Assembly: GCA_026874595.1 (NCBI GenBank) | Contig: CM049309.1 | Coordinates: 90,728,723 to 90,792,722 of the forward strand | Reading direction: 5' to 3' | DNA: 64,000 nucleotides | Source: Sipunculus nudus | Taxonomy: Eukaryota; Annelida; Sipuncula; Golfingiida; Sipunculidae | Shown: positions 1-64,000 of the stretch, piece after piece | How the letters are laid out: each line of letters starts with the position of its first letter | How positions within the stretch are numbered: position 1 is the stretch's first letter | Program-made: the position numbers and the translations under genes | The notes under the pieces: model-generated | The model's input: the letters and a program-made list of their open reading frames with translations, nothing else | Databases searched by the model: none | What the model was told of the DNA's origin: nothing

Positions 1-40
1 TCTGGCTGTAACAGCAAGGCAAGCGGAGGAATTTGTTACG
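1..40 (+). other. possible 3' end of a coding exon
   Basis: The first 40 bases read openly in frame 2 as a short peptide ending in QAEEFVT, followed directly by ACG|GTATGT, a good splice donor. The stretch is cut by the window edge, so neither its acceptor nor its frame can be checked. This is a weak inference from a donor and 13 open codons; chance is a fair alternative. Confidence 0.2.
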
Positions 41-347
41 GTATGTTTGAACCCGACCGACCATACCAACTTGGACGCAATATAATAACTGGCATTTGCT
101 TAAGCCGGAGACAGAACAGTCCTCGCTTCAAGATTCAATCATTCGTAAGGAGATCAGTGGCTAAAACGGCGGACAGGCTGGCAGATATCATATTGAACCG
201 TTCATGGATCCAGATGGATAAACGGACCAATGTTTACCACTGGCCCGATTTGGCGTGTTTCTAAGAGCCGCTGTTTGCTCCCGATGTTCAAGGACTAATC
301 TGGGAACATGAAAACATTGTTGTCACAAGCACATGTAAACCATTTAG

Positions 348-355
348 TATATAAA
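348..355 (+). promoter_or_regulatory. TATA-like box upstream of candidate first exon
   Basis: TATATAAA stands about 30 bases before a GC-richer, CAG-rich stretch (about 375-400) where a start site would be expected. The candidate coding exon starts at 1,126 on the same strand, so any transcript would need a long or spliced 5' leader. TATA-like strings are common in AT-rich DNA, so this is only suggestive. The rest of 41-1,125 shows no other convincing gene. Confidence 0.2.
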
Positions 356-893
356 CAGTCTGCCGGTCACAGCACGGCTGCAGCCGCATCTGACTGGTGG
401 TGGACTGTCGGAACAATTCTCACACGGACTTAGAGCATTCACTTTGCCGTAGACAACTCTTCAGCAGCACACACGCCCTTCTGCAAGCACCGTTTCTGCT
501 GCGTGACCCTTGACTTCAGTGGTCATAATGTATTGGTTGTGATTTGGTCACCGTGGATGCCGCCTCTATCAAAATACTCCAAGATCCGCTGCCAGTGACA
601 GGCATGCGGGGAGGCGCAATCACAGGATCATTTGCCCTGGACCAGATTTGGTGAGCGGTTTTGGATAAACATAAATTTTGGGGAAACCGGTATTTTGCTC
701 TGTTTAGTATATCTTTCCTCACGCCCAGCCAGTATTGCATGGCAAAAAGGAAACGTAATAGACGTCCTTTGCAAAAAGAGAAGACTAGATTAAAGGTATT
801 TATCTTGTTCAGGAGAATTTCACGATAACATATATTGCTGTATAGTCTCTAGATGAGAGAACCACGTGTTTGTTCTGACCCAAGCGCTCATAC

Positions 894-1020
894 CTTGACT
901 CGGAGTGGTCCAATATGCGGCGACTTGACAAGAAGTACCAGCGGTCAGACTCGCCACAAGGAGAGCCAGAATGATAGAAAATCGTTTGTCGTCTTCGGCT
1001 TTAAAAGGGCTGCCACACAC
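894..1020 (-). other. possible minus-strand exon with signal-peptide-like stretch
   Basis: Read on the minus strand this piece is open and contains KRFSIILALLVASLTAG followed by TSC: basic residues, then a hydrophobic run, then small residues, as in a signal peptide. It ends in AAG|GTATGAG, a good donor (exon end at 894). There is no in-frame ATG ahead of the hydrophobic run, so the start would have to lie in another exon. The frame is closed upstream by TAA near 1,043. It would be divergent to the plus-strand exon at 1,126. Chance hydrophobic stretches are common; low confidence. Confidence 0.18.
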
Positions 1021-1125
1021 CAGCTTTAATGGGTAGTGATCAAATTATTTTTGTGACTGCCAAGTCAGAACACCTCTTTATATTGAGACGTAACGTGCAT
1101 CCCGACAACTGGATAGTGACTCGAC

Positions 1126-1212
1126 ATGGCTGCATCCGGAAGATCGGGAAGATCCAACTCCAAAACTACAGCTCTCAATGCCGATCTGGAAGTATGGCAA
1201 AGAAGGGAACAG
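1126..1212 (+). CDS. candidate first coding exon (29 codons, unknown protein)
   Basis: An ATG in strong context (G at -3, G at +4) opens 29 codons ending exactly in CAG|GTAAGT, a perfect metazoan splice donor, phase 0. The peptide starts MAASGRSGRS, rich in Ser, Gly and Arg, and ends LEVWQRREQ, charged and helix-like, as at the start of a coiled coil. This Ser/Gly-rich start followed by a helix is typical of intracellular regulatory or scaffold proteins, but I do not recognise the family and assign no function. The intron that follows begins with GA and GT microsatellites and a G run. No second exon could be identified with confidence downstream, so the intron would be long. Confidence 0.4.
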
Positions 1213-4200
1213 GTAAGTCTTCAAATACAGAGAGAGAGAGAGAGAGACAGACAGAGAGGGGGGGGGGGGGTTGTCTTGCATGTACATCAATATAATGTAC
1301 ATATATATGTGTGTGTGTGTGTGTATGTGAATGCATCACAAAATTAAAAAAAAAAAAGTTGCATTTAAGTTACATTTTACACAATAAATAGCTGTTTATA
1401 CACATTGCAGGCTACACGCTCAGCACACAGTCACCATATACAACACAACAAGAGAGAGAGAGAGAGAGTGAGAGAGCAATATGGAAGTACTGTTTAGTAA
1501 TCGTTTATTAGTATATTACTTAAACTGGAGAGCCACAGGACTGTGAGTTACAGCTGGTAGTCTGGGAGTGGGCCTCATCAGCAATACACAATCATAGCGA
1601 TAGGCTATCAGTTGTCCATGCTTCACTATTGATCGCTCGATCAAACGTTCCCGGGGTCGCCGGATATGATCCCCGCGCCATATTTTTAAAATAAGAAGTC
1701 ATGTCTGGTTGGCGTAATGCACCAGTAAACTACGACGGCCGGCACGGTGTGTTCGTTGTCCATTGATCTCACTAAACAGCTGGTTTGACATTGTTCCGTG
1801 CCTGATTTTCCTGAGCGGGAATCTAACAGGCCGCAGGCTGGCTACTACCACACTGTGACTGCGTCCACCTGCTCAAATATCAGCAATTCATGATAAAGGG
1901 AATTTGATTCCCCCAACAATTAAGTTGGAGTAGTCCATTTATTCCTGCCACTACAAACGGCGTCTTTGTTCTAAGGCAGCAGAGCTGTTAAGCGCCCTGG
2001 TCCGTCTCTACACAACAAAACAACATAAAATTAACAGATGAATCGTCTCTAAACCCCATTTGTTCAGGTAACAGTATGAAACAATGGACATATGTTACTT
2101 TCACAGAACCGGTGGTGCTGGCAGTCACATTTATAATTACGAAGGCAGCTGTCCCATAAATCCATCCATTCTTTCAGATTACACGAAATGTGGACCACTT
2201 TCTGTTAAACACTCGTCCATGTTCAATGTGTCACAGCACACAGGTCTATAAAAATTGTGGAAATGCACAGCATTTTACTGTCCTTAATCTTCTGTAGGTT
2301 TTTATATTAAAGTAAAAAAAAATAATAGCAGAAAACATATAATGTAGAATTAGAGTGAGATTTTACAATATTAACAGGCTTGCTTGGTTGAAATTAGCTA
2401 ATTTTTATTTCTTTTTTCGAACTTCACGGAGGACACAGCGCATATTTGTATCCCTTACCCTCAGAAGATCATAGTCAGTGCTATAAAAGTTATTTATTCA
2501 ACAGGCAAGTCTGGGTTTTAATGAGTGACGGTATGTATATACATATGACCCGGAGTACAGAAGAATATACACACCACCCCTCCCCCACAATTGTACAAGT
2601 AAATCGAATCATCAAGATTCTAAGAAAAGCAATCTATACTGAATCCTTTCTGGCCTGAAGGATTCCTTTTTAACAGCATTAGCACATGATATAACAAAAA
2701 AAGACACATAATGTCTCAAGTTCCGATGGATTTTCAACCAAAAATCAATTTAACCTATTTTTACCTTACGCATGTTAAAAAAATGTCACGATCCTGATTT
2801 GCCGGGTCAATTTTTTACATTTGCTATATTTTTTTGTTTACACTATAAATCGTGCCATTCCAGAAATTCTTGCGTGCGTCGTCCATACAGGAATCTTTAT
2901 TGCTGGTTTATTTTTATCTTGATGATGTCGGTTTAATTATCTTGATGACGCTGCTTTAATTGTGATTGTCTCTGAAGTAGTTTCACTGGAAAAAGGCACA
3001 CTTCTATCAGCCATTATCTGCATGTGATTATTTCTGAGATAATTGAATCTGTTATCTGGTAATATTATTAAACATGATAAAGAGAAATAAGGTCTAGGTT
3101 GCTAGAGGTGATTGGAACGAATGCAACCAGCTCCTGGGAAGTGATAATGTTTCTGACATTTAAAGAGACGCATGTTGTCTGGTTTTTAAGTAATATAGAA
3201 TATACCGTGTTTATACATATGGAATATACAGTAAAAAGAAAGAAAATAAAATCCCGTTTTTTAAATGTTTTGTGTTTGTAAAACAAGTGATTAAACACAA
3301 TTTGAACTAGTTATTATAGGGAAACCGTCGCGTTTGTAACCAACAATCATTGTAAGTCCATCAGTCACATGTATCTGACTATGAAAGGACACAGATACAT
3401 ACTTTTTAAACAAAAGAACACCTAAAACTTAACAACCTTAATTGAAAGAAGATGATATTATAAAATAGGGATGTTCAGAAAAAATAGATGCAAATGCTGT
3501 TGTGAGGTGGTTTTAATCTATAGGTTTTATATATTTTTCTTTTAAATATTTTGAGCAGTTACCTGATTATGTTTCTAATTTGTTTAAAGACATGTTCCTT
3601 TGTATAGGCTACCGGTGTCGGGTTATGAATGGTAGAGTGGAAGCTGGCGCCCGGAGCTGGACATCTGAGATGTTTCACTGACGCTGATACCGTTATACTT
3701 CAGCGCGGGACATGTACCACTCGTCAGAAGTTATTTTTGTTGGTTCATGTTCTCTTTATCTGTTGAAGCCGGGCTTAACGTTGCGAATTTCGGAATTTAT
3801 GTACCAGAGACGCTTTTTCTTGTGGCCACGAATATAAATGTAAGGCGAAATATCACTTGTACGATATTAGCTCTGAACATGAAACAGAATACGACGATCT
3901 CGTAAAAGAGGCTACTTTGCAAAGCAGGACCAGCAGAGCTACTTCAGATTTCTTCAAAAGGTCCTCTCCCCTTTACCTGAGACCATTGGTAGAATTATAT
4001 TACCATTCATAGAATTCCATTCCTGTTCAGCACCTTGATTTTTTTTTCGTGAAGAACAGCTGTATCTGATTACCTTTTTTTGAAAGACCATTTATGAAAC
4101 GGCAAAGTCAAATGTGCTTTCTTGGTCGCGGGTTTTAAAAATCTACGATTCCACAACAAGCATGCATGCTATGCAAAAGTATTATACTAGGTCAGGGTAT

Positions 4201-6728
4201 TATCCTGTTTCTGAAAAGATTTTCATTTTCTATTATCGTTTGGCACACATAAAAACAACAAAAATCAGTAAGCTCCTGACAAAAAGGATCAAAATCTAAC
4301 CACCAATCATAGCCCGAAGTATATATATTATTTTAAAGTTCCAAATAAAACAAATATACAAAACTAAGTTTAACACTCAATAAGTCTGTGACGGAGCATT
4401 CTTAATATAAGCGTATATGCATGACTGGAAGACAGAACGATCGTCATGACCCTATTAATAGAATACTAATGATCAACTGTACAGGCCATTCGTTTCTAGA
4501 TGAGAACCTATCATGGGACAACACCGCAAGCCAAATATTCCATTAACCATTAAGCAGAGACAATGCTAAATATTCTAGAAAGAGCCCTCAAGAATTGATA
4601 ATTAAGGGCATTGACTTGAAACCTCGCAGTGGAATTTGAACAAAGGGTATTCTTATTATGGCGATAATTGAAATCAGGTTAGTCTGGAACTGATTACCTA
4701 AAAACGGGGACTTCGATTGCGGGTAGTTTTGTTAACTATTAACTATGTTAATCCGAATTTTCCAATCTGCAATCTTAAACTCTCTTCTGAAAGTTCAAAA
4801 TTCCCTTGATTTAAATACAAAGTTCACATGCTCATGCAGACACTAAGCAGCCTTTGTGAAAAGTGGCCCGGTTCTATAATGCTGTTCTTGCATTATTTAT
4901 ATTAACCATGTCGTGAGTGTTATGCATCATACGGTCATCCATCAGCCCCCCAGGGATTGCTTCACCATAGTAATGTTCACATCTTCTACAGACAACAAAT
5001 TTCCATGAGACCATTAGTCACTTTCTCTGTGAATGCTTTTTCTGTAAATATTCTTGCTCCAGCATAAATGTGGTTAACGATTTATTGTCTTTTTTAATTC
5101 TGAAGCAAGCTAGCAACGCAGCCATTTCCCCTGTTTACTGGAGCAAATTATTCTTCTCTTTTTTAAATCAATGATACTTTATTAACCTTGTAAATCACAT
5201 TCCCCAGTCCGTTGCCATGGGCCTTATTATTATTGTTGCAAATTCATAATCTCCAAAATATGTTGCCATGTGTACAAAATGATTCATAAATGACTAATTT
5301 ATAATTAATCCATTACCTTATATTTTTCTTCCTGTTCATATTAAATTATGTTCCCCTAATTTTGCCTACAGAAAACGATTATGTCAACCGGTAAAAGGGA
5401 TTGAAAATATCACATGAATTATTGAACTAGTGTCAGCGTAGTATTTGTCAATTATATTATCTGCACACTCTTGCTATGTGTAGCCTGTGGTTATAAGAAT
5501 GAATGGAGATTATTGAGATTAATTAGCTGTATTTATTGCCAAAAAAAAAGAATGATTAATTTCTTGAAATGATGATGAATAGGGAAAAATTTGATAAACT
5601 TTTTATCTCTGCTGTACGTAATAAAAATGTTGAAACAAATGGTCAAGCTCAGTATCAGTGAATTTAACCTGAGTTCTAATGAATGCTGGTTGGTCGTCTC
5701 TGACGCCGTCGTTTCCCTGTTCAATCTGGACAATAAAGCCACTCGAAGTTTAACTGATGGGTGATAATGGAGGTAAAACAGAATATTGTACACACAGTGC
5801 CATATATATGAGTGTGTGTGTGTGTGTGTGTGCGAGTAGTGTGAGCGTTGAATATTATCTGAAAAATATAAAGCTGAGTTTACAGAGCTTTCCTTTCAGA
5901 CACAGTCATGGATGTTTAAAAACCCCCAGTTTGCTTTGATCCCCCTAACAATTCTCCTGATATATTACATCCTTCAGTGCAATTTTCAAGTGGACAAGGC
6001 AATACTGCGGGCTATATTTTCTGCAGAAGGGTTGGGGATAATAACTCGTGTTTTTTTTTTTTACAAATTTATTTTTTTATTGAAAACATAACGCCGTACA
6101 CAATTTCAATACAATAAACATTTACGCGGTCTTTGTTTTTCATTAAGGCGAGATTTGAATACAAATACTTTGTCATTCAACCCCTATTTTAACCTGTGAT
6201 GCTTCTGAGAAAAAAAAAACTTTAAGTGAGATGTAGAGAGAAATTAATTCGGCCTGTTCTACGACACGTCCACGTCTTCATTATCTATATTTTGATTGCT
6301 TAAAATGACCGGTATGCTGACTGAGTTAACCTGATTTATGACGTTCATTACAAGAGATTGGTTTGGATTCGACGAACGTTTAGTTCAAAGCTTTTTGTAA
6401 TATTAGAATATTGCGACAGCGTCAAAAGTTCAGTAAAGCTAGCTCTTCAGACAAGGCTGATAGTTTTATACACCCTGGCACAGAGACCTCATTAACTTTC
6501 ATTTTCCTATCACAGTGTGCTCATTATTAATTTCAGTTCCCGTCTGCAGCCTCCGAAACATTATGATGGTCTAGTTTGCCTTAATCCTGAACATCATGTC
6601 TTGGTTCGGTCTTCTCTTCATTTCTTCTTCGCCTGATCTATAATAGCGACCAGACCATCTTCGAAATGAGGATTGTTGCTGACACGCATCGCACTAATCA
6701 CCCTTTGTTATACCTGGCGGCTCGGCAG
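1213..6728. other. long stretch with no recognisable gene
   Basis: AT-rich DNA with short spurious frames only (60-90 codons, no domain signatures). It includes a (TG)n tract at 5,812-5,832 and a T run near 6,051-6,062. No RNA gene, transposon ends or exon with convincing splice sites were seen. If the exon at 1,126 is real, this is probably its first intron. Confidence 0.6.
1229..1326. repeat. microsatellite cluster (GA)n, G-run, (GT)n
   Basis: A GA tract (about 1,229-1,248), a G run of about 13 (1,258-1,270) and a GT tract (about 1,309-1,324) lie just inside the intron after the candidate first exon. A second (AG)n tract is at 1,450-1,468. These simple repeats produce spurious reading frames on both strands. 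Confidence 0.9.
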
Positions 6729-6814
6729 TAAAAGTGAGACGTATTGGCTCCGTTGTCTGGCCGGTGTTTGATCAAGCTGTTGGGCACGCTCGTTCGTCTC
6801 CCCCACACCACCAG
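6729..6814 (+). other. possible internal exon (86 bases)
   Basis: A pyrimidine-containing stretch ends in CGGCAG at 6,728. It is followed by an open 86-base segment closing in CAG|GTAAAC. The frame (two bases, then 28 codons) reads VRRIGSVVWPVF and ends SSPPHHQ. Base composition is more GC-rich than the surroundings. No homology is recognised; the acceptor is mediocre and the call is weak. Confidence 0.15.
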
Positions 6815-9800
6815 GTAAACACTAGACACCGCCGCGCGACTGGAGTACACTTCATGACCCTCATCTTTTACCTATTTCACGAGCTGCCCTCAGGAAGACG
6901 GGTGCCTGGGAAGGTCCCTTCATTGCCTTCGATAATTTTAAAACTAGAATTTTAACGAATCATCCTCTTTCGGCAGATTTTTTCTTTGAAAATAATATAA
7001 ATGAAAGAAAGAAGCGCAAGAAAAAAGCACGAAGAATTATCGAGGATTTTCATTGAAACTTTAAAAAGGAGAAGCTGATAACAAATTTCATCGATTCTGA
7101 TCTAGATTGGATCACGTTACCGTAACATATGAACACATATTGATGACGTTTCTTTTATAACTAGGTAACCACTCAGGTTAAGAAGGGGTAAACCGATGAA
7201 TTTGATATATTTTGTGTGGATTCTTTTACATCGGGAGCCCAGCTTGTTCATCCCGGACATTATATGCCGCCTTTGTCTGACAGGCAGAGATGACCTGTGA
7301 TGCAACAGGCGAGTTAGTGAACCATGGCACACAATCAGAGGTATATATTTCCAGTGGTTTTTTGTTTACAAGCGGCTAAGAGTGGCAATATTTTCAAATT
7401 ATGGGAAAATCAGTTTTATTACGCTCATAACACTTGTTTTCTTACTAAATATGACTGATTCTGTAATAACCAGCCACTAATCAAGCTTCATACAATTATT
7501 TGATGAGATGGAACCTATTTAAATTGCACATTTAATTCACTTACACGACGAGGGACCGACGCGAAAGGATATACGATTGTTTTATTTCTTCATTCAAATG
7601 CAAATGTACTTGTGTTGGCAGTGGTGTCAATGGTTGGGGAGGGTAATCAACTTTTTTTACAGACACACACACACACATTGTCTATGTGACGCTTTTTAAA
7701 TATATTACAATCAAATGTAAGGTTTAAAACATGAGGTACTATGTTTCCAATATAGGTTAATTCTAAACGAAGCTTAGATTTTTAATATTTCATATTTAAC
7801 TATAAAATGAAACCAAATTCTACGTGTATCTAATTATCAGTATATTTCATTTCAAATATATAAATATTATCCTCTGAATAGCAGGGTTATGATTTCATTT
7901 GCCATACCCCCCTTGTTGAAAAGTGTATGTGTGTGTGTGGGGGGGGGGGGGGGGAGGTAAATATCCCCATCCACCCTGTATTGTGTATTAAAAACAATAT
8001 TAACTGCATAGGAAGCGCACATTTTCATTGCAAATAATGAATCGGGTGACCTGGGCTTTTGTGACACAGTTTAAGAGACGTGTCGTTGTTCTGACAGCTC
8101 CCCACCAAGGCATGGTGCAGGAGAACGTTAGCGTTATGGTCCCACGAGGTCGGTAAGGGCACTCAAGAAATCATGATAAAAATGTATACGGCTTAATAAA
8201 CAATGCACGATTGTGCATATCAGACTGATAGTCCATTGATAGTCAGAAAAGCATCCAAAGGCCCTTAACAACCACTCCAGAGCATGGTTTGGAGCGTTGG
8301 ATGAAGAATTACTGGCTTAACCCTGCGGTAATAAAATAACTTGTTGCTCTAAGATGCCCTCCACTCTCCCGGCTCGGAGATTTACAAACAGTTGATTCAC
8401 GGATAACAGTAAGAACAGGGGAGGCTCATGTTGAGTAATAGTAAAAAGGCAGATATGATCTGATATTGATTTCCGCTACATCCATGAACAACGAGTCAAA
8501 AAATACTGTTATGAAGCAACCAAATTTCCCTTACATTATCATGGAATTTTTAGGTCTCAGAATTCTCCATGAGTTTCTGCAATTTCTGGTTTTCCTTTAT
8601 CTTTCAAACCACTGGTCTGGGATATGTACATATTCTTAAATCTAAGGATATGTCCGACATGTTGGTATTAAAAGTTTAAATTTTCGGAAACGGGTAATTT
8701 TATATTTATTTCAAAATATCTAATGAGTTTCATACCTTTGACATCAAATCATTTATTCCATCATACTTGTAACACCTAAAGAATATATCTAGGCATCACA
8801 TTAATTATAGATAAAACCCAAGAATTTTTTATTTGGTTTGTTAACTCTCAACATTGTGATTTTACAGGGTATTTTAGAGTTAAGTGTAAAATATTAATTT
8901 ACTTTTAAATTTTTACCTATAAAAGGGCTCCCGTTAAAGAAAGGCAAAATTAAAACAAAAATTAAATCAGCATTTTAGACCACGTTTATAAACGTATTAT
9001 GATGAATATGGAAGTTTTGAGCCATAAATGGCTGGGAAAGATCCATTTAAAGTATAATATATAAACTTATTACATTATTTTTAAATCTTTAAAATTTCGC
9101 CCAGTTTTGTGATTTTCCAAAGTTTTCCATAATCCACGTTGTGAAGAATATTTTTAAATCTTGTCTTTTAATTTACATTTAATAATTTACACACAAATAG
9201 GTATCGGACAGCATGTTTTGTGACGATCTGAGTCTTTATTTCATTTTGACAATGGTACCATTCTCCAGTTAGCAATGTATACAAATATAACTAGCGCTGT
9301 ATGAGTCTGGCTGCGGCCCTGTATAACGTAAGTGAAATCTTGAGGAGCTATAAATCTTGTGATAAGGAGAGATTTGGTTTAATTTTCACTTACGGATGTA
9401 GGATTCTTTTTGCACGTCTATCTTCATTGCTTCTGGTATTTGTTGGACATTTATGGTACTATAAATATTTGTTCTGCATATTTCAGAGCACGCATTGATT
9501 GATACATTCATGTAGGTATGCATGCGTGTAAATATACGCATACATGAATATATATATATATATATATATCCTAACTTCGTTTTCTTTCTTTTTTTGGCGG
9601 GGGGGGGGGGGGGTGTGGAGGAGGAGCTTGTATTTCTCTTTGCAGAGAATTAAACACCCGGGACTCCAAACAATCTCATTTCAATTATGAACCCATAACA
9701 AACCTCCTCCAAGTGTAATCCAATATTATATTGCCTCATGGAATGTTGCTGTACATAATTTGATGATATAGGCCTACTGCTCGTCATAACAAACTTTCAT

Positions 9801-10483
9801 GTGTATGTGCACGCACGCGTTGAACTGATGTGGTGCTACATTGATGCAAACCAAAACCGCAATGTTAAAAGTTCAAGAGGCATATAAAGAGCTGAAAAAA
9901 ATACTCATATTCTGTTAATCTTTATTCATTTCTGCCCATGCAAAGTCGCAACGATACAAGTCCAGTGTATGTATCTGGTAAAAATGGGGATATTTCGTAA
10001 AAGTAAAAGTTGGCTGACATGTGGTCGATAATCTAAATAAATCCAAACCTGGCTAATAATATTCTCTATGAAGACAATAATGTGTAAATTGAAGTTTTAG
10101 TGTCATACTACATATTTTCTTTCAAAATAATTTTTGATTTGCAAAATTTTTCAGAATCTTCGAAGTTAGATGTCACATCATGGCACATGGCTTCCTCCAA
10201 ACGAAGTCTAGTTTCAGCAAACCCAGCAAGTGCAGTAAAAATCATCTGTCTTACACTAAATATCATGTTTTTTTTTTTACCTTCATGCCGATATACAAAT
10301 TTAATGCAAATGCTTACAAAATATATTTAAATATGCCTGCGTCTTCAAAACCGCATATAATGCGCGGTAATCAAACGTGGATAGGCCTATAGTAAGTGGG
10401 TAGATGCTTCCGCCGGTCATGCATTTTTTTTCACTACCACCGGCCATGTTCGTTTTCCACTGTCGTGGGTAGACTTTATATAC
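6815..10483. other. gene-free AT-rich stretch with simple repeats
   Basis: No reading frame here has a recognisable domain. Simple repeats are (AC)n at about 7,663-7,676, (GT)n followed by a 16-G run at 7,928-7,954, (TA)n at 9,549-9,569 and a 15-G run at 9,599-9,613. The rest looks like ordinary intergenic or intronic DNA. Confidence 0.6.
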
Positions 10484-10511
10484 AGTATATAAAGGACAGT
10501 ATATAAAGGAC
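10484..10511. repeat. perfect 14-bp direct duplication carrying TATATAAAGG
   Basis: AGTATATAAAGGAC occurs twice in immediate tandem. Each copy contains a TATA-box-like TATATAAAG, so the duplication gives two TATA-like elements 14 bases apart. It lies about 180 bases upstream of the ETS/CRE-like sites at 10,689-10,705. Function is not shown. Confidence 0.7.
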
Positions 10512-10688
10512 TCGTATTTAAAAGAAATTTATGTTACACCACTAATACGCCTACCTTGTTCACTCGATGTGTCATTTTATAAATCCCTTAAAACAAACGT
10601 GTTAATGAATTACTGCGTACATCACGCGATCGGCCATACGCCCTTCAGTTTCAACATGTGCGAGCTCGCATTTCGAGGTCATGTCAAA

Positions 10689-10940
10689 CCGGAAGGCTGA
10701 CGTAATCCCATAATCCAAAGGGACATCAAGGTTCTTAGACTTGGAGCAGCGTGGAGAAACCAAACTTGATCCTTTTTTACATTTAATTAGGATACATTTC
10801 TTATCAATTGCTGGTTATATAATCCTGCACTGTAGTGATCTGCCGAGCTAACGCAATTACACGTGCTTGATAATGTTGCTAAACGCCATGTCGCTCCGCC
10901 TTTATTATCATAGAAGGTAGGTGCGCACTGCGCATGCGAC
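10689..10940. promoter_or_regulatory. CpG-richer promoter-like island (ETS, CRE and NRF1-like sites)
   Basis: CCGGAAG (ETS-type, 10,689-10,695) sits three bases before TGACGTAA (CRE-type, 10,698-10,705). At 10,922-10,940 there is TGCGCACTGCGCATGCGAC, close to the palindromic NRF1 site. This trio is characteristic of TATA-less housekeeping promoters in animals. The island up to about 11,030 has more CpG than its flanks. No coding exon could be attached to it on either strand, so it may be an unannotated promoter, an enhancer or chance. Confidence 0.3.
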
Positions 10941-11371
10941 CCGATCCCCCCGGTGGGTCTTTAAGGCAGCGACACGTTCAGTGCAGCTGCCGCCTGTGTG
11001 CATTGAGGCCACCAAAACAACTGAAATAACTAATGATATAAAAATTCAGTTTCCTTGAAGGATAAATTCAGAAGCTCCCACTGAAAGACTCACGTTACAT
11101 ATTTTAAATTCAACTCACGGAAAATTGCGGACCTGTAGATTAGACCGGTGGCCTTCATGCCTGCTTTCTTCCGTATTGATAAATCACTTCGATTCATTTA
11201 TATCCTACTTGTTGTGAACAAACTATATGTAGGTTGTAATAAAATATTCTGAATAAGTGCCTGATAATCACTCAAATTAACTAATATTATTAATATTTCC
11301 TATATTCCTTTCTTTTCTTCATGTCAGACTATTTAGTTAACGTATACCATGCATACGTCATATATTTCTTA

Positions 11372-12716
11372 AGCCGGGTGCTCACTACCCGTTTTGTCAA
11401 GCGATATTGTCGGGCGATTTTTTTGGGCAGATTTTCTCAAAATCGGCTGAAAATCGGCTCGGTTAAGTTGGCCGATTTTCGATGTGACATTTACCGACGC
11501 GCGTGTTCACACTTCTCGATTTTCGCCGAAGAAGTCTGTCTCATCATGGCGATCTGATACTGAGCTTTCTAGAAGAAAAACCAAAAGGAGATACTTGTTC
11601 GCTTTGTGGCTTGTCCAAAGAAATCTGCTGAACACCAGACACGAACACTAAATCAGAAAATAACATTTTACTTGCACGTTTTTGTGATTTCTAGGATTTC
11701 CTGTTTCTCTGTTCTCTGTCAGATTAAACATATTAAAACGAATTAAAGTACAGCATCGCCAACAATGCCGCTGACTCCGTGAAAAAAGTGTACCAGAGAT
11801 CCGTTCACATGGACGCTTTTGCCTATTGGGTTACCTTAAACATCAGGTATTGCTGCCTGCGCTGGACTGGATATTGCATCAGTCAAAAGTTTTCGGCTTT
11901 TTATTCATGTCTCCTCTCATTTCCTCCTACTTTGGGCTAATTTTTTTATTTATAAACTTTCTTCCCTGGCATTTTTCTTTTTGCTGACTTTAAGGAGAAC
12001 CTGTGGTAGGACAAAAAACTATCTTAAGGGAAAAAATTTATAATGATGGATAGAGAACAACGGGCAGATATACAGTAAATTATTGATATCCATGAGTTGT
12101 AAATATAGAATTGTTTTTTTCCCAGGAAACTCTTACATAAGCTTGCGTTACTTGTTCACAGTAGATCGTTACACAATTGGAAGGATTGCTCAACAGCCCA
12201 GCAATAAATGGGCGTTTGCAAACATTGACTTGTTCGTTCAGCCTTATGTTTACAGAAATGTTCGCACATTGTAATTATATGAATGGATACTCATTTATAA
12301 TGATTAATAAATTGATGGTCGTCTTTTAGGAATACATGAAATTCGAATCTTTACCAAAATCGGTCTTTAATTCTTTTAAAAATACAGAAATATGTCAATA
12401 TACAATATACACTAATAATGACTAATAGTGACAACGTACAGAACGTGAAATCTGACCATACAAAAATAAAGAAAAATCGGCCGACTTTGTCATAAACATT
12501 GGCTAACTAATCGTCGCAAACATTGGCTAATCGCCCGATAAAATCGGCCGATTTTCTTTGACAGTGCCAGACTCTAGGCGATGGCGATTTTTCACGCCGA
12601 CGCCGACAAAAACCGCGTCGCTTGGGGAGTCACTCTACTCGATATTGTACCCCGTCGGTACATAGTCGGCCAATCCTATGAATCGGCCGATAAAATCGGT
12701 AGGTGAGCCGCCGGCT
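11372..12716. mobile_element. PIF/Harbinger-like non-autonomous DNA transposon (MITE-like), 1,345 bp
   Basis: The left end reads AGCCGGGTGCTCACTACCCG and the reverse complement of the right end AGCCGGCGGCTCACCTACCG, matching at 15 of 20 positions. Both sides are flanked by TTA (11,369-11,371 and 12,717-12,719). A 3-bp TTA/TAA target duplication is the hallmark of the PIF/Harbinger superfamily. Both subterminal zones are packed with AAAATCGG / ATCGGCCGAT motifs (about 11,400-11,530 and 12,470-12,700), which look like clustered transposase-binding sites. No transposase or Myb-like frame is present, so it would depend on a partner in trans. Ends are diverged, so it is not a recent insertion. Confidence 0.65.
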
Positions 12717-12810
12717 TTATATATTCAGTATAATGATAAGCAAGGCAAGGATCTTACATGTCGGAACAGAAGAGCTATTATTGTATTCAGTGTTCAAGCT
12801 GTCAGTATGT

Positions 12811-14998
12811 CAGCTGTCCTGGAGACCTATCAGTTTATTGAACGTTGACTTAAAAATATTAAGCAAAGTTTTGGCAGAGAGATTAAAAAAATGTTTACCG
12901 ATACTGATAGATGAAGACCAAAGTGCATTTGTGAAAGGTAGGAGAATTTCTGATACAAACTGCCTTATCAGAGATATATTAGATTTTTGTTGTCTGGAAA
13001 AGAAAAAGGCTATTATTTTCGTAATAGATTTTGCAGCAGCCTTTGATAGTATTGATCATGTATTTCTATTCACTGCTTTAAAGAAATTTGGCTTTGGGAG
13101 TACATTCTTACGGTGGATTAATGTATTGCAAAATAACTTGGAAAGCTGTGTAATGAACAATGGGTACAGCACTTGGTATTTTAATTTGGAACGAGGAACA
13201 AGACAAGGAGAACCATTGGCCCCATATCTTTTTATATTGGTGATTGAAATGTTAGCAATAATGATTCGCCAATCTAGTAAGGTAAAAGGTATAAGTATAA
13301 ACGGTTCTGAAATAAAGCAATGCATGTATGCAGACGACACAACCTTTTTTCTAAGGGATTCAGAATCTATGAAAGAGGTTAGATTAATTTTGAAACAATT
13401 TGAGAAGATTTCATCTCTCGAAATAAATTACAACAAATGTGAAGCTGCCTGGCTTGGTACTAGCACGGATATACCGTCGGTGAAGATGACATTAAATGGG
13501 TCAACTTACGTAAAGACGCAATTAAAATTTTAGGGATTTATTATACATATGACACTACACTTTCTAATACTTTAAATTTTGATAGGATTCACAATAAAAT
13601 GGAAGTCCTTTTTAATATCTGGAAACAAAGAGCATTGACAATATACGGGAGAAATACAATAGTTAAAGCTTTAGGCATTTCGAAATTACTGTATGTTTCA
13701 TATATACTAGAACCTCCATCGAGCTTTGTTAAGAAAATTAAAAGCTGTATTTCAGACTTTATATGGTATGGAAGAAAGCCGAAAATTAAATATGAGGTTC
13801 TTTTAAACGGCAGAGACGTAGGGGGCATTAGATTGCCAGATATAAGTACTATTATAGAAACACAAAGAATAATGTGGGTTGTTAGAATGAAGTTATTGAA
13901 GAAAGCAAAATGTATTGAAATACCGAATCACTTCTTAAGAAGTGTAGGAGGAGTGCCAAATATATCAGTTAATTTTGACATTAGTTGTATAAAAAGAACT
14001 GTATCAAAGTTCTATCAGCACTGCTTACTGGCATGGTCAAATTTTACCTCTATAGAACCTATTAATTCTGAGACCATATTAAAACAACAGCTGTCGAATA
14101 ATAAATATATATTGCTAGGAGGAAGATCGGTATATATTAAATATTTAGATGATATAGGCATCAGATTTATATACCAAATATTACATGATGATGGTCGGAA
14201 AAAAGAATTTTCACAAGTGATTCCCGTTAGTACTGTTTATTCTTCTTACTTTATTCACTGGAGAGGGTTACAGGAGGCGGTTCCACCGAATTGGAGAGAA
14301 AGTATTAAAACAGGCTTGTCTAATGATGATATGTTATCTGACGAAATAATACCTATGGGGGATATATTTATTAATCTAGAGAAACTAAATTTTAAGCAAG
14401 TGTATAATCGATCGATCCTGAAAAAATAGAAGAACCAGTGAACAAAGTAAATCTCCAACGAGATTTAACCAACGATTTCTGTTGGAAGAAAGCTGTGAAG
14501 CATATATATGAAACAACAAAGGACATGTATTTGAGGCAATTCCAATTTAAAATTCTACATAATATTTTGACTGTTAACGAGAAGTTATATATATGGAGAT
14601 TAACAGATAGCAATAGATGCTCATATTGTTTCATGGATACGGAATCTGTTTGTCATCTTTTTTGTGAATGTTTTTTGACCAAAGCTCTTTATTTCAATAT
14701 TATAAGTTGGGCCAGTCGAGCAAGGATTTATATGCCAGCATTAACGAGAGAAATAATATATTCAGGGTGTTCAAGTGATGTTCCATACAAAAAGCTAATT
14801 GATATGTTTATATTGACATATAAGTTCGTTATTTTTAAATATCGTAAGCAAGGAAGGGTCCCTTCGCTCTTTATATTTATCAAGTATATAAAAGATAAAG
14901 AATTAATCGAGCGTAAGGTAGCAGAAAAAGAAAGAGAAGAACATAAATATGTGGGAAAATGGGGGAAAATACTCTCCATTTTAAATACCAAATGTTAA
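12811..14998 (+). pseudogene. LINE ORF2 remnant: reverse transcriptase and C-terminal zinc knuckle
   Basis: Three consecutive frames together give one ORF2-like protein. RT motif A is FVIDF...AFDS (13,018-13,050) and motif B RGTRQGEPLAP starts at 13,192. YADD (13,327-13,338) holds the catalytic aspartates, and motif D is LEINYNKCEA. Thus the active-site Asp residues are preserved. Motif A reads DFAAAFDS, where the family usually has Lys before AFD. One frameshift lies between about 13,505 and 13,530 and a second near 14,415; the reading frame resumes as KILGIYYTYD and EKIEEPV respectively. The C-terminal part has a CX2CX8HX4C knuckle (14,618-14,671). Stop TAA is at 14,996. It is dead as a protein because of the frameshifts and missing endonuclease. 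Assignment to L1/Tx1-like is from motif flavour, not a tree. Confidence 0.85.
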
Positions 14999-15230
14999 AT
15001 CTGAGGATTGTCGTTTGAATTGTCTTCGTGTTAAATGATTTTGTATATAATTATGTTATTTTGTATTGAACCATATTTAGTTCACTTTGAGCTCGATTTA
15101 ATGATGGGATGTCGATGATGAAAGAGAATAAAATATATGAAATATAAAAAAAATGAAATATTCTGAGGCATTCCAAAAAGAAGGAACAGGAAAAAAAAGA
15201 AAAAGAAAAAAAAAAGAAAAAAAAAAGCTG
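12811..15230 (+). mobile_element. 5'-truncated LINE, L1/Tx1-like group
   Basis: A non-LTR retrotransposon copy begins inside the reverse transcriptase domain at QLSWRPISLLN (12,811) and runs through the thumb, C-terminal domain and a short 3' UTR. An A-rich tail follows (ATAAAATATATGAAATATA near 15,130, then A-rich to 15,229). The apurinic-like endonuclease domain and ORF1 are absent, as expected from incomplete target-primed reverse transcription. It starts only about 95 bases after the right end of the PIF-like element. Target duplications could not be fixed. Confidence 0.85.
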
Positions 15231-17589
15231 TCAGTATTGAAAAAAAGTATGAAAGTAAAAAACTAGAGTCTTGTGTTTTCAGCAATTCCCCATCAGGGCT
15301 GCTTGAAACATAAATAAACAGGGTCCTGGACCAATTGTCGAGCCTGGGAAAACAGAAGTTTACAATTGTCTTCATGCAAGCACAAACAAAAGGTCGTGAA
15401 TAGGTTGCATCAATAAACACTGTACCATGGGGTCCATGGTGGGCCGCACAGAGACTTACGTGTATATGAATCTATAAAAACTAGAATTTTTATGTCTACA
15501 TGTATGAAACATTGGCAGAGAGAAAGCCACATATTTCTACGAGGCAGTGTCCCCTTTATGCATTGTTATTCACTGAGAGCTAAACTGAAATGACAACACT
15601 AAAATTGTCAATATCCATTTATGCACTAAAATGAAGCCATCTTTAAAAATCCCAATCGATCATAGGAAATTAATAAAGAGGAAATCTCTGGTTCTCTCAA
15701 CTCCTGATGTTATATACCCACTCCCATTAAATCGACATAAAATGAACATTTGACACACAGATATAACTGGCGGCATAACGGATCATATTAAGCAATAGAA
15801 GACATTGCGATTTCCAATTTTTTTCCGCCCCGGCCTCTGTACATTCTCATTAACAATCATTCTTCAGATTTCCAGCGACGCCATCAGCAGACGATATCCG
15901 GTAAGGTTTATGGCGGGACCACCTGTGAAGGTTTAATTGGCATGTAAGTCGATTTCACCCGCGGGTAACGGTGTGTTAGTGATACCAGTCTGAAGAATTT
16001 TCGGCGGGCGCTTGGGACCGACTGGTTGGTCGAGAGGACACATTGGTCTCAGTGTAATTACAACTATCTTTTCATGTGCTCATGGTTGAATTAAATATTT
16101 AAATTTTGGTTCAGGATTTTTTTATATACACCAATATATATCCTGTAAATTTCTGAAACTGCATAATATATATACAAGAAAAAAAAAAGTTTTTGTTGTG
16201 CAATGTTCAATTGATATATAAAAGCGTTCATGGCAAATGCACTTTGTGAGTTGCATTTTAACAGTTAACTTGTGGCTATAGGCCTACATCGTTAACAGTG
16301 CTCTTGTTAATGTCTTTGTGAGTGGCATTGAGGACGGGCCTAAGAACTCTTGCTGATAAGCTTTTAACTTAACGTCAAGACTCAAGGATGTTAAAACAGC
16401 CAAGTCAAACCATGGGGCAAGAAGACCCGGGGGAGGGGGTAAGGGGGCGGGGGTCGTTGAGGGAACAGCGGGCTGGTTGGAGGGGCTGAGGGGCCGGGCT
16501 AGTGGTGGGTTCAGGATCTAAAGTTTTCTTTTTTGTCGATAGGAAGAAATAACATAAAGTCACCATTCATTCAATTTTGTATCTATCTATCTAGATCCTA
16601 TATATATATATATGAGACCCGTCAATCTGGCCGTAAAGTGAATAATATTTATATTGTTAACAGGTAGGGTACCAAAAATTACGCATTTACACTTTCAGCA
16701 ACTGGTGTAAATTTTCTTTGGCAAGTTTGTCTTATGTGGCCATAATCGCGAAAAATCAGGTGAGAGGGGTGGTGGAACGAACTATGGATGGTCCACCGGC
16801 TCGTAAATGTCAACCGTTCCCACACTCGACCTTGCAGCACATGCCTCTTAAAATCAAGACAGACATTGATGTAGCAAGCGTGGATTTTCCTAATACACTA
16901 GAATGCTTTAATAAATAAAGTTCCAAAATCAGACTTAAAGCTTAATGATAATTTCATATTCGAGGATTTCTCTTTATCAGGCATAATATTCGCGCAATTT
17001 AAAAAGGGTGAGATAAGGTGTATTTGCGTTACTAACAATCAAAATTAAAACTGAGCTCAATGTATAATTTAAAAATAACAATTAACGCTTAATGTTTGTC
17101 CACGAGAGATTACCCGTGTTTAGTTATCACTCATGATAAATGTTGACTTGAAATTCCCGGGTCACCTATTGTCCAGTATGTAATCCCAGTCTGAAGATAA
17201 AAAAAAAACACCACAACCTGTGATTGTCATTCTATTTGTAAGATAATAAATGGCTGGATGACATGTTTTGAACAAATTGCAGCGAATAATGACAGAGACT
17301 AAAATGATAAATAATGTAAAGAAAAAAATGAGTGAGAAATTAATAATTAATATTTTAAATTCTATTTCGGTTTTATAAAGAAAAATATAAAGAATTATTC
17401 AGGATTTCGGTAGTAAAAAAACCCAGGGGATGAGCTGCCCCCGGGGCTAGGCTCTCGACGCTGCTGTATCTTGTCACCGTGCACCAAAAATGTGTAGTTG
17501 TCTAATATATACATGTGACTAGTTTAATATGCATTGGATATGTATCGCTGAAATTACCATCGCACAGTTGAAGAGGTCATGGGGTATAT
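15231..17589. other. gene-free stretch
   Basis: No convincing exon was found. It contains a short (TA)n tract near 16,600, a G-rich block at 16,425-16,505 listed separately, and generic AT-rich DNA. A weak CAG|GTGAG donor at about 16,760 is not supported by a good upstream exon. Confidence 0.55.
16429..16453 (+). other. strong intramolecular G-quadruplex motif
   Basis: Four runs of exactly five G (16,429-16,433, 16,435-16,439, 16,443-16,447, 16,449-16,453) are separated by loops of 1, 3 and 1 bases. Further G runs follow to about 16,505. Short loops and five-tetrad stems predict a very stable parallel quadruplex on the plus strand. Whether it is used in transcription or replication cannot be told from sequence. 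Confidence 0.8.
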
Positions 17590-18309
17590 TTATATAATAT
17601 TTATTAGTATTTATAAAGCGCTTATCCAGTGAACTGCACACAGGCGCTAATGCAAAAAAAAAAAAAGAAATAATAAAAGGTAAAGTTAATCCATAAAAAT
17701 CCCTAATTTATGCAAGTCCAAGGTAAAAATCAATAAAAATATAGCTAAATGGTGATAACATATACCAGTCATGTTCAGAAACAAGCGTTATGTAATATCA
17801 AACAGCTACTGGATCTTAATCCAGGAATTTTTTTTCCATATTTGTACAGCCTATAATCATATTTTTAAACGAACGTCTTCAGTTATTTTGTTAACTGTTC
17901 AAGTGTAGTGCGTTTCGTACGTCATCTGGTAAGCTGTTCTTGATCTCAGGTGCGTCATGTGATCTCACTCCGAAGGTCTTGAGATTATTTGATGGCACTT
18001 CTAGACGATTTCTACCGCCAGGTACAGTAGTAGCTCTGTATAATGTAAGTTCAGACAAGGTCGATGCAAGATCATGCAGAGGATTACATATATGCAAGTA
18101 AAACGAATGCAAGTAAAGCTACCTTGCTCTGTATTTGTGATATATACCGGGAGCCGGTGAAGATCGTGGAGCACAAGTGTAATGTGTGATTGTAGCAGTG
18201 TTTTGTTCTCGCTGAAGACGTTCAAAGAGGTTCCATGGGAGACCGCGCAGGAGATGCTACCATGATGAATAAAAAGGAACAATATAGTGTACACTAATTC
18301 CCAACCCAA
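17590..18309 (-). mobile_element. 3' fragment of a CR1/L2/I-group LINE
   Basis: On the minus strand, HITLVLHDLHRLPVY (about 18,186-18,142) corresponds to the conserved post-RT segment of the type ITPVL..LHWLPV. After a frameshift, NNLKTFGVRSHDAP...NSLPDDVR (from about 17,989) is the C-terminal signature of CR1/L2/I-like ORF2 proteins (usually AAPKLWNSLP..IR). A further frameshift gives LKTFV then a stop near 17,870, the normal end. The 3' UTR continues to a tail GCGCTTTATAAATACTAAT followed by AAATATT-like repeats (about 17,590-17,640), typical of these LINEs. Only about 720 bp is left and it is frameshifted at least twice. Confidence 0.7.
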
Positions 18310-18949
18310 CCATTTAATTCATATTTCATATATTTCAGTATTTCAGGACTTAAGACATTGATACATGACCAAATATTTTTCTTTGTTTATGACATGTTTG
18401 CTTAAGAATACCGTCTCAAGGAAAATGATTATTTATGAACTTGTGAATTATTCAAGAAAGATTTATAATGACTACTTTGTCCAAATTTGATCCTTTAAAG
18501 ACTTTACAAAAACTGGGAAGACTAAATCAGACTTGCATGATTTGTAAATATGTAACATTTATAAGCATATGTATACACTGTTGATCCACATCGATAACGC
18601 TTTAACCCTATCCAGTTGAAGTCCGGCTATATTTTATCTACCGTCACTTTTATGTCCCGCTATATTAGCATGTCAGTGACGCAGAAGCACTATCTCTCAA
18701 TACAGAATTTAGGGTAAATCACGGTGCAGGAATTCTCATATTGATTTTTTCAATGGTACTTTTAGTCTGTGTTGGCTCCTGGGTCAAGTTGGTCGTCTAC
18801 CTTGTGTTACAATAGACCTGTATAAACTTAACCTATTTGCGGCCAATCATGAAGTTCACAACGATCCCAGTATGTCACGTTTTCATAATGTAATCATTTT
18901 TTTCTGAAATTTCTGAAAGTTTCGGGGATTTACGTCCATGTCTGCATTC
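18310..18949. other. gene-free stretch
   Basis: AT-rich DNA with no open frame of note, no repeat ends and no splice-bounded exon that I could support. Confidence 0.5.
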
Positions 18950-19674
18950 CTCATTTAATCTAATCAACGCTTAGTTGCTGGAGTTGCTTGTTTTTAGGGG
19001 ACAACAATTGTCGCCCACGTGCAACGATTAATGATGCGTTTTCATGTGTAAAGGAAATAAATCTTCATTAGCTTCTTAAATCATCTGGTTAATGAATTGT
19101 ATTAATTTGTATCCGTATTAATGCCCACTTGTCACGCGCACTTTATCCCCAATCCACTCCATTCTGCCCACGCATATTTCCCAATTCATCAAACATGGGA
19201 TGACCGAAACTATAGTTTTTTTACTCTTAAATACCAAAGTAACTCATTCATTTGAGGATGCTTGCAGCGGAGAAAGGTATTACAATATGGAAGCATTGTT
19301 ATGTCCACGAGGTTGATTAATCAGTCATAAACGAGGAATATATTAATAACTGTCAGTAGAATTAAATGCCAGATTCATTAAGGTGAAAGAAGCATACCGC
19401 AGTTGATTGACAATAAGGCCAAATTGACGTCTCGTTTATAGTAACAAAGTGAGCGCTCAGGAGAGGTCCCTTTTATATCCGTGACATTTGAAGTACTATT
19501 CATGCACTGGTTCATAAATTGGAAGGCCCGCGCAATTTAATGTACCTTATCTAGATACATTAATACATTGGAATGATATTTATTAATTTGTGAACATTAT
19601 GTTTCATCAGTCATTAAAGAAAATAAATAAATTTATCGTCATTAATTAATAGCAAATCAGTTATGAGACGAGTT

Positions 19675-19680
<6 letters not shown>
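18950..19680. promoter_or_regulatory. ATTA-rich block, possible developmental enhancer
   Basis: Homeodomain-core ATTA/TAAT motifs are dense here: GATTAATGATG, GTTAATGAATTG, GTATTAATG, GATTAATCAG, CATTAATTAATAG. They are mixed with an E-box CACGTG (about 19,016) and a PBX/HOX-like TTGATTGACA (about 19,403). The block carries no microsatellite and no transposon signature. AT-rich DNA will contain many ATTA by chance, so this is only a candidate that conservation would have to support. Confidence 0.2.

Positions 19681-19713
<33 letters not shown>
19681..19713. repeat. (CT)n microsatellite, about 33 bp
   Basis: An uninterrupted CT dinucleotide tract on the plus strand. Confidence 0.95.
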
Positions 19714-19716
<3 letters not shown>

Positions 19717-19859
19717 CACACCCATACTTGACATTATTTTTCGAGCAATGTGTATTAGAAGGTTAATGCAAAAAAAAATACATTGACCAAATTGAAGGTA
19801 TTTAGATCCCAAAGGCTAAATTAGTGAAATCCGAGTGTTGTTCATGTTTCCTTTAAAAT

Positions 19860-21050
19860 TAAAGGATGCAGTTGAAATGATAAACAAGACGACCAGAGGT
19901 CACGCGCAGCAGGAAACCAAAATCGGAAGATAACCAGAAGATGTCATAAAGACGACGAAGAGGAAGAAAATGAGCCATAGTTAGTAAAAATTGGACCAAA
20001 ATGGACAAAGTTACGATGGGAATTATTATTTTACGTGTTTTCGTGACCTTGAACTTGAACTTTGACCTATTTATAAACACACATACAGTTTCAAGAAATC
20101 GTTCCGATAGACGATAGGTGAAAGTTACAAAGTGATTCCTGGTAAACTCTGGCCTGTAATGCTATATAACAGTGACAAGAACCAAAAAGAAGGCAAAATT
20201 AAGGACAACTGACAAACAGATATACATTTTGACAAAGTGACACAAAGCTGACACCAGTTGACTAGACTTAGTTATACAAAAGACAAAGGGGAAAAAATTT
20301 AGCAAAGGTTTGTAAAGATAGGACTAGAATTGAAAAAGTTTTTAGGTAAATAACATTTTGAAGTGTTTTGAAGTGACAGACATACTTACAAATTGACACA
20401 AAGCTGAGACCAGATGACTTGACCAAGTTATGAAGAAAACTCAGAGGAAGAAAATTAGCTATAGTTTATGTTATTTAGGTTTATAGTTTTGGAGATATGG
20501 CCGAAAATTGATATGTTGTAGTGTTTCATGTGAAGCGCCCCGTAGCGGCTATTTCCCGAAACTGAAAAATCACTTTCGAGATATTCGTTTGTGACATAAG
20601 ATGTACCTGTTTCAAAGGGATTCCTGCAACACTGTAGAATGCTATATATCAGACACAAGAAGCAGAAAGAAGGCAAAATTGTGGACAACCGACAGCCAGA
20701 CAGACAAACTAACACAGTGACACAAAGTTGAGAAAAGATGACTTAACCATGTTATGCAACAGATGCAGAGGGAGAAAATGAGCCTAAGTTTTTGAAGATA
20801 GGACCAATGTTAACAAAGTTATGATGAAAATAATGTTTCGACGTTTTTCGATGACCTTGACTTTTGACCTATGATGATCAACAACAATAGGCTTCCAGGA
20901 TTTTTAACTTTCAATCAACCCTGTAAGTTTCAGATCGATTACTACTAAATTGTGGACAAGAGGCTACTGACAAAACACACAAACAGACATACGCAACCGA
21001 CCAACATGCTTGCAGAAATCGAAGATTTCCGGGAAGCAAAAAATGATTTT
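19860..21050. repeat. diverged partial tandem repeats of a dispersed family
   Basis: Segments of one repeat family recur. AGGAAGAAAATGAGCC / ATTGGACCAAAATGG / CGTGACCTTGAACTTG near 19,960-20,070 matches AGGGAGAAAATGAGCC / TAGGACCAATGTTAAC / GATGACCTTGACTTTTGACC near 20,770-20,870. Shorter versions lie near 20,250-20,380 and 20,410-20,490. A second segment (GATTCCTG...AATGCTATAT...AGAAGGCAAAATT) occurs at about 20,130-20,200 and 20,618-20,682, offset by about 490 bp. The right end (CAGATCGATTACTAC...ACAAACAGACATACG) resembles the ends of dispersed repeats common in marine invertebrates. No coding content is supported. Confidence 0.6.
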
Positions 21051-22837
21051 GTCTTTCATGCTCTTTGTATTATGCAGTAAACTAATTTGACATACTTCAT
21101 GTAACACAAAAACAACACCGCTCTTACCTGATTAAATGGGGCTACAGTTTGTATCATTTCAAAGTGCCCTGTCTCCTTTGTAACGTCAGTGTACAGATTT
21201 GTAGACCAATGAGCAAGCATGGATTGTTACTACACAGCACGCACGTGCAGCGCGGGGTTGATCAACCGTGACGACTGGACAGGAGTGATCAATATTTGAA
21301 CGTTCAGAGATATGACGATACGCCTTTTGGGGAAAAGGGGGGGGGGGGGAGGGGGGTTCAACACAGGAAGACAAATGAAAAACCTAGAAAAAGTCTCCAG
21401 GTATGTAAAAATGAGAGGTCCAGGCCGCTAAATTTTGTCAGAATCCCTTAGAAAAAGGTTGCGGCGGTCTTTCCATTTTCTCAAACGGTGTTATTTGAAT
21501 GATACTGGCCGAGGGCCAAAGCCATAGTTTTCTGCGTATAACACACTAACGTTTGATTTGGATCTTTGCGGAGGTATGTGCTGTTTTGATTACTTTCTAG
21601 TTTACTATTTAAGTTTGTCGCTGTAGTAAAATTTATGGCAGTAAAAGCATCAAGGTACATTATTGCGTTCAAGCATTGTTACGGCAACATTTGTAAAAGT
21701 GAATCTGATAGTGATGATAAACTGGAGTAAACACATAATTATATAATTATAGAAAAATGAGGAGGATCCGCAGGAACGCATTCGAGAAACCTGCAAATAA
21801 CAGCTTCATTAAAATCATATCATGACTTTCATTTGAAGTCATATTTAACATTTGTGTATATCCGTTTATGTATGATATGTTTTTTCATGTGTTCACTGAT
21901 GGGATGTCCAGCAAGAAACTCGAATCGGAAGCAAAGGCTCTGGTTTTCACGAGTTTAGAAGTATGATGTTTTTCAATTAATGTATATTTTTCTAATTATT
22001 TACTTTTCTACAGTTCCGTTTTGCTTTATACAAAAGTATCCAAGCAAAAATATTCCAAGCACACAGACTCAGTACCTCTCCTTCAGCTGTTTAACACTTT
22101 GTTATGGTTCTGCGTGTGAGTAAACACGGTCCACGTGTGTCTGTTGGACATAACAAGGTCGTGTGTGACCGGAGGTCCGATTTTGCGCTTGCGAGATAGA
22201 TCCCAAACAAGGAGTAGTACACGTCTGTGAAACACTGGTTGTGAATCTAAAAAGAAAATGAAAACAAACGCAGGTGGTGTTCGTACTCTGCTTATGTTGG
22301 CGAAAGACTTAATCCCTTATTTTCAAGAGATATTAGACAAAGTCGTTTTGTTATCTTCGGATGATTTTTAACCCTTCTGTTTTAATACATTTCTTCAACA
22401 ATACAACACATGGGTCGCAAGGACATTGAACATGGTTAACGGACAGTCAGTTTGTGTTTATTTCAAAACATCAGAAATTTGTATTGCTAAGTTTTGTCAC
22501 GTATTTTTCATTTTGTATAGCTGGTGCATGTTTTAAAAGAAACGTAACAAAAAAAATTGATTTAACAGTCGAACACTATCTGCTCTGTGGAGATGAAAAT
22601 AGGGTCCGTGTCCCCTAAAAAGAGTTTTATATAAACAAGTTACGCTTAATTACGCCTGTGGAATTTGGATTTCGTGGAATCTTTGTATTTTAAGTTAAGA
22701 TCTTTGGACCCTTATCCGGCTTCGTTTGAACACATCACATTAGACTATAATGTAACAGACCGTTATTGTTATTTCATCAAATCGGTTGATATTAATCAAA
22801 ACTCTCATGTAGATGTTATAGACCTCCAGTGCAGTAC
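21051..22837. other. gene-free stretch with a G run
   Basis: The only structured item is a G run interrupted by one A (21,337-21,356). Short frames on either strand have no domain signature. This stretch ends at the target duplication of the hAT-like element. Confidence 0.5.
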
Positions 22838-22899
22838 ACAGCATTCAGTGGCGTACCTAAGGGGGGGGGGGGGGGCGGCAGGGGCTGTCCGCCCCGGGC

Positions 22900-24330
22900 G
22901 GCACATTTTGGGGGGCTGCATTTCGGGGAATTAGTATAATGAGTGGCATAAGGAGTTGCTCAAAAAGTACAAATTTGGCTTATTTTGTCCAATTTGAAGT
23001 ATTTCAGGAATTATAAACTGGGCAGTGGAACCTACCAAATGATTAGCGAACAATTTGCACATATAGGGGAGGGGGCGGCATTTCGGTGAATTAGTTTAAT
23101 GAGTGGCATATGGAATTTCTAAAAAATGCAAATTTGGCTTTTTTGTCCCATTTCAAGTATTTTAGAGATTATAAACTGGGCAGTGGAATCTACAAAACGA
23201 TCAGCGAACGATTTGTTCATTTTAGGGGGCGGCATTTCTGGGATTTAGTATAATCAGTGGCATGAGGAGTTCCTCAAAAAGTTCAAATTTGCCCTTTTTG
23301 TCCCATTTTCAAGTATTCCTGGGATTATAAACTGGGCAGTGGAATCTACAAAATGATCAGCGAACGATTTGCACATTTTTGGGGGCGGCATTTATGGGAT
23401 TAAGTACATAATCAGTGGCATAAGGAGTTCCTCAAAAAGTACAAATTTGGCCTTTTTGTCCCATTTCAAGTATTTTAGAGATTATAAACTGGGGAGTTGG
23501 ACCTACAAAATGATCAGCGAACGATATGTACATTTGGTGTGTGTGTAGGGGGGGGGGGGGGTAGCATTTCTGGGATTTGGTATAATCAGTGGCATGAGGA
23601 GTTCCTTAAAAAGTTCAAATTTGGCCTTTTTGTCCCATTTTCTAGTATTCCAGGAATTATAAACTGGGCAGTGGATTCTACAAAATGATCAGCATACGAT
23701 TTGCACATTTTTGGGGGCGGCATTTATGGGATTAAGTACATAATCAGTGGCATAAGGAGTTCCTCAAAAAGTACAAATTTGGCCTTTTTGTCCCATTTCA
23801 AGTATTTTAGAGATTATAAACTGGGGAGTTGGACCTATAAAATGATCAGCGAACGATATGTACATTTGGTGTGTGTGTAGGGGGGGGGGTACCATTTCTG
23901 GGATTTAGTATAATCAGTGGCATGAAGAGTTCCTCAAAAAGTTTAAATTTGGCCTTTTTGTCCCATTTTTCAAGTATTCCAGGGATTATAAACTAGGCAG
24001 TGGAATCTACAAAATGATCAGCGAACGATTTGCACATTTTTGGGGGCGGCATTTATGGGATTAAGTACATAATCAATGGCATAAGGAGTTCCTCAAAAAG
24101 TACAAATTTGGCCTTTTTGTCCCATTTCAAGTATTTTAGAGATTATAAACTGGGGAGTTGGACCTATAAAATGATCAGCGAACGATATGTACATTTGGTG
24201 TGTGTGTAGGGGGGGGGGGTAGCATTTCTGGGATTAAGTATAATCAGTGGCATAAGGAGTTCCTCAAAAAGTACAAATTTGCCCTTTTTGTCCCATTTTC
24301 AAGAATCTCAGGATTAAAACTGGGCTCTGA
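22900..24330 (+). repeat. 157-175 bp tandem array inside the hAT-like element, dimeric
   Basis: The string TTATAAACTG recurs at 23,011, 23,169, 23,325, 23,482, 23,657, 23,814, 23,986 and 24,143. Spacings are 158, 156, 157, 175, 157, 172 and 157. Alternate units are more alike, giving a dimer of 329-332 bp; the longer member carries a GTGTGTGTAG plus G-run insertion. Each unit has a G-rich GGCGGCATTT start, GTGGCAT, TCCTCAAAAAGT, CTTTTTGTCCCATTT and AAATGATCAGCGAACGAT. The first unit is continuous with the subterminal sequence of the transposon, so the array appears to be an internal amplification of it. Confidence 0.85.
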
Positions 24331-25315
24331 AACCAACCAAATTATTTCTGGAAGGTCTCTATAGAGGCAAGATATACGCAAAAAAAAAGAACATATCTGT
24401 AGTTATTCTTTGTTAGATCTGTGGTCTTGCAATGTCGGAACGCCATCAAAAAACTGACTAATCATGCAAAGGCCAGCATTTCAGGGCGGTCGTGGTTTAC
24501 TGAAATCCCTGGCAGCAGCTGGTAATCACCAGGGAAAAACCCTGCCAGAAGACCAATGGCCCCCTGTGGTGGGGGTGGGGTGTCTGTTGTCCACATTGTG
24601 CGAACAATATTTTGACGAATTTTGTTGCTCTTTCCTTGGAAAGTATAAAGAATTTCCATTCTTGGACCCTAGAATTTCCGAAATTCCATGATATTTAAAC
24701 GGTCTGAAACAACCTGAAGTGCCCTTTTCAATGATTCTCCCATCTCTCACACCAGTCTCGTTAAAATACAGACATTTACACTATCATGTTTATAATGAGT
24801 ACTACCTAAATGCCTGTCTTTTGATTACCCAACATGACCTGCATGATCTTTTATATAACGTGAAAAAACACAACGAACACCCAGACCTATGTAGGAATTA
24901 TTTTAACTTTAAGATATAATTCTATTATAACTGTCCGACGGGATGAATTCCCCTTGCCGCTTAGCCACATGTTCAATATACGTATCAAGCATCAGTTTTA
25001 TTCTGAGAGTTCAAAACTTAAATTAAAGACAATTGTCGTATATTGTGACAAATTATTTAAAATTAAAATATAATATGTATTTAAATGATATACTTACTTG
25101 AAATTTATTTAAATACTTTATTGAATAACAAATAGTCATAAGTTAATAAATAAAACCTCGAGTTAAAGTGTGCATAATCACTATAATTCTAAAATGATTT
25201 TGATGTAGCCTTGAATTAAGGTATGCTTTTAACTTTGAGGAAATTTTGTTAAACCAAGTCAGTTTTTCCAAACATTTGATTTTTTATGTGAAAATATTAA
25301 ACATGCCCTGCCTAT

Positions 25316-25333
25316 ATATATATATATATATAT
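25316..25333. repeat. (TA)n microsatellite inside the hAT-like element
   Basis: A short uninterrupted TA dinucleotide tract in the AT-rich interior. Confidence 0.85.
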
Positions 25334-25906
25334 AAGCCTAACTCATGAAACGCGTTTTTAGTAAAGACTATAAAGTGCCTTGCAATCAGCAATACCATGC
25401 ATATCTCAGTAGCTCTATTAGGTGTACCTGCTGTCATATGCGATAACAAGAGGTGGAATTATAGATGTGACAAGGTATTTGTATGCGTTGAGAATGGAAT
25501 AACACCAAATAAAGTTTTTTTCCCCAAGTTGAGTATAAAGTAATCATGAATTGTGTTTACATGAATGATGAAAGATCACATTATATGTGTATCCTGCAGT
25601 TTAATCTGTTTTGGTTACAATATGTTCGTTTTATTCCTTTTTTTGACTTCATAATGAAATATACTTGTTTGAACTTCGAGCGATCTGTTGATTTACAGAA
25701 GCTAAGAGATGTTTGCTCTTTAATATGTGGAGGAAGAATTCCCTGCCAGTGAATCCATCCATATAATTGCGTTGCTGTCAAATACAAACCTGTAACAAGG
25801 ATATTGGACATGATATGTTTCAATATGTTATCTAGTTTTGTATAATGTTTTGTTAGAGGGGGGGGGGGGGGGCGGCAATGAGGCTAGGTACGCCGCTGTC
25901 AGCATT

Positions 25907-26433
25907 TACACCCACACGTCAGGTGAGGAGCCAGCAACAATAGAAAATAAATGTTCAAAACATCAACACACACACACAAGGCTAAAAAATTTAAAGGTAA
26001 AAGAACTGCTAAAATGATATCCTGTAAGTGGTAAAGTAAAGCCTTTTGTGAGGGGAAAACGAAGATATTCTGAAGACGAATTCAAGATGAAATCAGTTAC
26101 AGCTTTCTTGTTTGTGATTACGCTGGAATATTTGGAAAGACATATTTTGATTTAAATAAAAATTTTAATAAGTAAAATAATTATCTTCATTGAACTTTAT
26201 TCCCTTTCAAATGATGGAGGATATAGATCGACGCCTAAACTTACACTTAAATACAGCTAGCTATTCTGAAAAGACAGTGGCTCATTTTAGTCCTTAATAT
26301 TTTAGTTCAGGAATCGATCGTTTCATGTAATTTAAAAATATGAGGTCTTTGTAAAGAGCTCATTTTCGTTAAATTCAGTGACAAGGATAACAGTAAAAAT
26401 AACTAGAATACGGGTAGTCGACAAGCGACTACG
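25907..26433. other. gene-free stretch
   Basis: No exon, RNA gene or repeat end is supported. It contains a short CA tract near 25,966. Confidence 0.5.
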
Positions 26434-27285
26434 TGTATCCGCCAAAATCAGAGTGGAACGGGTGAAGTGAGGCATGGATTGAGTGGCAAGGGGAAATAAA
26501 GTGTAGTGTTGCATATAAGCATGCATGTCTGCAGCCGAAATGTGTATGTAGGTTGCGCCACCTGCCACAAAATCAAAAGAGCTGTCTAGGATGTATAAAC
26601 CTGCAAAATTTTAGGCAGATATGTCAAACCACTGCCGAGATAGGAGTGATTTTATCCAACGGCAGACAAACAGACGGATGCTGTGCGAAAATGGTTGCAG
26701 TTGGCGCCACCAGTATTGCGTATGATAAAGAGCTTTGTGAGATCTATACACATGCAAAATTTTGGCCTAATCGGTCAAACGGTTCCCGAGATATGAGCTT
26801 GGATGTCTGCAGCGTAAACTAGAATGTAGGTGGCGCCACCTGTCATAAAATCAAGAAAGCTATCCAGGATGTATACGAATTTCAGGTGAATTAGTCAAAC
26901 CACTGCAGAGATATGAGTGATTTTAACAAAAGGAGGCCAACAGATGGACACTGTGCAAACATGGTTGCAGGTGGCGCCACCATTTTTGTGTATGTTATAA
27001 AGCTATCCAAGGGCTACATTTGTACAAATCTTTTTCCCTGATCGGTCAAACGTTCCCAAGATATGTGGGTTTATGTGTGGAAATAGACGCACAAATGGAC
27101 GCAGAGCGCAGAGGAAAGGTCAGAGGTAGAAACAAAATCAGGGCGGAGCAGTTCACATGTGACCCAAACATAATCCCGGGTTTCGTAAAATTCCGCCCAG
27201 CGGTTACGGAGGAGTTCTCCGGACACCTACGCGGCGGCGGCGTCGGTGGGCTGAAAACATAGTATCCGCTGTTTTGGCGGATACA
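26434..27285. mobile_element. inverted-repeat-bounded repetitive element, 852 bp
   Basis: TGTATCCGCCAAAA at 26,434-26,447 is exactly inverted at 27,272-27,285. Internally, about 270-280 bp segments are repeated: GTAGGTTGCGCCACCTG (26,548) with GTAGGTGGCGCCACCTG (26,826), and GGTTGCAGTTGGCGCCACC (26,694) with GGTTGCAGGTGGCGCCACC (about 26,963). Each contains AAACCACTGC.GAGATA.GAGTGATTTTA. The right end also has a local hairpin, GTATCCG...CGGATAC (27,262-27,284). No clear target duplication was found, so the superfamily is open. Short frames across it are by-products of the repeat. Confidence 0.5.
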
Positions 27286-30200
27286 ATTAATATCAATGTA
27301 AACATTTCACATTAAGACGAACCGGCGGTAGAGATAAACATGCTGAATTAAACATCCGGACTATTATGCTTTGTGTCGTAGCGTGCCTGAAGCAATGTTT
27401 ATGTACAAAGAAAGCATTGTCGATTACAGTTGGAGACAGGAATCTAATCAGGGAACAGTGATGTCAGTGCAAAGAAGGCAGAAGGGTGGTTAAAATATAT
27501 AAATGTCTCAGGATATTTTTACTTTTCCTGTTTCATTATTGATAACATGTCATTAAGATCTGTATTAATAATCATAGTGAGACCAGTTTTACAATATGGA
27601 TATGTTATATGACTGCGGTATAGCTTACACTGGTAACTGCGGACACTCAAGTGAGGCACTAGATAAACAATTAGTTTACTGATAGATATGCAAACACATA
27701 AATTAAAGAAAATATTTCCAATGTCGTTAACTCTTGCTCTCTGCAATCAAAATAATGAATAACCTTTCAATAAGAGAACGAGTTGGTCCATTTTTCATTT
27801 GAGCATTTATTGATTTGTATTAAATGAACCGTTTAAGCAGATCGTTAGTTTATATTACCCTTTTACGGCACGTCAGGGCGGAGATATGTTGTAAAGATTT
27901 CAAATAGCACAGTAATGTCCAGGTATTATATTAAACCTTCTTCTTCATGGACCTTATGGATCATAGACCATGTTATCCGTTTTTATCCCATTGGATGGAG
28001 AATGCATGTACCTTTTTATGCCCACTGGAAAAGAGAACGATGTCTGTATATCCGTGCTTACTTAAAATAATCGATTTCGGTTTAATTTTACACACACGGG
28101 CTTGAATGTTTTGATCTTATTTAGTGAGTTCTTGAAAGCTCTAATGAGAATGGTAATTAGCTATTGGTGTAGTACTTCTAAATCAGACATATGTAAGATG
28201 GGGCAGGTGAGTGAAGATATATGTATTATAGCAAGTCATTGTACATATTTGATGGACCTCTTTTTGTAATACTAAATACAACAGAATCATTCGTATAATG
28301 GCATAAAGGATCTTAGGTTGCAAACATATTCTCACTAAACAGACCGCAGAATGTTTATTAGCCTTCAGAAAAAGAACCTTAGACGGAAACCTGTTATAAG
28401 TGGTGAGCCAAGGGATTCGTGGGTTAGATATTTTTATTAACAGACAAAGCCGAAGGACAAAACCTTATCTCAGAGAGAACGCAAAGTCCCTAAAGGGGAA
28501 TTCTGTTTACAACAGCGAGACACAGAGTGAAAACAGAAACTTCACGGGAGAGAGTATATACCTTAGAACTTGGGTGATATTTTTATATTAAGTGATAGAC
28601 CAGGGACTCGAGGAAGAATGCCGAGATTTGACAAAGCACAAGGAAACAAAAGCACATATTTAGATCTTATATTTATCAACAGGAACAATATATCCGAAAG
28701 CCTCTTTCCTTATAAGGACTGCAAGTAAAAAAAATGAAAGTTCAGAGCGGTCACTGACTAGTGATCAAGTACAACACAAGTCATACACAGCCTCCGCCTT
28801 CTGCAATAAAATAAGAATATTCTGTCCTAAACTATCCTTGGTAACAAGAATTGCAAATCAAAATATGACAAATTGTAGCGGTCATGAACCAGTGACTGTC
28901 TATTAAAGTAATGTCACGGAATGACTATCTAAATGTACACAGCCGCACTGACCAGGTACGGACCTCCGGTTCGGACCAGGTCAGACGTCGGTGGTCTTGC
29001 CGGCTGGCGGCTGTCAAGGAAGTAATGACTTCCTAGAAGACCAACAGCACGAAATAGAGCAGTCTGCAATCTTGTAGCCACTACATCATCAATAGAGGAC
29101 TTTCCAGGCCCACTCTGCATTTGGCTTAACTAGCGTTCTGTCGGACAGACCCTTAGGATGTATTGAGGAACTCTCAGGTTCGTTACGTTAATGACCACAG
29201 ACAATGACTTTAGGGCGTCTGGTCTAGTTCGTGACCTGCCCGTAATAAGTGACCAGTTTACAACTGATCTCTGTGGAGATAACCAATGTCCAGTTCTTCC
29301 TATACGGCACCATACAAGATGCTATCTTCCTCTGCTTGAAATTAATACATGGTCTTGATATAGTACATGGTCAATTTAAACTTAATTAAACAGTGCTATT
29401 GTCCCTGTTAACGGTTACTCTGACTTCACCGTTGGCCTTCAAAATGTTGGAAACATTTAAAAAAAAAGACCAATAAAGTGAAGTTTAAAATTATGCATCG
29501 ACATTAAGCGAGGTTGTTTGCTGATTGTTCACTTCCTCCGAATTTTGGTCTTATCATACTTCTTTGTTTTACTCATTGACATTCATTAACATCATTCAAG
29601 CCTATATATTACTCAGTTTTTACACAGGGAACTAAAATGAGCAATTAAAAGCACGTTTAGATAATTAGCTTAAAGTTTTGTTTGCAATTTTATGTCTTTA
29701 CTTTAAAAAAATCGGATTACATGGGCGAGAAACCAGCGAACCGTTAACCTCCAACCGCAAGAGCGACGATTATGAGCTGTTTCTTTTGCTTTAATGTCCC
29801 TGGATTATGTGTGATCAATGATTATATCGTGAGGAGGCGTCTAGAGTCGGCCAAGAGACACTCCCCATCTCAATCAGCTGTCTTACCGTAATGAAGGGGT
29901 CTAGTGATGTCAAACACACGGCGCCCATGTACACTTACCAACCTTCATCAACACTGGCCACTGCCTGTCACAATACCCGCTTCAACAATCAACTTTGCCA
30001 TGGTGACCACCGGTATGCCTCGTGTCTCCTGTATTGATCTATGTATTTTGTACACAGGAAACCAATGCATTACAGTATATAACTACTCTGCTGTGTTACT
30101 TCTGGTGTCCTGTAATTGTTATATGTATGACTTTAGCGTATACTATAGGGTTAACACGAGCTTTGAGGCGGGTCTCTCTCCGACATTACAGCACAAATTT

Positions 30201-30403
30201 CTGCTTGCCGTTAATGGTGACAAGTGGGGAACTCTGGACCAAACGCCTTCATATTCTTTCCCACTTGCTTTTTATTTCTGACCTTCCTTCCTTAGGATTT
30301 AACTTTTATCTAACCATCGTTGACCTTCCAGGTTTCCTACCTCGCCTTTTCATCTTACCTACTTCCTGCTTCCGGGATCACCTTTTATCTAAAATTCTCT
30401 TAA
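27286..30403. other. gene-free stretch
   Basis: Only short frames occur, including two overlapping plus-strand frames of about 125 codons at 29,904-30,408. These contain cysteine- and tyrosine-rich stretches without any recognisable domain and are better explained by chance. No RNA gene, transposon ends or convincing exon was seen. Confidence 0.5.
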
Positions 30404-30680
30404 CTTAGAGCGTCAGGATCTGCCTTATTTTCTAATAACTTAGTGCGTCAGGATCTGCCTTATTTTCTAATAACTTAGTGCGTCAGGATCTGCCTTATTT
30501 TCTAATAACTTTGTGCGTCAGGATCTGCCTTATTTTCTAATAACTTAGAGCGTCAGGATCTGCCTTATTTTCTAATAACTTAGTGCGTCAGGATCTGCCT
30601 TATTTTCTAATAACTTAGAGCGTCAGGATCTGCCTTATTTTCTAATAACTTAGAGCGTCAGGATCTGCCTTATTTTCTAA
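30404..30680. repeat. 35-bp minisatellite, about 7.8 copies
   Basis: The 35-bp unit starts GCGTCAGGATCTGCCTTATT and ends CTAATAACTTAGT. GCGTCAGGAT recurs at 30,410, 30,445, 30,480, 30,515, 30,550, 30,585, 30,620 and 30,655, an exact 35-bp period. Only scattered substitutions occur (TTAGT versus TTAGA, one TTTGT). High identity implies recent expansion, so it is probably length-polymorphic. Confidence 0.95.
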
Positions 30681-33600
30681 CCTTCCCGGAATGTCCAGCT
30701 GTCAAGACCCTTGTCTGATCGATGGATTAATCATTTTCGAAATTCAGCTCAAAACCCATGCAAATTTTTTGCACGGGGTCTAAAAGTTAGTTTCCGGACA
30801 TTCGGAGTTTGTTTCAAAATAACTAATATAAAAGAGAAGGTTTCCTACTACCGGGACATCCAGAGATCAAACCGAATATTGAAACGGGGCATGAAATCCG
30901 CATAGGTGAATCACAACGGGAAACTACACACAGAATATTGCAGTATTTCTCTTCCTCAATAACTCTACATCTTCCACGGTTATGCGCAAGGGTTTCGAGC
31001 AAGACATTGTCTGTCTGCTCCTTTCAAGCCATATTTTATAATAAAAATTAGAGGGCACATAACTCGAACAAATGCTCAAGCTTTTTGTACAAAGGCCAAC
31101 TGGTGTATGAAAAATATTGACTTGATGAGATGTGGATTACACCATTGATTCTTTCAGACATCCTCGGATGCTCTCACCGAGTCTCCAGGTTCTTACATTT
31201 AGTGGTTGAGGTGTAACCCAGACACGTACGAGGCCATTAACTTCCATCATATTACACGTCACTGGTGCTTTTATTTTAAAATAAAATAAAAAAGCAGCGG
31301 AATATAAAATAAAATAAAATGTAAGAAAGGCTGATAACATATATTTTGTTATATAATCATACAATTTATATAAACATATCTATAAATGTACATATATACC
31401 TTATACTTTAACATCAAAAGCTGGGTCATTCTGTTATGTGTAGCAAACGTGTGTTAGCTAAACCCTGAGATACTGAATTAGGAAAGAACGAGTGTAACAA
31501 AAGCGAGTAACCATAAATAATTTTCTCTCATCTGAATGTACTGTTATGGAAAAGGAGGAATGTATTTTTAACTCTGACCGCAAGTCGGGTTAAAAAGTCT
31601 CGATTTAGAATATATGTACGTATCATTACGGGGGGAGCGATGATGACAACGATTTGAATAAACAGGACACAAAAGTCATAGTTTCCAATCATTTGCTCAC
31701 CTGTGAGCTGTGGCCATGGTGCGGCGTCCTCTAGTCGTCGGCCCTCTCCATTCTCTTCCCTAGCAATGACTTCACAGAAACACCCACAATTTTGTATGAA
31801 TATGGGTTTGATATCAAAGTGACTTGCCTCTTCACCTGCAGTTTGTGACTTGTAAAACGACATATGGACTTGTCTATCTGTAACATGAAGGATGCATCGG
31901 GGTTAATATTCTGGTAGATACCGTATCGGACTACATTAGGTTTCGTGAAGAGCTTTTAGCCAGACAAATTAAAATTTTCTCAAATTATAAACCTTAGATT
32001 CCCAAAGACATATAGAAACACCGTCAGGAAAATTAGAGAATGATAAAATATCGAGATAAAGACTCATTGAAAATCTAAATAAAATGTGCGAGTTCTGTTA
32101 AAGTGAAATTTAAAAATGAATATAGAGGGATAAAGGTAATACTTTGTTTCATTCAAATAATACACGTAATGCCTGGCAAGGTTTACGTAAATGTAAATGT
32201 ATCCGACCATAACGTTTAAGCTTAGGAACTTAATAAATTCTGTGACAGATTTTATGCAATAAAACAAGGAGATGCACATAAGGAAGCAGGGAAAAAACTG
32301 AATATGAAAGTTTGGTTAGGTTAATTGAACACGAGGTTAGAAGTGTCCTTAATAGGACCGAACGGATGTGAAATCTATGTAGTTGAATTAACCCCCATTT
32401 CACATCATATATTAACAGATCATTAATTGGGAAAACGGTGCCAGGTTCATGGAAAGCGTCCGAAATAGAACCTTTACCTGAAATAATAACCAAGTTCTGT
32501 TTAAAGATTATCATAGAGTGGCACAATGGTAGCTTCGAATTGCTTTGAGAAGTGAATATTAAAATATATTTTGAACTTTAGTAATAAATAAATATATATA
32601 AAATTACAAGTTTGCTCACTGAAAAGAATGTAGGACTGAAGACAATGCTTGTGCTCCTTGACACTATAAACATTAGATCAACCAAATACTTACGTAAGAA
32701 CGGTTTTTGTTGATTATATAACATTCAAAATTTAACGCTATTCAGCCATACCTAATGATTAATAAATTACAGCTGTTAAATGTTCCATAATGATCTATGT
32801 TTGTCGGTACTGTACTTTCTTACAAGGTGAAAGCAGTAAGTTAAGGTTGGTCATAGTAAGGTCGAGGGCCGAGCACAGGGGTACGTCACTCAAGGAGCGT
32901 ATACAGTCCATATTTATGTTCATAAATTATACCAATCATTTCCAGGCTACACAACAAGGATGTCTATTTTGAAATAAGCAGATGATAGCTAGATTGGAGT
33001 TTAATGTCCAGATTTTATAAAAAAAAATATTGAAAGGAAATTTTACAAGTAGTGACGGTGCAGGAATAATAATTTTTGTGGTTAATCCTTCAAAAACAAG
33101 GAATCAATAATTGATTTGAGACATCGACCAGCTTGTCAATATCCTGTATTTGTTGACGGAACAGATATAGAAATTGCAATAGAGAATAAATGAACAAATG
33201 CTGTAGTTTTAAATGGAATACTAATGTAAACATAGTAAACCGTAAAGGGCAGCAGCAAGGAATTTAAGATCTTTTAATATGGATAGTAAACTGCTTCGTC
33301 AATGACCCTAAGTGTAATATCATAAGCGTTCATAAATGCTGATGGGGGAATCTGACCATTAAAAACAAATAAAAAAATTAAAGCTAAGAATGTATGGCAG
33401 AAAGGTTACATGATACTGTTTATGAAAATAAACTTATTGATATGATATTTTAGTAAAAGCTTGCTCAAGTCAAAGCTGGTTTTGGTAAGGCCATATATTG
33501 TCTGGTTATATTGTCTTTTCCATGCACACCTAACAGGAACTCAAATTCATTTGTGCCTAAAGCTAGTAGATTGTAAAATGCCTAGACGTATTACAGTCTT

Positions 33601-36059
33601 ATTACTTATTTGTTTTCTTATAATAATACTTTGTCTTTTTTTATATCTGTATCTTACTAGACTGGTCAAGATTTTCAATTAAGACACGATAAATTGCTTT
33701 ACTCAGTAAAGGCTCAATGGATTTGCACTAAATTGTGCACATATGTTCATCCTGGTGAAAGCAACTTGGCAAATACATTTGTATTATGGTGTTATACACA
33801 TTTTTGACAATTTAATGAGATTTTGTTTTATTTTCCGCACAGAAACGTACTCTATGGAACATTTTACTTTAATTTATAGAAACATTGATTGGAAGCCAAC
33901 TATAGATTAAAAAATAAAAAAATAATCTTGAATCATTTAAATTTCACTCTGATATATCATGAAATCATGATATCAAAAATAAACACCTGTATCATTAATA
34001 CCGGTATTCATGTTTCACTTAGTATGCACTGTATATACTGATTCCAAGAAATCTCATGCATCTTCGCATATTTAAACACATCCATTTCACCTAAATGTGC
34101 ACACATATATTATTTTCTTGATGACAGTAGGTAGCTTCGCAATTTTTTTTACGAAGAATTTTGTAAATTTACAACTCTTAGCAATCATTAAAATTTGTTC
34201 AGCTTGTGTACAGACATTTTGCCTACCATTAGAGTAATAAAGGTTTTCATCATGCCCTACAATATTTCTGTCATCATGCCATGTTTGAGGAGAGTCAGGT
34301 AGCCATTTCATTAAAACTGCCATACACATATTTTTGAAATCTCAGCATAGCAGGTATGGCAGTTTGCAAAATGTTCAAAATTACTGAATATACATGCTTG
34401 ATCACAGGCAGGTCAAATTTTCGAATATTCTATGATGTCGGAAATTTATGCATTAAATCTCCATATATCCTAAGCATTTTTTTAGTGTTTTCCTGAGCTG
34501 AAAAAATTAAAATATATTTAAAAAGATTCCCATTTATATAATTGAAAAAAATACATGTTTTTACAGTACTGCCATAAGGGGAACGTTCACAGGTAATATG
34601 TGGGCCCCTGTTTAAATTACTTCCACCCAGCACCAGCAACAGAATATCGAACAAAAACATATCCTTAGGGGTCAGTGAAGTCGGATTAGGTGCAGATATT
34701 CCAACAGAAAACCACAACTCCTGGCAAGGACGATACCAGGTTCATATTTTGTTGTTTTTTTGCGATTAAAAATACTTTAAACGATCACAAGCCTTTAGTC
34801 AATAGCTCCGGGCGTCATGATGAATAAACACTTTAGCGGGTGCACGGCCAGGGAGCTCGGCAGACATTTGTGGTTCGGTTAAATCCCCGAGTACCAACGG
34901 GAGATAAATTGTACAATGCTATGCGTCACCTGCATTAGGCTCCGACAAAATGGGCAAGCACAGAAAGACTCAGCCTTCATTGCTCGATAAATGTACAGAC
35001 CCAAATCCCTGAAGACGATGTCAAAACACCAGATCCAATTTGCAGACATGAGATAGACCTCAGCGCAAAATGGCAAGCTGACCCCATGCTGCATAACTAT
35101 GCCTTGTTCCCTGTAGGTTTGGACGCAGGTTTTTTCGCCCGGCCGTTTGGCCCTCACCGCTCCTTATACCCCGATATAATGTTTATAGAAAGTATGTTGA
35201 CAGACTCAGCTGGGTTTGCAAATAGCGTCCACCTAGCTGCCTCTGCTACTGTGGATAAATGGTGGAGGAGGACATGAAAACGGTATGAATAAAAATGTCT
35301 TCAGGAAATAATTAGTTGGACTTTTTTTTAGTATTTTTTAGTCTTCATTTGGTTCAAAGGCCTTACGCTTTATTCCTGTTTAATACTACTTCCCATGATA
35401 AATTATACTTTGCTTAGATAATCAATAAGTATAGTTTTACTGACTTTACAAATGTACAATCGATAAACACAAATTTATATTTATTCCACTCTATGTTGTC
35501 TTTTACACTAATTTTTAAAATAACAGCATTAAAATGTTCCATCATAAGCATGTCTACATGTCGGAATAAACCTGTATTATATCTTATGAACTTTTTCCTC
35601 CTGTTTTCACACAGTAAAATAAGAGCTATGCTCCGTTGGATGGAATTTAAATGCGCATAAAATTTTAGTCATAACAGGGTTTCTTTATATACCAAAAAAT
35701 GGAAGAATCCACGAACCAGAAACTATTCGGGTCTATTTTTTTATTGAGAGTTACAGTATAGTAACCAATTGTATTGTTAGTCTAAAGTTAGTTATTAAAA
35801 CACTACAGACCCCTGTTTTGGGGGTTAATAGCCAATGTTCTGTTGAGATGCCTTATTCACAATACGTATGTTTTGAAAAGTGAGTACAAGTTTACTGTGT
35901 ACATTGTATGTCAATTAAGCTGGCTAATTGGCAGAGACAACTCTCTACACCGACACCCACTGTCGGGACAACACTTGATTGGAGTTGACGTGATTTTTCG
36001 TGGGGCAGGGCGGCTCTGTGAGATATAAAAACATCAGTCGGAGACGTCACAATAAAAGA
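30681..36059. other. long gene-free stretch
   Basis: AT-rich DNA with no reading frame carrying a recognisable domain. A local AAAAT-type simple repeat is at about 31,275-31,320. A GC-richer patch at about 34,800-35,280 has open frames on both strands but no splice-bounded exon I could defend. Confidence 0.5.
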
Positions 36060-36245
36060 CTACACAATTTGGTTAAAAAATGAGCACAAAAAATCAAAAT
36101 TATTTTTGGAATTGGACAAAACTACTGTTAATAAGCATGTAATACATACACAGTTATTTCTAGCTTATTCGCAATAAGAGAGGAGTAAAATGGTGTTTAC
36201 ATCACTAGTATATGGCTAGTATTGAGGAAGTTACAGTTTATTTTT
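36060..36245 (+). repeat. direct repeat copy A (about 190 bp, diverged)
   Basis: This segment and 37,250-37,455 are diverged direct repeats. Shared strings in order are ATTTGGTTAAAAA, GAATTGGA, TTAATAAGCATGTA, GCAATAA.AGAGGA and AGGAAGTTACAGT. The LINE fragment at 36,283-37,122 lies between them. Confidence 0.65.
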
Positions 36246-36282
36246 TAGCATATCCCCTTACCGATTTCCCTCAGCCGCGAAC

Positions 36283-37122
36283 AAACATTTATTACATATA
36301 GTAAAGTACATTGTACATTGTAACGGTGTGTTGATAGTGAAAATATATGCATACAGATTCAAACGACAAGGTACATTACAGAAGTAAAACTGTTCTTTTG
36401 ATTTAAAATGTGGGATAAATATTTTGTTTTCTTTATACTGTATTAATAGTTTCCTTTGTGTATGGTTTGAAAGTTTTTCCACTTTTTGATATGAGTCACC
36501 ATTTTACCCTTCGTCCTTGCAATGTTTTCTTCCATTTTATAAATCTGTGTTACACATGATTTATATAAAGAGGATGCTGGTTGTTTCCCTTTGCATTTTC
36601 ATGTATATATATAGTGTTTTAGCAATAGTAATAGAGTATCCAGCAGTAGGCTGTGACCTGAGATGTTGCTAATTAATATTGTTTCTGTAAATGTATTACT
36701 TAAGTAAAAAAGTTGTTCCAGGTCTTTTAACCTGCTCTTAAATGCTACTAATAAATTATGGGTTACCTCACAGCGATACAATATATGTTAGTAAGCTTCT
36801 TTTTCCTTTTTACAAAAGGAACAAAGTTCAGTTTCACTTATTTTCAGTTTATAAAGAAGCGGATTAAGTGGTAAAATCCTATGTAATAATTAAAATTGAA
36901 GGATTCTTAGTTTCTCTGAAATAGTAATCATGACAATATTCTTGAATTCCTTAAAGCTATTTTCTTCACATTGTAAACTAAGTTGTCCAATCCATTTCTC
37001 TGTTTGCTTTTCTGGTTTCACATAGATCGAATCAATTATATTTAGGTTTACATACCGTGCTGTGTTTTTCATATTTATCATTTTGTCCACCGTATATTCT
37101 TGTGCTTCTAGACTAGGGTTAT
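36283..37122 (-). mobile_element. 5'-truncated L1/Tx1-like LINE insertion with 10-bp target duplication
   Basis: AGCCGCGAAC occurs directly repeated at 36,273-36,282 and 37,123-37,132, exactly bounding an 840-bp minus-strand LINE piece. That is what a target-primed insertion leaves. The 3' end lacks a long poly(A). The fragment shares the C-terminal architecture of the plus-strand LINE at 12.8-15.0 kb, including identical zinc-knuckle spacing, so both probably belong to the same broad group. Confidence 0.7.
36443..37122 (-). pseudogene. LINE ORF2 C-terminal remnant with three in-frame stops
   Basis: One minus-strand frame reads continuously from 37,122 to a terminal TAA at 36,443. Internal stops are at 36,890-36,892 (TAA), 36,788-36,790 (TAA) and 36,599-36,601 (TGA). 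It contains EKWIGQLSLQCEENSFKEF, then LLHRILPLNPLLYKLKI. A knuckle CSFC...HILYRC follows with CX2CX8HX4C spacing, then a Lys-rich tail ending KKWKNFQTIH. This is the region after the RT in L1/Tx1-like ORF2 proteins. The absence of frameshifts in about 680 bp, despite the stops, suggests moderate age. Confidence 0.75.
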
Positions 37123-37249
37123 AGCCGCGAACTTTGCACTTTGAAGCGTTTGATTTCTCAAAAAAAAACCCAACCCCGATTGAACCACCAACATTACTGG
37201 AACTTAGGAAACAATAAAATAAACTGAGATTACGGAGAAATCCATAAAA

Positions 37250-37455
37250 TTTATTGTGTCAAAACATTTGGTTAAAAATGTGCACACGTCCAAAAAAAAA
37301 TCATTCTGTGAATTGGATATATCTGCACTTAATAAGCATGTACCACATCGAAATACAAACACGGTTATATCTGTCTTGTTCAGCAATAAAAGAGGAACAA
37401 TTAGTGTTTGTTTTACTTCCATAGGCTACATATTAAGGAAGTTACAGTCAATATT
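37250..37455 (+). repeat. direct repeat copy B
   Basis: Partner of the segment at 36,060-36,245. Removing the 840-bp LINE insertion and one target copy leaves the two copies about 340 bp apart, so a local tandem duplication seems to predate the LINE insertion. Confidence 0.65.
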
Positions 37456-40011
37456 GTGACATTACGGTTTGATAAAAAGGCCCATTTCTCGAAAAATCAG
37501 CGGGGACTCGAGTAGTGCTGCGTCACATTTGCAAACCGAGTCCAAAAAGTCTAGTTAAAATTCATATTATACAATTCTGAGATGGGCTGATGAAGCAGCC
37601 CGGACGCAGGTGTCACCTGTGTACGGAATTGCTCGAGCGTCTTTCGTAATATTCATTCATCCCTCATTCTTCCATTCATCCATTCGTCCATTTACATATG
37701 AAGCTACATTGCTTTACGTCATTGGGTCTTTTATGTTTTGCGTACCTGTAAACAATATGATAGTTAATTTCAAGATATGAGAACAAGGGACAGCCCTGCT
37801 AGTATGTAGCCTACCATATTTGTCCTTGAGTGGAACAAATTTCTTTGCTTAGCAGATTTCTTCGGGTAAACTTTTGCCTTACTGTAAAAAAAATGTGTAA
37901 ATGATCTTTCAGGTTCATTTAGCGATGTGCACTTCCGTTGCAGGTGATATAAACCAGAGAACTTCCTTCTGGCGGCGAGAACTGGCTTGTTGCTAGGGGA
38001 TATTTTGTTTTGCTTAATAAGCATCACGGCCGCTGGATACACGGTGTCATCGTGATGAAACTCTGTTTAGAGTTCCCACAAGCAAACCGTGCATACGGAC
38101 AGAAATACTTGGGATGGATTGTCTTTAGGTTTAAGTCCTAATTATATCCGTATACGAAAATAGGGGAAGGGTTGGGGGAGGAGGGGCTGACCGTTTAGGA
38201 AACACATCTGTCCTGGAGCATGCCAACCATGTAAAGGAGCGTGAACCAGTTTGTGACGGACAAAGCCTAACCCTGTTTGAGGATATTGATAATTCGTTGT
38301 ACTTGTTTCAGCTACAATACATGATGCCCTCTGAGAGCCAGGGAGCCGCCCATCAGATCCGTTTACGGTCTCCTGGGAAATAAACGGACGGGTCTATTTG
38401 TACAAGTAGAGCCGTCTGATACTCCGATTTAAGTGGGGCCATAATTCCTCGCACCACCGTGCACCCCCTCATCTCTGTTTTTTTTTTATCTAATCAGTTA
38501 TTTGAACCAGATAAACACAGCCTGACATTGAAAACCACATGAATCAAATGACCCTGTTTTTATCCCCCCCTCAGATACCATTTATTAATAGTAATTTCAA
38601 TTTATAGCCGCTAATCGCTCGGCAGGAAGAAGTTGAAAGAACAAATTCAAAGACTGCAGCTGAAAGTTTCCCCTGAATCAAGGGCAATAAATCCATTTTT
38701 GAAATGACATAAGCGGCTCTTATGCGGCACCTCGCGTATCAGATAATCCTTGCCGCTTGTGTTTGTCCCGATAAGGTCAATCTATAATCCTCGTGCTGAA
38801 TTGCTACGTCTGAGCAAACGGTGATTTGTAATCGGTTGGATAAATAATAACATTGAAATCAAATTAGTCACTATCGCTGCGCGTTTTCATTGCCTCCGGC
38901 ATAGCTACAATCGCTTCTCATTGACCGACCAGGGCGCTTTTTTTTGCGCTCAAGACAAGAAGTATCTAATTTGTTGTGGATATTATGATAATGTCATTCT
39001 ATTTTTAAGGTAGGAAATCGAATCAGGACAAAAATTAATATTTTGCCGGTGGGTACATTTCTTACAGGAGCAATTGAATGGAAACTAAAAAATAATTTAA
39101 ACAACCGTCTTTGATCAACCAAACGGGCACAAAGAACTGAGGGCAAACGTACTTATGTGACACGCATCAGAGAACCTTAAGACCAGAGAACAGGAGAAAC
39201 TCGCCAGGGCGTGGATTATCTTTATATTGTATTTTGCTTTTCTAATACTCATGCTCTTCTAAAAACAGTGAATCGTACAAGAAAATCTTGCCTTGCTTTA
39301 ACACCCAAAGATAATGATGATTACAATAAAGATAATTACATTAGTAATTTTTTTTAATAGTAAATATTACAACAAAGATTATTACAATAGTGATTATTAC
39401 AATAGTGATAATTATAAATCGTATGCCCGATTACTCACAGAGAAAAACTGATTTAACGAAAGAGTACTTTTTCGTTATGTAAACTATTCCTTATTATATT
39501 TCTTATAATAAACTATGGTATTATGGTATTTTGGAAAGGGAATTATAGGAGCTGTTTTAATCTCCCTTTATGGAAATATTTCAAAATATAAATCCTTAAT
39601 GGAACATTTGAGACACATTTTTTTATAAATACATGGAATTCGTTCCTAAATCACTACAATATACCACGATTCTTAATAAAAACGTTCTAAATGTATATGC
39701 AGTGTCTATACCCTTCCGCCAGAGGTCGTTTCTACTCATAAAGAACCTCTTCCGGTTAGGCAGCATCGGAACTACTTGTGTCGACTGTTTACTTTAAAAT
39801 AAAGTTTGTTACATTTTAGGGAAACACCTTCTGCTTACATTTCATATGTGTATGCTTACAAAATGTTACTTATTCCGTGAAATCCTTCCCACAAAACAAC
39901 CCATGTTTATATAATTTGACTTGAATGTATATTATTATTAACATATTTGAACGGACTGCATTACCCTCTTCACTACATTAATACCTACCCCGCTTGTGTA
40001 TTTGAAAGCCG
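37456..40011. other. gene-free stretch; 38,560-38,960 unusually complex
   Basis: No exon is supported. An (ATTC)-like run is near 37,650-37,700 and AT-rich trinucleotide-like DNA at 39,310-39,420. The block at about 38,560-38,960 has higher complexity and GC than its flanks, several ATTA and GATAAG motifs, and no repeat signature. It could be a conserved non-coding element, which cannot be tested here. Confidence 0.4.
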
Positions 40012-40503
40012 CAATGCATTGTGGGTGGTAGATTGAGAAGCCCACAAACCCTACCAGCAGAGTCATACTCTCGTGCGTCCGATTGTGCAGTGTGCAGTGT
40101 CTATTTTAAATATCGCCCGGTATTTGATAACCAATGTAAGTCTCCTTACATTCAAGTAGAAGTATAAGCAAGTTCTTTCAAGTCATGTCATCAGGTTTAT
40201 TTTTAAATAAATGATCTTATAAACTGCGTATACATTACGTTTATACGGATGTGTAGAAATCCTCCATATATATTCCTGCTGCGTCACTTATACTTTACCC
40301 TCATAGCCACGCGCCGTCAAAGCGGGAATGGGTATCTAAGTGTACTTGTGCGGTGAAATATAAATATCAAAGAGTGTATTGGTGTTTAATGATGACAAAC
40401 CTAACATAACGATCAGTGGAAAGGCCCGCCAACGCGGAGCGCAAACTCAAGACAAATAGTGTAAGATCGGGCGGGGGCGCGGGCTCTGCGGAAACTAGCG
40501 AGG
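40012..40503 (+). promoter_or_regulatory. promoter / first-exon-like island next to the satellite
   Basis: GCAATGCATTGTGGGTGGTAG (around 40,011-40,031) read on the other strand resembles the ZNF143/SBF promoter motif. GC content rises through 40,300-40,500 (CACGCGCCGTC, GGGCGGGGGCGCGGGC). The island ends in AGCGAG|GTACGT at about 40,503, a good donor. The last 29 codons before the donor are open and begin ERPANAERKLKTNS, but the only nearby ATGs are not in that frame, so coding status is unknown. If real, this is the 5' end of a plus-strand transcript whose first intron would contain the 57-bp satellite. Confidence 0.25.
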
Positions 40504-41059
40504 TACGTCTGATGAGTCATAGTCTTATAGTGTACTCTCTGAGAAATACGTACAAAGGGGATCTTTTCTGTCTTTGTAACATTGAGAAGAGGAGAAAGGG
40601 CTTGTCTTGTGAGACTTCAAACACGCGTGGAGATGAAGTGATTACATATAAAAGCTTCTATGTATGGCAGTATCGTTTAGTATTCCAGGCAGCTTGTTAC
40701 AGAAATTGGTACAAATATAACAATCGTGACACAGATCGCAAACAGAGACAAAAGAAATTCTCAAGCATTCCTTGCAAATCATACCTTGCAAAATAAAAAA
40801 AAATAAAAGAGAGAACACGAGTTATCACAACATCCTAACCTCATTGATGGAGGCCAAGGTGACATGAAACTGCCTAAGAAACAACATTTTAAGCTTTGGT
40901 TGGTTTATTAGCCTCATAAACACATTCCTAAAACTGTAACTTGTTTTTCTCTATGAATTTCTCTATTAGGCCATCAGTCCTTCACCAGTTACAGTTTCAA
41001 ACAATGTAATCATATCTAAGTTAAAGAGAATATGCGCCAAATTTTACTCGGCATCGTCA
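40504..41059. other. gene-free flank of the satellite
   Basis: An open plus-strand frame runs to about 40,796 without recognisable features. The remainder to the array edge is unique-looking AT-rich DNA. Confidence 0.5.
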
Positions 41060-42390
41060 AAATATTGGAGGTATCATCCTGTTGTCTCTGGTAGAGACAA
41101 ATAAGAATGCTCAAGGAGATAGTGGTAATATCAACCTGCTGTCTCTGGTCGAGGCCAATAAGAATACTCAGGTAGATGGTGGTGATATCATCCTGTTGTT
41201 TTTGGTAGAGATAAATAAGAATACTCAGGTAGATAGTGGTGATATCATCCTGTTGTCTCTGGTAGAGATAAATAAGAATGTTCAGGTAGATGGTGGTGAT
41301 ATCATCCTGTTGTTTTTGGTAGAGATAAATAAGAATACTCAGGTAGATGGTGGTGATATCATCCTGTTGTCTTTGGTCGAGGCCAATAGGAATACTCGGG
41401 TAGATAGTGGTGATATCATCCTGTTGTCTTTGGTAGAGATAAAAAAGAATGCTCAGGTAGATGGGGGTTGATATCATCCTGTTGTTTTTGGTAGAGATAA
41501 AAAAGAATGCTCAGGTAGATGGTGGTGATATCATCCTGTTGTTTTTGGTAGAGATAAAAAAGAATGCTCAGGTAGATGGTGGTGATATCATCTTGTTGTC
41601 TTTGGTAGAGATAAAAAAGAATGCTCAGGTAGATGGTGGTGATATCTTCCTGTTGTCTTTGGTAGAGATAAAAAAGAATGCTCAGGTAGATGGTGGTGAT
41701 ATCATCCTGTTGTCTTTGGTAGAGATAAAAAAAGAATGCTCAGGTAGATGGTGGTGATATCACCCTGTTGTCTTTGGTAGAGATAAAAAAAAATGCTCAG
41801 GTAGATGGTGGTGATATCATCCTGTTGTTTTTGGTAGAGATAAAAAAGAATACTCAGGTAGATGGTGGTGATATCTTCCTGTTGTCTTTGGTCGAGATAA
41901 AAAAGAATGCTCAGGTAGATGGTGGTGATTTCATCCTGTTGTCTTTGATAGAGATAAAAAAGAATGCTCAGGTAGATGGTGGTGATATCATCCTGTTGTC
42001 TTTGGTAGAGATAAAAAAGACTGCTCAGGTAGATGGTGGTGATATCATCCTGTTGTCTTTGGTAGAGATAAAAAAGAATGCTCAGGTAGATGGTGGTGAT
42101 ATCATCCTGTTGTTTTTGGTAGAGATAAATAAGAATACTCAGGTAGATGGTGGTGATATCATCCTGTTGTCTTTGGTCGAGGCCAATAAGAATACTCGGG
42201 TAGATAGTGGTGATATCTTCCTGTTGTCTTTGGTAGAGATAAAAAGGAATGCTCAGGTAGATGGTGGTGATATCATCCTGTTGTTTTTGGTAGAGATAAA
42301 AAAGAATACTCAGGTAGATGGTGGTGATATCTTCCTGTTGTCTTTGGTCGAGGCCAATAAAAATACTCGGGTAGATAGTGGTGATATCAT

Positions 42391-42960
42391 CCTGCTGTCT
42401 CTGGTAGAGATAAATAAGAATACTCAGGTAGACGGTGGTGATATCATCCTGTTGTTTCTGGTAGAGATAAATAAGAATGCTCAGGTAGATGGTGGTGATA
42501 TCATCCTGTTGTTTTTGGTAGAGATAAAAAAGAATGCTCAGGTAGATAGTGGTGATATCATCCTGTTGTTTTTGGTAGAGATAAAAAAGAATGCTCAGGT
42601 AGATGGTGGTGATATCATCCTGTTGTTTTTGGTAGAGATAAAAAGGAATGCTCAGGTAGATGGTGGTGATATCATCCTGTTGTCTCTGGTAGAGATTAAC
42701 AAGAATGCTCAGGTAGATGGTGGTGATATCATCCTGTTGTTTTTCGTAGGGATAAATAAGAATACTAAGGTAGACAGTGGTGATATCTTCCTGTTGTCTC
42801 TGGTAGAGATAAATAAGAATGCTCAGGTAGATGGTGGTGATATCATCCTGTTGTTTTTGGTAGAGATAAAAAAGAATACTCAGGTAGATGGTGGTGATAT
42901 CTTCCTGTTGTCTTTGGTCGAGGCCAATAAGAATACTCGGGTAGATAGTGGTGATATCAT
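42391..42960 (+). repeat. 570-bp higher-order unit (10 monomers), example copy
   Basis: Monomers fall into subtypes recognised by their tails: EIKKNAQ, EINKNAQ, EINKNTQ, EANKNTR and FVGINKNTK. The marker CCTGCTGTCTCTGG recurs at 42,391, 42,961, 43,703, 44,387, 44,957, 45,983, 46,496, 47,640, 48,780 and 49,864. Spacings of exactly 570 occur twice (42,391-42,961 and 44,387-44,957). The others are multiples of 57 with small offsets (684, 1,026, 513, 1,140). The order of subtypes is preserved between units, so a 10-monomer higher-order repeat exists, with frequent gain and loss of single monomers. Confidence 0.8.
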
Positions 42961-43159
42961 CCTGCTGTCTCTGGTAGAGATAAATAAGAATACTCAGGTA
43001 GACGGTGGTGATATCATCCTGTTGTTTCTGGTAGAGATAAAAAAGAATGCTCAGGTAGATGGTGGTGATATCATCCTGTTGTTTTTGGTAGAGATAAAAA
43101 AGAATGCTCAGGTAGATAGTGGTGATATCATCCTGTTGTTTTTGGTAGAGATAAAAAAG

Positions 43160-46100
43160 AATGCTCAGGTAGATGGTGGTGATATCATCCTGTTGTTTTT
43201 GGTAGAGATAAAAAAGAATGCTCAGGTAGATGGTGGTGATATCATCCTGTTGTCTCTGGTAGAGATTAATAAGAATGCTCAGGTAGGTGGTGGTGATATC
43301 ATCCCGTTGTCTTTGGTCGAGGCCAATAAGAATACTCGGGTAGATAGTGGTGATATCTTCCTGTTGTCTTTGGTTGAGATAAAAAAGAATGCTCAGGTAG
43401 ATGGGGGTTGATATCATCCTGTTGTTTTTGGTAGAGATAAAAAAGAATGCTCAGGTAGATGGTGGTGATATCATCCTGTTGTTTTTCGTAGGGATAAATA
43501 AGAATACTCAGGTAGACAGTGGTGATATCTTCCTGTTGTCTCTGGTAGAGATAAATAAGAATGCTCAGGTAGATGGTGGTGATATCATCCTGTTGTTTTT
43601 GGTAGAGATAAAAAAGAATACTCAGGTAGATGGTGGTGATATCTTCCTGTTGTCTTTGGTCGAGGCCAATAAGAATACTCGGGTAGATAGTGGTGATATC
43701 ATCCTGCTGTCTCTGGTAGAGATAAATAAGAATACTCAGGTAGACGGTGGTGATATCATCCTGTTGTTTCTGGTAGAGATAAATAAGAATGCTCAGGTAG
43801 ATGGTGGTGATATCATCCTGTTGTTTTTGGTAGAGATAAAAAAGAATGCTCAGGTAGATATTGGTGATATCATCCTGTTGTTTTTGGTAGAGATAAAAAA
43901 GAATGCTCAGGTAGATGGTGGTGATATCATCCTGTTGTTTTTGGTAGAGATAAAAAAGAATGCTCAGGTAGATGGTGGTGATTTCATCCTGTTGTCTCTG
44001 GTAGAGATTAATAAGAATGCTCAGGTAGATGGTGGTGATATCATCCTGTTGTCTTTAGTCGAGGCCAATAAGAATACTCGGGTAGATAGTGGTGATATCT
44101 TCCTGTTGTCTTTGGTAGAGATAAAAAAGAATGCTCAGGTAGATGGTGGTGATATCATTCTGTTGTTTTTGGTAGAGATAAATAAGAATACTCAGGTAGA
44201 CAGTGGTGATATCTTCCTGTTGTCTCTGGAAAAGATAAATAAGAATGCTCAGGTAGATGGTGGTGATATCATCCTGTTGTTTTTGGTAGAGATAAAAAAG
44301 AATACTCAGGTAGATGGTGGTGATATCTTCCTGTTGTCTTTGGTCGAGGCCAATAAAAATACTCGGGTAGATAGTAGTGATATCATCCTGCTGTCTCTGG
44401 TAGAGATAAATAAGAATACTCAGGTAGACGGTGGTGATATCATCCTGTTGTTTCTGGTAGAGATAAATAAGAATGCTCAGGTAGATGGTGGTGATATCAT
44501 CCTGTTGTTTTTGGTAGAGATAAAAAAGAATGCTCAGGTAGATAGTGGTGATATCATCCTGTTGTTTTAGGTAGAGATAAAAAAGAATGCTCAGGTAGAT
44601 GGTGGTGATATCATCCTGTTGTTTTTGGTAGAGATAAAAAGGAATGCTCAGGTAGATGGTGGTGATATCATCCTGTTGTCTCTGGTAGAGATTAATAAGA
44701 ATGCTCAGGTAGATGGTGGTGATATCATCCTGTTGTTTTTCGTAGGGATAAATAAGAATACTAAGGTAGACAGTGGTGATATCTTCCTGTTGTCTCTGGT
44801 AGAGATAAATAAGAATGCTCAGGTAGATGGTGGTGATATCATCCTGTTGTTTTTGGTAGAGATAAAAAAGAATACTCAGGTAGATGGTGGTGATATCTTC
44901 CTGTTGTCTTTGGTCGAGGCCAATAAGAATACTCGGGTAGATAGTGGTGATATCATCCTGCTGTCTCTGGTAGAGATAAATAGGAATACTCAGGTAGACG
45001 GTGGTGATATCATCCTGTTGTTTCTGGTAGAGATAAAAAAGAATGCTCAGGTAGATGGTGGTGATATCATCCTGTTGTTTTTGGTAGAGATAAAAAAGAA
45101 TGCTCAGGTAGATAGTGGTGATATCATCCTGTTGTTTTTGGTAGAGATAAAAAAGAATGCTCAGGTAGATGGTGGTGATATCATCCTGTTGTTTTTGGTA
45201 GAGATAAAAAAGAATGCTCAGGTAGATGGTGGTGATATCATCCTGTTGTCTCTGGTAGAGATTAATAAGAATGCTCAGGTAGATGGTGGTGATATCATCC
45301 TGTTGTCTTTGGTCGAGGCCAATAAGAATACTCGGATAGATAGTGGTGATATCATCCTGTTGTCTTTGGTTGAGATAAAAAAGAATGCTCAGGTAGATGG
45401 TGGTGATATCATCCTGTTGTTTTTGGTAGAGACAAAAAAGAATGCTCAGGTAGATGGTGGTGATATCATCCTGTTGTTTTTGGTAGAGATAAAAAAGAAT
45501 GCTCAGATAGATGGTGGTGATATCATCCTGTTGTCTCTGGTAGAGATTAATAAGAATGCTCAGGTAGATGGTGGTGATATCATCCTGTTGTTTTTCGTAG
45601 GGATAAATAAGAATACTCAGGTAGACAGTGGTGATATCTTCCTGTTGTCTCTGGTAGAGATAAATAAGAATGCTCAGGTAGATGGTGGTGATATCATCCT
45701 GTTGTCTCTGGTAGAGATTAATAAGAATGCTCAGGTAGAGGGTGGTGATATCATCCTGTTGTTTTTCGTAGGGATAAATAAGAATACTCAGGTAGACAGT
45801 GGTGATATCTTCCTGTTGTCTCTGGTAGAGATAAATAAGAATGCTCAGGTAGATGGTGGTGATATCATCCTGTTGTTTTTGGTAGAGATAAAAAAGAATA
45901 CTCAGGTAGATGGTGGTGATATCTTCCTGTTGTCTTTGGTCGAGGCCAATAAGAATACTCGGGTAGATAGTGGTGATATCATCCTGCTGTCTCTGGTAGA
46001 GATAAATAAGAATACTCAGGTAGACGGTGGTGATATCATCCTGTTGTTTCTGGTAGAGATAAATAAGAATGCTCAGGTAGATGGTGGTGATATCATCCTG

Positions 46101-49100
46101 TTGTTTTTGGTAGAGATAAAAAAGAATGCTCAGGTAGATAGTGGTGATATCATCCTGTTGTTTTTGGTAGAGATAAAAAAGAATGCTCAGGTAGATGGTG
46201 GTGATATCATCCTGTTGTTTTTGGTAGAGATAAAAAAGAATGCTCAGGTAGATGGTGGTGATATCATCCTGTTGTCTCTGGTAGAGATTAATAAGAATGC
46301 TCAGGTAGATGGTGGTGATATCATCCTGTTGTCTTTAGTCGAGGCCAATAAGAATACTCGGGTAGATAGTGGTGATATCTTCCTGTTGTCTTTGGTAGAG
46401 ATAAAAAAGAATGCTCAGGTAGATGGTGGTGATATCATCCTGTTGTTTTTGGTAGAGATAAATAAGAATACTCAGGTAGATAGTGGTGATATCATCCTGC
46501 TGTCTCTGGTAGAGATAAATAAGAATACTCAGGTAGACGGTGGTGATATCATCCTGTTGTTTCTGGTAGAGATAAAAAAGAATGCTCAGGTAGATGGTGG
46601 TGATATCATCCTGTTGTTTTTGGTAGAGATAAAAAAGAATGCTCAGGTAGATAGTGGTGATATCATCCTGTTGTTTTTGGTAGAGATAAAAAAGAATGCT
46701 CAGGTAGATGGTGGTGATATCATCCTGTTGTTTTTGGTAGAGATAAAAAAGAATGCTCAGGTAGATGGTGGTGATATCATCCTGTTGTCTCTGGTAGAGA
46801 TTAATAAGAATGCTCAGGTAGATGGTGGTGATATCACCCTGTTGTCTTTGGTCGAGGCCAATAAGAATACTCGGGTAGATAGTGGTGATATCATCCTGTT
46901 GTCTTTGGTTGAGATAAAAAAGAATGCTCAGGTAGATGGTGGTGATATCATCCTGTTGTTTTTGGTAGAGATAAGAAAGATTGCTCAGGTAGGTAGATGG
47001 TGGTGATATCATCCTGTTGTTTTTGGTAGAGACAAAAAAGAATGCTCAGGTAGATGTTGGTGATATCATCCTGTTGTTTTTGGTAGAGATAAAAAAGAAT
47101 GCTCACATAGATGGTGGTGATATCATCCTGTTGTCTCTGGTAGAGATTAATAAGAATGCTCAGGTAGATGGTGGTGATATCATCCTGTTGTTTTTCGTAG
47201 GGATAAAAAAGAATGCTCAGGTAGATGGTGGTGATATCATCCTGTTGTTTTTCGTAGGGATAAAAAAGAATGCTCAGGTAGATGGTGGTGATATCATCCT
47301 GTTGTTTTTCGTAGGGATAAAAAAGAATGCTCAGGTAGATGGTGGTGATATCATCCTGTTGTTTTTCGTAGGGATAAAAAAGAATGCTCAGGTAGATGTT
47401 GGTGATATCATCCTGTTGTTTTTGGTAGAGATAAAAAAGAATGCTCACATAGATGGTGGTGATATCATCCTGTTGTCTCTGGTAGAGATTAATAAGAATG
47501 CTCAGGTAGATGGTGGTGATATCATCCTGTTGTTTTTCGTAGGGATAAAAAAGAATACTCAGGTAGATGGTGGTGATATCTTCCTGTTGTCTTTGGTCGA
47601 GGCCAATAAGAATACTCGGGTAGATAGTGGTGATATCATCCTGCTGTCTCTGGTAGAGATAAATAAGAATACTCAGGTAGACGGTGGTGATATCATCCTG
47701 TTGTTTCTGGTAGAGATAAATAAGAATGCTCAGGTAGATGGTGGTGATATCATCCTGTTGTTTTTGGTAGAGATAAAAAAGAATGCTCAGGTAGATAGTG
47801 GTGATATCATCCTGTTGTTTTTGGTAGAGATAAAAAAGAATGCTCAGGTAGATGGTGGTGATATCATCCTGTTCTTTTTGGTAGAGATAAAAAAGAATGC
47901 TCAGGTAGATGTTGGTGATATCATCCTGTTGTCTCTGGTAGAGATTAATAAGAATGCTCAGGTAGATGGTGGTGATATCATCCTGTTGTCTTTAGTCGAG
48001 GCCAATAAGAATACTCGGGTAGATAGTGGTGATATCTTCCTGTTGTCTTTGGTAGAGATAAAAAAGAATGCTCAGGTAGATGGTGGTGATATCATCCTGT
48101 TGTTTTTGGTAGAGATAAATAAGAATACTCAGGTAGAGAGTGGTGATATCTTCCTGTTGTCTCTGGAAGAGATAAATAAGAATGCTCAGGTAGATGGTGG
48201 TGATATCATCCTGTTGTTTTTGGTAGAGATAAAAAAAGAATGCTCAGGTAGATGGTGGTGATATCATCCTGTTGTCTCTGGTAGAGATTAATAAGAATTC
48301 TCAGGTAGATGGTGGTGATATCATCCTGTTGTCTTTGGTAGAGATAAATAAGAATGCTCAGGTAGATGGTGGTGATATCATCCTGTTGTCTTTGGTAGAG
48401 ATAAAAAAGAATGCTCAGGTAGATGGTGGTGATATCATCCTGTTGTCTTTGGTAGAGATAAAAAAGAAGGCTCAGTTAGATAGTGGATAGTCATCCTGTT
48501 GTCTCTGGTAGAGATTAATAAGAATGCTCAGGTAGATGGTGGTGATATCATCCTGTTGTTTTTCGTAGGGATAAATAAGAATACTCAGGTAGACAGTGGT
48601 GATATCTTCCTGTTGTCTCTGGTAGAGATAAATAAGAATGCTCAGGTAGATGGTGGTGATATCATTCTGTTCTTTTTGGTAGAGATAAAAAAGAATACTC
48701 AGGTAGATGGTGGTGATATCTTCCTGTTGTCTTTGGTCGAGGCCAAGAAGAATACTCGGGTAGATAGTGGTGATATCATCCTGCTGTCTCTGGTAGAGAT
48801 AAATAAGAATACTCAGGTAGACGGTGGTGATATCATCCTGTTGTTTCTGGTAGAGATAAATAAGAATGCTCAGGTAGATGGTGGTGATATCATCCTGTTG
48901 TTTTTGGTAGAGATAAAAAAGAATGCTCAGGTAGATAGTGGTGATATCATCCTGTTGTTTTTGGTAGAGATAAAAAAGAATGCTCAGGTAGATGGTGGTG
49001 ATATCATCCTGTTCTTTTTGGTAGAGATAAAAAAGAATGCTCAGGTAGATGGTGGTGATATCATCCTGTTGTCTCTGGTAGAGATTAATAAGAATGCTCA

Positions 49101-49320
49101 GGTAGATGGTGGTGATATCATCCTGTTGTCTTTAGTCGAGGCCAATAAGAATACTCGGGTAGATAGTGGTGATATCTTCCTGTTGTCTTTGGTAGAGATA
49201 AAAAAGAATGCTCAGGTGGATGGTGGTGATATCATCCTGTTGTTTTTGGTAGAGATAAATAAGAATACTCAGGTAGACAGTGGTGATATCTTCCTGTTGT
49301 CTCTGGAAGAGATAAATAAG
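43160..49320 (+). repeat. 6,161-bp satellite segment, copy 1 of a tandem duplication
   Basis: This block is repeated at +6,161. The two 795-codon frames (44,619 and 50,780) translate identically. The 389-codon frames (43,401 and 49,562) differ at one residue (EKIN versus EEIN at about 44,230). Even indels and the TAG stop are shared. Copy 1 has an extra 342 bp (six monomers, about 47,050-47,395) with four successive FVGIKKNAQ-type units; copy 2 lacks it. The junction cannot be placed more finely than about 60 bp because both sides are the same satellite. Confidence 0.9.
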
Positions 49321-52300
49321 AATGCTCAGGTAGATGGTGGTGATATCATCCTGTTGTTTTTGGTAGAGATAAAAAAGAATGCTCAGGTAGATGGTGGTGA
49401 TATCATCCTGTTGTCTCTGGTAGAGATTAATAAGAATGCTCAGGTAGGTGGTGGTGATATCATCCCGTTGTCTTTGGTCGAGGCCAATAAGAATACTCGG
49501 GTAGATAGTGGTGATATCATCCTGTTGTCTTTGGTTGAGATAAAAAAGAATGCTCAGGTAGATGGGGGTTGATATCATCCTGTTGTTTTTGGTAGAGATA
49601 AAAAAGAATGCTCAGGTAGATGGTGGTGATATCATCCTGTTGTTTTTCGTAGGGATAAATAAGAATACTCAGGTAGACAGTGGTGATATCTTCCTGTTGT
49701 CTCTGGTAGAGATAAATAAGAATGCTCAGGTAGATGGTGGTGATATCATCCTGTTGTTTTTGGTAGAGATAAAAAAGAATACTCAGGTAGATGGTGGTGA
49801 TATCTTCCTGTTGTCTTTGGTCGAGGCCAATAAGAATACTCGGGTAGATAGTGGTGATATCATCCTGCTGTCTCTGGTAGAGATAAATAAGAATACTCAG
49901 GTAGACGGTGGTGATATCATCCTGTTGTTTCTGGTAGAGATAAATAAGAATGCTCAGGTAGATGGTGGTGATATCATCCTGTTGTTTTTGGTAGAGATAA
50001 AAAAGAATGCTCAGGTAGATATTGGTGATATCATCCTGTTGTTTTTGGTAGAGATAAAAAAGAATGCTCAGGTAGATGGTGGTGATATCATCCTGTTGTT
50101 TTTGGTAGAGATAAAAAAGAATGCTCAGGTAGATGGTGGTGATTTCATCCTGTTGTCTCTGGTAGAGATTAATAAGAATGCTCAGGTAGATGGTGGTGAT
50201 ATCATCCTGTTGTCTTTAGTCGAGGCCAATAAGAATACTCGGGTAGATAGTGGTGATATCTTCCTGTTGTCTTTGGTAGAGATAAAAAAGAATGCTCAGG
50301 TAGATGGTGGTGATATCATCCTGTTGTTTTTGGTAGAGATAAATAAGAATACTCAGGTAGACAGTGGTGATATCTTCCTGTTGTCTCTGGAAGAGATAAA
50401 TAAGAATGCTCAGGTAGATGGTGGTGATATCATCCTGTTGTTTTTGGTAGAGATAAAAAAGAATACTCAGGTAGATGGTGGTGATATCTTCCTGTTGTCT
50501 TTGGTCGAGGCCAATAAAAATACTCGGGTAGATAGTAGTGATATCATCCTGCTGTCTCTGGTAGAGATAAATAAGAATACTCAGGTAGACGGTGGTGATA
50601 TCATCCTGTTGTTTCTGGTAGAGATAAATAAGAATGCTCAGGTAGATGGTGGTGATATCATCCTGTTGTTTTTGGTAGAGATAAAAAAGAATGCTCAGGT
50701 AGATAGTGGTGATATCATCCTGTTGTTTTAGGTAGAGATAAAAAAGAATGCTCAGGTAGATGGTGGTGATATCATCCTGTTGTTTTTGGTAGAGATAAAA
50801 AGGAATGCTCAGGTAGATGGTGGTGATATCATCCTGTTGTCTCTGGTAGAGATTAATAAGAATGCTCAGGTAGATGGTGGTGATATCATCCTGTTGTTTT
50901 TCGTAGGGATAAATAAGAATACTAAGGTAGACAGTGGTGATATCTTCCTGTTGTCTCTGGTAGAGATAAATAAGAATGCTCAGGTAGATGGTGGTGATAT
51001 CATCCTGTTGTTTTTGGTAGAGATAAAAAAGAATACTCAGGTAGATGGTGGTGATATCTTCCTGTTGTCTTTGGTCGAGGCCAATAAGAATACTCGGGTA
51101 GATAGTGGTGATATCATCCTGCTGTCTCTGGTAGAGATAAATAGGAATACTCAGGTAGACGGTGGTGATATCATCCTGTTGTTTCTGGTAGAGATAAAAA
51201 AGAATGCTCAGGTAGATGGTGGTGATATCATCCTGTTGTTTTTGGTAGAGATAAAAAAGAATGCTCAGGTAGATAGTGGTGATATCATCCTGTTGTTTTT
51301 GGTAGAGATAAAAAAGAATGCTCAGGTAGATGGTGGTGATATCATCCTGTTGTTTTTGGTAGAGATAAAAAAGAATGCTCAGGTAGATGGTGGTGATATC
51401 ATCCTGTTGTCTCTGGTAGAGATTAATAAGAATGCTCAGGTAGATGGTGGTGATATCATCCTGTTGTCTTTGGTCGAGGCCAATAAGAATACTCGGATAG
51501 ATAGTGGTGATATCATCCTGTTGTCTTTGGTTGAGATAAAAAAGAATGCTCAGGTAGATGGTGGTGATATCATCCTGTTGTTTTTGGTAGAGACAAAAAA
51601 GAATGCTCAGGTAGATGGTGGTGATATCATCCTGTTGTTTTTGGTAGAGATAAAAAAGAATGCTCAGATAGATGGTGGTGATATCATCCTGTTGTCTCTG
51701 GTAGAGATTAATAAGAATGCTCAGGTAGATGGTGGTGATATCATCCTGTTGTTTTTCGTAGGGATAAATAAGAATACTCAGGTAGACAGTGGTGATATCT
51801 TCCTGTTGTCTCTGGTAGAGATAAATAAGAATGCTCAGGTAGATGGTGGTGATATCATCCTGTTGTCTCTGGTAGAGATTAATAAGAATGCTCAGGTAGA
51901 GGGTGGTGATATCATCCTGTTGTTTTTCGTAGGGATAAATAAGAATACTCAGGTAGACAGTGGTGATATCTTCCTGTTGTCTCTGGTAGAGATAAATAAG
52001 AATGCTCAGGTAGATGGTGGTGATATCATCCTGTTGTTTTTGGTAGAGATAAAAAAGAATACTCAGGTAGATGGTGGTGATATCTTCCTGTTGTCTTTGG
52101 TCGAGGCCAATAAGAATACTCGGGTAGATAGTGGTGATATCATCCTGCTGTCTCTGGTAGAGATAAATAAGAATACTCAGGTAGACGGTGGTGATATCAT
52201 CCTGTTGTTTCTGGTAGAGATAAATAAGAATGCTCAGGTAGATGGTGGTGATATCATCCTGTTGTTTTTGGTAGAGATAAAAAAGAATGCTCAGGTAGAT

Positions 52301-55140
52301 AGTGGTGATATCATCCTGTTGTTTTTGGTAGAGATAAAAAAGAATGCTCAGGTAGATGGTGGTGATATCATCCTGTTGTTTTTGGTAGAGATAAAAAAGA
52401 ATGCTCAGGTAGATGGTGGTGATATCATCCTGTTGTCTCTGGTAGAGATTAATAAGAATGCTCAGGTAGATGGTGGTGATATCATCCTGTTGTCTTTAGT
52501 CGAGGCCAATAAGAATACTCGGGTAGATAGTGGTGATATCTTCCTGTTGTCTTTGGTAGAGATAAAAAAGAATGCTCAGGTAGATGGTGGTGATATCATC
52601 CTGTTGTTTTTGGTAGAGATAAATAAGAATACTCAGGTAGATAGTGGTGATATCATCCTGCTGTCTCTGGTAGAGATAAATAAGAATACTCAGGTAGACG
52701 GTGGTGATATCATCCTGTTGTTTCTGGTAGAGATAAAAAAGAATGCTCAGGTAGATGGTGGTGATATCATCCTGTTGTTTTTGGTAGAGATAAAAAAGAA
52801 TGCTCAGGTAGATAGTGGTGATATCATCCTGTTGTTTTTGGTAGAGATAAAAAAGAATGCTCAGGTAGATGGTGGTGATATCATCCTGTTGTTTTTGGTA
52901 GAGATAAAAAAGAATGCTCAGGTAGATGGTGGTGATATCATCCTGTTGTCTCTGGTAGAGATTAATAAGAATGCTCAGGTAGATGGTGGTGATATCACCC
53001 TGTTGTCTTTGGTCGAGGCCAATAAGAATACTCGGGTAGATAGTGGTGATATCATCCTGTTGTCTTTGGTTGAGATAAAAAAGAATGCTCAGGTAGATGG
53101 TGGTGATATCATCCTGTTGTTTTTGGTAGAGATAAGAAAGATTGCTCAGGTAGGTAGATGGTGGTGATATCATCCTGTTGTTTTTGGTAGAGACAAAAAA
53201 GAATGCTCAGGTAGATGTTGGTGATATCATCCTGTTGTTTTTGGTAGAGATAAAAAAGAATGCTCACATAGATGGTGGTGATATCATCCTGTTGTCTCTG
53301 GTAGAGATTAATAAGAATGCTCAGGTAGATGGTGGTGATATCATCCTGTTGTTTTTCGTAGGGATAAAAAAGAATACTCAGGTAGATGGTGGTGATATCT
53401 TCCTGTTGTCTTTGGTCGAGGCCAATAAGAATACTCGGGTAGATAGTGGTGATATCATCCTGCTGTCTCTGGTAGAGATAAATAAGAATACTCAGGTAGA
53501 CGGTGGTGATATCATCCTGTTGTTTCTGGTAGAGATAAATAAGAATGCTCAGGTAGATGGTGGTGATATCATCCTGTTGTTTTTGGTAGAGATAAAAAAG
53601 AATGCTCAGGTAGATAGTGGTGATATCATCCTGTTGTTTTTGGTAGAGATAAAAAAGAATGCTCAGGTAGATGGTGGTGATATCATCCTGTTCTTTTTGG
53701 TAGAGATAAAAAAGAATGCTCAGGTAGATGTTGGTGATATCATCCTGTTGTCTCTGGTAGAGATTAATAAGAATGCTCAGGTAGATGGTGGTGATATCAT
53801 CCTGTTGTCTTTAGTCGAGGCCAATAAGAATACTCGGGTAGATAGTGGTGATATCTTCCTGTTGTCTTTGGTAGAGATAAAAAAGAATGCTCAGGTAGAT
53901 GGTGGTGATATCATCCTGTTGTTTTTGGTAGAGATAAATAAGAATACTCAGGTAGAGAGTGGTGATATCTTCCTGTTGTCTCTGGAAGAGATAAATAAGA
54001 ATGCTCAGGTAGATGGTGGTGATATCATCCTGTTGTTTTTGGTAGAGATAAAAAAAGAATGCTCAGGTAGATGGTGGTGATATCATCCTGTTGTCTCTGG
54101 TAGAGATTAATAAGAATTCTCAGGTAGATGGTGGTGATATCATCCTGTTGTCTTTGGTAGAGATAAATAAGAATGCTCAGGTAGATGGTGGTGATATCAT
54201 CCTGTTGTCTTTGGTAGAGATAAAAAAGAATGCTCAGGTAGATGGTGGTGATATCATCCTGTTGTCTTTGGTAGAGATAAAAAAGAAGGCTCAGTTAGAT
54301 AGTGGATAGTCATCCTGTTGTCTCTGGTAGAGATTAATAAGAATGCTCAGGTAGATGGTGGTGATATCATCCTGTTGTTTTTCGTAGGGATAAATAAGAA
54401 TACTCAGGTAGACAGTGGTGATATCTTCCTGTTGTCTCTGGTAGAGATAAATAAGAATGCTCAGGTAGATGGTGGTGATATCATTCTGTTCTTTTTGGTA
54501 GAGATAAAAAAGAATACTCAGGTAGATGGTGGTGATATCTTCCTGTTGTCTTTGGTCGAGGCCAAGAAGAATACTCGGGTAGATAGTGGTGATATCATCC
54601 TGCTGTCTCTGGTAGAGATAAATAAGAATACTCAGGTAGACGGTGGTGATATCATCCTGTTGTTTCTGGTAGAGATAAATAAGAATGCTCAGGTAGATGG
54701 TGGTGATATCATCCTGTTGTTTTTGGTAGAGATAAAAAAGAATGCTCAGGTAGATAGTGGTGATATCATCCTGTTGTTTTTGGTAGAGATAAAAAAGAAT
54801 GCTCAGGTAGATGGTGGTGATATCATCCTGTTCTTTTTGGTAGAGATAAAAAAGAATGCTCAGGTAGATGGTGGTGATATCATCCTGTTGTCTCTGGTAG
54901 AGATTAATAAGAATGCTCAGGTAGATGGTGGTGATATCATCCTGTTGTCTTTAGTCGAGGCCAATAAGAATACTCGGGTAGATAGTGGTGATATCTTCCT
55001 GTTGTCTTTGGTAGAGATAAAAAAGAATGCTCAGGTGGATGGTGGTGATATCATCCTGTTGTTTTTGGTAGAGATAAATAAGAATACTCAGGTAGACAGT
55101 GGTGATATCTTCCTGTTGTCTCTGGAAGAGATAAATAAGA
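49321..55140 (+). repeat. copy 2 of the duplication (5,819 bp after a 342-bp difference)
   Basis: Corresponds to copy 1 shifted by 6,161 up to about 53,340 and by 5,819 after the missing six monomers, as seen at 54,091 versus 48,272 and 54,318 versus 48,499. Identity is so high that the duplication must be very recent, or an assembly artefact. Confidence 0.9.
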
Positions 55141-57449
55141 ATGCTCAGGTAGATGGTGGTGATATCATCCTGTTGTTTTTGGTAGAGATAAAAAAGAATA
55201 CTCAGGTAGATGGTGGTGATATCTTCCTGTTGTCTTTGGTCGAGGCCAATAAAAATACTCGGATAGATAGTGGTGATATCATCCTGCTGTCTCTGGTAGA
55301 GATAAATAAGAATACTCAGGTAGACGGTGGTGATATCATCCTGTTGTTTCTGGTAGAGATAAATAAGAATGCTCAGGTAGATGGTGGTGATATCATCCTG
55401 TTGTTTTTGGTAGAGATAAAAAAGAATGCTCAGGTAGATAGTGGTGATATCATCCTGTTGTTTTTGGTAGAGATAAAAAAGAATGCTCAGGTAGATGGTG
55501 GTGATATCATCCTGTTGTTTTTGGTAGAGATAAAAAAGAATGCTCAGGTAGATGGTGGTGATATCATCCTGTTGTCTCTGGTAGAGATTAATAAGAATGC
55601 TCAGGTAGATGGTGGTGATATCATCCTGTTGTTTTTCGTAGGGATAAATAAGAATACTAAGGTAGACAGTGGTGATATCTTCCTGTTGTCTCTGGTAGAG
55701 ATAAATAACAATGCTCAGGTAGATGGTGGTGATATCATCCTGTTGTTTTTGGTAGAGATAAAAAAGAATACTCAGGTAGATGGTGGTGATATCTTCCTGT
55801 TGTCTTTGGTCGAGGCCAATAAGAATACTCGGGTAGATAGTGGTGATATCATCCTGCTGTCTCTGGTAGAGATAAATAAGAATACTCAGGTAGACGGTGG
55901 TGATATCATCCTGTTGTTTCTGGTAGAGATAAAAAAGAATGCTCAGGTAGATGGTGGTGATATCATCCTGTTGTTTTTGGTAGAGATAAAAAAGAATGCT
56001 CAGGTAGATAGTGGTGATATCATCCTGTTGTTTTTGGTAGAGATAAAAAAGAATGCTCAGGTAGATGGTGGTGATATCATCCTGTTGTTTTTGGTAGAGA
56101 TAAAAAAGAATGCTCAGGTAGATGGTGGTGATATCAACCTGTTGTCTCTGGTAGAGATTAATAAGAATGCTCAGGTAGATGGTGGTGATATCATCCTGTT
56201 GTCTTTGGTCGAGGCCAATAAGAATACTCGGGTAGATAGTGGTGATATCATCCTGTTGTCTTTGGTTGAGATAAAAAAGAATGCTCAGGTAGATGGTGGT
56301 GATATCATCCTGTTGTTTTTGGTAGAGATAAAAAAGATTGCTCAGGTAGGTAGATGGTGGTGATATCATCCTGTTGTCTTTGGTAGAGATAAAAAAAAAT
56401 GATCAGGTAGATGGTGGTGATATCATCCTGTTGTTTTTGGTAGAGATAAAAAAAGAATGCTCAGGTAGATGGTGGTGATATCATCCTGTTGTCTCTGGTA
56501 GAGATTAATAAGAATTCTCAGGTAGATGGTGGTGATATCATCCTGTTGTCTTTGGTAGAGATAAATAAGAATGCTCAGGTAGATGGTGGTGATATCATCC
56601 TGTTGTCTTTGGTAGAGATAAAAAAGAATGCTCAGGTAGATGGTGGTGATATCATCCTGTTGTTTTTGGTAGAGATAAAAAAGAATGCTCAGGTAGATGG
56701 TGGTGATATCATCCTGTTGTTTTTGGTAGAGATAAAAAAGAATGCTCAGGTAGATGGTGGTGATATCATCCTGTTGTTTTTGGTAGAGATAAATAAGAAT
56801 ACTCAGGTAGATTGTGGTGATATCATCCTGTTGTTTTTGGTAAAGATAAAAAAGAATACTCAGGTAGATGGTGGTGATACCTTCCTGTTGTCTTTGGTCG
56901 AGGCCAATAAGAATACTCGGGTAGATAGTGGTGAAATCATCCTGTTGTCTTTGGTAGAGATAAAAAAGAATGCTCAGGCAGATGGTGGTGATATCACCCT
57001 GTCGTTTTTGGTAGAGATAAAAAAGAATACTCAGGTAGATGGTGGTGATATCTTCCTGTTGTATTTGGTCGAGGCCAATAAGAATAGTCGGGTAGATAGT
57101 GGTGATATCATCCTGTTGTCTTTGGTAGAGATAAAAAAGAATGCTCAGGTAGATGGTAGTGATATCATCCTGTTGTTTTTGGTAGAGATAAAAAAGAATG
57201 CTCAGGTAGATGGTGGTGATATCATCCTGTTGTTTTTGGTAGAGATAAAAAAGAATGCTCAGGCAGATGGTGGTGATATCATCCTGTTGTTTTTGGAAGA
57301 GATAAAAAAGAATACTCAGGTAGATGGTGGTGATATCATCCTGTTGTTTTTGGTAGAGATAAAAAAGAACGCTCAGGCAGATGGTGGTGATATCTTCCTG
57401 TTGTCTTTGGTAGAGATAAAAAAGAATGCTCAGGTAGATGGTGGTGATA

Positions 57450-60400
57450 TCATCCTGTTGTTTTTGCTAGAGATAAAAAAGAATGCTCAGGTAGATGGTG
57501 GCGATATCATCCTGTTTTTTTTGGTAGAGATAAAAAAGAATGCTCAGGTAGATGGTGGTGATATCATCCTGTTGTTTTTGGTAGAGATAAAAAAGAATGC
57601 TCAGGTAGATGGTGGTGATATCATCCTGTTGTTTTTGGTAGAGATAAAAAAGAATGCTCAGGTAGATGGTGGTGATATCTTCCTGTTGTCTTTGGTAGAG
57701 ATAAAAAAGAATGCTCAGGTAGATGGTGGTGATATCTTCCTGTTGTCTTTGGTAGAGATAAAAAAGAATGCTCAGGTAGATGGTGGTGATATCATCCTGT
57801 TGTTTTTGGTAGAGAAAAAAAGGATGCTCAGGTAGATGGTGGTGATATCATCCTGTTGTTTTTGGTAGAGATAAAAAAGAATGCTGAGGTAGATGGTGGT
57901 GATATCATCCTGTTGTTTTTGGTAGAGATAAAAAAGAATGCTCAGGTAGATGGTGGTGATATCATCCTGTTGTTTTTGGTAGAGATAAAAAAGAATGCTC
58001 AGGTAGATGGTGGTGATATCTTCCTGTTGTTTTTGGTAGAGATAAAAAAGAATGCTCAGGCAGATGGTGGTGATATCTTCCTGTTGTCTTTGGTAGAGAT
58101 AAAAAAGAATACTCAGGTAGATGGTGGTGATATCTTCCTGTTGTCTTTGGAAGAGATAAAAAAGAATGCTCAGGTAGATGGTGGTGATATCATCCTGTTG
58201 TCTTTGGTCGAGGCCAATAAGAATACTCGGGTAGATGGTGGTGATATCTTCCTGTTGTCTTTGGTAGAGATAAAAAAGAATGCTCAGGTAGATGGTGGTG
58301 ATATCATCCTGTTGTCTTTGGTCGAGGCCAATAAGAATACTCGGGTAGATGGTGGTGATATCTTCCTGTTGTTTTTGGTAGAGATAAAAAAGAATGCTCA
58401 GGTAGATGGTGGTGATATCTTCCTGTTGTTTTTGGTAGAGATAAAAAAAGAATACTCAGGTAGATAGTGGTGATATCATCCTGTTGTCTTTGGTCGAGGC
58501 CAATAAGAATACTCGGGTAGATGGTGGTGATATCTTCCTGTTGTCTTTGGTAGAGATAAAAAAGAATGCTCAGGCAGATGGTGGTGATATCTTTCTGTTG
58601 TCTTTCGTCGAGGCCAATAAGAATACTCGGGTAGATGGTGGTGATATCTTCCTGTTGTTTTTGGTAGAGATAAAAAAGAATGCTCAGGTAGATAGTGGTG
58701 ATATCATCCTGTTGTCTTTGGTCGAGGCCAATAAGAATACTCGGGTAGATGGTGGTGATATCTTCCTGTTGTCTTTGGTAGAGATAAAAAAGAATGCTCA
58801 GGTAGATGGTGGTGATATCTTCCTGTTGTTTTTGGTAGAGATAAAAAAGAATACTCAGGTAGATAGTGGTGATATCATCCTGTTGTCTTTGGTCGAGGCC
58901 AATAAGAATACTCGGGTAGATGGTGGTGATATCTTCCTGTTGTCTTTGGTAGAGATAAAAAAGAATGCTCAGGTAGATGGTGATGATATCATCCTGTTGT
59001 CTTTGGTCGAGGCCAATAAGAATACTCGGGTAGATAGTGGCGATATCATCCTGTTGTCTTTGGTCGAGGCCAATAAGAATACTCAGGTAGATGGTGGTGA
59101 TATCTTCCTGTTGTCTTTGGTCGAGATAAAAAAGAATGCTCAGGTAGATGGTGGTGATATCATCCTGTTGTCTTTGGTAGAGATAAAAAAGAATGCTCAG
59201 GTAGATGGTGGTGATATCATCCTGTTGTTTCTGGTAGAGATAAAAAGGAATGCTCAGGCAGATGGTGGTGATATCTTCTTGTTGTCTTTGGTAGAGATAA
59301 AAAAGAATACTCAGGTAGATGGTGGTGATATTTTCCTGTTGTCTTTGGTAGAGATAAAAAAGAATACTCAGGTAGATGGTGGTGATATCTTCCTGTTGTC
59401 TTTGGTAGAGATAAAAAAGAATGCTCAGGTAGATGGTGGTGATATCATCCTGTTGTTTTTGGTAGAGATAAAAAAGAATGCTCAGGCAGATGGTGGTGAT
59501 ATCTTCCTGTTGTCTTTGGTAGAGATAAAAAAGAATACTCAGGTAGATGGTGGTGATATCTTCCTGTTGTCTTTGGTAGAGATAAAAAAGAATACTCAGG
59601 TAGATGGTGGTGATATCTTCCTGTTGTCTTTGGTAGAGATAAAAAAGAATGCTCAGGTAGATGGTGGTGATATCATCCTGTTGTTTTTGGTCGAGACCAA
59701 TAATAATACTCGGGTAGATAGTGGTGATATCATCATGTTGTTATTGGTAGAGATAAAAAAGAATGCTCAGGTAGATGGTGGTGATTTCTTCCTGTTGTCT
59801 TTGGTAGAGATAAAAAAGAATACTCAGGTAGATGGTGGTGATATCTTCCTGTTGTCTTTGGTAGAGATAAAAAAGAATACTCAGGTAGATGGTGGTGATA
59901 TCTTCCTGTTGTCTTTGGTAGAGATAAAAAATAATGCTCAGGTAGATGGTGGTGATATCATCCTGTTGTTTTTGGTAGAGATAAAAAAGAATGCTGAGGT
60001 AGATGGTGGTGATATCATCCTGTTGTTTTTGGTAGAGATAAAAAAGAATGCTCAGGTAGATGGTGGTGATATCATCCTGTTGTTTTTGGTAGAGATAAAA
60101 AAGAATGCTCAGGTAGATGGTGGTGATTTCTTCCTGTTGTTTTTGGTAGAGATAAAAAAGAATGCTCAGGCAGATGGTGGTGATATCTTCCTGTTGTCTT
60201 TGGTAGAGATAAAAAAGAATACTCAGGTAGATGGTGGTGATATCTTCCTGTTGTCTTTGGTAGAGATAAAAAAGAATGCTCAGGTAGATGGTGGTGATAT
60301 CATCCTGTTGTCTTTGGTCGAGGCCAATAAGAATATTCGGGTAGATGGTGGTGATATCTTCCTGTTGTCTTTGGTAGAGATAAAAAAGAATCCTCAGGTA

Positions 60401-60928
60401 GATGGTGGTGATATCATCCTGTTGTCTTTGGTCGAGGCCAATAAGAATACTCGGGTAGATGGTGGTGATATCTTCCTGTTGTTTTTGGTAGAGATAAAAA
60501 AAGAATGCTCAGGTAGATGGTGGTGATATCTTCCTGTTGTTTTTGGTAGAGATAAAAAAGAATGCTCAGGTAGATGGTGGTGATATCATCCTGTTGTTTT
60601 TGGTAGATATAAAAAAGAATGCTCAGGCAGATGGTGGTGATATCATCCTGTTGTTTTTGGTCGAGATAAAAAAGAATACTCAGGTTGATGGTGGTGATAT
60701 CATCCTGTTGTTTTTGGTAGAGATAAAAAAGAATGCTCAGGCAGATGGTGGTGATATCTTCCTGTTGTCTTTGGTAGAGATAAAAAAGAATGCTCAGGTA
60801 GATGGTGGTGATATCTTCCTGTTGTCTTTGGTAGAGATAAAAAAGAATGCTCAGGTAGATGGTGGTGATATCATCCTGTTGTCTCTGGTAGAGATAAATA
60901 AGAATACTCAGGTAGATAGTGGTGATAT
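57450..60928 (+). repeat. 3,479-bp distal-domain satellite segment, copy 1
   Basis: ATGCTGAGGT, a rare variant of ATGCTCAGGT, is at 57,881 and 61,360 (offset 3,479). The interrupted frame starts at 58,484 and 61,963 show the same offset. A third, partial version of the same monomer order is centred on 59,991-60,526. Left of about 57,400 the EINKN subtypes dominate; here EIKKN with DIFLLS and EANKNTR with DGG dominate, so the array has two compositional domains. Confidence 0.8.
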
Positions 60929-63000
60929 CTTCCTGTTGTTTTTGGTAGAGATAAAAAAGAATGCTCAGGTAGATGGTGGTGATATCATCCTGTTGTTTTT
61001 GGTAGAGATAAAAAAGAATGCTCAGGTAGATGGTGGTGATATCATCCTGTTGTTTTTGGTAGAGATAAAAAAGAATGCTCAGGTAGATGGTGGTGATATC
61101 ATCCTGTTGTTTTTGGTAGAGATAAAAAAGAATGCTCAGGTAGATGGTGGTGATATCTTCCTGTTGTCTTTGGTAGAGATAAAAAAGAATGCTCAGGTAG
61201 ATGGTGGTGATATCTTCCTGTTGTCTTTGGTAGAGATAAAAAAGAATGCTCAGGTAGATGGTGGTGATATCATCCTGTTGTTTTTGGTAGAGATAAAAAA
61301 GAATGCTCAGGTAGATGGTGGTGATATCATCCTGTTGTTTTTGGTAGAGATAAAAAAGAATGCTGAGGTAGATGGTGGTGATATCATCCTGTTGTTTTTG
61401 GTAGAGATAAAAAAGAATGCTCAGGTAGATGGTGGTGATATCATCCTGTTGTTTTTGGTAGAGATAAAAAAGAATTCTCAGGTAGATGGTGGTGATATCT
61501 TCCTGTTGTTTTTGGTAGAGATAAAAAAGAATGCTCAGGCAGATGGTGGTGATATCTTCCTGTTGTCTTTGGTAGAGATAAAAAAGAATACTCAGGTAGA
61601 TGGTGGTGATATCTTCCTGTTGTCTTTGGTAGAGATAAAAAAGAATGCTCAGGTAGATGGTGGTGATATCATCCTGTTGTCTTTGGTCGAGGCCAATAAG
61701 AATACTCGGGTAGATGGTGGTGATATCTTCCTGTTGTCTTTGGTAGAGATAAAAAAGAATGCTCAGGTAGATGGTGGTGATATCATCCTGTTGTCTTTGG
61801 TCGAGGCCAATAAGAATACTCGGGTAGATGGTGGTGATATCTTCCTGTTGTTTTTGGTAGAGATAAAAAAGAATGCTCAGGTAGATGGTGGTGATATCTT
61901 CCTGTTGTTTTTGGTAGAGATAAAAAAAGAATACTCAGGTAGATAGTGGTGATATCATCCTGTTGTCTTTGGTCGAGGCCAATAAGAATACTCGGGTAGA
62001 TGGTGGTGATATCTTCCTGTTGTCTTTGGTAGAGATAAAAAAGAATGCTCAGGCAGATGGTGGTGATATCTTCCTGTTGTCTTTGGTCGAGGCCAATAAG
62101 AATACTCGGGTAGATGGTGGTGATATCTTCCTGTTGTTTTTGGTAGAGATAAAAAAGAATGCTCAGGTAGATAGTGGTGATATCATCCTGTTGTCTTTGG
62201 TCGAGGCCAATAAGAATACTCGGCTAGATGGTGGTGATATCTTCCTGTTGTCTTTGGTAGAGATAAAAAAGAATGCTCAGGTAGATGGTGGTGATATCTT
62301 CCTGTTGTTTTTGGTAGAGATAAAAAAGAATACTCAGGTAGATAGTGGTGATATCATCCTGTTGTCTTTGGTCGAGGCCAATAAGAATACTCGGGTAGAT
62401 GGTGGTGATATCTTCCTGTTGTCTTTGGTAGAGATAAAAAAGAATGCTCAGGTAGATGGTGGTGATATCATCCTGTTGTCTTTGGTCGAGGCCAATAAGA
62501 ATACTCGGGTAGATAGTGGCGATATCATCCTGTTGTCTTTGGTCGAGGCCAATAAGAATACTCAGGTAGATGGTGGTGATATCTTCCTGTTGTCTTTGGT
62601 AGAGATAAAAAAGAATGCTCAGGCAGATGGTGGTGATATCTTCCTGTTGTCTTTGGTCGAGATAAAAAAGAATGCTCAGGTAGATGGTGGTGATATCATC
62701 CTGTTGTCTTTGGTAGAGATAAAAAAGAATGCTCAGGTAGATGGTGGTGATATCATCCTGTTGTTTTTGGTAGAGATAAAAAGGAATGCTCAGGCAGATG
62801 GTGGTGATATCTTCTTGTTGTCTTTGGTAGAGATAAAAAAGAATACTCAGGTAGATGGTGGTGATATTTTCCTGTTGTCTTTGGTAGAGATAAAAAAGAA
62901 TACTCAGGTAGATGGTGGTGATATCTTCCTGTTGTCTTTGGTAGAGATAACAAAAGAATGCTCAGGTAGATGTTGGTGATATCATCCTGTTGTTTTTGGT
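60929..63000 (+). repeat. 3,479-bp segment, copy 2 (partial, one monomer inserted)
   Basis: Matches copy 1 at +3,479 until about 62,600. One extra monomer (57 bp) then shifts the offset to 3,536, as shown by GATATCTTCTTGTTG at about 59,270 and 62,806. Beyond about 63,000 the order diverges. Confidence 0.75.
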
Positions 63001-64000
63001 AGAGGCCAATAAGAATACTCGGGTAGATAGTGGTGATATCATCCTGTTGTTTTTGGTAGAGATAAAAAAGAATGCTCAGGTAGATGGTGGTGATATCATC
63101 CTGTTGTTTTTGGTAGAGATAAAAAAGAATGCTCAGGTAGATGGTGGTGATATCTTCCTGTTGTCTTTGGTAGAGATAAAAAAGAATGCTCAGGTAGATG
63201 GTGGTGATATCTTCCTGTTGTCTTTGGTAGAGATAAAAAAGAATGCTCAGGTAGATGGTGGTGATATCATCCTGTTGTTTTTGGTAGAGATAAAAAAGAA
63301 TGCTCAGGTAGATGGTGGTGATATCATCCTGTTGTTTTTGATAGAGATAAAAAAGAATGCTCAGGCAGATGGTGGTGATATCTTCCTGTTGTCTTTGGTA
63401 GAGATAAAAAAGAATGCTCAGGTAGATGGTGGTGATATCATCCTGTTGTTTTTGGTAGAGATAAAAAAGAATGCTCAGGTAGATGGTGGTGATATCATCC
63501 TGTTGTTTTTGGTAGAGATAAAAAAGAATGCTCAGGTAAATGGTGGTGATATCATCCTGTTGTTTTTGGTAGAGATAAAAAAGAATACTCAGGTTGATGG
63601 TGGTGATATCATCCTGTTGTTTTTGGTCGAAGCCAATAAGAATACTCGGGTAGATAGTGGTGATATCATCCTGTTGTTTTTGGTAGAGATAAATAAGAAT
63701 ACTCAGGCAGATGGTGGTGATATCATCCTGTTGTTTTTGGTAGATATAAAAAAGAATACTCAGGTAGATGGTGGTGATATCTTCCTGTTGTTTTTGGTCG
63801 AGGCCAATAAGAATACTCGGGTAGATAGTGGTGATATCATCCTGTTGTCTTTGGTAGAGATAAAAAAGAATACTCAGGTAGATGGTGGTGATATCTTCCT
63901 GTTGTCTTTGGTAGAGATAAAAAAGAATGCTCAGGTAGATGGTGGTGATATCATCCTGTTGTCTTTGGTAGAGATAAAAAAAAATACTCAGGTAGATGGT

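Follow-up and report, generated by a model that had tools for sequence, protein, structure and literature searches.

Satellite and minisatellite arrays in general, and the satellitome of the bivalve Crassostrea gigas, offer the closest described points of comparison for the repeat studied here. The main text of the C. gigas study reports tandem arrays with units of 21 to 3287 bp that are scattered over the genome, and gives a longest array of 9 to 48 monomers in most of the inspected families (PMC8268682). The phrase "57 bp" was not found in that main text, the unit-length table lying outside the comparison, and "57 bp" was not found in the main text of PMC12818792. In the open-access literature, from which subscription papers are mostly missing, we recognised no named satellite family with a 57-bp unit. 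Where 57 bp does appear, the relevant part of PMC11620609 gives it as the length of a BLAST match, and the repeat of this length in the corresponding part of PMC2704214 is bacterial. Four 12-base words of the unit led to no paper on satellites by title; in the part of PMC4183541 that contains one of these words, it sits within a PCR primer.

Here we describe a 57-bp tandem array in a 64,000-nucleotide stretch of Sipunculus nudus DNA (the window). Exact patterns of the unit had no match in prokaryotic genome contigs or viral contigs, which says little on eukaryotic hosts, and a 469-base piece of the array had no match by blastn against plasmids and phages (a search with no positive control). 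The unit is not a common repeat in the prokaryotic and viral collections, and these negatives mean no more than that. An earlier note on this DNA, made from the letters alone, had called the unit unfamiliar; this stands in the sense that no named match was found, by the weak means of open-access text and prokaryotic and viral collections.

The 57-bp array and its internal organization

Tandem Repeats Finder placed the array at 41,072-64,000 (period 57, 401.9 copies, 90% matches), and wrap-around alignment resolved it into 401 full 57-bp monomers from 41,070, with a last one (from 63,947) cut at the window end. The consensus of the unit is GATATCATCCTGTTGTCTTTGGTAGAGATAAAAAAGAATGCTCAGGTAGATGGTGGT. 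Divergence of the 401 monomers from this consensus averages 6.05% and reaches 19.3%, and 123 distinct monomers are present. The entire stretch aligns to the plus-strand unit, so that the array is head-to-tail in a single orientation; its right end lies outside the window and its length is at least 23 kb. On the left the array begins at a sharp junction, the 57 bases directly before the first monomer matching the unit at 16 sites (15.3 expected). These results confirm the satellite array of about 23 kb that the earlier note had described, with a true start 10 bp later than the claimed 41,060.

41,070-64,000, plus strand: array of the 57-bp satellite, with 401 complete monomers and a truncated final one (Tandem Repeats Finder, wrap-around alignment)
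41,070-41,126, plus strand: first monomer, with a sharp junction to unrelated sequence (alignment to the unit)

One exact pattern of 27 bases from the unit matched 319 times in the window and never in 100 shuffles, and a second exact pattern matched 190 times. The array is far beyond chance, whereas the open frames that run through it are not. GC skew was 0.40 to 0.46 in each 2-kb step from 42,001, compared with -0.10 to 0.22 in the 2-kb steps of the flank. Searching the window with Rfam at gathering scores gave no match, and RNA folding of a single two-unit stretch gave z values of -1.30 and -0.29 for the two strands.

Three intermixed monomer types were distinguished, A (234 monomers), B (109) and C (58), and the sites that define type C are linked, with r2 reaching 0.92 for sites 28 and 44. 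Type agreement between monomers rose slightly over 0.510, the shuffle 99th percentile for the largest of lags 1-30, only at lags 5, 9, 20 and 27 (0.53, 0.518, 0.512 and 0.511, respectively), and by this measure no regular higher-order repeat was found in the array. Such a repeat is common, though not universal, in centromeric satellites; the array has long block duplications instead. The internal hierarchy proposed for it is borne out only in an irregular form, with three monomer types and large duplicated blocks but no regular higher-order unit.

The block duplications were recovered both by blast and by type lags. In the blast comparison, 42,983-47,248 pairs with 49,144-53,409 (4266 bp, 20 mismatches, 99.5% identical) and 47,333-49,416 pairs with 53,152-55,235 (2084 bp, 5 mismatches, 99.8% identical). 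Within these pairs the best-matching cores are a run of 71 monomers from 43,181 that recurs at 49,342 with 4 differences (lag 108) and a run of 35 monomers from 47,404 that recurs at 53,223 with 1 difference (lag 102), which leaves 5 differences between the two block copies over 71+35 best-matching monomers.

43,181-49,398, plus strand: duplicated block of about 6.2 kb, first copy, best-matching core (type lags 108 and 102, blast)
49,342-55,217, plus strand: second copy of the block, about 6 monomers shorter, overlapping the first by one monomer (type lags, blast)
54,310-56,349, plus strand: further partial copy of the block start, at 98.9-99.0% identity, beginning before the second copy ends (blast)

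Taken together the pieces make up a block about 6.2 kb long that, judged from the assembly rather than from reads, is duplicated in tandem, possibly through an assembly error. The duplication looks recent, and near-identical blocks of this kind are expected from unequal exchange or block conversion. Decay toward the edge of an array is also expected under unequal exchange. The first six monomers at the left edge differ from the consensus by a mean of 10.5%, against 6.05% overall, but the first 25 monomers average only 5.8% and 69 of the 401 monomers differ at seven or more sites; left-edge decay as support for exchange is not borne out by these counts.

Open frames, family matches and the coding question

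On each strand, one of the three frames of the 57-bp unit is open. Stop-to-stop frames reach 811 aa on the plus strand (two frames, 44,571-47,003 and 50,732-53,164) and 759 aa on the minus strand, close to the apparent proteins of up to 795 residues reported before.

50,732-53,164, plus strand: non-genic open frame of 811 aa, one of the two longest (stop-to-stop frames)

The claim that both strands are free of stops in one frame holds for the unit; it fails for the array, which 19 monomers with indels break up into many frames. With a unit length divisible by three, open frames on the two strands come as no surprise, and they would persist for as long as a unit of such length is free of stops in one frame per strand. 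Among units shuffled either by composition or by dinucleotides (5000 each), 39.4% of each set were likewise open on both strands. The open frames that drew the interest of the earlier note are a by-product of this unit length.

The variation among monomers was then compared with random placement of the same base changes. The 401 monomers carry 79 distinct substitutions at 52 positions. In the plus frame these comprise 21 synonymous, 57 nonsynonymous and 1 stop (expected 20.8, 55.6 and 2.65), and in the minus frame 17, 57 and 5, respectively (expected 20.1, 53.8 and 5.1); the single plus-frame stop variant against 2.65 expected is too small a number to tell from chance. Indels occur in 19 of the 401 monomers and are of seven kinds, four of +1 and one each of +4, -2 and -1, none a multiple of three. 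The -2 and one of the +1 indels lie in adjacent monomers and may be one event with a net change of -1. In the 398 deletion-free monomers, with inserted bases ignored, in-frame stops number 2 on the plus strand and 11 on the minus strand. Neither strand looks protein-constrained, and coding on either was rejected, the substitutions being near random placement and all seven indel kinds frame-shifting. A repeat protein would be expected to keep its frame, to change length in multiples of three and to be under purifying selection, and the array shows none of these.

Several of the open frames nevertheless pass Pfam cut-offs. Ribosomal_L14 was matched over its cut-off by the 811-aa plus frame (E 4.5e-13) and by a 362-aa plus frame (E 1.2e-8, three stretches individually below E 10), and the 759-aa minus frame passed the cut-offs for DUF4014, UNC45-central and DUF3953. 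Pure consensus repeats of the natural 19-residue unit also matched Ribosomal_L14 over the cut-off when 20 units were joined (E 2.4e-7); with 3 or 5 units there were matches below the cut-off only, and none to this family. As a control, eight scrambled 19-residue units were made and six of them, each repeated 20 times, were submitted to Pfam. Five of the six passed the cut-off for one or more unrelated families (lowest E value 2.2e-31), and one had no Pfam match at E 0.001. The matches on the array frames are unremarkable because repeats of scrambled units also pass the cut-offs, and both the Ribosomal_L14 match and the minus-strand families were rejected as a repeat effect. Compared with solved structures, the 811-aa frame had no match at E 0.01.

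Substitutions, indels and the scrambled control thus agree in showing no protein-coding constraint, and together with the long head-to-tail array of one unit they uphold the earlier assignment of the array to satellite DNA. The result carries a caution, in that satellites with a unit divisible by three can produce false long frames on both strands along with spurious family matches, such as the ribosomal-protein match at E 4.5e-13. Gene finders may call such frames proteins. As satellite DNA the array could be of use as a cytogenetic or length-polymorphism marker.

The left flank

Of the 15-mers in the 41-kb flank left of the array, 3.0% are repeated internally and none are common to the array, a count in which dispersed mobile elements would not show. 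A blastn search of this flank with three joined units gave matches of 10-12 bases only.

Other features were observed in the flank. A possible first coding exon was noted by eye at 1126-1212 on the plus strand (an ATG and 29 codons, ending in CAG with GTAAGT following); neither Pfam nor, at E 10, the PDB gave a match for it. If this putative exon is real, the position of the array may be within a long intron or past it. LINE-type remnants extend over three frames at 12,703-14,998 (plus strand), with RVT_1 in the first frame (E 1.3e-34), nothing in the second and zf-RVT just below the cut-off in the third. A second satellite-like array at 22,909-24,325 has a period of about 157 and a 332-bp dimer in 4.3 copies, with runs of G, and a 35-bp repeat at 30,401-30,680 is present in eight copies with 97% matches. 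The segment 38,280-38,960 is, by eye, a candidate conserved non-coding element. Three local duplications that look old, all within a range of about 72-75% identity, pair 20,124-20,371 with 20,609-20,851, 26,513-26,795 with 26,791-27,065, and 36,067-36,237 with 37,266-37,448.

Origin of the array and comparison with known satellites

Given the observed array, its variants, its duplications and a substitution pattern with no sign of coding constraint, we consider it very probable that this is a non-coding satellite of the minisatellite class, enlarged and homogenised through unequal exchange, replication slippage or both. Under such a process a 57-bp unit would have spread to 400 or more copies, and the variant monomers A, B and C would have been shuffled and copied in blocks, including one tandemly duplicated block about 6.2 kb long. 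The exchange mechanism is inferred, and so is the lack of a function that depends on the sequence.

The earlier note had likened the array to centromeric, heterochromatic or knob-like satellites in size, purity and internal hierarchy. It is unlikely that the array is part of a centromeric or heterochromatic block, present in very many genomic copies and bound by centromere or heterochromatin proteins. Its extent of 23 kb or more with a right end beyond the window, its low divergence and its block duplications are consistent with such a block, as is its CpG depletion (observed/expected 0.23 in the array vs 0.79 in the flank), though the consensus unit itself is without CpG. The 41-kb flank argues against it, as far as one flank can, with its low content of internally repeated 15-mers, none of them common to the array, and no scattered satellite copies. 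The array also lacks a regular higher-order repeat, and the window has no CENP-B-box-like site (0 at up to 3 mismatches, 0.19 expected), the motif used being of the mammal type.

We regard as more doubtful still the possibility that the array expanded where it stands from tandem repeats at the core of a mobile element, for example a Helitron. The main text of PMC8268682 describes tandem repeats within mobile elements as common in some invertebrates, for example the Pacific oyster. At the present locus, however, inverted pairs in 38,000-41,200 were few and weak (7 pairs, 14-20 nt), and self-comparison of the left 41 kb gave no direct repeat at the junction. No element termini were recognised on the left side of the array; the right side is beyond the window.

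Very improbable is a role in cis for what would be a large, perhaps single-locus, strongly G-skewed satellite next to putative gene-bearing sequence. If it were transcribed, such an array could give rise to R-loops and repeat RNA, and its length could differ from one individual to another.

That the array encodes, or in a now decayed form once encoded, a long plus-strand repeat protein of 19-residue units can be practically dismissed, since the open frames of up to 811 aa and the scarcity of plus-strand stops stand against substitution classes that fit random placement, indels that all shift the frame, comparable family matches from scrambled repeats and no match to a solved structure.

The 57-bp array is ordinary in kind, and its family is probably new and as yet unnamed. 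Like satellite and minisatellite arrays generally, it is arranged head-to-tail in one orientation with several per cent divergence, carries variant monomers in blocks and segmental duplications, and has no sign of coding constraint. It shares tandem arrays with the Crassostrea gigas satellitome, which as described in its main text has varied unit lengths and genome-wide scatter; unlike most of the families inspected there, the array described here runs to more than 400 monomers (PMC8268682).
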